A stretch of 47,947 nucleotides of DNA from Spirogloea muscicola (Eukaryota; Streptophyta; Zygnematophyceae; Spirogloeales; Spirogloeaceae). Shown one piece after another: positions 1-47,947 of this stretch. A program made the translations under genes and the position numbers. Position 1 is the stretch's first letter, and each line of letters starts with the position of its first letter. The stretch lies in NCBI GenBank assembly GCA_009602725.1, contig WELB01000197.1:215337-263283 (forward strand). Direction: 5' to 3'. The notes under the pieces are model-generated. The model ran no database searches. It was not told where the DNA came from and saw nothing but the letters and a program-made list of their open reading frames with translations.

Positions 1-210
1 TTCATGACGGAGCCACAGGCTAGACAGCCAGGGCGCTCTTAGTAACCCCGTGTCAGCAGTAGGAAGTCAGATGAGCTGAGGGGAGGAAGAGCAACCCCGC
101 TGCGCAAGCCAGAGGCTGCTGCAAGGGCACGACCAGCGCGGCGATGCAAAGCAAGCGCTTGGGAACGCTGTAGCGACATAGACAAACGCATACGGTAGCA
201 GGACACAAGA
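1..210 (-). mobile_element. 3'-end fragment of the resident non-LTR retrotransposon (left window edge)
   Basis: Read on the minus strand, this encodes the C-terminal block shared by all copies of the resident element: R-M-R-L-S-M-S-L-Q-R-S-Q-A-L-A, then a G-R-A-L-A-A-A-S-G segment, ending L-L-L-T-R-G-Y at a stop at 39-41. Positions 1-102 look identical to 13148-13249. Only the last part of the element is present, and it is cut by the window edge. The family assignment comes from the longer copies at 11.1 and 17.3 kb. Confidence 0.6.
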
Positions 211-315
211 CCCAAAGGCACCGAGCCACCGGGAAGGACCGCTCCTTGGGCTGTGTGCCCCCCGCCGGCCGCGTGCGCCACCCCGGGGGGCGGGGCGCCG
301 CCCCGCGCCTCCGCC

Positions 316-3300
316 ATGTGGTCCCTGTGGCGCCCCCGCGACCGCTTCTCCCTCGACGAGCTCAGGTGCGCCGCGCGCTCCGCTCGCCCTCCACCGCGCG
401 CGCCCTCGTCGGCCACCGTGCGCAGCTGCCTGGCGTAGCTCTACGCTCTGTGGCTCGACCGTGCCGCATCAATCTCGCTGCACGACGCTCCTACCTTGCA
501 CCTGGGCTGCTTGTCCCCGCTCCTCAGGCTGGCATCATGTCGCAGCCCTAGCCTCCCTCACGCTGCCCGTGACGCCTGCTTTGCGCGATCTGCACAGGCA
601 CTTGAATGAGCAGCTCCACAAGTATGCCGTCATCAACGATGCGAACAAGGTGATCACAACCTTCTCACCTTCTCGGAGTGTGTCGCAGGCTTGCCAAGTG
701 CCTGCCGTGTCATCACCCAGGCTGACTGTGTTGCACCGATCGAGCCAACACAGCCTGCTGTGTTGCACAGATCAAGCCAACTAGTGGATCCGCCTGTCCA
801 CGCTCTACGTACTTTCTTCGGTGGCTGGTAGGCGCGTAAGGGTCAGCACATTCTGCGGCCTCCTTGAAGCAACGGTCTTGTCTGTGCTCAGGGTGTTGTT
901 GTGGAGACTCTGAGGTCCATTGCCGAGCTCATGATCTGGGGTGATCAGCACGAGCCAGCTTTCTTCGAGTAAGTCACACAGCCCTGCAGTCACACACCTG
1001 CAGCAGTCTGCCTGTTTCTGTTGGGCGCTGCAATTGATCAAGGCGATGCCCACTGCTTATCAGCGAGACGCACATCACGTCAAGCTGTGCTGTGAGCCAG
1101 CACTCTTGGTTGCAGCCTGAGGACCGTTGGCTTCTTATTGGCTTCCTCCAGGTTCTTCATGGATCAGAAGCTACTCTCACACTTCCTTCGCATCTTAAAG
1201 AGCTCGAGCAAACGTGGTGGAGTTGCAGTACAGCTATTGCAAACCCTCAGCATCATGATTCAGAACATCAAGAGTCAAGTTGCAATTTGTACGGTGGAGT
1301 CTGCAGCCCCCCCATGTTGTCTAGGCCTGGGCATACCCTGTCCTCTGGATCAATCCTCGCGCAACAGTGCAGCTAAAAGCCGTTGTTGATGTGTCGTGTT
1401 GTTGAGTAGCCATCCAGCATAAATTCCAGAGGCCGAGATGCTGTCACCGATTGGACAGATGCTTATTCATGACCCGTTGTTACTGCGCATATTGTCAAGC
1501 TTAGCGTGGTCTCTTGCATGACTGACCTCTCAGACTTGTAACCCATAATACGGGTCATTTGTTTGTCTCAATAATCTGCAACAGATTACCTCTTTAGCAA
1601 TGAATACATCAACAACATCATCACCTACCCGTTTGACTTTACTGATGAGGAGCTCTTGGCTTACTACATCTCTTTCCTGCGGTGGGCGTGCTTTGCTTTT
1701 CGTGTACCAGGAATATGGTGCTGTCTGGGCACATCCCTGTGACAAGGATGTGCCTTGGGTGTTAGCTGCTGGTCATTGTGACATTCTCTGTACTTGCTTG
1801 CTTGAGCTTCACACATGCCTGCCTGGTGCGACAAGTGCTTCTTTGAAAGGTCTGAGATCCACCCCACACTTCGTCAATCACAAGAGCTGTGGTTGACACC
1901 ATTATTGGCATTTGGTGCTTCCAGGACTGTGAGCATGAAGCTTGAGAAGCAGACAGTGTCATTCTTCCTCCTTCAGACACCGGTACAAAATTCCACTGAG
2001 CTCGTTAAATTGGGCAAGCCTGGCTCCGCTGCTGACACATTGGCATTGTCTTCTGGGTCTGCGCGAGGTAGCACCTGGCCTGACCAGAATTGTGCAGGCT
2101 GGTCTGACTGACTGGACGCAGAAGTGGAATGGCAAGCAGGAAGGTGGGTCGGCATTCCCTCTCTACACAGAAGCCATAAAGTTCTTCCATCACGAGGAGA
2201 CAATGGTCCGAATCGCTGTGCGCACTCTCACGCTCAACATTTACAGCAGTAAAGCTTCTCTTCCACCTCCTGAGTTGCACTGGCCCCTTGGTTGGCCACC
2301 TGGATGTAGCAGGGCCTGAAATCATGGCTGCAGCATTTGTCAGTGTAATGTTTGCACTTATTGCACTCTTCATAGCCTGAGTGACCTCAGATGCTGGACA
2401 GTTTGGCTGACGGCTGCTCACATGTCACTGAGCTGCAGCCCAAGACGAGGCTGTACAACAGTTTGTAGTAAGTCCGCCAGCTGTTGGCTACTTCTCGGAC
2501 TTGGTCAACTTCCTGCGGCAGCAAGCATTGACGCTTGACAGTCTTGTGCTAGAAGCTGCTCGGTGAGTCACTGTCGATTATCCACCAAATGCTGTTGGTT
2601 GTGTGAGTTTCTCATAGTCGTCTCTGCAGCTTTTCACCTGGTTGCACTAGCTGGCCTGCAGCAGTTGCCTTGGTTGGTGCTTCACTGGATCTTGGCTGAG
2701 TAGCCTCTGCCAAGGTGAAGTATTTGACAAGATCTCATCCTGGGTGTCAGGGGGCAGGCATCTAGCCAGTCCATCGACAGACTGGAAGCAGCAATAGCAG
2801 AAGTTGGAGATCTGCTATACTACTGTAATGACATCATGTGTTCCAACAATGGCAACTTGGTTGCATTGCTCGCAAAGCACATGCTGGACATCCTCATCAG
2901 ACCTGTCCTACTGGGCTCCCTCGATCTACCACATGTGTCCATTTCCAGCACAGGCAATGTGAGCACTCGCCATTTTGCTCCTGTGTGTGTAAAGCCACAC
3001 ACATTCTACTGCCTCCTTGACAAGAGAAGTTTCCTAGGCTTCCAATCAGCAAATGGGCAACTCACGCTCCGCCACCTGCCTGTGCCACATAGCCGTTATG
3101 GTGCCACATGTCCGGAAGAAAGCAGTAGTGAGTGTGGCTGGTCTTGTGCTTGACAGGTGGGGCAAATAAGTCCTCTGTGCGGGATGTACCTGCTCTCCCG
3201 CCTTCTACACATAGTCATTCATAAGCCGCTCCTGGATGCTATGGTGACGGCTCTCCTCTCAACTCACACTGCACCAAGAAGGGCAGGACATTCCCAGGAG

Positions 3301-3908
3301 CAGTCATCTTCCTCGACAATGGTGGAGCTTCCATTTCGGCGGCAGGTTTCCAATGCACAGTCTCAAAGTCCAGCCAAGGCCGCAAGCCAGAGTACTTTTG
3401 AAGCTGAGAAGCTTAAGCCTGATGACGGTCAATCAGCCTTATCCAGTGAGACAGACCATATAGATGGGCCTGCCACAGAAGGTTTGATGCACGAGGAGGA
3501 GAAAGCAAGAGCTGGTGTTGATCTTGACACAAAGTGCAGTCAAGATGCTTCGACCTCTGGTAGCTCAAGGTAGATTTCAGCTGCACTTAAAGTCTTGCCA
3601 GAAATTGCCCATGCTTTTGTTATTGAGGATGTTCGCCGGTGAAGCTGCATGTCAAAAAATGGGAGATGGAGCCCCTGGGTTGGCCCTTGGCCTGACGACG
3701 GTGGTGCAATGGCTTGTTTCAGGGAGGCAATCTTGTCCTTCTTGCAGGGAGGTGACAACAGGCTCATAATGGCAGCCCTGTGCGTGCTGGTCTCCTTACT
3801 TCAGAATGAAGGTCAGCCCTGGCAGCAACATCTTTGCAGCTCAGCTTTGACCAACAATACAGCAGAACTATATTCCCTCCCTCCCTCCCTCCCTCCCTCC
3901 CTCCCTCN

Positions 3909-3959
<51 letters not shown>

Positions 3960-6900
3960 CCTCTCTCTCTGTCGCGCAGAGTATGTGCGCTGAGATTGCT
4001 TGTCACCCATTCCTGCGTATGCTGCGTAGTTTTCATAAGAACCCCATATTGGTACAGACTTCTACCTCAAGCTAAGAAAGTGAACGCCAGCCAGGACATC
4101 AGTAAATTTAGTTTGGATGACCTCCCTGCCAAGCAATCAATGCTAGCTCAACTGTCTGTGCTTGCAGCCATGGATGATGGGCTGCTAGATGCTCTAGGTA
4201 TCCTGCCAAGGAAGAAACGACACAAACAGCTCCTTCTTGTGAGAGTCCACTGCCACCTTGACTTTGATGCTGGCATCCATTTGCTTGTGCTCTTGAAGGG
4301 CATTACACAGGAATGTGAGCAGGTGTTGAGGGGACTCCGCATTGTTGTCAGCATTACTTGGCTTGCTTGCTATGCAGCAAGCCCTTATAAGCAGTCAGAC
4401 CGATGAAGAGTTGCGGCAGTTCTTCGCTACTCCGCCAGAGGAGGACTCCTCTTTACAACTACGTCAGGGGTTTGCGTTGTCTCGCTTGGACAGCCAGAAG
4501 GTATTTTTAATTTTCAAAACCAGGGGTACCTGTGACTGGGGCAGATGTCCCTCAGCAGACCAAGGCGGGACAGGCCCATTCAAATGCAATGCCACATGCC
4601 ACTGTGAGTTTGTGGGAGCAGGCTCATTGGGCACTTGAGCCCAACAGCCGACAGGCAATTGTGCTCCAAGTACAAGCTTGCCATTGTATGCGCTGTGCAG
4701 AGGGCTGAGCACAGCTTTGCTGAAGCAGAGCGTGATCCTTCAGGGGATGATGCAGATGATAGACAGTCATCAGGTCAACCATCACATGACTGCTCAGACC
4801 ATGATCATGCCCAAGCCGAGGCCAGCAGAGACAGAAGCTGCAGAGCTCAGAACGGAGACTTGCCGAGCGTGGTAGGTGTTCTCGTCAACAAACTTAAGCA
4901 CGCTGCTGTTTGCAATTGCCAAGGAGAAGAAATACCACGTCACCATCTACCAGACCCTTCTACCCACCCCACCACCCCTTCCCCCCTGGCCCCCGCCCTC
5001 CCAACCCCGCTTCCTCCTCTTCTTGTACGGACGCCCCACCTAGATTATCATGCCTTGTGGCGAATGACACTTAGTACAGGCGCTAGACTTGTCCTGTCAC
5101 CACTTGCTGCATTTTGCTAATTGCACGACATGTTCTTTGAGCAGGCTGCTTCGCATGCTCAACAAACAAAGCAGGCTCAAGAGCCGAGCAAGTCACAGCA
5201 CATGTGTCAGCAGGTTGTTGACTGCCTCCTCACCCTTTTCTGCCGGAGACCGCCTCCTTGGGCTGAGGCTCTATGGCACGCTGGCTGGCTCCTGCGGCAG
5301 CTTCTGCCTGAAAACGAATACAAGCTATGCAGGGTTCGGCAGGAGCTTCTGGAGGTACGCTGCCTTGCAATGAATTTATCAAGCCACTGGATCTGACATT
5401 CTACTGTATCTATTAAGCATGCTAAATAGATACTGCTGCATTTGTCACACACATGTCCCCGCGGATCAAGCAATAGCAACATCTGTGTAGTCACATCTAT
5501 GTAGTCATCTGTGTAGTAGGGTGGGTTGCAGCCCACTTAGAACTCTGTCATGTGATCTAGCGGCTGATATCATTCAGTCCATCACAAGGACTTTCAAGCC
5601 TCTCTTATATGGAAGAGGAGACTAATGACAAAATTTGAGGGCCTGCTCCTGGCAGGCGGCCTTCAGCGCAGCTCGAGATTGTGTTTTGAGAGAAGTTGAT
5701 AGTTGCTGGTGTGATATTCTACCATCAGCTGTGCGGGACGAATGGAAGATATGCCGCAAAGGTGCTCGTGTAGGAATACCTTATACCTGCCTATCATCAC
5801 CTTCACCTCCACAATATTGGCAAGGCGGCACAAGATCAGCTGATGTTCAGGGGCCTCTGCTGCTGACTGGAAGCAAAAGTGAAATTGATTGAGGGGCTAC
5901 TTGTTAGCTACATTTTTTTCCTCCTAGCAGCAGACAAAGATGCCAGTAGCTTCATCAGCCAGTGCTCACACCCATGTGTCAGTGGATGCAGCACTACAAG
6001 CTCCATCTCTGCAGCGTGATTCGTCCTTTGTGCTGCTGCCAAGCAGCTCCTCTCTTCTGTCAGGAGGTAATGCCTGAAGCTCATAAGACCGTGAATGCCA
6101 GCTTGGTAGGGACAAACGAACATAGCGGTGGTGTTTTTGGACGCTGTGAGACTCTGTACAAGGTTGAATGGGACCTCACGGCTTCACATTAGTCTATAGT
6201 TTCTGCAGATGGTGAATCTTCTGCAGCCTTGGGAGACCAGATGCGGAGCAATGTGAAGGTCAGGGCTGCCCAGACTTGAATCACAGAGATGTTCTTCACA
6301 TTGTCCTTCAGCTATCTCCTTAGGTTGACCTGCAGAAGCTGCACGTGTGCATGGAGTTGCTACTGTGAGAAAGGCAGAAGCTGCGCAGGCAAAAGCCATT
6401 TGCGCAGTCAAGAGTGCTATTTATGATGGCTCGTGTCCAGTGCTTGAGATGTTAGCCACCACCACTGTTTACAGACGGCCCTTTCTGAGATGCTCAATGG
6501 ACAGGTATTTGTCGCGCTACATCAGATGCGCCTGCTGCTACTCCACAGGACGGTGCCAGACGAGCCACCATCGATGGACATTACTCCTGCACCTACTGCT
6601 GCCCGCACTGGCCGTGCTGGTATCTCCCTGGAACATGTGCAGGAGGGTTCTGAACTTTTGCTCGGTAAGGTATCCCACCTATTTTCAGCTTCAGACTATT
6701 GATCATACAAGTGGTGATTGAGAGCCTGAAGCAAATGCTCTGCTTGTGTGGCACGTGATTGTGAGTAGGCAGTGGCCACAGGAGGTCTTGATGTGTGAGA
6801 AGGCATGGACACATGTGTGCCCAGCCTAGCCCCCAGCCAGAAGAGCTGCCCAATTGTGAGGTCACTACTTGTGTGATGGCAGTCGCCGGCGACGCAATGG

Positions 6901-7680
6901 CCTGCAGAGTGGCATTCGAGCGTGGCAAGGAGAGGGCTGTCTACCTGCAAGTGGCCTCGTCAGGCTGTGCTGGGTGGCTTCTTCTCTCAGAGCCAGCCCC
7001 TACTCGCCTTGGATATGGCGTTGTACGAGTTATTGCCCCTCTCGCTGGTTGCTCAGTAAGCACCAACTCCTATCAGTTGCACAGCTGTTTGCCTTCCTTG
7101 TTGGTTGCTCGATAAGCACCAGCTCTATCCAGTCACAAGGTGACATGAAGAGGTTGCTACAATCTGTAGGAGATTCGTTTTGCTAGCATTGCCACGTTTG
7201 GGTGCCCGACCTCTCCTATCACACTTGCCGAACCTATCATGCCAGTCCATTGCAAAAAAGGACATTTCTCTTCTGTTTCCAGATAGCAGTTGTAGGCCTT
7301 CTAGGTATGCTATACAAGATTGACAGCTCTGACATGGTGGCGCCCTGCCTCTGCCCTCAACTTTTGTGCAGCCTAGGATTGACGAGAAACACAACCGTTG
7401 GCTGCACCTGCGGATACGATCACCGCAAATTCCATCACCCAATACTGGGACACTGGGAGCCAGTGCAGCGGTTGCACAGAGTAGGGCTTCTTGGCTAGCT
7501 GATGGTAGGTGGACACTGGCGTTTGCAGATGAGCAGCGCGCTCGTCAGGCACTCACGGCCGTGGCTGAAGAGATTGCCATTCAAAGTCAAGCAGTGAGGG
7601 AAATTCTCTCACCATTGTTAGACAACTCTGCCAATAATCACGGGCCCAAGAGCTCCGCTCAGCCCTCACGATATCAGTGA
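316..7680 (+). CDS. TT9: CLEC16A / TRANSPARENT TESTA 9 (GFS9)-family protein, about 20 exons
   Basis: This family contains a conserved N-terminal FPL domain. In plants (TT9/GFS9) it acts at Golgi and endosomal membranes in vacuolar trafficking; animal CLEC16A acts in endosome and mitophagy control. The first exon (ATG at 316) encodes [16 protein letters not shown]. Clear GT-AG exons follow at 598-649, 892-968, 1152-1288, 1585-1681 (Y-Y-L-F-S-N-E-Y), 1925-1982, 2122-2248, 2439-2562, 2781-2958, 3157-3569, 3723-3811 and about 4079-4238 (L-D-A-L-G-I-L-P). Further family blocks are at 5145-5354 ([13 protein letters not shown]), about 5666-5761 (D-E-W-K-I-C-R-K), about 6484-6665, about 6885-7046 ([10 protein letters not shown]) and about 7370-7680 ([10 protein letters not shown]). 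The phases of the first eleven exons agree. Exons between 4240 and 5140 and between 5770 and 6450 are not resolved. The stop is TGA at 7678-7680. Confidence 0.9.
3876..3970 (+). repeat. (CCCT)n / (CT)n microsatellite in an intron of the TT9-like gene
   Basis: A run of CCCT units passes into a long CT run between the exons ending at 3811 and starting near 4079. One ambiguous base (N) lies at the switch point, 3908, so the true repeat length is probably unresolved. The tract is pyrimidine-rich on the sense strand and sits upstream of the next acceptor. The long in-frame Ser/Leu or Arg/Glu stretches it produces in all frames are not coding. Confidence 0.9.
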
Positions 7681-8037
7681 GTGTGTGAGAGAGTGTACTA
7701 ACTGCAACTCCTTGCAGGGCAAAACAAGGCTCCTTGCCGGGCTGAGGCCAACAGTCCAAAACACAGAGCTAATTCGCCCCCTTGGCCAAACTCAGCAGCA
7801 CGACGTCTATTCTGTCACAGTATATTTGGGCTCAAGGTTCGTCAGTTGTCTACAAAGAAGCACGGCTTGCGGGATGAGATAGCCATCCTACAGGTGGCAA
7901 TTGCTTGCCGCGGACACACAGGCAGGTGATGGCATCATCGGGGGAGGATCTGTGTGAGAAAGGGGCCCCTGCAGACCGTGCCCGCGGTCGCAGGGATGGG
8001 AGCGCGAGAAAGGGAGCGCAGTGTCTGCACGCGAGGC
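7681..8037. other. Intergenic space between convergent TT9-like and RPL31 genes
   Basis: About 360 bp lie between the stops of the two convergent genes and must contain both 3' ends. No repeat module, RNA gene or convincing ORF is visible. The left part may be 3' UTR, or an extra terminal exon, of the TT9-like gene. Confidence 0.5.
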
Positions 8038-8541
8038 CTAGTCCTCGTCCTCCACAATCTTGGTACCAAGGCCCGACAAGCCCTCTGCCGGCATCTCCGC
8101 GACAGACACAAAGGAGTAGAGCTCCTCCTTGGCGTCCTCGTCGTCGTTCCTCTTCCTGGACACCCTGATGCGGATTCGGCCGGGGACGTTCCTGACTCCC
8201 CGGCTCCACAGCTGCTTGTTCAGCTTGACGTCCATCCTCACGTCCGAGGTGCCCATCACCTTTTGCGCAAACTTCTTGATCTCCTTGACGGCCCGCGGCG
8301 CCCGCTTCTTGAAAGTGCTGCGGAAGCCGGAGGACGACGCAGGCAGGGAAGGAGTGAGGGGAGTGCAGTGCAGGGGTGCTCTAGCAAGTTGGGGTCAAGA
8401 GCTCGCGCCGAGGGAGAGGGGAGTGTGCGAGTGGAGCGCAGGAAGCGCAGGGACTGACGCGCCGTGGAGTCGGCGGTGCAGGTTGACGGTGTACTCGCGG
8501 GTGACCACGTCCGCCTTGCGGGGCTTGCCCTTGTCCACCAT
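8038..8541 (-). CDS. RPL31: 60S ribosomal protein eL31
   Basis: This is a structural protein of the large cytosolic ribosomal subunit, located near the polypeptide exit tunnel. There are two exons. The first, 8541-8459, encodes [17 protein letters not shown] and then N-L-H-R-R-L-H-G. The second, 8317-8038, resumes with [13 protein letters not shown], contains W-S-R-G-V-R-N-V-P and [13 protein letters not shown], and ends G-T-K-I-V-E-D-E-D at a TAG. The GT-AG junction restores the frame exactly and gives 120 residues, the normal length for the family. The gene converges on the TT9-like gene, leaving about 360 bp between the two stops. GC-rich sequence upstream of the ATG (8542-8700) probably holds the promoter. 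Confidence 0.96.
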
Positions 8542-8689
8542 GGCGGGCGCGCGCCGCCGCGGGAGCTGGAGGCGCGGGGAGGCGGTGGCGACGGGGGTTA
8601 AGGGGGTTTTGGAGCCGGGGGGGGGGTTTCCACCTCGTGGAAGCTCAGGGAGGGCGTCGAGGGGGGCGCCCGCCGTCCGATGAGGTGCG

Positions 8690-9620
8690 CAATCTGGCGG
8701 CCGCGGCACGTCGTCGCTCGGCCCTGTGCAGGGCCGTGTAGTTTCTTTCTTTTTCGGCATCGTTTTGCGGCCTGTGTGGCCTTCGGATTCTGTCCTTGTC
8801 TTCTTCTTTTCTGGGCTGGCTTTGCTAGCCCCTCTTGTCCTGTGGGCGTGCAATTTCTCCTGTGCCCTGGACCTGGTTCCTTCACGCGCTCACACCTTAC
8901 CTCTCGTCTCTGGTGGGCTTTCCACCTGTGTCAAGTCTTTCCGGGCTGGCTTGTCACAGGCCTTGCCCCCATTGAGGGAGCCACTTCTCGTTCTACCGTC
9001 CTCGCCCCATAGAAGAAAGTGTTCCCTCTTGCGCGGTATGGTTTCAACGCTCCCTTGCCTACGCCGTCCACACGCGAGCAGGCCGTGCTATGGCTGCCGC
9101 CTCTGGGTCTTGTCGGAGTGCCACTCTCCCTGCAGCGAGCTACTCCGACCTGATGTTGCTCTCTCGCGGGTACTGAGCTTCCCTCTGCATCGTCTTTGTG
9201 TTTTGTAGTGTTATGAGGTGTAGTCCTTTTTTTTTCGGCACCTCTTTCTTTGGCTTTGGACATTGTCCATTCGTTTTGGGCTGGCTTTGCCAGCCCTTCT
9301 TCTCTACGGGCGAGCACTTTCTTCTTCTTTTGTAATGGTCTCCAGATCACGTAGCCTTCTTTAGTTTGCACTAGAATTCTGCCTGAACAATGTAATGGCT
9401 AAAATTGGCCTCCCTTTCATTTCATGCGCTCCGCGCGCCTTCTCTCTTTTGAAAGGTAGGGGCGCTCTCTGGCTTACGCAGTCCACACGCGCACCGGCCG
9501 CGCTACGGCTGCTGCCTCTGGGTCTCGGCGGAGTGCCTCTTTCCTAGCTTCGAATTATTCTGACTTGCTGTTGCTCACTCGTAGGAACTGAGCTTCCATC
9601 TGCATCATCTGGTGTCTAGT
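8690..9620 (+). mobile_element. Two successive 3'-end fragments of the resident non-LTR retrotransposon
   Basis: The first coding tail (about 9035-9174) reads V-H-T-R-A-G-R-A-M-A-A-A-S-G and ends L-L-S-R-G-Y-stop. The second (about 9471-9592) reads V-H-T-R-T-G-R-A-T-A-A-A-S-G and ends L-L-L-T-R-R-N-stop. Between them is the 3' UTR, with a TTTTTTTTCGGCACC tract, the GGGCTGG-CTTTG-CCAGCCC hairpin (9278-9296), and a block containing GGCCTCCCTTTCATTTCATG and a CTCCGCGCGCC motif. A related hairpin at 8813-8831 belongs to a preceding partial copy. All are 5' truncated. Confidence 0.6.
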
Positions 9621-9639
9621 TGTGTAGTGTTTTCTTTTC

Positions 9640-10660
9640 GGCACCTTCATTGTGGCCTTTGGATATTGTCCATTCTTTTCTGGGCTAGCTTTACTAGCCC
9701 CTCTGTTTCTAAGGGCGAGCAATCTTTTCTGGGAAAGAGAAAGTGGCTCTCCTGATGTGGGGCAAGGCCTGTGAAAAGCCAGCCCAAAAGAACTGACAAG
9801 GTTCAAAGAACAAAGAAAAGGAAGGAGAAAAAGAAGAAGGCGCGGCCAGATTGACTGGTGGCTGTGAAAGGCCAGCCCAAAGGAATGGACAAGGTCTGAA
9901 GGAGCCGGATGGTGCTCGCCCATAGAGGGCCTGGCAAAGCCAACCCAAAAACAATGGACAATGTCCAAGCCGAAAAAGGAGCACTACAAAACACGAGACG
10001 AAGCAGAGGGAAGCTCAGTACCCGCAAGTGAGCAACATCAAGTCAGAGCTCGCTGCAGGGAAAGAGGCACTCCGCCGAGACCCAGAGGCAGCAGCCATAG
10101 CACGGCCTGCTCGCGTGTGGACGGCGTAGGCAAGGGAGCATTGGAACGAAATCGCCAGGCGCATACGGAAGACCCGAGCGAGCGAATCGGCAGCGTTGAA
10201 GCCGGCAGCGCCCCTTCTCTGACCTGAGGCTGCTTAGCAGGGGTTACTGAGTACTACGTAGCTGCTTCGTTTCTTGTTGTGCTTCTTTTCCTTAGCGCTT
10301 CCCCTGGCCCCCTTTTCGTACTTTGTTCATTCTTTTGTGGGCTGGCTTTTCCAGCCCCTATCCTCAATGGGCGAGCCCTTCCTCCTTGCAGACCCGGCCG
10401 CCGGTCACTGGCCTGACGGGCAAGCCGCTGGAGGTGATCCAGCCAGAGTCCTTACTACAAAAGAGAGAAGGCGCGCAGTGCGCATGAAATTGAAAGGGAG
10501 GCCAATTCTAGCCTTACAAGTGACCTGTTAACTGGGTAATGAGCTGGCTAAGGGGAATACTAATAACCCCGAGTGAGCACATGCATATCTGACAAGCTAT
10601 ACTGAGGCGCCAAACCACCACCACGGAAGCCATTAGCCTGGGCTAATGCGAAAGAGAGAA
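9640..10660. mobile_element. Cluster of head-to-head retrotransposon 3'-end fragments and hairpin modules
   Basis: A plus-strand hairpin at 9682-9700 is followed by three minus-strand hairpin modules (about 9718-9800, 9845-9895, 9915-9955) and a minus-strand coding tail (about 10160-10010, with V-H-T-R-A-G-R-A-M-A-A-A-S-G). A plus-strand hairpin lies at 10339-10357. A minus-strand 3' block follows at about 10460-10650, ending in L-T-R-G-Y at the stop near 10567. The arrangement looks like repeated insertion of short copies into one another. No intact ORF is present. Confidence 0.55.
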
Positions 10661-11046
10661 GTGGCTCTCCCAAAGGGGGCAAGGGCTGTGATAAGCCAGC
10701 ACGATAAGATTGACAAGGTTTGAAGGGGCCAAAGGCGTTGGCTTGGAAATGAAAAGAATGGACAAGGTCCAACGAACGGGAAGCCGGAAGCCCTTGGAAA
10801 GTGCTGCTTCTTCTCCGCGGAGACCACATGTATCTGTTCGCTATGGACATCAGAAAGGAAAGAGAGAGGCTCTTTCGAAAAGAAATCTCAATGGGCGAGC
10901 CCTTCTTCTTCAAAAGGGAGGTCCCTTGCCTTCGCTGTCCACTTGCGTGCAGGCCACGCCTTGGCTGCTGCCTCCGGTTTCCGTCAGGGCGACGTCTATC
11001 CGCCTGCTAGTTCCTCTGACTTGCAATTACTGACTCGAGGTTACTG
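10660..11046 (+). mobile_element. Retrotransposon 3'-end fragment with minus-strand hairpin module in front
   Basis: The minus-strand hairpin module occupies about 10655-10710. A plus-strand coding tail, about 10932-11046, reads F-A-V-H-L-R-A-G-H-A-L-A-A-A-S-G, then F-R-Q-G-D-V-Y-P-P-A-S-S-S-D-L-Q-L-L-T-R-G-Y and a TGA. It is nearly the same subtype as the copy at about 40450-40555 in the bacterial-like region. Confidence 0.55.
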
Positions 11047-11049
11047 AGA

Positions 11050-11790
11050 GCCCCCTTGCTGCCGTCCCTCCACTTTGTTTGGCTGGCACTCAACAGTGTG
11101 AATGTGGTCATCGTTAGGAGGATGAGATCTCTTTGGCAGCTCACTTGCTTCGATGTGTTGAGGGAAGTGAACGTAATGCCTCCCACAATCTTCTCAGAGA
11201 CGCTATGTCTGGCTTGGTGCGCGAGGCAGGTTACCATGCGGCCATGGAGGTGCCGGGCATCATGCCGGTGCTCCAGAAGCGCGGCAGACCCTACATCAGG
11301 CGTCTGGATGTGGTTGCGACCCCCCGGAGCGGTGGGCCGCGTCTCCTCCTCGATGTCGTTCTCGTCGACACGTTCCAACCAGGGGCACCCACACCGTCTG
11401 TGCCAGCTTGGGCGACACATCATGCGGAGAGGAAGTAGGAGAGGCATTACAACGACCACCCCCGGGGCGACCACTTCTTCCCATGCGCCTTGGACATATA
11501 CGGCGGCTAAGGAACGGAGTGGTCGTCTCTCCTCCATCGCCTGGCTCTGCAAGTCAATGCCCGCCGTTGTAATCGGGCGGGTAGCTTAGGGCATTGTAGC
11601 GTCCTGCAAGCCATCGTTGCATGCTATAGAATGCGGCTATCATTGAGTCTACAGCGCTCCCTGGCACTTGCGATACACCAGCGTGCTGGGCGTGCATGAG
11701 CCCAGGCTAATGGCTTCCGTGGTGGTGGTTTGGCTCCTCAGCTTAGCTTGTCAGATATGCATGTGCTCACTCGGGCTTATTAGTGTCCCC
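11050..11790 (+). mobile_element. Non-LTR retrotransposon C-terminal endonuclease-like domain and tail
   Basis: This is one of the longer copies of the resident family. The reading frame at 11133-11438 begins A-A-H-L-L-R-C and continues with a conserved N-A-S-H-N-L-L-R-D segment, an A-G-Y-H-A-A-M-E segment, R-R-L-D-V-V, and a G-G-P-R-L-L-L-D-V-V-L-V-D segment. Spaced E, D and D-x-V residues with the preceding Cys/His cluster recall the PD-(D/E)XK restriction-like endonuclease region at the C-terminus of early-branching non-LTR elements; that domain call is inference. After a frame change the copy runs on through R-M-R-L-S-L-S-L-Q-R-S-L-A-L-A-I-H (near 11635) to L-T-R-A-Y at 11781. There is an internal stop at about 11697, so it is a dead copy. 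Confidence 0.6.
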
Positions 11791-13250
11791 CTTAGCTAGC
11801 TCATTACCCCGTTTCAGGACAATTGTAAGGCTAGAATTGGCCTTACTTTCAATGTCATGCGCACCGCACGCCTTCTTCTTCTTCTTCTTCTTCTTCTCAT
11901 TCTTCTTCTTAGCAATTAGTGTCTTGCTTCTTGCGCCATCCGGCCCCTTCAGACCTTGTCCGTTCTTCTGGGCTGGCCTCTCATAGCCACCAGTAAATCT
12001 GGAAGCGCCGGTCTTTCAAAAGGGGGGGCGGGCTGTGGAAAGGCAGCCCACCTAAACGGACAATGTCCAAAGGGACGGAAGGCGTTTATTGCACACAGCA
12101 ATGCAAGTGGTCCAGAAATTGGGAGCTCCCAATCAGCAGCCGCAAGTCGGAGTAACTTGCACCTGGAGAAGAAATCACCCCGACCATACTTCTCAGAAGC
12201 AGCAGCCAAAAGTGCGGCCTACCCGCAAGTGCACTGCTTGAGCCTAGGAACATCGATGGCGCTAGGGTATGGTGTGGTCCTTCCTCCTCCGTCGGCTGGC
12301 CCAGCTGGTAGACGCACGCCATCGTACTCGGGCCAGTAGTTCGAGGCATACCAGAATCCCGCAAGCATTGGTTGGTTGTATCAGGTCACAGCTCCCGCTT
12401 AGTTGCAGCGTTCCCAGGCTCTAGCCACCATCAGCGTGCAGAACGCGCACCAAGCCAGGCCACTGGCTCGCGTGGTGGTGCTCCGGCTCTCCAGATAAGA
12501 TGAGGCAGCTCTGTCAGCATGTGTACGTGCGCTCTCGTGGGTACGAGTGTCCTCCTTCAGTGTTGTCTTGTGGTTCTGTAAGTGGATTGAGCTCTTCCAA
12601 AGGGCGCGGGGGCTACTGAGAAGAGAAGACGCTTCCAGGAGAGGGCGGTGGCTGAGAGAGGCCAGCCTAGAAAAAGAATTGAACAAAGAGTGAAGAATAT
12701 AAGAGTGAAGAAGGCTCGGAAGCACACAGTGAACCAAGTCGCCACGAAGCACTCGGTAACCCCTGTGACTAGCCCGCTCAAAGAAAGAAGTAAGGTCCAA
12801 AAGGTTCTGTAGCCTCTTCTCTCTTTCTCTCTCTTCTCAGTCTCTTTCTCTCTCTTCGCAGTCGCTGCTTAGCTCGTAGTTTGGCCCTTTCGAACCTTGT
12901 CAATTCTTTTCGGGCTGGCTTCTCACAGCCCTTGCCCCCATTGGAAGGAAAGCGGCTGCTGATATTAAAAGAGCGGCTGTGAAAGCCAGCCAGATGCATA
13001 CAGGTGTTCATGACGGAGCCACAGGCTAGACAGCCAGGGCGCTCTTAGTAACCCCGTGTCAGCACTAGGAAGTCAAATGAGCTGAGGGAAAAGCGGCTGC
13101 TGATGTTAAAAGAGCGGCTGTGAAAGCCAGCCAGATGCATACAGGTGTTCATGACGGAGCCACAGGCTAGACAGCCAGGGCGCTCTTAGTAACCCCGTGT
13201 CAGCAGTAGGAAGTCAGATGAGCTGAGGGGAGGAAGAGCAACCCCGCTGG
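11791..13250. mobile_element. Nested retrotransposon 3' UTR blocks, including a tandem duplication
   Basis: A plus-strand 3' UTR block (11815-11990) carries a TTC-rich run and a hairpin arm, and degenerate coding tail sequence lies near 12400-12550. A minus-strand module at 12629-12670 contains the GAGAGGGCGGTGGCTGAGAG motif. A plus-strand module at 12900-12945 has GGGCTGGCTTCTCACAGCCC. Two tandem copies of a roughly 130-bp unit, beginning GCGGCTGCTGAT and containing CAGATGCATACAGGTGTTC, occupy about 12952-13080 and 13089-13210. The second runs into the 102 bp shared with the left window edge. Confidence 0.55.
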
Positions 13251-13471
13251 GGAGAGCCACTTCTTCTGTAGCCTTAGCCCCACTTTCAGTGTTTCTTCTT
13301 CCTTACCACTGCAGAACTGGCTTGACTTGGCTTCTTTCGCCTGCTTAGAAGAAGTGCTTAGAAGAAGTAGCCAAGCAGGCTTTCGCCTGCTTGGCTATCC
13401 TTCGCGTCGCATGCACACCTAAACCCCACCCCGTGCTGCCACAGGCCCGCGCCCGCCCCCGCGCCGCCGCC

Positions 13472-14277
13472 ATGGAGAAGATGTTCGGCCCCGCGTACAC
13501 GGGCGACCCTGGCGTGCCCCACTCCGACCGCGACACCTTCTCCGGCATCGTCCAGGGCGCGCTCGCCTTCTCCCTCCTCACCGCCGTCAACCCCTACCAC
13601 TGGCACACCGGCGGCACCATGTTCAAGTGAGCGCCCCCCCCCCCCACCCTCGCCCCCCGCCTCCTCGCCCCCGCGCGGCCCTCTGCTCCAGNCCCCACCC
13701 TCGCCCCCCGCCTCGCCCCCGCGCGGCCCTCCGCTCCAGCTCCTCAACCGCGCCGGTGCCGCTGGCGCCCGCGCCAGCTGGCACGACTGGGCCATGGTGT
13801 GCGAGAACCACCGGATGAAGAGGGCTGCCAAGGCCAAGAAGAAGTACGAGCCCGTGGTGAGTGCTCCACCGCCGCCTCCGTCTCGCCCAACCAGCACACC
13901 CCCCCCTTCCACGTGTCTCCCTTCTCTGTGCCCCAATTTCAGTGTGCTCACTACATCGGTCCCAGCTCTTGTTCTCCACCTGCACAGCCATCCTTAGCGC
14001 TAACTGCAGAACCCCCTACTCGTTCACGCGTAGAGTCTTGCATTCAATCTGGATGCTCGCCTATGATGCTCGAAGGGCCTGCTGGCACTGTGTTGCTGGG
14101 TTGAGCTGCAGATAGTTCGAGGGGTTAGTGAAACAAGTTATGAAAGCTTGTTCTTGCCTGCGTTTTGCGGCGGGGCATCAATACCTCTGTGCGTTTTGCA
14201 CATTGCAGTGGAACAAGATGCTGAGCGACGAGGTGCGGGAGTCTTACTACCAGAATTGGCGGGATCACTTCCCATAG
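13472..14277 (+). CDS. Small unrecognised protein with one hydrophobic segment, three exons
   Basis: Exon 1 (13472-13626) starts in a good context (GCCGCCATGG) and encodes about 52 residues, with a possible membrane segment I-V-Q-G-A-L-A-F-S-L-L-T-A-V followed by H-W-H-T-G-G-T-M-F. Exon 2 (about 13739-13856) encodes W-H-D-W-A-M-V-C-E-N-H-R-M-K-R-A-A-K-A-K-K-K-Y-E-P-V. Exon 3 (14209-14277) encodes W-N-K-M-L-S-D-E-V-R-E-S-Y-Y-Q-N-W-R-D-H-F-P, then TAG. The exon 2-3 junction is clean. The exon 1-2 phase does not fit as assembled: an N at 13692 and a duplicated C-rich block of about 55 bp lie in that intron, so the assembly may be wrong there. Size, single membrane segment and a basic tail would suit a small mitochondrial inner-membrane subunit, but I do not recognise the family. 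Confidence 0.6.
13629..13738 (+). repeat. Imperfect tandem duplication of a C-rich block with an ambiguous base
   Basis: Two successive copies share CCCCCACCCTCGCCCCC and GCGCGGCCCTC, each ending in GCTCCAG. The first copy ends next to the N at 13692. The block lies in the first intron of the small gene and is a likely place for a local assembly error. Confidence 0.7.
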
Positions 14278-16050
14278 CTCTCTATCCCTTCTCAGTAGCC
14301 ATCGTCAAATTCTCTCTTCCTCCCTTTGACACTTTTTTCCTTCCATAGCAGTCATAGCAGTCACGGCAGCCTCTCTTCTTACCCACCGATGCACCTCACA
14401 GGAGGACTGAACAGCCATTGAGCCAATGCCGAGATAGTACTTGTACAAGGTTGAGCTGAGTTGATGAAGTACGCGCATGTCCTCCACTTGCTCATTTTGA
14501 AGAGGTCCTTCTGAAAGGATATATTTCGAGTAGCCAATGTCTTTGCCTGCTTGGCTGCAGTTCCTGCATATTATCAAGGGAGGGTGGCGCCTAGGGGGCT
14601 GACACGGCAGCAGTATCACGTTCGACACCCTTAAACGGCACATGTGACTGGCTGGCTTGTACCTCCAGGACAAGTGGTCCAATAGCGGCAGCGGCGTGTT
14701 GCTGTCTAGGGCTGAGTATTGGGCAACCAATTCGTCACGCATACTGTCTGCTTGGTGTTTTTGCTGCTCACAGATGAGATGGCGTCCTGCTTGCCTGATC
14801 AGCTCCTCTACCTCTCTGGCTGGCTGTCATCACACTTATGGCCTATGAGGGAGCTTTGCTTTGCTGCAGATGCTCTGCACCTTTGCTACAGATGCTCTGC
14901 AGCATTTGCAGTCAGGAGCACCTAATTATAAGCTTGTGTCCATATGTTGCACGGCTAGTAGCACAGTTTGCTTTCGTGCTAGGGCTAGTGACAGGCTGCA
15001 GCGCTCAACCCACTCATCAGGGCATTAAGCTCTGCCGCTGGGGTGGAGGACCACGTGGCAACATCGAACCCGGGTGCGTGGATGCAGCGAGCGAGAGGAT
15101 CTCAGCACCAATCAGCCCGCCGATGCAGATCCATGAACACCCTCTGGCAAGATGACTCAACTCGCAAGAGACGAATCAGTGCCAGACCATCAGAAGAAAT
15201 AGTCGCAAATCAAAAGAGAGATGCCATCCAGCCAGATGCAAGGACTCCTCTGATAACAATGTAACGAACCCACCTCTATACATAAAGTCTGGAATTCGTA
15301 TGTGCTAATTGGATCCGGTCATTGGGGCACAATCATGGCTGAGCTCAATGAAGAGCTTACGATTTGTATGCTTGGTCACGATGAGGTGTCGGCGGGTTAG
15401 GAGGGAAGGTGGCACAAGTTCTCAAGTAACACATTAGGCAGGGTGCCTTTATGCCCCCGGTTCATCCAGCTGCCAATGTTTGGGTGCTGGCTCAGTGTGC
15501 AAGGCAACGTCGGAGGGGGGAGGATGGGGGGAGAAGGGATGTGCATTCACTTCATGTGTTGCTTGCCGTCCATCACATGCAAGCCTTTTATTCGGCCACC
15601 AAAGCATTCGAACAAAGTGGTGTGGCCATTTAAAGGTGCCCAACGTCTGCAGCGTCTGTTCCAGGGCTCCTACTTCTACATACACCAATCTTGGCTGCCT
15701 TTGGAGCGGCGCAGGCTGCTTCTCCCCCCAGCCCTGCCAGGGGGAGTGTTGTCTACAAGTGACCCTGAAGGCATGCAGGCCTTGCATGCAAACAGGATAC
15801 GATCACCTCCCACCTACCTCTGGCAAAAGGAGTGTCCACCTGGGCTCATGTCTTTGACACGGGGACTCATCCACTGTGCTCCCGTCCTGCAGAGGAGCAG
15901 CCACTTGAGCGTCTGCACTATACCCTTGGACAGTATGCTTGTGGCCAGCCTCGCCCCCTGTCAGTCTTGTCTCTAGGAGCGTCTGAGTAGCTGAGCAATT
16001 ACCTCATATTTGGACTTGCAGACGAAACTTTGTTATTCTGCAATTTTTAA
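14278..16050. other. Intergenic region without recognisable genes
   Basis: Several ORFs of 60-175 codons occur on both strands, but none has a family signature, splice context or favourable composition. Low-complexity spots occur near 14870-14910 (a repeated CTGCAGATGCTCTGCA-like motif). The first part probably holds the 3' UTR of the small gene. Confidence 0.4.
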
Positions 16051-16059
16051 CCGCCGCCA

Positions 16060-16920
16060 TCTTGGTCAAGTTGCTTGGCAGGGTTCCCCAGTGCGAGCTT
16101 GCCCATACTGACGAGGAAGCCGCGGACATGGGCACTTCGATGCTCCGGTGCTCCCGTGGGCGGCGAGTGCACTGCTCTCACAATCTCTCGCGCCACACCA
16201 GATACGGCACTGACCGGATCGATAAGCTCTGGAGAGCACCGGGGTGATGCCCCCGCGCCTTTGCACTGAAGTCCATGGAAAGAGGCTTGTCAATCTGGTG
16301 GGCGTTCCCCCTGGGAAGGTGGCAAATGGCTCCTCATGGGCATCGAATGGACTGCCCCAAGAAAGGCCCTGTCTTTTGTGAAGCTGGCTGGTGTTATAAA
16401 GGAGGCCGAGAAGGACAGTGTAGAGAACATGTGAAGACGACCATCTTGCCAGCAGAACCTTCCCGCTTTCGTCTTAACGTCACACGATTACCTTAGCCAC
16501 CTTAGCACAGGGCTCATTTTCATGTGTAGCCCCACTTTCTGAACTAGCCTTTGCCTGAACAGTGTACTGGCTTAAGTGGCCACCCTTTCAGTTTATGGGC
16601 ACTCCGCGCCTTCTCTCTTCGCTGCTCTCAACATCCACGGGCGCTTGAGTCGTTGGTGGTCTCAGCTACATGCGCTGCGCCTCTCAAGCTGACCAGTGGC
16701 GCCGCGAGCAGGGGTATTTCCAGAAGGCTCGGTGCCTTGGGGGCCTTCTGTCGTGCTACTTGAAGCGTGTCTCCATGTTGCTCCAGGGGACCCAGACGCT
16801 CGCCTAGCACCGCCGACCGGGCGTGCCCTTAGCAGCAGCCTCTGGCTGCTCAGCGGGGCTGCTCTCCCCTTCCTCAGCTCTTCCGACTCCCTGTCGCTGA
16901 CACAGGGGGCCTGAGCTGCC
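16060..16920 (+). mobile_element. Diverged retrotransposon C-terminal fragments
   Basis: About 16085-16250 reads D-E-E-A-A-D-M-G-T-S-M-L-R-C-S, a degraded version of the A-E-L-A-T-H-M-L-R-C block of the copy at 41.9 kb. At 16545-16620 the 3' block motif GTGTACTGGCTT with TTTCAGTTTATGGGC and CTCCGCGCCTTCTCTC recurs. About 16770-16915 is a degraded coding tail with L-A-A-A-S-G-like sequence. The copies are older than the others, with several frame breaks. Confidence 0.45.
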
Positions 16921-17039
16921 AAGTCCGCGGCTTCTACTACGTAGTGTAGATGCGCATACGAGAGCTCCCTCGGGAGGCCTCCCCTCAGCTCATCTGACGT
17001 CCTATTGATGACCCCCGGGTACTCAGAGCGCCCTGTCTG

Positions 17040-17910
17040 CCTAGTCTGTGGCTTTGCTAACGAGAGAAGGCGCGCGGTGCGCATGAAATTGAAAGGGAGG
17101 CCAATGCTAGCCTTACAAATGTCCTGGTAACGGAGTAATGAGTGGGCTGAGGGGGGCACTAATGTCCTCGAGTGAGCACATACATATGTGACAAGCTAAG
17201 CTGAGGAGCCAGACCACCACCACGGAAGCATTAGCCTGGCCTAATGCACGCCCAGCACGCTGGTGTATCGCGAGTGCCTGAGAGCGCTGTAGACTCAATG
17301 ATAGCCGCATTCTTTAGCAGGCAACAATGGCTTGCAGGACGCTAAAATGCCCTAAGCTACCCGCCCAACCACGTCGGCGGGCATTGACATGCAGTGCAGG
17401 CGATGGAGGAGGGGAAGACCACTTCGTTTCGTAGCCGCCGTATATGTCCATGGCGCATGGGAAGAAATGGTCGCCTCGGGGGTGGTCCTTATGATGTCGC
17501 TCCTTCTTCTTCTCCGCATGATGTGTCGCCCAACCTGGCACAGTCGGCGTGGGTACCCCTGGTTGAAATGCGTCGATAAGAACGCCGTCGAGGAGAAGAC
17601 GAGGCCCACCGCTCCGGGGGGTAGCAACCACGTCCAGACGCCTGATGTAAGGTCTGCCCCGCTTCTGGAATACCAGCATGATGCCCGGCAACTCCATGGC
17701 CGCATGGTAACCTGCCTTGCGCACCAAGCCATACATAGAGTCTCTGAGAAGATTGTGGGAGGCATTACGCACACTTCCCTCAACACACCGAAGCATGTGA
17801 TCTGCCAAAGAGATCTCATCCTCCGAACGATGGCCACATTCACACTGTCGAATGCGAACGTAGTGAACACCTCCGTATGCACCTGGCTGGCTTCCACAGC
17901 CGCCCTTTTA
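17040..17910 (-). mobile_element. Longest resident retrotransposon 3' copy (endonuclease-like domain, tail, 3' UTR)
   Basis: On the minus strand, 17808-17314 encodes the same block as the 11.1-kb copy: A-D-H-M-L-R-C, N-L-L-R-D-S-M, A-G-Y-H-A-A-M-E, R-R-L-D-V-V and L-L-L-D-G-V-L-I-D. It then breaks frame into R-M-R-L-S-L-S-L-Q-R-S-Q-A-L-A-I-H near 17310. The 3' block with GAAGGCGCGCGGTGCGCATG lies at about 17070-17110. It is an inverted relative of the 11.05-11.79 kb copy. 5' truncated; no reverse-transcriptase motif. Confidence 0.6.
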
Positions 17911-18910
17911 TAATCAGCAGCCGCCGTCTTCCTCGGAGGCACTGGGCTAGGGACTCCAAGCCGCCGTTTAGGGTCAGTAGCCGCGCCCCCGGCCCGTCTC
18001 GCGGCGTGTTGAGGATGCCGGGCAGGGGAGCCGGGCAGGCGGTGCATGGTGGCGGGCCCGCCGGCCCCAGAGAGAAGGGCTCGCCCATAGAGGATGGGGG
18101 CTGGAAAAGGCCAGCCCAAAAAAGGATGAACAGAGTGCGAGAAAGAAGAAGTGGCTCTCCCAATGGGGGCAAGGGCTGTGAGAAGCCAGCCCGAAAAGAA
18201 TTGACAAGGTTCGAAGGGGCCAAACTACGAGCTAAGCAGCGACTGCGGGGCCTGAAGAAGCTATGGCAGAACGGGGGAGGATGGACCACTTAGTAGTTAC
18301 GAGTGAGGAGCCTCACATCCGACAGACTAGCTGCCGGTAAACTATCCCCCTGACGAAAGCCGGAGGCCGCAGCGAGAGCACGGCCAGCACGCAGATGCAA
18401 GGCGTGGGCCATGGACCGCTGGAGGGAGACGGACAAGCGCATACGAGAAAGGGCCAGGGGAAGCACTAAGAAACACAAGCACAAGAAGAAGCTGAGCAGC
18501 TACGAAACGCTCAGTAACCCCTGCTAAGCAGCCTCAAGTCAGAGAAACTTGGCTCCTGGAAGCGGGTCCCCCGGCTAGGGCCAGAGGCAGCAGCGAGGGC
18601 TCGTCCGGCATGCAGGTGCAGCGCGCGGCCCCACGCCCGCCCCGCGCCAACGAATGCGGCTGCTGATATTAAGAGAGCGGCTGTGAAAGCCAGCCAGGTG
18701 CTTGCAGAGGGTGTTTGTGACTATATCAGCGGAGCCACAGGCTAGGCAGACAGTGCGCTATTACTTAGTACCCCCGTGCCAGCAGTAGGAGGTCAGATGA
18801 GCGGCTGCTGATGTTAAGAGAGCGGCTGTATAAGCCAGCCAGATGCATACAGGTGTTCATGTCGGAGCCACAGGCTAGGCAGACAGGGCGCTCCTAGTAC
18901 CCCTAGTACT
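17911..18910 (-). mobile_element. Minus-strand retrotransposon tails and a tandem 3' UTR unit
   Basis: Hairpin modules on the minus strand occur at about 18060-18115 and 18145-18200. A coding tail (about 18480-18298) reads R-M-R-L-S-V-S-L-Q-R-S-M-A-H-A-L-H and ends V-R-L-L-T-R-N-Y. A second tail lies at about 18640-18510. Two tandem units beginning GCGGCTGCTGAT follow at 18655-18795 and 18802-18900, matching the pair at 12.95-13.21 kb. Positions 18120-18360 are nearly identical to the reverse complement of 23378-23600. Confidence 0.55.
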
Positions 18911-18942
18911 CCTAGTACCGCCGCTGAGGGAAGAAGGGGCCC

Positions 18943-20299
18943 ATGTCGCGCCCGCGCCTGTGGCGCGTCCGCCTGGCCAAGCTCGCGCCCATTGCTGGCC
19001 CCGCCTCCTCCACCGCCCCGCCGCCGGCCACTTGGCTCTGCAGCAGCGACCTCGAGCCCCTCACGCTCTCCCTGCTAAGCCGCCCCGACTCCGCTACCTC
19101 GACTCTCACCATCGTCGGGGGCTCCTACACCTATGTGCGCTGCGCGCACAACTGCATGCCTCGCGTGCCCAGCAGTTCTGTTGTGGCGCCACACCTTTGC
19201 CCGTCCGTGCCTTGCTGCACTCGCTGGTCTTGGCCCCTCTCGAGCCGGCCCCTCCAAAGGTCAATGCTAATCAGCTGCTATCGCCATGCATGCAGGAGCA
19301 CCATTACATATCAGATATCACTCTTCTTCGTCCTCGCATAAACTCCACTGCCGCAACCATTCCGCCGTCCGCAGCAGGCTGGACAGAGCAGAGTAGAATG
19401 CTGCTGATGCGCTACTGCTTGACAGGCTATCGGGATGGCCTGGGTGCGCGCCGCTGCATGATCCGCTTTGACGATTGCACTGCTGCCGATGAGTGCTTCA
19501 AGCTCATACATGTATGCATCACATGGTCAACCGCAATCTCGTTCTTTGCAACATGTGGTCGTCAGTCACGACGTCTGTAAGCTGCTCTGGACGGATGACT
19601 CGGCAATGACTCGAGAACCAGATCTTCACCTCATCCTCTTGATGTCGCATGTACAGGAGACACGTCTAGTGGAAAGTGCTGGCACAGATATGCGACGCTG
19701 GCACACTACCAGGCAGCTGCAAATTAAGCCGACAAGCCAGTCAGCACGGCCGGCCGCGGAAGCACCAACTGGCTTCTGGGATGCCCAGCCTGCGGAGCGC
19801 AACATCAGCGATAATCGAACTACTGATCTGGATAGTGGAAGAACTTGTCATATGCCGCTGCTGAGTCGACCGAATCGTCGAGCACCAACAGAGCCATCAT
19901 TGCAGGCTTGCCTTCTGGATCCTCAGTTTGCAGGTGACCACAGCTGCAAAACCATGCTAGAAGCGGGCCACTCTTGGCACGCAGGATGTCTTGACGTGTT
20001 GTGCATATAGGCCTGCAAATGACCGCGAGCGTCCCAGCTTATTCCCAGCAGAACTCCTGCAAAGGGTGGAGGCCACGTGGCTCGAGTTGGAAGTTCAGCT
20101 CGCTGATGAGATCAGAGCCATCAGTCATTATTCAGACTCGACACAAGGCCGCGGTGATCCCCTGTGTCCGAGGCCTCTGTAAGAATGCACACACAAGCTT
20201 TCTCAGACTGTGATTGACTCCATGCATCTGCAGTTTGCTGCATTGGCAGAGGTGGAATACCTTGCAGCACGTCTGTGGACTAACATCTTCTTCGTGTGA
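18943..20299 (+). CDS. Unrecognised multi-exon gene; faint resemblance to meiotic REC114/PHS1
   Basis: Exon 1 starts at ATG 18943 with W-R-V-R-L-A-K-L, then W-L-C-S-S-D-L-E-P-L-T-L-S-L-L and L-T-I-V-G-G-S-Y. Probable exons follow at about 19293-19511 (R-R-C-M-I-R-F-D-D-C-T-A-A-D-E-C-F, donor GTATGC), about 19657-19933 (R-R-W-H-T-T-R-Q-L-Q, with a late A-C-L-L-D-P-Q-F), about 20013-20110 (S-L-F-P-A-E-L-L-Q-R-V-E-A-T-W-L-E-L-E-V-Q) and about 20200-20299 (H-L-Q-F-A-A-L-A-E-V-E-Y-L, stop TGA). The pattern of a tryptophan-initiated beta-strand domain, an R-x-x-x-x-F-x-x-x-x-x-A-x-x-C strand-helix end and a short acidic helix near the C-terminus recalls REC114-type PH domains of the meiotic double-strand-break machinery. 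This is weak. Exon limits inside 19110-19290 and after 20102 are uncertain. Confidence 0.5.
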
Positions 20300-20904
20300 C
20301 TTCTTGGCAGCACCCTCATAAAAGGTGTGCTGCAAGCTACCCTCAGCAAGCACACTCTTCATTAAATTCTTGATGTACAACATCATGTTGCTCCTTGCCT
20401 TCGATGTTCGATGAACAGCTCTTTAGAGACGGCCATCTTTGTGCCGTTTACGTGAGCCTCAGTCAAGCTGACGTCCGGCGAAACTGGCCAGTTCGTGGCA
20501 CAATGGATGGCCCAGCCCGAAAGTGATGTAGTGCAAGCAATCTACATAATGCATGCGGAACCCACTGAAGCACAGTCAATTGTTGCTGATGATGTCTGCG
20601 CAGACCTGACTCGAGAGGTGTGCTTGCACAGCGCTGCACCCTGATTCTAGGAAGCAGGGACCGTGCACACGCAACAAGCCTGTGCCATGGCCGCGGCTCT
20701 CGTGGCATAGAGACAATACAAGAGAATACATTGGAAGCTTTTCAAGAGGGGCACAGCAATGGCAGGGGGTGGGCAAATTTTCGTGTATTTGCAATAATCA
20801 AGGGCCAAAGTGGCCAAGTACAGAGGCAAGCATATCTGATGACGTACATTACTCATTGCAAATTGACCCGATTACTAACCAGGGTCAACACATAAAGGGG
20901 GGGT
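20300..20904. other. Intergenic region, no supported gene
   Basis: Short ORFs on both strands show no family signature. The interval probably includes the 3' UTR of the preceding gene. It ends in a G run at about 20896-20903, where retrotransposon-derived sequence begins. Confidence 0.35.
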
Positions 20905-22020
20905 AATTGCCCGGGCCCCTTGCCCAGCAGGGAGGTTGGCTGTGTATGGCTACGGCAGAGAACCCAACCCGAGGAAGAGAGAGAGCGGTGGTCGATGATG
21001 ACGAGTGGTTGCGGAAGCCAGCCAAGGGCGCACCAGGCGGGTTGCTGGGTCAGAGCTTGTGCGCTGCATGGGAGCAAAGGGAATAGGGAGCCGCCCGCTC
21101 AGCACGATATCTTCGTGCACCTCACACCTTCTTCCGTGTGCGCTTCTTTCCCGGCTGGCCCTCCTTGGCTGTTGGCAGGGACGGCTCGCCCCTTCCGCAG
21201 AGCTGCTTCTTCCATCTGCTACTAGTCAGGGTTTACTGAGCAGCCGTCCTTTGTGATCGCTTGCTTTATGTACAGATGGACAATTTCTTCCAGTAGAGGC
21301 GATGGGTGTGATTGGCCGCCTGCATGATGTCCACTTCCCGCCTCTTGTGGACCTTGTCATTCTTTTGTGCGCTGGCCGTTCACAAGTCACGTTCTCCCAG
21401 AAGAGGACAAAGCAGCTCTGTCAAAGGGGGCGCGGCTGTGGAACGCAACAAGGTAAATAAGAAAAGCTCCCCATATGAGGGCGGCGGCGTAAAAGACAGG
21501 AGGACTCTTCCAGTAAAGGGCGATGGCTGTGATTGGCCGGCGCAGATAAATGAAAGGTAGTACTAGACGGGGCAGAGGGCTGTGAAAGAGAGGCAGACTC
21601 TTCCAGTAGAGGGCGATGGCTGTGATGGCCAGCTCAGGGCTGTGAAGGCCAAACAGCCAGCTTGCTTCTCGTCGTTAGCCGGGCTACTGGCTGCCGTGGC
21701 CTGTAAGAGAAAGACGCTTCCAGTAGAGGGCGATGGCCGTGAGTGGCCAGCTCAGGAAGGAAACTGAACGAAGTTCGAAGGGGTCACAGAAAGGGTGAGG
21801 GGACTGAGCTCTTCAGTGGCGGTGCTCCGGGGCTCGCCAAGTTAGCTTGTCGAATGTGCATGTGTGCAGTCGTGGATACAGAAGGCCCCTCCTCGGCCAG
21901 CTTTCGCACTATTGCTTCGACGATAGACGCTCCCAGTAGAGGGCGATGGCTGTGAGAGGCTAGCCAAGGCAGAAGAATATTTGAAATTCGAAGGGGCCAG
22001 AGAAAGCGCTTAAGCACACA
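20905..22020 (-). repeat. Five dispersed copies of a ~40-bp retrotransposon 3' UTR hairpin module
   Basis: The motif CCAGTAGAGGGCGATGGC, followed by TGTGA and GGCCAGC, recurs at about 21287-21325, 21505-21545, 21599-21637, 21716-21756 and 21929-21970. On the minus strand each reads as GGCTGGCC...GCCATCGCCC...TACTGG, the same layout as the GGGCTGG hairpin modules elsewhere (copies also at 12629-12670 and, in the opposite orientation, 26444-26484). Short retrotransposon-derived spacers separate them. The interval 20905-21240 carries a degraded tail of the same family. Confidence 0.6.
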
Positions 22021-22079
22021 GTGAATCAAGTGGCCACACCTGAGGCACTAACTTACCCCTTTGAGCGGCTTCCGGCCCC

Positions 22080-22720
22080 CTTAGCATATGGCTTCGCATT
22101 GTGTAGGCAGACTCGTTGCATAGCTTTCAACCAGAGAGAAGGCGCGCGGTGCGCATAGAATTGAAAGGTAGGCCAATGCCAGCCTTACAAATGTCCTGGT
22201 AACGGGGTATTGAGTTGGCTAAGGGGGGCACTAAATATCCTCGAGTGAGCACGTACATATCTGACAAGCTCAGCTGAGGAGCCAGACCACGACCACGTAA
22301 GCCATTAGCCTGGCCTAATGCACGCCCAGCATGCTGGTGTATCGCGAGTGCCTGGGAGCGCAACCAGCAGACACTAGTGTCTGCTTGAACTAGTGCACGA
22401 TGGCTGTATGCGGCTTCCCTTTCCTTTTTATCTACAGAGGCTACAGCGTAAAATGATCCAGCATCTGGCCCGGCTGGTTGATGCGCGTCGGCGAAGTCGG
22501 GGGGGCAGCTTGGGCCACTCCAGCATTCCGCAGGCCTTAGTTGCATATTGCAGAATGCGGCTCTCGCTTAGTCTGCAGCGCTCGCAAGCATTGGCGCTTC
22601 ATCAAAGTGCAGGGCGAGCTCTAAGTCAGGCCTCCGGCTTTCGTGGCGGCGCTCCAGCTCCCCAAGTTAGCTTGTCGGATTCATTTCTACTCACCCGTGG
22701 GTACTAATGTCACCTTAGGA
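22080..22720. mobile_element. Back-to-back retrotransposon 3' ends (minus then plus)
   Basis: A minus-strand copy (about 22400-22130) has R-S-Q-A-L-A-I-H-Q-H-A-G-R-A-L-G-Q-A-N-G and ends Y-V-L-T-R-G-Y, followed by the GGCGCGCGGTGCGCAT block. A plus-strand copy (about 22550-22707) has R-M-R-L-S-L-S-L-Q-R-S-Q-A-L-A-L-H-Q-S-A-G-R-A-L and ends F-L-L-T-R-G-Y-stop. The pair diverges from about 22400-22550. Confidence 0.6.
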
Positions 22721-23240
22721 AGAAGAGCTCGCCTATAGAGAAGAAGGGCTGGCAAAGCGAGCTCCAAAAGGATTGGACAACGTCCAAAGCCAAAGAAAGA
22801 GGAGCCGGAAAAAGGACTACACTACAAAACACTACAAAACACGTAGACGATGCAGAGGGAAGCTCACTACCCACGAGTGAGCAACATCAGGTCTGAGTAG
22901 CTCGCCGCAGGGAAAGAGGCACTCCGCCGAGACCCAGAGGCGGCGGCCATAGCACGGCCTGCTCCAGTGTGGACGGCGTGGGCAAGGGAGCGTTGAAACG
23001 ATACAGCCAGGCGCATGCGGAAGACTTAGGCGAGCGAACCGGCCGGGCATCGGCCCTGGCAGACCCGGCCGTCACTGGCCTGGCGGGCAAGCCGCTGGAG
23101 GAGATCCAGCCAACGGCTGCCGAAAGCCCCGTGTATATCCATCGCCAGGGCCGCCGATTCATCACCAACCGGGTGATCAGCATATTTTCGCTCCTTAGGC
23201 ACCTCAGTTTAGGTCTCCGTATTAAGTAGCCTTGTTTAGT
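22721..23240 (-). mobile_element. Retrotransposon 3'-end fragment
   Basis: The minus-strand coding tail is at about 23010-22870 (A-G-R-A-M-A-A-A-S-G, L-M-L-L-T-R-G), followed toward lower coordinates by the TTTTCGGC tract and a diverged hairpin near 22745-22765. It is the same subtype as the copies at 9035-9174 (+) and 10160-10010 (-). Sequence beyond 23050 is not assigned. Confidence 0.5.
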
Positions 23241-23332
23241 ATGCGCTAGGCTCTGCCTGAACACTGTGTTGGCTTGATTTGGCCTCCCTCTCATTTCATA
23301 CGCTCCGCGCGCTGTCTCTCTTTTCAGGTACT

Positions 23333-23373
23333 GGTCCGAAAGGGCGTGGGTTCGAATCCCACAGTTACCAATC
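23333..23373 (+). tRNA. 3' half of a tRNA-Leu-like gene (truncated)
   Basis: The stretch contains CTGGTCCGAAAGGGC, resembling an anticodon-arm end and long variable arm, then a perfect T-arm (GTGGG-TTCGAAT-CCCAC) and AGTTACCA, the 3' acceptor strand. The variable arm suggests Leu (Ser is possible). I could not find the 5' half (acceptor strand GGTAACT, D-arm, anticodon) in the preceding sequence, which is retrotransposon 3' block sequence. It is therefore a fragment, directly followed by a retrotransposon tail. Confidence 0.6.
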
Positions 23374-23700
23374 AGGTCTTCGTCAGGGGGATAGTTTACC
23401 GGCAGCTAGTCTGTCGGATGTGAGGCTCCTCACTCGTAACTACTAAGTGGTCCATCCTCCCCCGTTCTGCCATAGCCTCTTCAGGCCCCGCAGTCGCTGC
23501 TTAGCTCGTAGTTTGGCCCCTTCGAACCTTGTCAATTCTTTTCGGGCTGGCTTCTCACAGCCCTTGCCCCCTTTGGGAGAGCCACTTCTTCTTTTTCCAT
23601 CACATGAGCACTCCTTCCCCAGAGCCGCTCCATGCTGCCGCGGCCTTTGATGCTGGCCTTTCCCAGCCACCTTCTTGGGCGAGCTTCTTCTCCATTGGGG
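23374..23700 (+). mobile_element. Retrotransposon tail fused to the tRNA fragment
   Basis: Immediately after the tRNA 3' half the sequence enters a coding tail (about 23378-23444: S-G-G-[frame]-L-S-D-V-R-L-L-T-R-N-Y-stop) and then the 3' UTR with GGGCTGGCTTCTCACAGCCC at about 23544-23563. It is nearly identical to the reverse complement of 18120-18360. A second module follows near 23650-23700. The 3' UTR abuts the GC-rich 5' region of the RBBP5 gene. Confidence 0.6.
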
Positions 23701-23810
23701 CGGGGCCGAGGCGCGAGTTGCACCCCCTGCCGCCGCCCGGCCTCCCGTGCTCCGCCGCCCCGCGCTCCAGCGGCCAGCGCGCCTCCGCCGCCCGCCGGTC
23801 CCCGCCGGCC

Positions 23811-25896
23811 ATGAACCTGAGCCTCCTTGGTTGCCGCCGCCTCCCCACCCCGCCGCTGCTGCCCTCCTTCCCTGCCCGCATTCCCCTGGCCCCCACCTGC
23901 TCCTCCTCCTCCCCTCTGACCCCCCCGCCCTTCGCTGCGCCGCCCCGCTCGCAGACCCCTTCCAGAGCGGATTCCCCGAGGTTGTGGAGGAGTACCTCGA
24001 GCACGGCTTTGCCCGCTGCATCGCCTTCAATCGCCGTGGCACCCTGCTGGCAGGTACACTATAAGTGTACCACCCTGCTGGACCCCTGTTCTAAACCCTA
24101 ACTAGACTCCACTGCTTCTTTAGCGACCACGCAGCTCCTGTTCGCTGATTCGCTTCTGCACAGCACTCGCACTTTCCTGGCTCCTCCCAGTTGCTAATGC
24201 CGATTGCCCGTGCTGGGCCCGGTGCTGTGTCGAAGCGGGCTGTGCGGATGGCGCAAGCGTCATCTGGGACCTGGACACACGGGGTGTCGTGCGGGAGCTT
24301 TGCTCGGAGAGGGGTGCAAGCACCGCAGCCGCTGTCACCAGCGTGAGCTGGAGCAAATGCGGGCGCAAGCTCCTGGTAGCCTCGGCTGACCGCCAGCTGG
24401 CCCTGTGGGATGTTGAGAGGGGAGGCGCTCCGGAGGTCACTCTCAAGTTGGATGCCGTGGCTCTGCAAGCGCGCACGCACCCAAGTGATTACCACCGCTG
24501 TCTGGTGTCCCCCTTGGGCAGCCCTCCCTTGCACCTCAACCTCACCTCGGGGGCGGTGCGCATGCTTCCGACCGCTGAACCACCGGCAGGGCCCCAGGCG
24601 CCTCCGCAGGCTCCAGCAGCCCAGGCAGTACAAGCAGTGCAAGGCCAGGCTCAGGCGGCTGCAGCCGTGCCGGCCGTCTTCAACAAGGCCGGGGACCTCG
24701 TGTACGTGGGGACGATGCGGGGCGAGGTCCTGGTGGTCGGAACTGAGTCCAACCAGGTGTACGCGGTGCACCCCATCCCAGGTGGGGCCTGCCTTCGCCA
24801 TCTCGCCCTCAGCCGCTCCGGCAAGTGGCTACTGGCCAGCTCCAATGACCGCGTGATCCGCTCGTACGAGAACAAGCTCCACGGTTATGCAAGTCCTGCA
24901 GCCGTCGTGGCCGACCTGGTCAAGAAGGATGTGGAGACCATCAACAAGAGGAAGAAGGCTGAGGGAGTGGACGAGGAGCTGTTGAAGCCGGTCCTACTCA
25001 GGTTTGTCAAGGACTACCAGGACGCCGTTAATCGCCCTCACTGGCGCAGCGCCTGCTTCAGCGGGGACGATGAGTATGTAGTGGGAGCAGCGGCAGGGAA
25101 GGGGGAGCACAAGATCCACATCTGGAATCGAGAGTTTGGGCAGCTGGTGAAGATCCTCGAGGGACCCAAGGAGGCTGTCCAGGATTTGGCATGGCACCCC
25201 ACGCGGCCAATTGCAGCCTCTGTATCTCAGCACTCTGGGGTCGTGTTCATATGGGCAAAGGACTACACCGAGAACTGGAGCGCCTTTGCCCCCGACTTCA
25301 AGGAGCTCGAGGAAAACGAGGAGTATGTTGAGCGAGAGGACGAGTTTGATATTTTGCCTGATGAGGACAAGGTGACTGCCTGCCTTGACCTCTTGGAAGC
25401 TTTATGCTCCCCATACTTGGGGTGGGCCGCTGCACATGCTATGAAGGGGTGGTCGTGAACTATCAAATAGCTGCAGCTCAGGGAAGGCTGCACGATTTAC
25501 TTGCAACTCAATAGTCAGTTCCTATGAGATGCTGGCAAAGGTTTGTGCTTCGAAAGCAGGCACTCTTTAAAGTGCCTCTTTGTACCATGGGTAATTGTGC
25601 AGGCCAAGCCAAGGAGGGCGGACGAAGACGAGGAGGTAGATGTCATGGAAGTCGAGAGGGTAGCTGCATATTCTGACTCGGACACGTCTGAGAGTGGCCT
25701 TCACTACTTAGCAGCGGTACCAGAGGCTGAACTTCCCATGCCGTCGACGACAAATGGCAATGTCAAGCCTGACACGCTGGTTCGACAAGACTCTGATAGA
25801 TCTTCGCTTGACATTGGCAAGAATCAGCATGAGCTTCCTCTCAAACAAAGAACCCTCAAAGTGTCCTCCTTGCAAGGAGCATTGCGAAACACATGA
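23811..25896 (+). CDS. RBL: RBBP5 / Swd1 (RBL) WD40 subunit of COMPASS H3K4 methyltransferase
   Basis: This is the nuclear beta-propeller subunit that, with WDR5, ASH2L and DPY30, activates SET1/MLL-type (plant ATX/ATXR) histone H3 lysine-4 methyltransferases. Four exons join in phase: 23811-23829 (M-N-L-S-L-L), 23955-24053 (D-P-F-Q-S-G-F-P-E-V-V-E-E-Y-L-E-H-G), 24236-25371, and 25603-25896. They total 1548 nt, or 515 residues, close to plant RBL. WD repeats are visible (D-G-A-S-V-I-W-D-L-D; S-V-S-W-S-K-C-G...L-A-L-W-D-V). The signature stretch D-Y-T-E-N-W-S-A-F-A-P-D-F-K-E-L-E-E-N-E-E-Y and E-R-E-D-E-F-D is followed by the acidic hinge D-E-D-E-E-V-D-V and S-D-S-D. An Ala/Gln/Pro-rich insert at about 24590-24670 is specific to this copy. 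A retrotransposon 3' end lies only about 110 bp upstream of the ATG. Confidence 0.96.
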
Positions 25897-26160
25897 CTAT
25901 CATCATGCAAATACTGCTAAAGCTTAAAGCAAAGAGTCTAGGATGACAGCCAAGGCTCTTATATTGAGGCTATGAGGGTGGCCCAAGTGAAATCACCAAT
26001 TCTGATTTGTCGTCATAAAGGTACCACGACATTTGTAATCTGACTATGTATTGCCCAGTCCAAAGTGCAAAGTTCTGGCTAAATGTCTTCAGGATTTGCT
26101 ACTGAGATGAGAAACATTTATTCTGCAAACATTGCCATGATGCTTGAAAGGGTTCACGGG
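25897..26160 (+). other. Probable 3' UTR and downstream spacer of RBBP5
   Basis: This AT-richer stretch follows the TGA of the RBBP5 gene and contains TTTGTAATC at about 26032-26040. TGTAA is the usual poly(A) signal in green algae, so this is a plausible mRNA end. No other gene is seen. Confidence 0.35.
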
Positions 26161-26199
26161 TTACGATACAGAGTTCAGGGTTCTGTGTCGAGGCCCTCG

Positions 26200-26700
26200 G
26201 TTGGACGCCGGGGCCAACCTGGTGGTCATGCCAGCACCTTTACACGTCTCTTACTCTTCTGGGCTGGCCTTACCGTCCGTCTATCAGAGAGCTTTGTTTC
26301 TCTGGACCTGCTGACCTAAGACTAGTTTCTCTGACCCGCGGCTGCTCATGCTCACCAGGGGACATTGAGCACCCAGTGGCAATACGAGTCGCTATACGCT
26401 TTAGCGCGTTTCTGGCCCCTTCGAGCTTTCTTAATCTTTCTCTAGGCTGGCCAATCATAGCCATCGCCTTCTACTGGAAGAGTCTTTCTTCTTACTCTTG
26501 CAGGCCCTTCAACCTGGGCCCACCGGTCGCCCATGACGCTTCTGCCTGCACTGGCCACCTCACCAGGCGGGCGAAACCGCATCTCCGTCCAAATCATGGT
26601 GCAAGACGGCGCGGAGCATAGACTTCGTAGCCGGCGGCGGAAGGCGACACTCGTGGAGGCTTCTGTTGGTAGGAGGCCTTGTCGCTCATGTAGGAGTCCG
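26200..26700 (+). mobile_element. Degenerate retrotransposon 3' UTR modules
   Basis: TTCTGGGCTGGCC near 26258-26270 and a complete module at about 26440-26484 (CTAGGCTGGCCAATCATAGCC, then ATCGCCTTCTACTGG) match the 21.3-22.0 kb modules in the opposite orientation. A weak coding tail lies between. No intact frame. Confidence 0.45.
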
Positions 26701-26909
26701 GCTAGGCATAGGCCCAATGATTTGAAATCTGCACTGCCTTTGGAGGTGAAGGCCTGTCAGGAAGCAGGCCCTCGTAAGGCCAGTGAGCTCTTAGTCCCTT
26801 GAGAGAGCCAACCCAGGTGCTCCGCAGACATCGGCTGCAGTACAGCAATGTTGAACGGTCCAAGAGGGCCATGGTTGCCTTCACTAATCAATCAGGGAAG
26901 GGAAAGCAT

Positions 26910-27020
26910 TCTTCATCCACGAGGGCCAGGGATGCAGCCAGTACTCCATGAGGGCGGAAAACCTCATCAACTCATGAGGGCCGGGGATGCATCCATCACC
27001 CCATGAGGGACCGAGATGTA
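26910..27020 (+). repeat. Short tandem repeat, about 30-38 bp unit, three copies
   Basis: Units containing ATGAGGGC(C/G)GGG or CACGAGGGCCAGG, followed by GATGCA(G/T)CCA, recur around 26916-26950, 26947-26985 and 26981-27015. Spacing is slightly irregular. No coding meaning is evident. Confidence 0.6.
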
Positions 27021-27059
27021 GGGGTATTTGGAGCCCGGAAGGTATACAGGCGATGATGT

Positions 27060-27320
27060 GAGAGTGTGGTATGGGGGAGAAGCAAGCTACTCCCCCACCT
27101 TTGGCCCCTAAAGATTCAGCATATGCACGACGTGAGAATCTGCTTGCATCTGAGATGGCCTTGCCAGCAGCGTGTCTGTCGTTCTTGTGACGTTGTTCTT
27201 GCTTGTTTTCGTACTTGGCTAGTCAGGCCTGTATCACTCAATACACGTCCTCTTCAGTATGCCTTTCTTTCGGCCCTTTCAAGTTGGGTTTGTGCCCATG
27301 TGGCCCTTCTTGCCTTTGAC
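27060..27320 (+). mobile_element. Old retrotransposon fragment related to the 42.3-kb copy
   Basis: About 27120-27200 reads A-S-E-M-A-L-P-A-A-C-L-S-F-L, corresponding to P-A-E-M-G-L-P-A-A-Y-L-L-F-L at about 42376-42416. The following CGTACTTGGCTAGTCAGGCC resembles the 3' UTR near 42632 (CGTACTTGGCCATTTGGCC). Stops interrupt the frame. Confidence 0.45.
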
Positions 27321-27350
27321 GTCGTAATGTCGCATTACAGACCCGAGTAA

Positions 27351-27889
27351 GCGTACCCTGCCCCTTTCTGTGCATTACAGTCGTTGACCATGGTGACCTG
27401 CCCGTCCTCTCTTACATGGAATGTCTGGCATGTGTTGTCCAGGATCTCCATAACAGCTTAGTGGGTGTAGGATCGAGGGTCTGGTCTAATCTGTTCCGAA
27501 TGCGTTCCTGGTGGAGATGCTGATTCTCAGCGACTCACTCGTCCTCCCAAACCTGATCACATGGGTGTGCACGTAGCGGGCTGCGTATGGTAGTGCGTGC
27601 ACAATGGCACAGCTCTGACAAGCACATAGGCTGTTCAGATCTGGAGTCTGTAACGTGCAAGAGCTGGACTCGATAGTCCCAAGACCCCGAGCCCATTGTA
27701 ATCGTGATCCATTGACATGACCTTAAGGGCCATCCAAGAGTAGTCATGGTCATCGATACCCACAGTGTCCGACGATCGCCCTCCTCCATTCCAAAGGCAG
27801 AGTGTGCTGGCTTGCATGGACGTCCCTTCTGCCCCTTTCACAGAGGCCAGAACGTGTCAACCGCCATAGGCATCATGCACAAACCTCGT
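27351..27889. other. Unassigned sequence left of the first interstitial telomeric tract
   Basis: Two minus-strand ORFs of 68-84 codons overlap here without recognisable motifs. I see no RNA gene or repeat. Confidence 0.3.
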
Positions 27890-27971
27890 GTTTAGAAATT
27901 AGGGTTTAGGATTTAAAATTAAGGTTTAGGGTTTAGGGTTTAGGGTTGAGGGGTTCAGGGTTAAGGGTTTA
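27890..27971 (+). repeat. Interstitial telomeric repeat, TTTAGGG orientation
   Basis: Degenerate then regular TTTAGGG units (GGTTTAGGGTTTAGGGTTTA near 27923-27945), followed by GGGTTCAGGGTTAAGGG. The orientation is that of a right-hand chromosome end. The same GGGTTAAGGGTTCAGG variant occurs in the true terminal tract at about 47902. Confidence 0.93.
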
Positions 27972-28550
27972 GTGGTCGGTGATTGCTCTTTCATTGTAAG
28001 TTATGAATTTCACAGTTCATTTTACCGGCGAAAGCGGCCCGTGAGACCACATTATGTACATAATAGATTTCATCAGACCCCAGCGAAGTGAGCAATTTGC
28101 TAAATGATCGCACATCGATATTTGCCTATCTATTACTCCCTATTGTGTTCAAATTTCCGTTCTATTGATACCAGTCTTATGTCTATCGCGCTGCTTGCAA
28201 CTAACTACCTTCTACGCTGCAAAACCGCTGCAAAAGTGCTGGTTGCGTGGATCTAGTAAGAGAACTGGAAGGAAAAACGCGGCCCTCTTGGAACTGTCTT
28301 CATCAGTAAAGACCTCTCTGTAAACATCGGTCCTGCCGTTCCAAGCAGGACGCCTCTGTTTGTCTGGGCCATCAAATCCACGTTTCATCATAAGGACGGT
28401 GACAAACAGCAGGAGACGAGGTCGCGTGCCTGACTGACACTATTCATCTCAAATTGTCACATGACCTGTCACATAGTTTAGCTCTTCAAGGATCATCCCA
28501 GACACCTCTGCTTCCGTAGTCTATATTCATCCCGTTGCTGCACTAAGGCC
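27972..28550. other. 580-bp filler between opposing telomeric tracts
   Basis: No algal gene or retrotransposon module is seen. It contains one copy of the dispersed ~105-bp element (28025-28132), which otherwise occurs only in the bacterial-like region beyond 36 kb. The rest is unassigned and has the AT-richer look of that region. Confidence 0.5.
28025..28132 (-). repeat. Dispersed ~105-bp element, copy A
   Basis: On the minus strand it reads from GATAGATAGGCAAAT through CGATGTGCGATCAT, GCAAATTGCTCA, TTCGCTGGGGTCTGAT, ATTATGTACATAATG and GTGGTCTCACGGGCC to GCTTTCGCCGG. It is complete. Neighbouring sequence on either side is unrelated to that around the other four copies. Confidence 0.85.
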
Positions 28551-28597
28551 ACCCCTAAACCCTTAACCCTAAACCCTAAATCCTGAACCCTTAACCC
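28551..28597 (-). repeat. Interstitial telomeric repeat, CCCTAAA orientation
   Basis: CCCTAAACCCTTAACCCTAA and CCCTAAATCC are followed by TGAACCCTTAACCC. Read on the minus strand this has the same order of variants (GGGTTAAGGGTTCAGG then TTTAGGG) as the terminal tract, so it looks like a left-facing chromosome end opposing the 27.9-kb tract. Confidence 0.93.
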
Positions 28598-30043
28598 GGT
28601 TGTCTCAAGTTGGACACAAAGACGGTGTTTCTGAGGTCCAACATTCTCATCTGGACGTGGAGTCCCAACCCAAGGGCTGGCCAGTTATTGCCACGTCCCT
28701 CTTGAAATTTAAAGAATTACTTGGGAATCGCTCAGAATTCCGGAAGAGCTTCTCTTGCCCAGGCTGCCTGGTGAGCGTTAAGGTCTGCACAGCATATGGG
28801 ATCGGGACGGATATTGAATGTCAAGGATGGGCGCAGTAGCGGCAGGTAGACTTTGAGCAGGGTACGTGATGGTTGTTGTGCACATTTGGATCAATCTGAA
28901 ACAGAGAGCAAGCAGTTGCGAATTCCTCCTATGCTGTTGCCAATGGCCTTGCCAACCATACCCCTACACCCCTTGCTCGGCCATGCCCTGGCGGCCTCCT
29001 TAGGTTAGTTGTGGGGCAACTCTTTCCCGACTGCCAATTTGGACCGTCTTGCAGCTGAGACTGAGTGGCAGTAGCCATCTGTTGTGCTTCATGCTTTGCT
29101 GTCGCTAGCTTCTGTGGACCTTATCCATAGTTTTGCGACTGGCCTTGCACAACCATCTTCTTGTATTGGAAGAGCTTCTTCAAGAGCTTTTAAGTTGTTT
29201 ATCATATCCCTACTCGACGTTGGCTATCTGTAACCACAAGTTCCAGCGGTTCTCCATGTTTCTACACCGAGGGGCCCGGCCATCGCCAGAAACTACTCTC
29301 CGATGAAACCGCGTGTGCAAGGCGATTTGAAGGCCACAGTCAGTTGCTTAACCCTAGTGGCGTTGAAGTGTACGCGTGGCAGCAAGCAACGAGCAAGCAA
29401 ACCCTAAATCCTATATGCACGTATCAGATGATTGCTTGACTGCAGCTGCACATTTTCTCGATCATAAATTCTTCTGCAGTTTTGACTTGTATTGTGATAC
29501 AATATTTGCTGGTGCTAGGCTCGACATTCTTCTGGAAATCGTGCACTTTGCCGAGTGATGTACTTATGGTCACAGAGTATGTTGTCCTAAGCTTTGATGC
29601 TTTTCTCTTGCGTAGGCAGACTACCCCTTGAAGTAGTCTGGCCCGAGATCATATCACTGTATGCCTGCCACTTGCGAAGACAAAAATTATGATAGTTTGC
29701 ACGTCAGAGTGCCGGCCACTCTGTCAAATAGGCAACCAAGATGGGGCCACGTTGTTTAATTATGCTACAATCGGTCTCATCAAGAAAGCCTGTCGCTTGC
29801 ACACGAATGCGAGCACTATATCAACGATAGGATCAATCAATCATACCGTTGGTGGGACCGCACCAAGCTTGATCAAGTTGGAAGACATCAGAAACTGATT
29901 GTGTTAGCCCTACAATTGCCACTGAAAAGGCCAGTTTCCCCCTCAGGAAATGTGTAGCCACCACCAGCTATGCAGCGCACTAGCTCGTGGACCTCTGGCA
30001 ACAACCACCTTGACAGCTGGTGCCCTGCCTACTGCCGTAAGAG
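28598..30043. other. Unassigned sequence with decayed repeat pieces
   Basis: A faint hairpin-module relic occurs at about 29128-29175 (GGCCTTGCACAACC, then CTTGTATTGGAAGAGC). ORFs at 28600-28839, 29376-29558 and 29689-29898 show no family signature. The last 150 bp are probably the 3' UTR of the ferric reductase gene (minus strand). Confidence 0.35.
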
Positions 30044-33000
30044 TTAGAGCTCAAAGGCTGCGGAGTGGAAATTTAGCACCGGCCTCTTGCCCCCAAAGAG
30101 CGGCCACGCGGTGTGCTTGACGCACTGGAGTGCCACCTCGTCACTCATGCCAGTTGGCCCACTCACGAGCACGCCAATGTTAGCTCCCGGTGATGCACTG
30201 TCAATAAGCTCCTTGAAGATGGCTGCGGGCACTCAGAACGAGCAAGGCAGAATTAATGACCTGTCAATTGCACAGCCTTACCTTTATAACTCCTTTTGCA
30301 ACTGCGTCTACATCTCCAATTTCTTGCGAAGGCTACTTCTTAGCATTCACAAGTCTGTGCTGATGTATGGCTATCATGGTTTACGAGAAAGACTGGTTGA
30401 ATTGCACAGTTTATTTGAAAGGCTTGGATGACCGAATGGCCGCCGAAGTGGTGCAGTAGCGCAGGGGGCATGGCAGCAGAGCGCACCATCCCACGGGGGC
30501 CTGCAGCCGTAGACTGCGGTATTGGTTGCAATTGCCTGGTGCTCACTGGAGACTTGGGCGTTGAGCTTCTTGAGGTTACTCTCAAAGGGAGGTCTGGGGC
30601 ACTCTTCAGCGCGCAGTGTTCCCTGAACGGAATGTAAGAAGCATACATGTGGATGTCTTCATCAGCAATCCAGCGTAGAACCTCGCTCTAGAGCCTATCA
30701 CCCCAAGCATGCTCTTGCGTGGAGGCCTTAAGGCTTGGCTAGACAGCTGGAGGAGGGGCAGACAGGGGCTGCCTTGGATTACCTGCTGCCGGTGCGTAGA
30801 TGGGAGGAGGAGGTACCAGAGCGGCACAGTTATAATCATTGCAACAAGGATGCCGGAGATCAGACCCCCAATCACCATCCATGCAAACTGAGCCGTGGAC
30901 ATTACTTCATATGTCCCGTGGTCCAATGGCCAGGCTATGGAGCGGAGGAAGGCCAGTAAGACAAAGAAGGCAATACCAAGGGTGAAGAGTGCAAATAGGA
31001 AGTTGCGAATATCATTTCCTGCAGGTCACAAGCACAGCCACAGCTTCAGCGCAACAGCATGCTCCACGAGTGTGTCCTTAGAAGACCGTTTCTGAATACA
31101 TTTATCAAGCAGGTGCTTCAATTGGCAGGCAGGCCTCATGGCCCAAGTCATGCATGCAATCGACATACCTTGTCCCACTTTACAGTGCATGGCCTGGATG
31201 TGCTTGGAAGGGGAGCCCAGTGACATAACTCGGTTGCCTTTCACGTGGCCCTGCTCTGCGTCCGGGGCCTGAGCGCCTGTGACGTGGAGCTTCTGCACAA
31301 TGCGGACGTGTTCTGGCAGCTGACTGCAGGTGTCTGCCCAGTCAAGGCCGCCAAGCTTATGGAGGTCCTCCTCGCGACGCACAGCCCAGACCAGCGTCAC
31401 GAGGAGCGGCGTCCTGACGCAGCGGAAGAGAGCGAGCGCTGTTCAGCTAAGATCTCACATTCAAGGCGATGCTGAATGGCGCTATATACACAGCAGAGCA
31501 AGCAGAAGGCACGGTCTTCCTGGTCCTCGCTGGAGACACCACAGTCAAAGAGCTTAGGAGCAATCACAGAGAGCTTACTTAGCTCCTGGCTGGCGGCAAC
31601 GGTGGGCCAGATGGCTCAGCAAAGACATGAAGGGCGTGATGCCAATGCCGCCTGCCGCCAGCAGTAGCTCGTCGTACCTGCAACAATCACATTGCATGGA
31701 GGACTCCGTCACGCATGCGCATGGAACGCACCTTCATGTGCATGCATCCCTTTCTACTCAGCTGGTTTAGCACCTAGGAGACTCCTGCACACGAGCATCA
31801 CCGTTTGGCTGGGACACGAGCATCACCGATGTGTCCTGGCAGATATGGAGGTGGGAATCATCTATTTTTGATATTTGACAGCAGGATTGTGCTGGCCTAC
31901 AGACAGAAGAATCTAAGCACATTGTCCCGAGAAAAGGCATTGTTTGGAGTTTAGGGTATTAAAATTTACAACTCACAACCGCGAGCACTGCGCGTGAGGA
32001 GCCCAGCTGGATTGGTCAATGTGCACCGAATAAAGTCAATCTACAGAGCTGACAGGATAAAAAGACGTGCACTAGCAAAACCGAGCGTTGACTGGCACCT
32101 TGACCAGGTGGTGAGAGCAGCTCACTTCATGAGGAGGTCCTGCTCCTGGCCATAGGGCCCCTCCACCTTCAGCAGGAGGGGCTGCTGGCCCAACGCCTCC
32201 ACATGAGCTGCCAACTTCCGCGTCCAGCCCCCGAGCGGCTTCATGATCACGCTCAGAGACCTACGCCCGTCAAGGGGACTGGAGCTGATGCTAAAGGGGT
32301 GCCACTGGAGGCGCGAGATGACTGGCACGTTGATGAAGACAATGTCGAGCGGCTTGTACTGGACACCTGTGAGAGGGTTGCCAAGTGTCACAGTGCCCGT
32401 CAGAATGCACCTTTGTGGATGTGAACCAGTCAATGTGGGCGCGAGCAATTATTATGACTACCTGACAACCCAAGGCATGGCGACTTTCTCTATTTAGTCT
32501 CACACTCCACAGAGATCATAAGCACGCAAGTCAATGCCAGCCCCACTGGCCGAATCTAAAGTCTGCTATGTGCTACCTGAGGTGCAAGGGCCAGCCTAGA
32601 GTCAGCTGCAGGCGGGCCAGGCAGAAGACACGCAGTGGCCGACACAATCAAAGCACCACACTGTAGTACACGGGCTTTCTGATGAAGGAGCAAGCTCCAG
32701 GCCAACCTGATGCAATTGGGATGACTATCTCCAGCCGGCTATCCGCCATGGACGTCACGCTCTCAGCTCTTACCAGGTTCCAAGACTGGACTGCTCTTGC
32801 AATTCGGTCAATGCCAAAGAAAGTGAGTCCCGGCAAGATGTAGAAGATGCCAAAGTCGCCAAGATGCAGGGCCACGAAGACCATGTAGGGCAGGTACAGC
32901 TGCTTAGGACAACATGCCCACGTGAAGCACACTTGTCACAGCTCAAGCAGCATCACGCTGCAAGCAAAGCTCTACAAGCATCCAGAGGGTGCACATTGTG

Positions 33001-35108
33001 CATGTGTGTTGAACGTGCTCCATTGGTAAGCAGCTTTACTCATCAACATTGATCAGAGTGATCGCAATCTGGTGTCTGCAAGTTCATCCACACTTCATTC
33101 AAGGCAATAGCAATTCGCCCCCTCCTGTCTCTGGCTTACATAATGGAGGTAAAAGAAGAGCTCGAATCTTTTTCGTCGCACAAACTCCAGCGAGGAAAAG
33201 AAGATGACCAAAAGAATGATTATGGCAATGACGCCTGGAAGGTTTGCAATTCCAAACTCCTGCCAATTGAAAGACTGCACGCGCCCACCAAACACTGTAG
33301 GTCACTATCTGCGGCTAAATGCTTGTAAGCCTCCCGCACCAATACGGCACTGGACCAGATGCGTATGGTGAGGTCAGCTACTGCTTATGCTACAACAGCT
33401 CGAATGCTGTATGGCCGGCGGTCGCCCAAAGATCGACTCATCATCTGAAGTTGCTGACTTCCACGCACGTCAGTGAGTGCATGCCTCTCTCACCTCCTTC
33501 CAGAGGCGTTCCTGGTCTATCCACAGCGAAAAGTAGCCTATGGCATGGAGCAATTCCAGCACAAAATGACCCACGCATAGCCAGCGGTGGTACTTGACGG
33601 CCTGCTCGAACGGGATGCCACACAGCCTGAGGAGTGCCGAGCCTCGAGTCACAGGAATGAATATGACAATAAGCGGCAGAAAGCCAACCCAGCCGATATT
33701 GACGCTGGCGGCGTCCCAGATATATTGGTACCTGCATGGTTGCAGCACGCCATGTGACTAGATCCGGGGTCCACGAAGAAAGCTGCACGGCATCCCTCTA
33801 TGAGCGACCTGCTGCCAGCCGATGGCTGTTGCCGCGACGGCAATGAGGCGGGGGGGAGCTGGAGGGCTGCATTCCTTAATCTTAAGGACAGGCCCCCTCA
33901 GTGAGTCATCCTCCACCACCAGCGCAGGACTATCTCACCTGGGCTCCACGCTCGCATCAAAGTCTGGAGAGTCGGCGTTCTTGATGGAGTCATTCTGGTA
34001 TTTGGCAAACTGGTAGACAATAACTGCCGTGACGACACTGGCCCAGAATATCTCAGTCACCGTCAGCGGGCCGAGGGGAGTCCTCGAGAGGAGGACGAAC
34101 CTCCCTGCTCGAGACAGCTTCTCCCGGACATTGGTTCCGGATTCCCTGCAGATGCAAACGTTGCACAGATGATCAGGACTCGCAAGGAGGCCATCTTCAG
34201 CAGAATCTGTGTGCAGCGAAGAGAGTCCTTGCCCGATCCTGCATGCCAGCTTTGTGGCTTGCCCACACACGAGTTGCTGCAGCCTGATGGCTCAGACCTG
34301 GTGCAGGCCTGCGGAGGGTTTGGTGAGGTCCTAGGTGTGCCGCACGACTCAAGGCCTCTTCAGCCACGGGTTGTGCCCTGATGGTCGCAAATTGACTTGC
34401 ATGAGTGCTACTCTACTCACCGCTTCCGACCAGGTGCCAGCGCGCGAGAGGCAAAGTACAGAGGCGCCAGAAGCGCGATAAGGTACAGCGGCACTAAGTA
34501 CATCACCGAATACCCCTCTGCAGAGCAACGCACGCATCAAGACACGCTTGCTAGCCTCTGAGGAAACGGCTGTTGCCTCTCAAGCGCGCAGTGGCAAACT
34601 ATTAGTCCTATGCCAGCGAAAGACGTGTCCTCACAAGAAGTTCGGAGAGGCTGAGCCTCTGGTCGTCACAGGCAAGGGCCGGAGGGCTCACCATAGCCAT
34701 GCATCCACCGCGAGGGGTTGATGTCGAGCGGCTTCCAGACCTTGTTGTAGCCCCAGTTCGTGGCGAAGATGGACCAGGCGAAGATAAACCAGACCCAGGA
34801 GAGCCAGCAGACTGCAAGGATCGAGTCCGCGCACCTTGTGGAGTGCCCCCGCAGCAAGGTGCATGCGTCGGTCAGATCTGGGATCGCGCGTGAGATCTCA
34901 ACAACGCGGGGCACATGTTCCTCGGACACGCTATGAGGGCAGCGGTCAGCACTGCACTCCTGGCGAGCGCTTGCACGGAAGCACAATGGGGTGAGACCCA
35001 CCTGCCAAGAATTGGCGGGAGGAAGGGAGATCGCTTCTCGCCGGCAGGCGGCGGCTGCGCCGTCGCGGCGCTGCGCTCAGAGAGGACATGCTCGACGGCC
35101 GCCGCCAT
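30044..35108 (-). CDS. FRO: Plant-type ferric-chelate reductase (FRO family), about 14 exons
   Basis: This membrane flavocytochrome moves electrons from NAD(P)H through FAD and two hemes to reduce extracellular or organellar Fe(III) or Cu(II). The ATG is at 35108. Exons I can place are 35108-35002, 34811-34692, 34517-34421, 34145-33939, 33731-33494 (G-I-P-F-E-Q-A-V-K-Y-H-R-W-L and H-A-I-G-Y, heme-binding helices), 33293-33140 (R-R-K-R-F-E-L-F-F-Y-L-H-Y), 32899-32707 (V-A-L-H-L-G-D...F-G-I-D-R), about 32410-32126 (L-Q-W-H-P-F-S-I-S-S-S, FAD), 31677-31579 (A-A-G-G-I-G-I-T-P-F, nucleotide binding), 31413-31169, 31018-30783 (two membrane segments inserted in the NAD domain, as in plant FROs), about 30690-30470, and 30232-30044 (V-G-V-L-V-S-G-P-T-G-M, ending F-H-S-A-A-F-E-L, TAA). 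A small exon near 33770-33850 is uncertain. No frame break is obvious, so the gene may be functional. Confidence 0.92.
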
Positions 35109-35700
35109 GCGGAGTCGCAAGGAGCTAGCGGCCGCGGGGGCACGAGGCTGGCAGCGGTGTTGGTCGACCCCGCGCGGTGTCGGTCGGAGCTCCTCGGTGA
35201 CTTACCGGGAGCTCGAGCGGGGGCTCGGTCGCCCTCGGATTGGAGCGGCTGGTAGGCCCACCGCGCGAGCTGCCGCGGGTGTCAGCCGGGGCGTGGCCAA
35301 TCGCGATCTCGGGCCGGCCGGGGCCCCGCGGGCGTCGGCCGCGGGCAGCGCCGGGAGGAGTGGGCCGGGCTACCGGCCCGCGCGTGGGGGCGCGNCCCGC
35401 CCCCGCGCTGCCGGCGCGCACGCGCGCGCCGCACGGGCGGCGCCACCCGGCCGGTTTGCCTCGCATGGCGGACTCCGAGCCTGTCCCCGCACCACGGCCC
35501 CCCACCGCTACTGCTGCGACACGCCGAGCGCACATTGCTGCGCTTGTGGCTCCTGCGCCCCCTCTGACAAGCAAGGCCCCCGCCGGGGCTTGCACCGCTG
35601 CGCTGCATCGCCCGCCTGCCCTCGCCCGCGTGTTGGCAACAGACATTCCCTTCCGAAGGGTGCCTGTGTAGACTGCCCAAGCGACACATCTGGATGCGCA
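35109..35700 (+). other. GC-rich putative promoter island with a possible divergent first exon
   Basis: Extremely GC- and CpG-rich sequence upstream of the ferric reductase ATG, with one ambiguous base at 35395. A plus-strand ORF from ATG 35466 to the stop at 35669-35671 (M-A-D-S-E-P-V-P-A-P-R-P-P, Ala/Pro-rich, 68 codons) could be the first exon of a divergent gene, but long open frames exist on both strands purely because of base composition. GC content drops sharply after about 35710, where bacterial-like sequence begins. Confidence 0.35.
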
Positions 35701-35735
35701 AGCGGGCAGCACGACGCAAAGCGATATTAGCTCCG

Positions 35736-36202
35736 TCAAGGCTTGTCTGTTCGGGCTTGGTTGTTGTACGCGTGCGCAGCCCAACCGCAAGCATATGCGG
35801 TGGTTGAAACGGCAAACCCTGCAAAACGAGATAGACGAGCGTCAACTTGCCGCAAGGTGCAAGTGAGCCTCTGCAAGAGGTTCCATCGCTTCTGCACATC
35901 GACGAGTCTCGGAGGTAGAGATCCTCTTTCAAGCAACAGGCCATCCACTGACCGACAGGATTTAGCAGGCACATTGCTCTTCACCAGACGATGTGCTCCC
36001 CGTGAAGGTCACCACCGGCTGGTCAGATCGGCGATATGCGGTGTGATCCCTGTCGGCAACTTCAGTGCGTAGTGCTCCACTAGTAGCAACATCATCCATA
36101 GAGATTACGGAAGCGCCGGCGCCGAAGTAACCGGGAACTCCTGCAGGCATCGAAAGTGAACAACTTTCTAACACCTTCAAATACTGATCTTGAGGACGTG
36201 GC
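35736..36202 (-). other. Unrecognised reading frames at the left edge of the foreign block
   Basis: A minus-strand frame (about 36200-35962) encodes Y-L-K-V-L-E-S-C-S-L-S-M-P-A-G-V-P-G-Y-F-G-A-G and ends G-E-E-Q-C-A-C-stop. A second frame (35984-35736) and overlapping plus-strand frames have no known signature. The first frame is open through the adjacent 105-bp element, which may have created that continuity by chance. Confidence 0.3.
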
Positions 36203-36310
36203 CCGGCGAAAGCGGCCCGTGAGAACACATTATTTACATAATAGTTTCTATCAGACCCCAGCGAACTGAGCAATTTGCTTAATGATCGCACATCGATATG
36301 CCTATCTATC
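36203..36310 (-). repeat. Dispersed ~105-bp element, copy B, at the truncated end of the left Prim-Pol gene
   Basis: Complete copy on the minus strand, from GATAGATAGGCATATCGATG to GGGCCGCTTTCGCCGG. Its first bases supply the codons GAT AGA TAG, ending the Prim-Pol frame directly after R-N-C. Confidence 0.85.
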
Positions 36311-36709
36311 GCAGTTGCGAATGTGCTCCCGGTATGCTTTGGGCACCAAGTAGTACCGGTGATACCCATTGCTGGGCGTAAGAACCACCACCGCGCCCGG
36401 TGCATCCACCGGCCCAAAGCGCTCTTCGAAGTAAGCAACGCCATCGATCTTCGTCTGATGGTCTACCCGTTGGGGTTTGCGGCGATCGATGTCGAGGACC
36501 ACAAAGTCAACGCCCCGTCCGAGCGGAAAGCCCACGTGTGTGGCGTAGGAGGAGCTGACATCGTCTACGACGTACTGCCAATCGGTGATGGCCGGTCGCT
36601 TGTCAAGCTTGCCTTTGCGCTCATTGTCGTCGACTTTCACGGCAAAGCAACGCGGGATGATACTCTGAATAAGCTTCACTGCACGTTCGTTGTCCATGAT
36701 GCTCAACAT
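36302..36709 (-). pseudogene. Prim-Pol (bifunctional DNA primase/polymerase N-terminal domain), left copy, C-terminally truncated
   Basis: Archaeo-eukaryotic primase-like Prim-Pol domains start DNA synthesis on plasmids, phages and some viruses. The frame starts M-L-S-I-M-D-N-E-R-A-V. It contains D-K-R-P-A-I-T-D-W (N-terminal motif), V-D-F-V-V-L-D-I-D (the paired acidic metal-binding motif) and a later V-V-V-L-T-P-S-N-G-Y-H-R-Y-Y (the T-P-S-G-G-x-H-like motif), in the usual order and spacing. At 135 residues it is only the catalytic domain or less; such proteins usually continue into a helicase or primase C-terminal region, missing here because the dispersed element interrupts the frame. Upstream lie iteron-like repeats (36738-36770). 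The right copy at 43.15 kb is about 90-95% similar by eye and inverted. Confidence 0.75.
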
Positions 36710-36737
36710 TGTTTGCTTAGGAATGCCATAACAATTT

Positions 36738-36770
36738 GAGTGGGCGCTGAGTGGGTATTGAGTGGATTGG
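36738..36770 (-). repeat. Iteron-like 11-bp direct repeats upstream of the left Prim-Pol gene
   Basis: Three contiguous 11-bp units on the plus strand: GAGTGGGCGCT, GAGTGGGTATT and GAGTGGATTGG. More GAGTGGG/CCCACTC-type words occur at about 36925-36950. Spacing of one DNA turn just upstream of a replication gene is typical of Rep-binding iterons; that role is inferred. Confidence 0.55.
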
Positions 36771-36959
36771 CCAGGACATCTTTTTGGACATGAAACACAG
36801 GATTTGACACGCTGTTTTGTATTTTAACGACTGGTTTGTAGTTTGAGTTTGTGAGTGGCTAGAGTTAATAAGCCGCATAGCTCTTCCCACCGATGTTGCA
36901 GAAGAGGTGGTAGACCCCTGAGAGCCCACTCAGCGCACTCAGCGCCGGCGAAGAGGCTG

Positions 36960-38040
36960 CATGGGGCATCGGCGCGGAGAGAACTATATCGAAGACATAC
37001 TTTGCGATCATCTGCGAGCACTACATTATTCGATCTACATGTTGGGACTCGAAATCAACGATGCGCTCGCTCACCATTGGACTGTGATTAATCTGAGTAC
37101 GATTTGCATTGCATTATTTACTTAGTAATTCCTTTATATTTTTTGTCGTTAGGAGAGTTGAATATCTGCTACCCCACTTTACCCAATAAATGCCTATAAA
37201 AACTACTAACTAAAGCAAAGTGTCTTAAACAAGAGAGTGCCTTACTCATATCTTCATAAGTGGGGGGTAGTAGCGTGCAAACTGTCGATGTTTCAGACGA
37301 AGTCATTGAAGATCTCATATGAGGATAGGTTCGCTATGTTGTCGGATAACCCCCGCGTCACGGTCATGCTTCCAGTCGGTAAGGAGATGATTTGTAATCG
37401 GCGATAAGTAGATGCATTCTTTTCAGGCGCCGAGCGGCAGCTATCATGCGTTGTCGACGGGCAAGGCCAAGCCTTGTTATGGTGCGTCTCATGGGTGTAG
37501 TCGCTTTAGCAATCACTACAATTGTTTTAGGTGATTAAGACTTCCTGGTTGCGGCGGATGTATTACCCACCTGATCGATTTTGTAACCAAGGCGGCATTG
37601 GCAACGTAGTAGGAGGTCTTAAACGGTCAAGAGGAGGAGCTGACGGTGCCCTAGAAATGCCTGATTGCGGCGGGCGAATGACCATGATAGCTGGTGTGTT
37701 ACCCGCCTCATTGGGGTCGCGCCCGAGGCGGCGCTGGCGCCTCACGGCGGCCTAGAAAAGATCGTTGGCAATTTCTTGAGCGCTACGAATGTGTTGTCCT
37801 GCAACGTAAGCGTTGATAACTTGGTCGCTCATAACTTGATTTACTGCTGAGTTTACAGTCACAAATAGGCTTCTCTTGAATCTTGTAGCTTAATTGATGT
37901 GACCTGCGGCCGCTGCCTTGCAGCATTTGGGTGCGTAGAACATTCAGCACCTCGCGATAGGCCTGCAGCAGCAATAAGAGCAGTTCGTTGCGGTATTCTT
38001 CTGCGATTTTCTATCTCTTCGTGCTGCCCATGGTCAACAG
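36960..38040. other. AT-rich foreign sequence without an intact gene
   Basis: Contains AT-rich tracts (37100-37260) and, at 37540-37760, two related stretches (GGTTGCGGCGGATG... and GATTGCGGCGGGCG..., each followed by TTACCC(A/G)CCT) that look like a diverged local duplication of bacterial coding sequence. I recognise no protein family. Confidence 0.3.
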
Positions 38041-38250
38041 TTAGACGCTGCGGCCGATATTACCACAAAGCAGTACACGATTGTTCCCCATGTTGATAAT
38101 GTAGGGGCGCGAACCGCGGAAGAACACATCAGCAATTGAAGAACAATGAACTTGCCCATTTAGCGGGCCACAGGGTTCGCCATACCATTCAACGTTTCCT
38201 GCATGCTTGAGTGCTGCGCGCACCTGCAAAGGATCCGATGGATCCTCCAA
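38041..38250 (-). other. Unrecognised C-terminal reading frame, possibly continuing the upstream ORF
   Basis: This 69-codon minus-strand frame (D-P-S-D-P-L-Q-V-R-A-A-L-K-H-A-G-N ... I-I-N-M-G-N-N-R-V-L-L-C-G-N) is open upstream to about 38275, overlapping the end of the 209-residue ORF in another frame. A single frameshift could have split one longer protein. No family is recognised. Confidence 0.35.
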
Positions 38251-38255
38251 ATAGT

Positions 38256-38885
38256 TCAGGGCTGTCGCACCTGAGGTAAAAAGATTTCTGTAGCCCTTGT
38301 ACTATTCTCTGAAGATTCGAGTAAATTAGGGTCATCAGGTAGTTCTTCAGCTAGAATAACACGATTTAGACGTGGCATAAATTTTGATCCGCAATGTACC
38401 TCGTCTTTAGTATGAATCTGACGCTCTACAGCTATAATGTCTTCTAGATAATGGCCTTCTTCTAGTTTTACGGAGCTATGTCGAAGCTCAGGATCGTTGG
38501 CTTCTTGCTGTAGCACCGCACGTGTCAGGGGTTTGCGCATGACCTTCTCTTGTTTGTAATAGTAGTAGCAAGCAGCGCCTACGAGACATGCGGCTGCAAC
38601 GGCAGCGATTGGCCAGAAGATAGCTGCGACTATCAGGGTCCCCGGCAAAAAGCAGGTTGCTACTGCAACTGGCGTTGCTATCAACATAGTTAAAGCAGAG
38701 GCTCTCTGTGCGTACTGCGCATGCCTAAAGCAAGCCTTTACTGGGTGGGTTCCCAAGCGATAAGGTGCAGCCGCCTGGATTGCTCTGGCATGTAAGGCAA
38801 ACTCTCTTTGATGGTCGTTCCGACCATCCGCATGAGCCGAGTCTTGTCTTGATACTTCGATGCATATCTTTAAATAAATCAGCAT
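38256..38885 (-). CDS. Unrecognised 209-residue protein with a double hydrophobic segment
   Basis: ATG at 38885 and stop near 38256. Residues about 65-110 form two adjacent hydrophobic stretches (M-L-I-A-T-P-V-A-V-A-T-C-F-L-P-G and V-A-A-I-F-W-P-I-A-A-V-A-A-A-C-L), followed by Y-Y-Y-Y-K-Q-E-K and a charged soluble tail. A hairpin-membrane protein with a cytosolic tail resembles inclusion- or effector-type membrane proteins of intracellular bacteria, but no family is identified and that is only an analogy. It is the longest undamaged frame of the foreign block. The kinase-like fragment lies just upstream on the same strand. Confidence 0.5.
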   Translation of the reverse strand: MLIYLKICIEVSRQDSAHADGRNDHQREFALHARAIQAAAPYRLGTHPVKACFRHAQYAQRASALTMLIATPVAVATCFLPGTLIVAAIFWPIAAVAAACLVGAACYYYYKQEKVMRKPLTRAVLQQEANDPELRHSSVKLEEGHYLEDIIAVERQIHTKDEVHCGSKFMPRLNRVILAEELPDDPNLLESSENSTRATEIFLPQVRQP

Positions 38886-38897
38886 AATCAGTAATTC

Positions 38898-39143
38898 CTA
38901 GTAAATAGTCTTTGTAGTCTCGTGGCCTAAGAAACGTGGATTAAGAGACAGGTACCCACCAAGTATACAATGGGCTAATGTAAGGCCAAGCCCGTACACA
39001 TCATGTGATTTTCTTGCTATTGCATTAGCATTTGGCGCTTTATCCCTGATTGTCTTCTGCCCAACGATTTTATACCATCTCTGACTGAGCAACCAAAGTC
39101 TGCTAGTTCCACAGTTCCTTCTCGAAATATTCATGGAATTCAT
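38898..39143 (-). pseudogene. Protein kinase-like fragment, frameshifted
   Basis: One minus-strand frame encodes G-T-V-E-L-A-D-F-G-C-S-V-R-D-G, with the D-F-G metal-binding motif at 39100-39092. After a frameshift near 39075 the next frame reads A-I-A-R-K-S-H-D-V-Y-G-L-G-L-T-L-A-H-C-I-L-G-G, matching the D-V-Y/W-x-L-G helix that follows the activation loop in Ser/Thr kinases. The N-lobe and catalytic loop are not seen. Eukaryotic-like kinases of this kind occur in intracellular bacteria and giant viruses; the origin is open. Confidence 0.5.
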
Positions 39144-39199
39144 GGGATTGTGTTGTTGTGCAGTATTTACATCACATAATATTATATCTCTTTTTCAAC

Positions 39200-39992
39200 A
39201 CCGGGGTCCGGTGCAGGCATCAGCATTGCTCGCCAATGCGAGCTCCTTGGGACAAGCAGGTCCGGCTACTACTATCAGCTTGCTGCGGAGACCGACATGA
39301 ACCTGCGCGTGATGTCCGCCATCGACCGCGAGTACACCGCTCGACCGTTTTACGGGGTGCGCAGGATTAACCATGCGCTCCGGGCACAGGGCGAGTTTTA
39401 CCAATCACAAGCGGGTGCAGCGCCTTATGCATCCGATGGGTTACCCCGCGGTGCACCCAAGCCCTAACACATCGAAGCCCGCGGTTGACCACAAAGTCTA
39501 CCCCTACCTTTGAAGAATCTCGAAGTAATCAGGCCCAATCAAGTCTGGGCAATCGACATCACGTACATCCCAATGCGACGCGGAGTTCTCTACCTGATTG
39601 CTATCTTCGATTTGTTCAGTCGGTACGGTCTGGCCTAAGTATTGTCCAACACAATGGACGTCGATTTCTGCCTCACCGCGTTGGAAAGGGCGCTCGCTAG
39701 GGAACAGCCTGATATTTTCAATAGCGACCAAGGAGCCCAATTTACGAGCGTCGATTTTACGAGCCGACTCCTTCACAATGGAGTACAAATTAGTATTGAC
39801 AGCAGAGGACGATGGCTCGACAACGTGTTCATCGAAAGGCTGTGGCGCAGAGTGAAGTATGAAGAAGTTTATTTGCATGAATTCGTGAGTGGAGCCGTGG
39901 CATTTGAAAGGTTGAGAGACTATTTTGAGTTCTACAATGACGATCGCCCCCATCAAGCACTGGGGTACAAAACCCCTAAAGAGGTGTTTTAA
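39200..39992 (+). pseudogene. IS3-family transposase OrfB, 3' portion (DDE integrase core), frameshifted
   Basis: The region encodes S-I-A-R-Q-C-E-L-L-G-T-S-R-S-G-Y-Y-Y, then F-Y-G-V-R-R-I-N-H-A-L, K-V-Y-P-Y-L, N-Q-V-W-A-I-D-I-T-Y-I-P-M (first catalytic D), N-S-D-Q-G-A-Q-F-T-S (second D) and D-N-V-F-I-E-R-L-W-R (catalytic E), ending H-Q-A-L-G-Y-K-T-P-K-E-V-F-stop. Frame changes occur near 39395 and 39510, and a stop at about 39637. Its start lacks the first residues of OrfB; the matching missing half lies on the minus strand at 44345-44690. Downstream (39993-40060) is the likely IS end region with TTTTTTGTCC. Confidence 0.88.
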
Positions 39993-40220
39993 AGCAGGAA
40001 TGACTCTCTCTTAAACTGACCCGTTTTTTGTCCAAACAATGGGTACACCTCAAACTGTATTGCACCCGCTTTCCAAAAAGCAGGCTGATTGTCGAGGGCA
40101 TTAGAAAACCGCTGTTTGTTATTCACTGCTGTTGTGTACGAGGGGCGGCTGCTTTGAATCTTCCAGGTTTGCGGACACCTCCATAATTGTACCGTAAATA
40201 TATTTAAGGCTCTTACTTAT

Positions 40221-40680
40221 ATGGGAATAATCCTTGTCCCTACCTCACCACGTACATCACACTTAGAAAGCCGTCGACGTACACGGCGCCTTTGGCGCCA
40301 ATTGGCTGGACCTCCTTCACCGCCTTGCGAGGCGAGCAGCGGCCCGCCGCCACGGGCAGCAGGGCGAGCAGCCTGGCTTCCATGTCGCCGGGTCCCTCGC
40401 CCAAGTATTCCGGATGCGCCTGGCCGTCTCTTTGCAGCGGTCCCTAGCTTTCGCTGTCCACTTGCGCGCAGGCCGCGCTCTGGCTTCCGTCAGGGCGACG
40501 TCTTTCCGCCTGCTAGCTACTCAGATTTGCATCTACTGAAGAGAGGTTACTGAGAGTTCGCTTACTGCTGTCTCAGTCCTTAGCACTCCGACTCCTTCAG
40601 ACCTTGTTCATTCTTTTGGGCTGGCCTCTCCCAGCCACCAGTTAATCTGGCCGCGCTTGCTCCTGAAAGCCTAAGAAGAG
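40221..40680 (+). mobile_element. Resident algal retrotransposon 3' end inside the bacterial-like block
   Basis: The coding tail reads R-M-R-L-A-V-S-L-Q-R-S-L-A-F-A-V-H-L-R-A-G-R-A-L, then S-V-R-A-T-S-F-R-L (about 40410-40555), ending near GAGAGGTTACTGA. It is followed by GTTCATTCTTTTGGGCTGGCCTCTCCCAGCC, the hairpin module, at about 40605-40635. It closely resembles the 10.9-kb copy, so this is the same algal family, flanked by bacterial IS and element copies. Confidence 0.65.
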
Positions 40681-40906
40681 ATTCTCGCCATCCTCTAGGA
40701 TAATGACCATTTCTAGTGGGATTAGATTTTGTATATGTTTCAACCGCGCCCCTCATACAATCTATCATGCCAGCACACTTAATTTTGTCCTCTTTTTTGC
40801 TAGACACTTTTGGTAGGTACGCTCAGTATCATGTCGTATCGCAATCGATAGGCAAAAAGTTGGTGTCGTTCAATTATTAGGAGGGCTTAAGATGACATCT
40901 CATACG

Positions 40907-40972
40907 CTAGATGAGCAAATCGATCATGGTCTGATAGGAACCATGCGGGCCGCTTTCGCCGGCGGTTCGCCT
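40907..40972 (+). repeat. Dispersed ~105-bp element, copy C, internally deleted
   Basis: Reads CTAGATGAGCAAATCGATCA, then GGTCTGATAGGAACC and GCGGGCCGCTTTCGCCGG. About 40 bp of the central part (GCAAATTGCTCA through TTCGCTGG) are missing. Same orientation as copies D and E. Confidence 0.65.
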
Positions 40973-41132
40973 GGCCTGTTGACATTAGCCGAAATAGATT
41001 TATCCGAGTGGCAACAGAATGAAACTGAAGTGAGGAGAAGCCTGGCTTGAGTCGCGTACTGCGGTACCAGCAAAAAGCAGCACTTGGAAAAGTTAGATAA
41101 CACAATGCCTACTTATGTAGCTTTACAGTCTC

Positions 41133-41777
41133 ATGACCCCAACCCGAACCGGGGTAGTATCATTATCCGGGCAGACGCGGGAAAAGTTCATATATGGGAA
41201 GTGTGGATACTTCAAAAGCATGACGACGCAATGTATTCAGCATAAAGAAAGTGGTCGGGTTTTTACGCACGACAACATTCCAGACTATTTTCTTCGAACA
41301 ACCAGCAATACTAACGATCATACGTTGTGGGAGTTGGAAAGTGTCCCTGATAATATTTTGTGATCCCGCCTTCGTAATTCTTAGACAAAGAGGTATCTTG
41401 GATGCGACGGTAGGGACAGCAATCGCGTTTTTGCGCGCAGGGATGATAAACCAAATTCTGATTTTGGCTAGGGGATTATGGAACTTGACAGTAATCGTCT
41501 GCCCTCGGGAAGTATTGTTGTGCAGGATTTGATCTTTTTTACCTCTATAATAACAGCTCTCGCTGGCGCCTTAGCGCTTTCTTTTCTGTTCCCGCCTTTT
41601 GCAGTACCGGAAGCGGTCGCCGGAACAGCGGCAATAGCAACGGCGGCTGCAGGCCTGGGGACTGGTGTTATAGTGATACTGATGTCGCCACAGAATGAGA
41701 TACCAGGTCGGCTGACTACTGCCAGTTTTGGGAGTGGAGAAGTTTTCAAAATTGTTGTAGGCGGAGCTACAGGTTAG
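41133..41777 (+). other. Two unrecognised bacterial-like reading frames
   Basis: The first frame (41133-41363) has G-Y-F-K-S-M-T-T-Q-C-I-Q-H-K-E-S-G and ends P-D-N-I-L-stop. The second (41478-41777) has two hydrophobic stretches (F-F-T-S-I-I-T-A-L-A-G-A-L-A-L-S-F-L and A-I-A-T-A-A-A-G-L-G-T-G-V-I-V-I-L-M), like a small membrane protein. Neither has a recognised family. They stop just before the retrotransposon copy at 41.84 kb. Confidence 0.35.
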
Positions 41778-41839
41778 CCAGTCACCGTTGATAGATGTGC
41801 CAAAATTGGACAAGAGAAGTGCACATAAAACCGGGAACT

Positions 41840-42600
41840 CAAAAGTACTATCGCTTCTGCTTTTTTTTGCAAGATGCGCAACAACTAGAGGGACACCCCC
41901 TAAGCTTCCGTGCAGAGGGTGCTGAGCTCGCCACTCACATGCTGCGATGCCCCACTGGACCAGAAGTGGTGGGCATCCACAAGCTCCTCCGTGACGCTCT
42001 GGCGGGTTTGATGCGCGACGCCGGGTACCGTGCGGTCGTGGAAGTGAAAAACATCACGCCTATCGCCACGGATGCCCAGGGACGTCATCATCGCCGCACA
42101 CTTGACATTGTGGGCGTGCAACCTGGTGGAGGACCACGGGCCTTGGTCGATGTTGTGGTAACGGAGGCCTATAAAGGTCCAGCATCGACACACATCTCTG
42201 GCCACGCAGTGGGCAGTGCTGAACAAAGAAAGTTGCAGCACTCCTCCGATTACCCCCCCATGTGATCAGCTCCTGCCAGCGGCAATCGACATCTTTGGCT
42301 GCTTAGGTCCTCGTTTCCTTACTCTCCTTCAAAACATAGCCAATCTAGGCTACACACGACATGCAGATGTGTTCCCGGCTGAGATGGGCTTGCCAGCTGC
42401 GTATCTGCTGTTCTTGCGACGACGAGTTTCGGCCTATTTGCAGCGTGCTCAGGCTAATGCTTTGCACCAGAAAGCTGGGCGAGCTCTAGTTGGTGGTAGA
42501 AGGGCTTCGTATCTGCCATCTAGTATTCAGGCATCGGTTAGCGACCTTTATGTTTTGACCTGTGGTCACTGAGCGGGTCAATCTACTGTAGGATAAGTAG
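41840..42600 (+). mobile_element. Resident retrotransposon C-terminal domain and tail, best-preserved copy
   Basis: Frame 1 (to 42263) has E-L-A-T-H-M-L-R-C, L-L-R-D-A-L-A-G-L-M-R-D-A-G-Y, E-V-K-N-I-T-P, R-R-T-L-D-I-V and A-L-V-D-V-V-V-T-E-A, the PD-(D/E)XK-like pattern. After a frame change near 42250, 42266-42572 reads D-Q-L-L-P-A-A-I-D-I-F-G and R-A-Q-A-N-A-L-H-Q-K-A-G-R-A-L, ending Y-V-L-T-C-G-H-stop. A diverged 3' UTR follows. This subfamily differs from the abundant one, and its nearest relative in the window is the decayed fragment at 27.1 kb. Confidence 0.6.
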
Positions 42601-42914
42601 GTCTTAAGACGTGTTTGCCTTCGTACTTGGCCATTTGGCCTTCGTTTGTTTCAAATACACGAAACTTTTTACTAATCGTGGCTACTTTTCAGGCTGCGGC
42701 AGGACACCTGGGCTGCCTTCCAAGCGAAGTATACATAAGCGATTTACATGAGGGCTATTTTGACCTTCACGTATACTACATCGCATCGTGTCGCGATTGG
42801 AAGGTGCTTTGTACATATGTCGGCCCTGTCTTTTATTGCTCTGATTGGAAGACCCAATAGATCACAACGATCTCGATCTCATAAGGCGATCTGGGCATGC
42901 GACACAAGGGCGGT

Positions 42915-43147
42915 CGGCCTCTTTGCCGGCTCTGAGTGGGCTGAGTGGGCACTCAGGGGTCTACCACCTCTTCTGCAACATCGGTAAGAAGAGCTATACG
43001 GCTATTTATTTCTACCCACTCACACACTCTACTGTAAATCAGTCAATACAAAACGTGTCAAATCCTGTGTTTCATGTCCAAAATGATGTCCTGGCCAATC
43101 CACTCAACACCCACTCAACGCCCACTCAAATTGATATGGCACTTCGA
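42915..43147 (+). repeat. Upstream region of the right Prim-Pol copy with iteron-like repeats (inverted partner of ~36.73-36.96 kb)
   Basis: This repeats, in inverted orientation and with scattered differences, the region upstream of the left Prim-Pol gene. It contains the word groups GAGTGGGCTGAGTGGGCACTC (about 42936-42956) and, at 43098-43132, the units CCACTCAACA, CCCACTCAACG and CCCACTCAAA. Shared stretches such as TCAGGGGTCTACCACCTC and CTTCTGCAACATCGG show common origin. Confidence 0.7.
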
Positions 43148-43512
43148 AGCAAACATTGTTGAGCATCATGGACAACGAACGTGCAGTGAACCTTATTAAG
43201 AGTATCATCCCGCGCTGCTTTGCCGTGAAGGTCGATTACAATGAGCGAAAAGGAAGGTTCGACAAGCGACCAGCCATCACCGATTGGCAGTACGTCGTAG
43301 ACGATGTCAGCTCCTCCTACGCCACACACGTGAGCTTTCTGCTCGGACGGGGCGTCGACTTTGTGGTCCTAGACATCGATCGCCGCAACCCTTAAACGGG
43401 TTGACCATCAGAAGAAGATCGATGGCGTTGCTTACTTCGAAAAGCGCTTTGGGCCGGTGGATGCACCCGGCGCGGTGGTGGTGCGCACGCCCAGCAATGG
43501 GTATCACCGATA
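43148..43512 (+). pseudogene. Prim-Pol gene, right copy, frameshifted and truncated
   Basis: Same protein as the left copy: M-D-N-E-R-A-V-N-L-I, D-K-R-P-A-I-T-D-W, V-D-F-V-V-L-D-I-D-R. The first ATG of the left copy is changed to TTG here. A frameshift right after the L-D-I-D-R-R motif ends the frame at 43393-43395. The following frame carries G-V-A-Y-F-E-K-R-F-G-P-V-D-A-P-G and V-V-V-R-T-P-S-N-G-Y-H-R, then runs into the dispersed element about 53 bp earlier in the gene than in the left copy. Non-functional. Confidence 0.8.
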
Positions 43513-43618
43513 AGTAGGCAATTCGATGTGCGATCATAAAGCAAATTGCTCAATTCGCTGGGGTCTGATAGAAAATTTTATCATGGATTAATGTGGTCTC
43601 ACGGGCCGCTTTCGCCGG
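43509..43618 (+). repeat. Dispersed ~105-bp element, copy D, ending the right Prim-Pol frame
   Basis: Reads CGATAAGTAGGCAATTCGAT, then GTGCGATCAT, GCAAATTGCTCA, TTCGCTGGGGTCTGATAG, a diverged AT core, GTGGTCTCACGGGCCGC and TTTCGCCGG. It follows G-Y-H of the Prim-Pol frame and introduces a TAA two codons later. Confidence 0.85.
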
Positions 43619-44340
43619 AAGCTTCAAATGATAAACTTAACGGAGCCGGTTATTGTCGACAAATAACCATTAATACTCTCCAAAATGGAATTGATACTTC
43701 TTATCGGCAACTTGCAAAAATCTCAGATACTCAGCTAAGAAGCATTGTTCAATGCCTTAATGCATGTTACCGGCAAAATCATCCAGGTGAAACTGGTTAC
43801 CGAGTAAGAGATGATGTTTATGGAAGCATAGTAAATATACTTACAGTACAAGATGCTCCGCATTATGCAGTTTAGAATAACCCCTCAACATAAGATCTGC
43901 AAGGAATGTACATGGTTGAAGATTATATCTTATAAATACAAGCCTTAATACTATTACATTCGCAAATACTTCTCTACTGGGAGTTTTAGCCCGATACATG
44001 CGTGTTATAATAATTTGGGGCGTGCAAGGTGCCTAAACGTAGTAGGATTTACTCCCAATAAAAGCAGAGATATTCAACCACTTTGTTATCGCCAAAATAC
44101 GTGCTGCAATACATCAATGGCTTTGAATATTATACTAGGCGTGACATGTTCCTATTCTAAAATATATATTGCACAACACAATCTTCTGCACGGCCCTATA
44201 CAATATCACTGATGACAAAGAGACCAAAGGGTATATTGTTCAGTGGGTTATGGGTGGCTCTGGTACGGATCTTATTAGCATTGGAAACCCAGTACCACGT
44301 GCTTTTATCAAAGACTTGTTTGCCAAATTAGCTGTATGTT
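43619..44340 (+). other. AT-rich foreign sequence with unrecognised frames
   Basis: A frame at 43619-43875 encodes I-N-T-L-Q-N-G-I-D-T-S-Y-R-Q-L-A-K-I and ends D-A-P-H-Y-A-V-stop. A second, at about 44215-44354, encodes G-Y-I-V-Q-W-V-M-G-G-S-G-T-D-L-I-S-I-G-N and F-I-K-D-L-F-A-K-L. Both look like genuine bacterial protein pieces by composition, but I recognise no family. The AT content is the highest in the window. Confidence 0.35.
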
Positions 44341-44344
44341 GCAA

Positions 44345-44690
44345 AGCTCGATGATTTGGCGACGGTCATCAAGGGAGACCACCAGTTTTTTCTTAACCAT
44401 TCCAGTTCCACCTTCAACTGGCCTATTTGTTGATACAGCGCATCGAGCAGAAGCTCATCGGCGCGCTCCTGCTTACGAGCGGTGCCCCGCTCAAACAGGG
44501 ATGAGGCGCCTTCCTGTAATTGCTTCTTCCAGATGGCAATCTGTCACGGATGCACACGAGACTCTTGCGCCATTTTGGCGACGGTCTTATGTCCATGCAC
44601 CGCCTCCATCACTACACGCGCTTTGTGCTGGGTCATGGACCGGACCGGACCCTTCTTCATGTTCGCTCCGATGGTGGGCATCTGAACAGG
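44345..44690 (-). pseudogene. IS3-family transposase OrfA and first residues of OrfB
   Basis: On the minus strand the frame reads M-T-Q-H-K-A-R-V-V-M-E-A-V, T-V-A-K-M-A-Q-E and V-H-P, a stop, then Q-I-A-I-W-K-K-Q-L, Y-Q-Q-I-G-Q-L-K-V-E-L-E-W-L and K-K. This is the helix-turn-helix plus coiled-coil layout of IS3 OrfA. It ends with S-L-D-D-R-R-Q-I-I-E, which matches the usual start of OrfB, and breaks off at about 44345. The rest of OrfB is the fragment at 39.2-40.0 kb on the opposite strand. Confidence 0.8.
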
Positions 44691-44699
44691 TAGGATATC

Positions 44700-45143
44700 T
44701 CTTAAACTTCTGTCCGACAATGGGGGTGGGTGCACTTCAGCTCGCGCCTCCGCCGCAGGCGACATATAAAGCGGGCATCTAGGCCAATGGCTTATGCGAG
44801 TACGTCATCGATTCCACTTCGCACCGCAAAACCAAATCTGAATGCTTGAAACATCCCGAAACCGCGAAGGGACCCGGGCTAGTTAGTGCCCCGTCATAAA
44901 ATGCTGTATTCCTTGGCGAAACCTTAAATTTCGCGCGTAGGAGTTGCCTTCGGCCCGGTGGCCTGAAGAAAGCTGGCGCGTAAGCGCCTCGATTTTCTAC
45001 AATGACGTTTCCCGGGCATAGCAGCACCGCAGGGGCGACACTGGCGGCCACATTCTAAGAAACGCGTCGCGCTTTCCGGCTAACGCGGTGGATCCCGCGG
45101 GATGACGTGCCATGATCACAAAATTGGTGGTGATCACGTATGC
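44700..45143. other. Unassigned foreign sequence; hairpin at 45113-45136
   Basis: No gene is recognised. The hairpin TGATCAC-(AAAATTGGTG)-GTGATCA lies about 10 bp beyond the stop of the ISNCY-type transposase and may be its terminator or part of the element end. Confidence 0.4.
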
Positions 45144-46450
45144 CTAAGCATATGCTTTAAAAGATGGGAGGCCACTCCACGTACATCGAGACATACCGAA
45201 AGTTCGCTTGAGATACGAAATGGTACTTTCAATACCAGCGCGAAATCGTTTCAATACTCTGTACACGGCTTGCGTAGAAGTCATGTCAGATAACTCGAGT
45301 CCACACTTTCTGCTGAATGCAACGTCTTCGATACCGACCTTCTTGATGTCGAACAGGTTTGCCCGTGAGGCGAAGCCACCATCAAAAGCGACCTGCTGAG
45401 GCGCACTGCCAAGGACGCCTTTGACTCGTTCAATCATGGTCAGTGCAAGTGACGAATCCGCAGGGTATCCGTCACCGATAATGCAGTCCAGAATGATGCC
45501 TGACTTTCGCGAAGTGAAAAACAGTTTGTGGCCACACTCCACTGCTCGACGACCTTTTATGATAATATCGATATGCAGCTCAAAAATAGAAACAATATTC
45601 TCCTCCAATGGGACAGGTTGCTGATCAAAAATGCGTCGACGCGTTTGCACGAGTACCTGTTGCGCGAGGGCATGAAAATGAGCCATTGCCCCTTCTATGC
45701 CCATCGCAGCGATGCTTGCGCTCAATTTCAGGGCGGGGATGGCGACTTGTGCGTACTCAATCGCTTTTTCAGTGACATAGTAAAGATCTCTCTGCACAGC
45801 GGCTCCCGAACGTCATGCGTCGCTGCATATTGGATTGCTATCATCCGCCTTTTGGCAATCCGTGAATGGTCTTGAAAAATGTAGGCCGCGTGGGCTTTGC
45901 TTCGTGCATTACACGAGTCAGCACACGTACGCAGTCCCAGAGCAGCGAAGAATCCAAGAGAGCATGGATATTTGTCTGAGTCACTGTGCTATCGCCGCGG
46001 ATGCTCGCCCCGTCCTCGATTGACTGCTTCATAGCCTGAGCAATAAGACGCTTGTTGATCTTCTCAAGCGCATCCGCCAAAAAATTTTAATATTACGCTG
46101 AAAAGTGCCTTTCGTCGGGAATTGACCCGCGTGCAGGCGGACGAATGCGTGATATGCTACCGACTCACCCAATGCAAGAACCAAGTCTTCATAGCTTTAC
46201 GTTGCTTCACAATCAACGCACGCAAGACTTGCTCGGCACTTAATCCAGTGCGCCCAATTTTTTACGAGGGATGTCCACCTGACTTTCGCGTCCCTATACG
46301 ATATCTCCGTATCCATTGTAGAAGCTCTGTCCCGAGCTGGTCTACCAGCGTACTGATCTTTTCCCTTTCAAGCCGTTCGCCCCTCAAAACTTGGCCAGCT
46401 TGAGTTGGCATAAGGGGCAGTTGATGGTGTAGGGTGGCACGCATTGGGTC
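45144..46450 (-). pseudogene. ISNCY-type (IS5/IS1182-like DDE) transposase, frameshifted
   Basis: Reading along the minus strand, pieces appear in family order but in different frames: L-P-L-M-P and L-V-D-Q-L-G-T-E-L (about 46430-46270), L-S-A-E-Q-V-L-R-A-L-I-V-K-Q (about 46245-46200), then D-S-T-V-T-Q-T-N-I-H (first catalytic D region) and S-S-L-L-W-D-C-V-R-V-L-T-R (46080-45841). The long frame 45797-45144 has I-K-G-R-R-A-V-E-C-G-H-K-L-F-F-T, Q-Q-V-A-F-D-G-G-F-A-S (second D) and F-R-A-G-I-E-S-T-I-S-Y-L-K-R (catalytic E), ending S-F-K-A-Y-A-stop. At least three frame breaks make it inactive. Confidence 0.85.
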
Positions 46451-46479
46451 GGCTTTCTCCGTAGCTACCCACCACCCGT

Positions 46480-47072
46480 CTTGCCGTTCTGATGGCGGCC
46501 AGCAATGAAACAGGCGTGGTGCAACCGGTCGCGCAGGTCGCAGCTGCCTGCCGACGGCGGGCCATCTTGCTGCATACAGATGCTGTACAAGCAGTGGGCA
46601 AGATGCCCATCGACGTACAGCATTGGGGTGTCGATCTGCTGGCTTTCGCTGGCCACAAGCTGGGCGCACTCGGTGGTACAGGTGTTCTGTACGTTCGGCG
46701 GGGCGTTGCCCTCATTGCCATCGTCCTCGGCGCACAGCAGCAGGGGAGCCGCGGTGGCATCGAAAATGTCGCTGGACCCGCCTCTTTGGCGGCCGCATTA
46801 CAGCTTTGCCCGACGTGGCCGAGCTGCGGCGGTGGCCAAGCGACGCAATCCGTTTGAGCAAACTTTATGCGCACAGCTCAACGATATCGACATTGTGGGG
46901 CTTACGGCTCGCCGCTTGCCCAACACGAGCTGCATCAGATACCTGGCTGCGCAGCTGATCGCTTATTGATGGCGCTCGATCTACAAGGCTTGGCCGTCAG
47001 CACTGGCAGTGCGTGCAGCTCTGGAACTATCGAACCATCGCCTATCCTTTTAGGCTTGAGCCCAACGAGATG
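46480..47072 (+). pseudogene. Cysteine desulfurase (NifS/IscS-like), 5'-truncated and frameshifted
   Basis: PLP enzymes of this family supply sulfur from cysteine for Fe-S clusters and tRNA thiolation. The segment starts inside the protein at A-S-N-E-T-G-V-V-Q-P-V. It includes L-L-H-T-D-A-V-Q-A-V-G-K (aspartate contacting PLP), F-A-G-H-K-L-G-A (the PLP-binding lysine in the family's S-G-H-K motif), G-I-E-N-V-A-G and, in another frame, R-R-L-P-N-T-S. It ends with L-A-V-S-T-G-S-A-C-S-S-G (the active-site cysteine loop) and I-E-P-S-P-I-L. At least two frameshifts occur (about 46800-46840 and 46940). The first third of the gene is absent, and the ISNCY-type pseudogene lies immediately upstream on the other strand. 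Confidence 0.85.
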
Positions 47073-47087
47073 AGGCACGGGAAGCAG

Positions 47088-47110
47088 TAACCCTAAACCC
47101 TAAACCTAAA
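47088..47110 (-). repeat. Short interstitial telomeric repeat (CCCTAAA orientation)
   Basis: About three units: CCCTAAACCCTAAACCTAAA. It directly follows the end of the cysteine desulfurase pseudogene. The orientation is opposite to the terminal tract 760 bp further on. Confidence 0.85.
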
Positions 47111-47403
47111 TGGGAATTCTTTTCTGCGTCATTTTCCCGTCGCTCAAGTGCGTTTGAGCGATGCGGTCGTCGACGTGGCTAGGCGTATGCGCACGGCTCG
47201 TAGATGTGCTTAGGCGAGCCGCCAGCCACGCGGTGCATGCTAACGTTGTGTTTATGCAGCAAATTGCTTTGACATGCAAAGGTGCTGCGGTCAATTCCCG
47301 ATACATAGGTGTGACCTTACGCCTCATGTGTTGTGTCGCGGCTAATCAAGGCCATCGCATAAGCCAATGGCTGAGCATTGCGCAAGGTCAATAATATGAG
47401 ACC

Positions 47404-47529
47404 ATGCAAGAGGCCGATGTTGTCATCAATTTTTCCGCCCCAGCCATTTGCCGACAGTTGTTGCCAGTATGCCTGCATCGCAAGCTCTATCTTGTTGCTT
47501 CCACCTGTTTAAGCAACACAGATAGATAG
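47404..47529 (+). pseudogene. Fragment resembling dihydrodipicolinate reductase (DapB)
   Basis: The 41-codon frame contains E-A-D-V-V-I-N-F-S-A-P, close to the D-V-V-I-D-F-(S/T)-x-P motif after the NAD(P)-binding fold of DapB (lysine and diaminopimelate synthesis), then L-L-P-V-C and Y-L-V-A-S-T-C-L in place of the usual L-V-I-G-T-T-G. The N-terminal Rossmann glycine motif is not seen upstream. The frame ends in N-T-D-R-stop, where D-R-stop is the start of dispersed element copy E. The match is short. Confidence 0.4.
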
Positions 47530-47624
47530 GCAAATCGATGTGCGCTCACTAAGAAAATTGCTCAGTCAGCTGGGGCCTGATTGGCACCATGATGTAAATA
47601 TTGCTCACCAGGCGCTTTCGCCGG
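47521..47624 (+). repeat. Dispersed ~105-bp element, copy E
   Basis: Reads GATAGATAGGCAAATCGATG, TGCGCTCACTAAGAAAATTG, CTCAGTCAGCTGGGGCCTGA, a diverged core with ATGATGTAAATATTG, and GGCGCTTTCGCCGG. It is the most diverged full-length copy, only about 250 bp from the telomeric tract. Confidence 0.8.
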
Positions 47625-47871
47625 CTTGAGCTTGCAATGACCTTACGGGATGCCTGCTTTGAAAGTGCAGTACCCTAACAGAACCTTTGCAGAGGATAAA
47701 CGTCGTTGTCTTGAGTCGGATCCGCGTCAAAGCCTACGCAGGGGCACACCTCGCATGTACTTAAGTCCAAGGTACTGAGTGGTATATTGTTTTTAAGCTT
47801 ATGAAATTAATTTTCTTTTGGTAACTAAAAGCCACCAGCATATTTACCATCGGGTTTAGTGATTCAGGCTA

Positions 47872-47947
47872 TAGGGTTTGGGGTTTGGGATTTAAGGCTG
47901 AGGGTTAAGGGTTCAGGGTTTAGGGTTTAGGGTTTCGGGTTTAGGGT
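47872..47947 (+). repeat. Terminal telomeric repeat (TTTAGGG)
   Basis: Degenerate units (AGGGTTTGGGGTTTGGGATT) pass into GGGTTAAGGGTTCAGGG and then regular TTTAGGG to the window end. This is the plant and green-algal telomere repeat in right-end orientation, indicating the chromosome terminus or sequence very close to it. Confidence 0.93.

Follow-up and report, generated by a model that had tools for sequence, protein, structure and literature searches.

The window analysed here is a stretch of 47,947 nucleotides from contig WELB01000197.1 (C197) of the land-dwelling green alga Spirogloea muscicola. It carries a short foreign insert near 28 kb and an 11.4-kb block of bacterial-type DNA (36,203-47,624; 11,422 bp) that precedes a terminal telomere-type array. 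Within the block lie broken IS3, ISNCY, NifS and DapB-like genes, a pair of Prim-Pol-like pieces, telomere repeats and two fragments of host repeats. The features are listed below; X and Y denote two chromosome ends under the reading developed in this study.

26,483-27,890, plus strand: host chromosome end X, with a 78% paralog on contig C362
27,891-27,972, plus strand: TTTAGGG-type array running rightward, three perfect units
27,973-28,552: foreign insert of about 580 bp; repeat copy B lies inside it at 28,025-28,135, with its CCGG end on the left
28,553-28,597, minus strand: inverted CCCTAAA-type array, read as the telomere of chromosome end Y (the homeolog has a telomere)
28,598-36,202: host DNA read as the terminal 7.6 kb of chromosome end Y; the minus strand of contig C355 matches 29,668-36,202 at 74-88%
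36,203-36,957, minus strand: unit of Prim-Pol-like piece 1 (ORF 36,305-36,709) with repeat A
36,203-36,311, plus strand: repeat copy A, its CCGG end forming the host-foreign junction
38,259-39,194, minus strand: two uncharacterised ORFs (38,259-38,897 and 38,901-39,194)
39,180-39,989, plus strand: frameshifted pieces of an IS3 transposase OrfB
40,270-40,665: host dispersed repeat fragment p1
40,850-40,962, minus strand: repeat copy E, internally shortened, with an exact 17-bp end at 40,946-40,962
41,904-42,668, plus strand: host dispersed repeat fragment p2, without the upstream part of other copies
42,917-43,618, plus strand: inverted copy of the Prim-Pol unit with repeat C (43,508-43,618), 92% identical over 694 aligned positions
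44,331-44,804, minus strand: IS3 OrfA-type pieces (44,331-44,543 by a weak profile match, 44,547-44,804 by eye only)
45,147-46,086, minus strand: ISNCY-family transposase pieces
46,465-47,070, plus strand: NifS-type cysteine desulfurase pieces (profile positions 137-248 and 301-334)
47,091-47,104, minus strand: pair of perfect CCCTAAA units, flanked by the NifS and DapB-like pieces
47,401-47,523, plus strand: DapB-like piece
47,517-47,624, minus strand: repeat copy D, its end with three mismatches
47,852-47,947, plus strand: terminal TTTAGGG-type array at the contig end

The IS3, ISNCY and NifS pieces named in a preliminary description of this DNA were confirmed by profile matches to NF033516 (E = 7.5e-10 and 4.3e-34, plus a weak 0.009), NF033593 (4.5e-58 and 1.9e-16) and TIGR03402 (1.3e-33 and 1.6e-7), respectively, all of them partial and under the whole-protein cut-offs of the families. 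The Prim-Pol and DapB-like pieces named there also gave profile matches, but these lay below the Pfam cut-offs (Prim-Pol piece 1, PF09250, E = 3.6e-4, 21.5 bits, cut-off 22.8; DapB-like piece, DapB_N PF01113, E = 2.4e-4, 21.6 bits, cut-off 25.6). Prim-Pol piece 2 by itself matched no profile and takes its name from its DNA similarity to piece 1. Much as had been reported, frameshifts, stops or truncation affect these pieces, and the recognisable foreign genes are most likely without function. No tRNA and no Rfam match was found.

Two algal retrotransposon ends had been described inside the block. Both are host repeat fragments, but profiles did not confirm them as retrotransposons: neither the ORFs of p2 nor the ORF of one other copy (L011) matched a Pfam family. 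At least 39 other places in the genome carry p2 at 92-96% identity (39 of 5,924 candidates scored), and the only candidate for a target-site duplication around p2 is 4 nt long, CTAA. When the CpG observed/expected ratio was compared between foreign and host DNA in overlapping 1-kb windows with a GC content below 0.55, 14 foreign windows had values of 0.78 or more and 38 host windows values of 0.74 or less. With p1 and p2 set aside, the five remaining pieces of the block had ratios of 0.95-1.08, and the insert at 27,973-28,552 had a ratio of 0.87, while host DNA gave 0.64 in X and, up to 34,700, 0.61 in Y. For the stretch 47,625-47,851, between repeat D and the terminal array, the ratio was 0.74. 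Since the host stretch 34,701-36,202 also showed a ratio of 1.02, the left edge of the block cannot be placed by composition alone.

The boundary had been put at about 35.7 kb. The minus strand of the homeologous contig C355 matched 29,668-36,202 in five pieces, and the match ended at 36,202, one base short of the repeat; host DNA thus extends to 36,202. The first foreign base, 36,203, is exactly the CCGG end of a repeat of about 108 bp. Past the point matching 36,202, C355 continues for 79 kb to its own contig end. A counterpart of C355:78,900-79,656 was searched for elsewhere and was not found, which leaves the supposed break with one of its two sides unseen. In the opposite direction, a telomere array closes C355 from about 88,026, approximately 0.44 kb past the final match. 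Because this telomere lies near the matching position, 28,553-36,202 was read as the final 7.6 kb of another chromosome end that had fused with X. One point against the reading proposed below is that the 1.04 kb separating the Y array from the homologous stretch is unmatched in the 0.44 kb of C355.

The TTTAGGG array at 27,891-27,972 and the CCCTAAA array at 28,553-28,597 face each other head to head. These arrays, the insert between them and the telomere units at 47,091-47,104 were absent from the preliminary description. A telomere is present at the homeologous end on the right side (Y, C355) and not on the left (X, paralog C362); the C362 paralog shows no telomere repeats where it extends beyond the position equivalent to 27,891, which was counted in favour of an end fusion. 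The terminal TTTAGGG array caps the contig, as had been noted, but is degenerate and 96 bp long, and this was counted against the reading proposed here, as were the stretches 27,973-28,024 and 47,625-47,851, which were not traced to an origin, and the fact that contig count and unit lengths depart from published figures for the assembly. Taking together how the pieces are ordered, the precise host breakpoint, the telomere that ends the homeolog and the repeat end common to both inserts, we propose, with a probability of roughly 0.58, that the contig end is the scar of a chromosome-end fusion and a breakage repaired with foreign DNA by end joining. Chromosome end X would stop at 27,890 and bear TTTAGGG repeats, and the foreign DNA at 27,973-28,552 would link it, head to head, to Y, whose telomere and terminal 7.6 kb follow (28,553-36,202). 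Y would have broken at 36,202 and received, at the broken end, an 11.4-kb run of bacterial-type fragments (36,203-47,624), two host repeat fragments included, and a new TTTAGGG cap would have been added to the patched end. To judge from the assembled sequence, the joins were probably real in the cell; they may have been made by non-homologous end joining, and the telomere fusion would have preceded the break, as in histories of the breakage-fusion type. The earlier description, an insertion at a chromosome end, captures part of the structure, which goes further and resembles a telomere-to-telomere fusion followed by a break.

An assembly chimera, in which telomere repeats and the short repeat misled the assembler into joining host ends with DNA of a culture bacterium so that no such chromosome exists, appears unlikely. 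Contig C27 also holds a head-to-head telomere array, and contigs C441 and C256 hold arrays of both orientations, which could reflect recurrent telomere misassembly and was also counted against the proposed scar. Besides, the block DNA, p1 and p2 excepted, had no match in the rest of the assembly beyond C197, although this was counted in favour of the proposed scar as well. However, at least seven false joins would be needed, the window has no run of Ns (single Ns only, at 3,908, 13,692 and 35,395), and at 36,202/36,203 host and foreign DNA share no sequence able to cause a false overlap. The preference of the preliminary description for integration over plain contamination finds support in the assembled sequence, since host and telomere repeats sit among the foreign pieces, a second piece with the same repeat lies 8 kb away within host DNA, and the homeolog fixes the host breakpoint to one base.

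The sharp-ended repeat and the inverted Prim-Pol duplicate, neither of them described before, bear on a different explanation, namely a defined element, mobile or linear, that terminates in the repeat, inserted by its own ends and received the host repeats later. The candidate spans are 36,203-43,618 (7,416 bp; inverted arms, each near 0.7 kb) and 36,203-47,624 (11,422 bp). The window contains five occurrences of the repeat end, four of them exact and one, in copy D, with mismatches; likeness between the copies breaks off sharply at CCGG, the same end that forms the host junction. Furthermore, the arms 36,203-36,957 and 42,917-43,618 form an inverted pair of 92% identity whose outer ends are flush, and 36,203 and 47,624 are flush inverted ends as well (88 of 112 columns). 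On the other hand, copies B, D and E have only the end in common, and the only transposases found are the broken IS3 and ISNCY pieces. No matching target-site duplication was seen by eye at either candidate right end, C355 covering the left side only. All four exact occurrences of the 17-bp end in 153 Mb lie in C197, in both foreign inserts and nowhere else in the host genome, and exact searches with the repeat patterns gave no match in viral contigs or genome contigs. We consider such an element rather improbable. The junction repeat presumably differs in sequence from a T-DNA border. An integron-type attC site, with the repeat folding into a hairpin, was rejected for the four of the five copies tested (DNA fold z-scores of -0.16 to -0.62). 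Both inserts occupy telomere-associated breakpoints of a single contig, and the host junction coincides exactly with the element end; on this basis the foreign pieces might tentatively be seen as linear molecules of one element family whose own ends repeatedly joined and capped broken algal chromosome ends, an idea that we consider doubtful.

The differences between the Prim-Pol copies are mostly synonymous (pN/pS 0.23), suggesting that the copies were separate before decay and that much of their divergence is older. The earlier proposal of integration followed by decay is borne out only in part: it agrees with the broken genes, but less well with this ratio and with the CpG level of most of the block, which is off that of the host; some of the decay may already have taken place in the donor. 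The Prim-Pol pair matched no solved structure. Two AlphaFold models (mean pLDDT 48 and 38) were too poor for use. A protein database search with the Prim-Pol piece gave five candidates, none with E ≤ 0.001, and viral contigs and plasmids provided no donor lead for it; nor did viral contigs for ORF 38,259-38,897, or plasmids and phages for the block DNA. Among plasmids, the best-ranked records for the IS3 piece reached 59% (Azospirillum, Roseomonas), with 23 at 60-80% among the 5,000 records listed, and the best-ranked record for the ISNCY piece reached 48% (Rhizobium), all 182 being below 60%. The ISNCY piece matched 66 proteins in the protein database with identities of 37-60%. The NifS piece matched 73 loci, with a best full-length identity of 53%, and was not placed by a tree of 67 of these loci and the window row, six loci with fewer than 85 aa or with a stop having been left out. 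No donor could be named from the IS3, ISNCY and NifS matches in these plasmid, protein-database and locus searches. A single integration from an endosymbiont, plasmid or virus at a chromosome end, with decay in place, invasion by host retroelements and no fusion, fits the broken genes and the truncated host repeat inside the block, but is very unlikely, as it leaves the foreign piece between the opposed arrays and the telomere of C355 unexplained, p2 has no clear target-site duplication and the synonymous excess dates part of the Prim-Pol divergence before decay.

End-to-end chromosome fusion leaves interstitial telomere repeats. Like such fusions, C197 has TTTAGGG facing CCCTAAA, but it carries about 580 bp of foreign DNA between the arrays. 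DNA of endosymbionts moves into host nuclei, where bacterial genes and IS elements decay. The same is seen in C197, but here telomeres take part, and no endosymbiont or donor genome was found. In plants, T-DNA and other foreign DNA integrate by end joining, and foreign pieces are reported to be joined to one another and to host filler at breaks and rearranged, with one precise end and many ragged ones, as in C197 (PMC8395108). In contrast to T-DNA, neither a border nor an Agrobacterium gene was identified in C197. Bdelloid rotifers carry foreign genes near telomeres, with non-metazoan DNA described close to chromosome ends and mobile elements nearby, a likeness to the bacterial-type DNA here; the rotifer genes are numerous, often intact, and spread over many chromosome ends (PMC11258130). 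C197, by contrast, concerns a single contig end, where the pieces are broken and the junction is resolved to the base. If confirmed, it would show at base resolution how bacterial-type DNA entered a nucleus of the plant lineage when a broken or fused chromosome end was repaired, and the homeolog would offer an undisturbed counterpart for one side of the break. Capture at telomeres and breaks, one of the routes proposed for horizontal transfer, could then be put to a direct test in an alga related to land plants.

Host DNA at the right end of contig C197 reaches further than had been supposed. Positions 29,668-36,202 align in five pieces (74-88% identity) to the minus strand of the homeologous contig C355, the last match stopping at ...GGACGTGGC; past it, C355 continues AATATTGCCACACAAG and the window continues CCGGCGAAAGCGG. 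Because this match runs up to 36,202, the stretch of 35.7-36.2 kb, which the preliminary description had placed in the foreign block, is host DNA. On C355 the breakpoint site is still intact (79,640-79,660) and reads GTGGCAATATTGCCAC, a 16-bp perfect palindrome; the contig extends 79.6 kb past the breakpoint. The 757-bp stretch of C355 inwards from the junction had no counterpart elsewhere in the genome (153.1 Mb in 471 contigs, with the window at the end of C197).

The ancestry of Spirogloea muscicola includes a genome triplication, which would supply homeologs. The host exon at 24,124-25,455 was 95% identical to protein SM000229S07509 over 87% of the query, and the next matches listed, many of them from land plants, were at ca. 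50%. A two-copy tandem repeat (unit 141 bp) lies at 12,949-13,229, with related sequence in the homeologous contigs C355 and C362.

The host junction at 36,202/36,203 coincides exactly with the end of a ca. 108-bp repeat, in whose copies similarity starts at CCGG:

Copies of the ca. 108-bp repeat (position of CCGG end, strand)
Copy A: 36,203, plus
Copy B: 28,025, plus
Copy C: 43,618, minus
Copy D: 47,624, minus
Copy E: 40,962, minus

From this coincidence, the repeat would seem to mark where an integrating unit ends, or else a place where breaks are favoured. Copy A agreed with B in 102/112 columns, with C in 97/113 and with D in 88/112; in E the end survives together with portions of the remaining sequence. 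Copies A, B, C and E match the 17-bp end, CCGGCGAAAGCGGCCCG, exactly, and D shows three mismatches to it. Allowing up to one mismatch, the whole genome gave five matches, four exact (all on C197) and one inexact (C43); the reversed control pattern gave seven, so that single-mismatch matches are attributed to chance.

TTTAGGG is the telomere repeat in this genome, since several other contigs (C10, C22, C29 and C346) begin with an array at or near base 1. In the window, such repeats start at 27,891, where the equivalent C362 paralog (78%) runs on without them; from there 82 bp of TTTAGGG repeats are followed by a foreign piece carrying copy B and then by CCCTAAA repeats at 28,553-28,597. C355 terminates in a telomere array from ca. 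88,026 in matching orientation, and no telomere array was found at the C362 contig end. We read this arrangement as a probable fusion scar, in which 28,553-36,202 would be the last 7.6 kb of another chromosome end, inverted. At another locus, on C198 near 259,800, a telomere array is followed directly by a single N and GC-rich sequence; a GC-rich reading frame, glutathione S-transferase-like by eye, lies at the start of this locus.

Arrays on three other contigs may mean that telomeres were wrongly joined by the assembler. Within C27 (905,790-906,317), plus-strand TTTAGGG runs straight into CCCTAAA, head-to-head, whether real or misassembled, and telomere-like arrays in both orientations cluster at C441:15,030-15,580 and C256:162,650-163,034. 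However, an artefact would need at least seven false joins among host, telomere and foreign DNA, and the window contains no runs of N.

The block from 36,203 on holds the following foreign-type pieces:

Foreign-type pieces of the block
36,305-36,709, minus: Prim-Pol-like (Pfam just under cut-off; two PHROG primase families, E 0.005-0.008)
38,259-39,194: two uncharacterised ORFs
39,180-39,989: IS3 OrfB pieces
42,917-43,618: Prim-Pol unit, inverted second copy
44,331-44,804, minus: IS3 OrfA-type pieces (outer one by eye only)
45,147-46,086, minus: ISNCY pieces
46,465-46,854 and 46,858-47,070: NifS pieces
47,401-47,523: DapB-like piece

The IS3 pieces correspond to separate profile parts (32-81, E 0.009; 101-165; 251-368) and lie 4-5 kb apart in opposite orientations, as if a single copy had been broken up and its parts shuffled; a pair of partial copies would give the same picture. 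An open frame of 213 aa at 38,259-38,897, with helical membrane-like segments by eye, had no family match and no viral relative.

In overlapping 1-kb windows with GC below 0.55, mean CpG o/e was 1.02 for foreign DNA (14 windows) versus 0.54 for host DNA (38 windows), with non-overlapping ranges. The value was 0.87 for the 28-kb insert and 0.74 for the final 227 bp preceding the terminal array.

Host DNA is interleaved with these pieces. One dispersed host repeat (40,270-40,665) lies inside the block, as does another (41,904-42,668) with at least 39 further places in the genome at 92-96%; Pfam gave no family for the latter or for the ORF of one other copy. The 25 bp upstream of its copies are near-identical to ATTGGGGTGCGCCAGTGTGAGTGCG in 29 of 30 fetched copies, the exception (L017) differing in the first half, and the window copy lacks this upstream sequence. 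Two perfect telomere units occur at 47,091-47,104.

Among open-access titles and abstract openings, no case of this kind was found in work on intracellular bacteria in Zygnematophyceae, nor, among the matches listed, in work on bacterial DNA at telomere fusions, on Rickettsiales in the nuclei of green algae or on foreign-DNA capture with telomerase. An over-representation of horizontally acquired genes near telomeres is known from bdelloid rotifers (PMC11258130), and plant T-DNA integration via end joining yields filler DNA, rearrangements and joined pieces (PMC8395108).

The Prim-Pol unit at 36,203-36,957 and its inverted copy were identical at 639 of 694 aligned positions, with 10 gap runs. 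Over 136 codons of copy 1, there were 12 synonymous and 9 non-synonymous differences (pN/pS 0.23), counts that are small and involve a frameshifted copy 2; at least 12 synonymous among 21 differences has p = 8e-4 under neutrality. The simplest reading of this pattern is that the two copies first worked as separate genes, with decay coming later.
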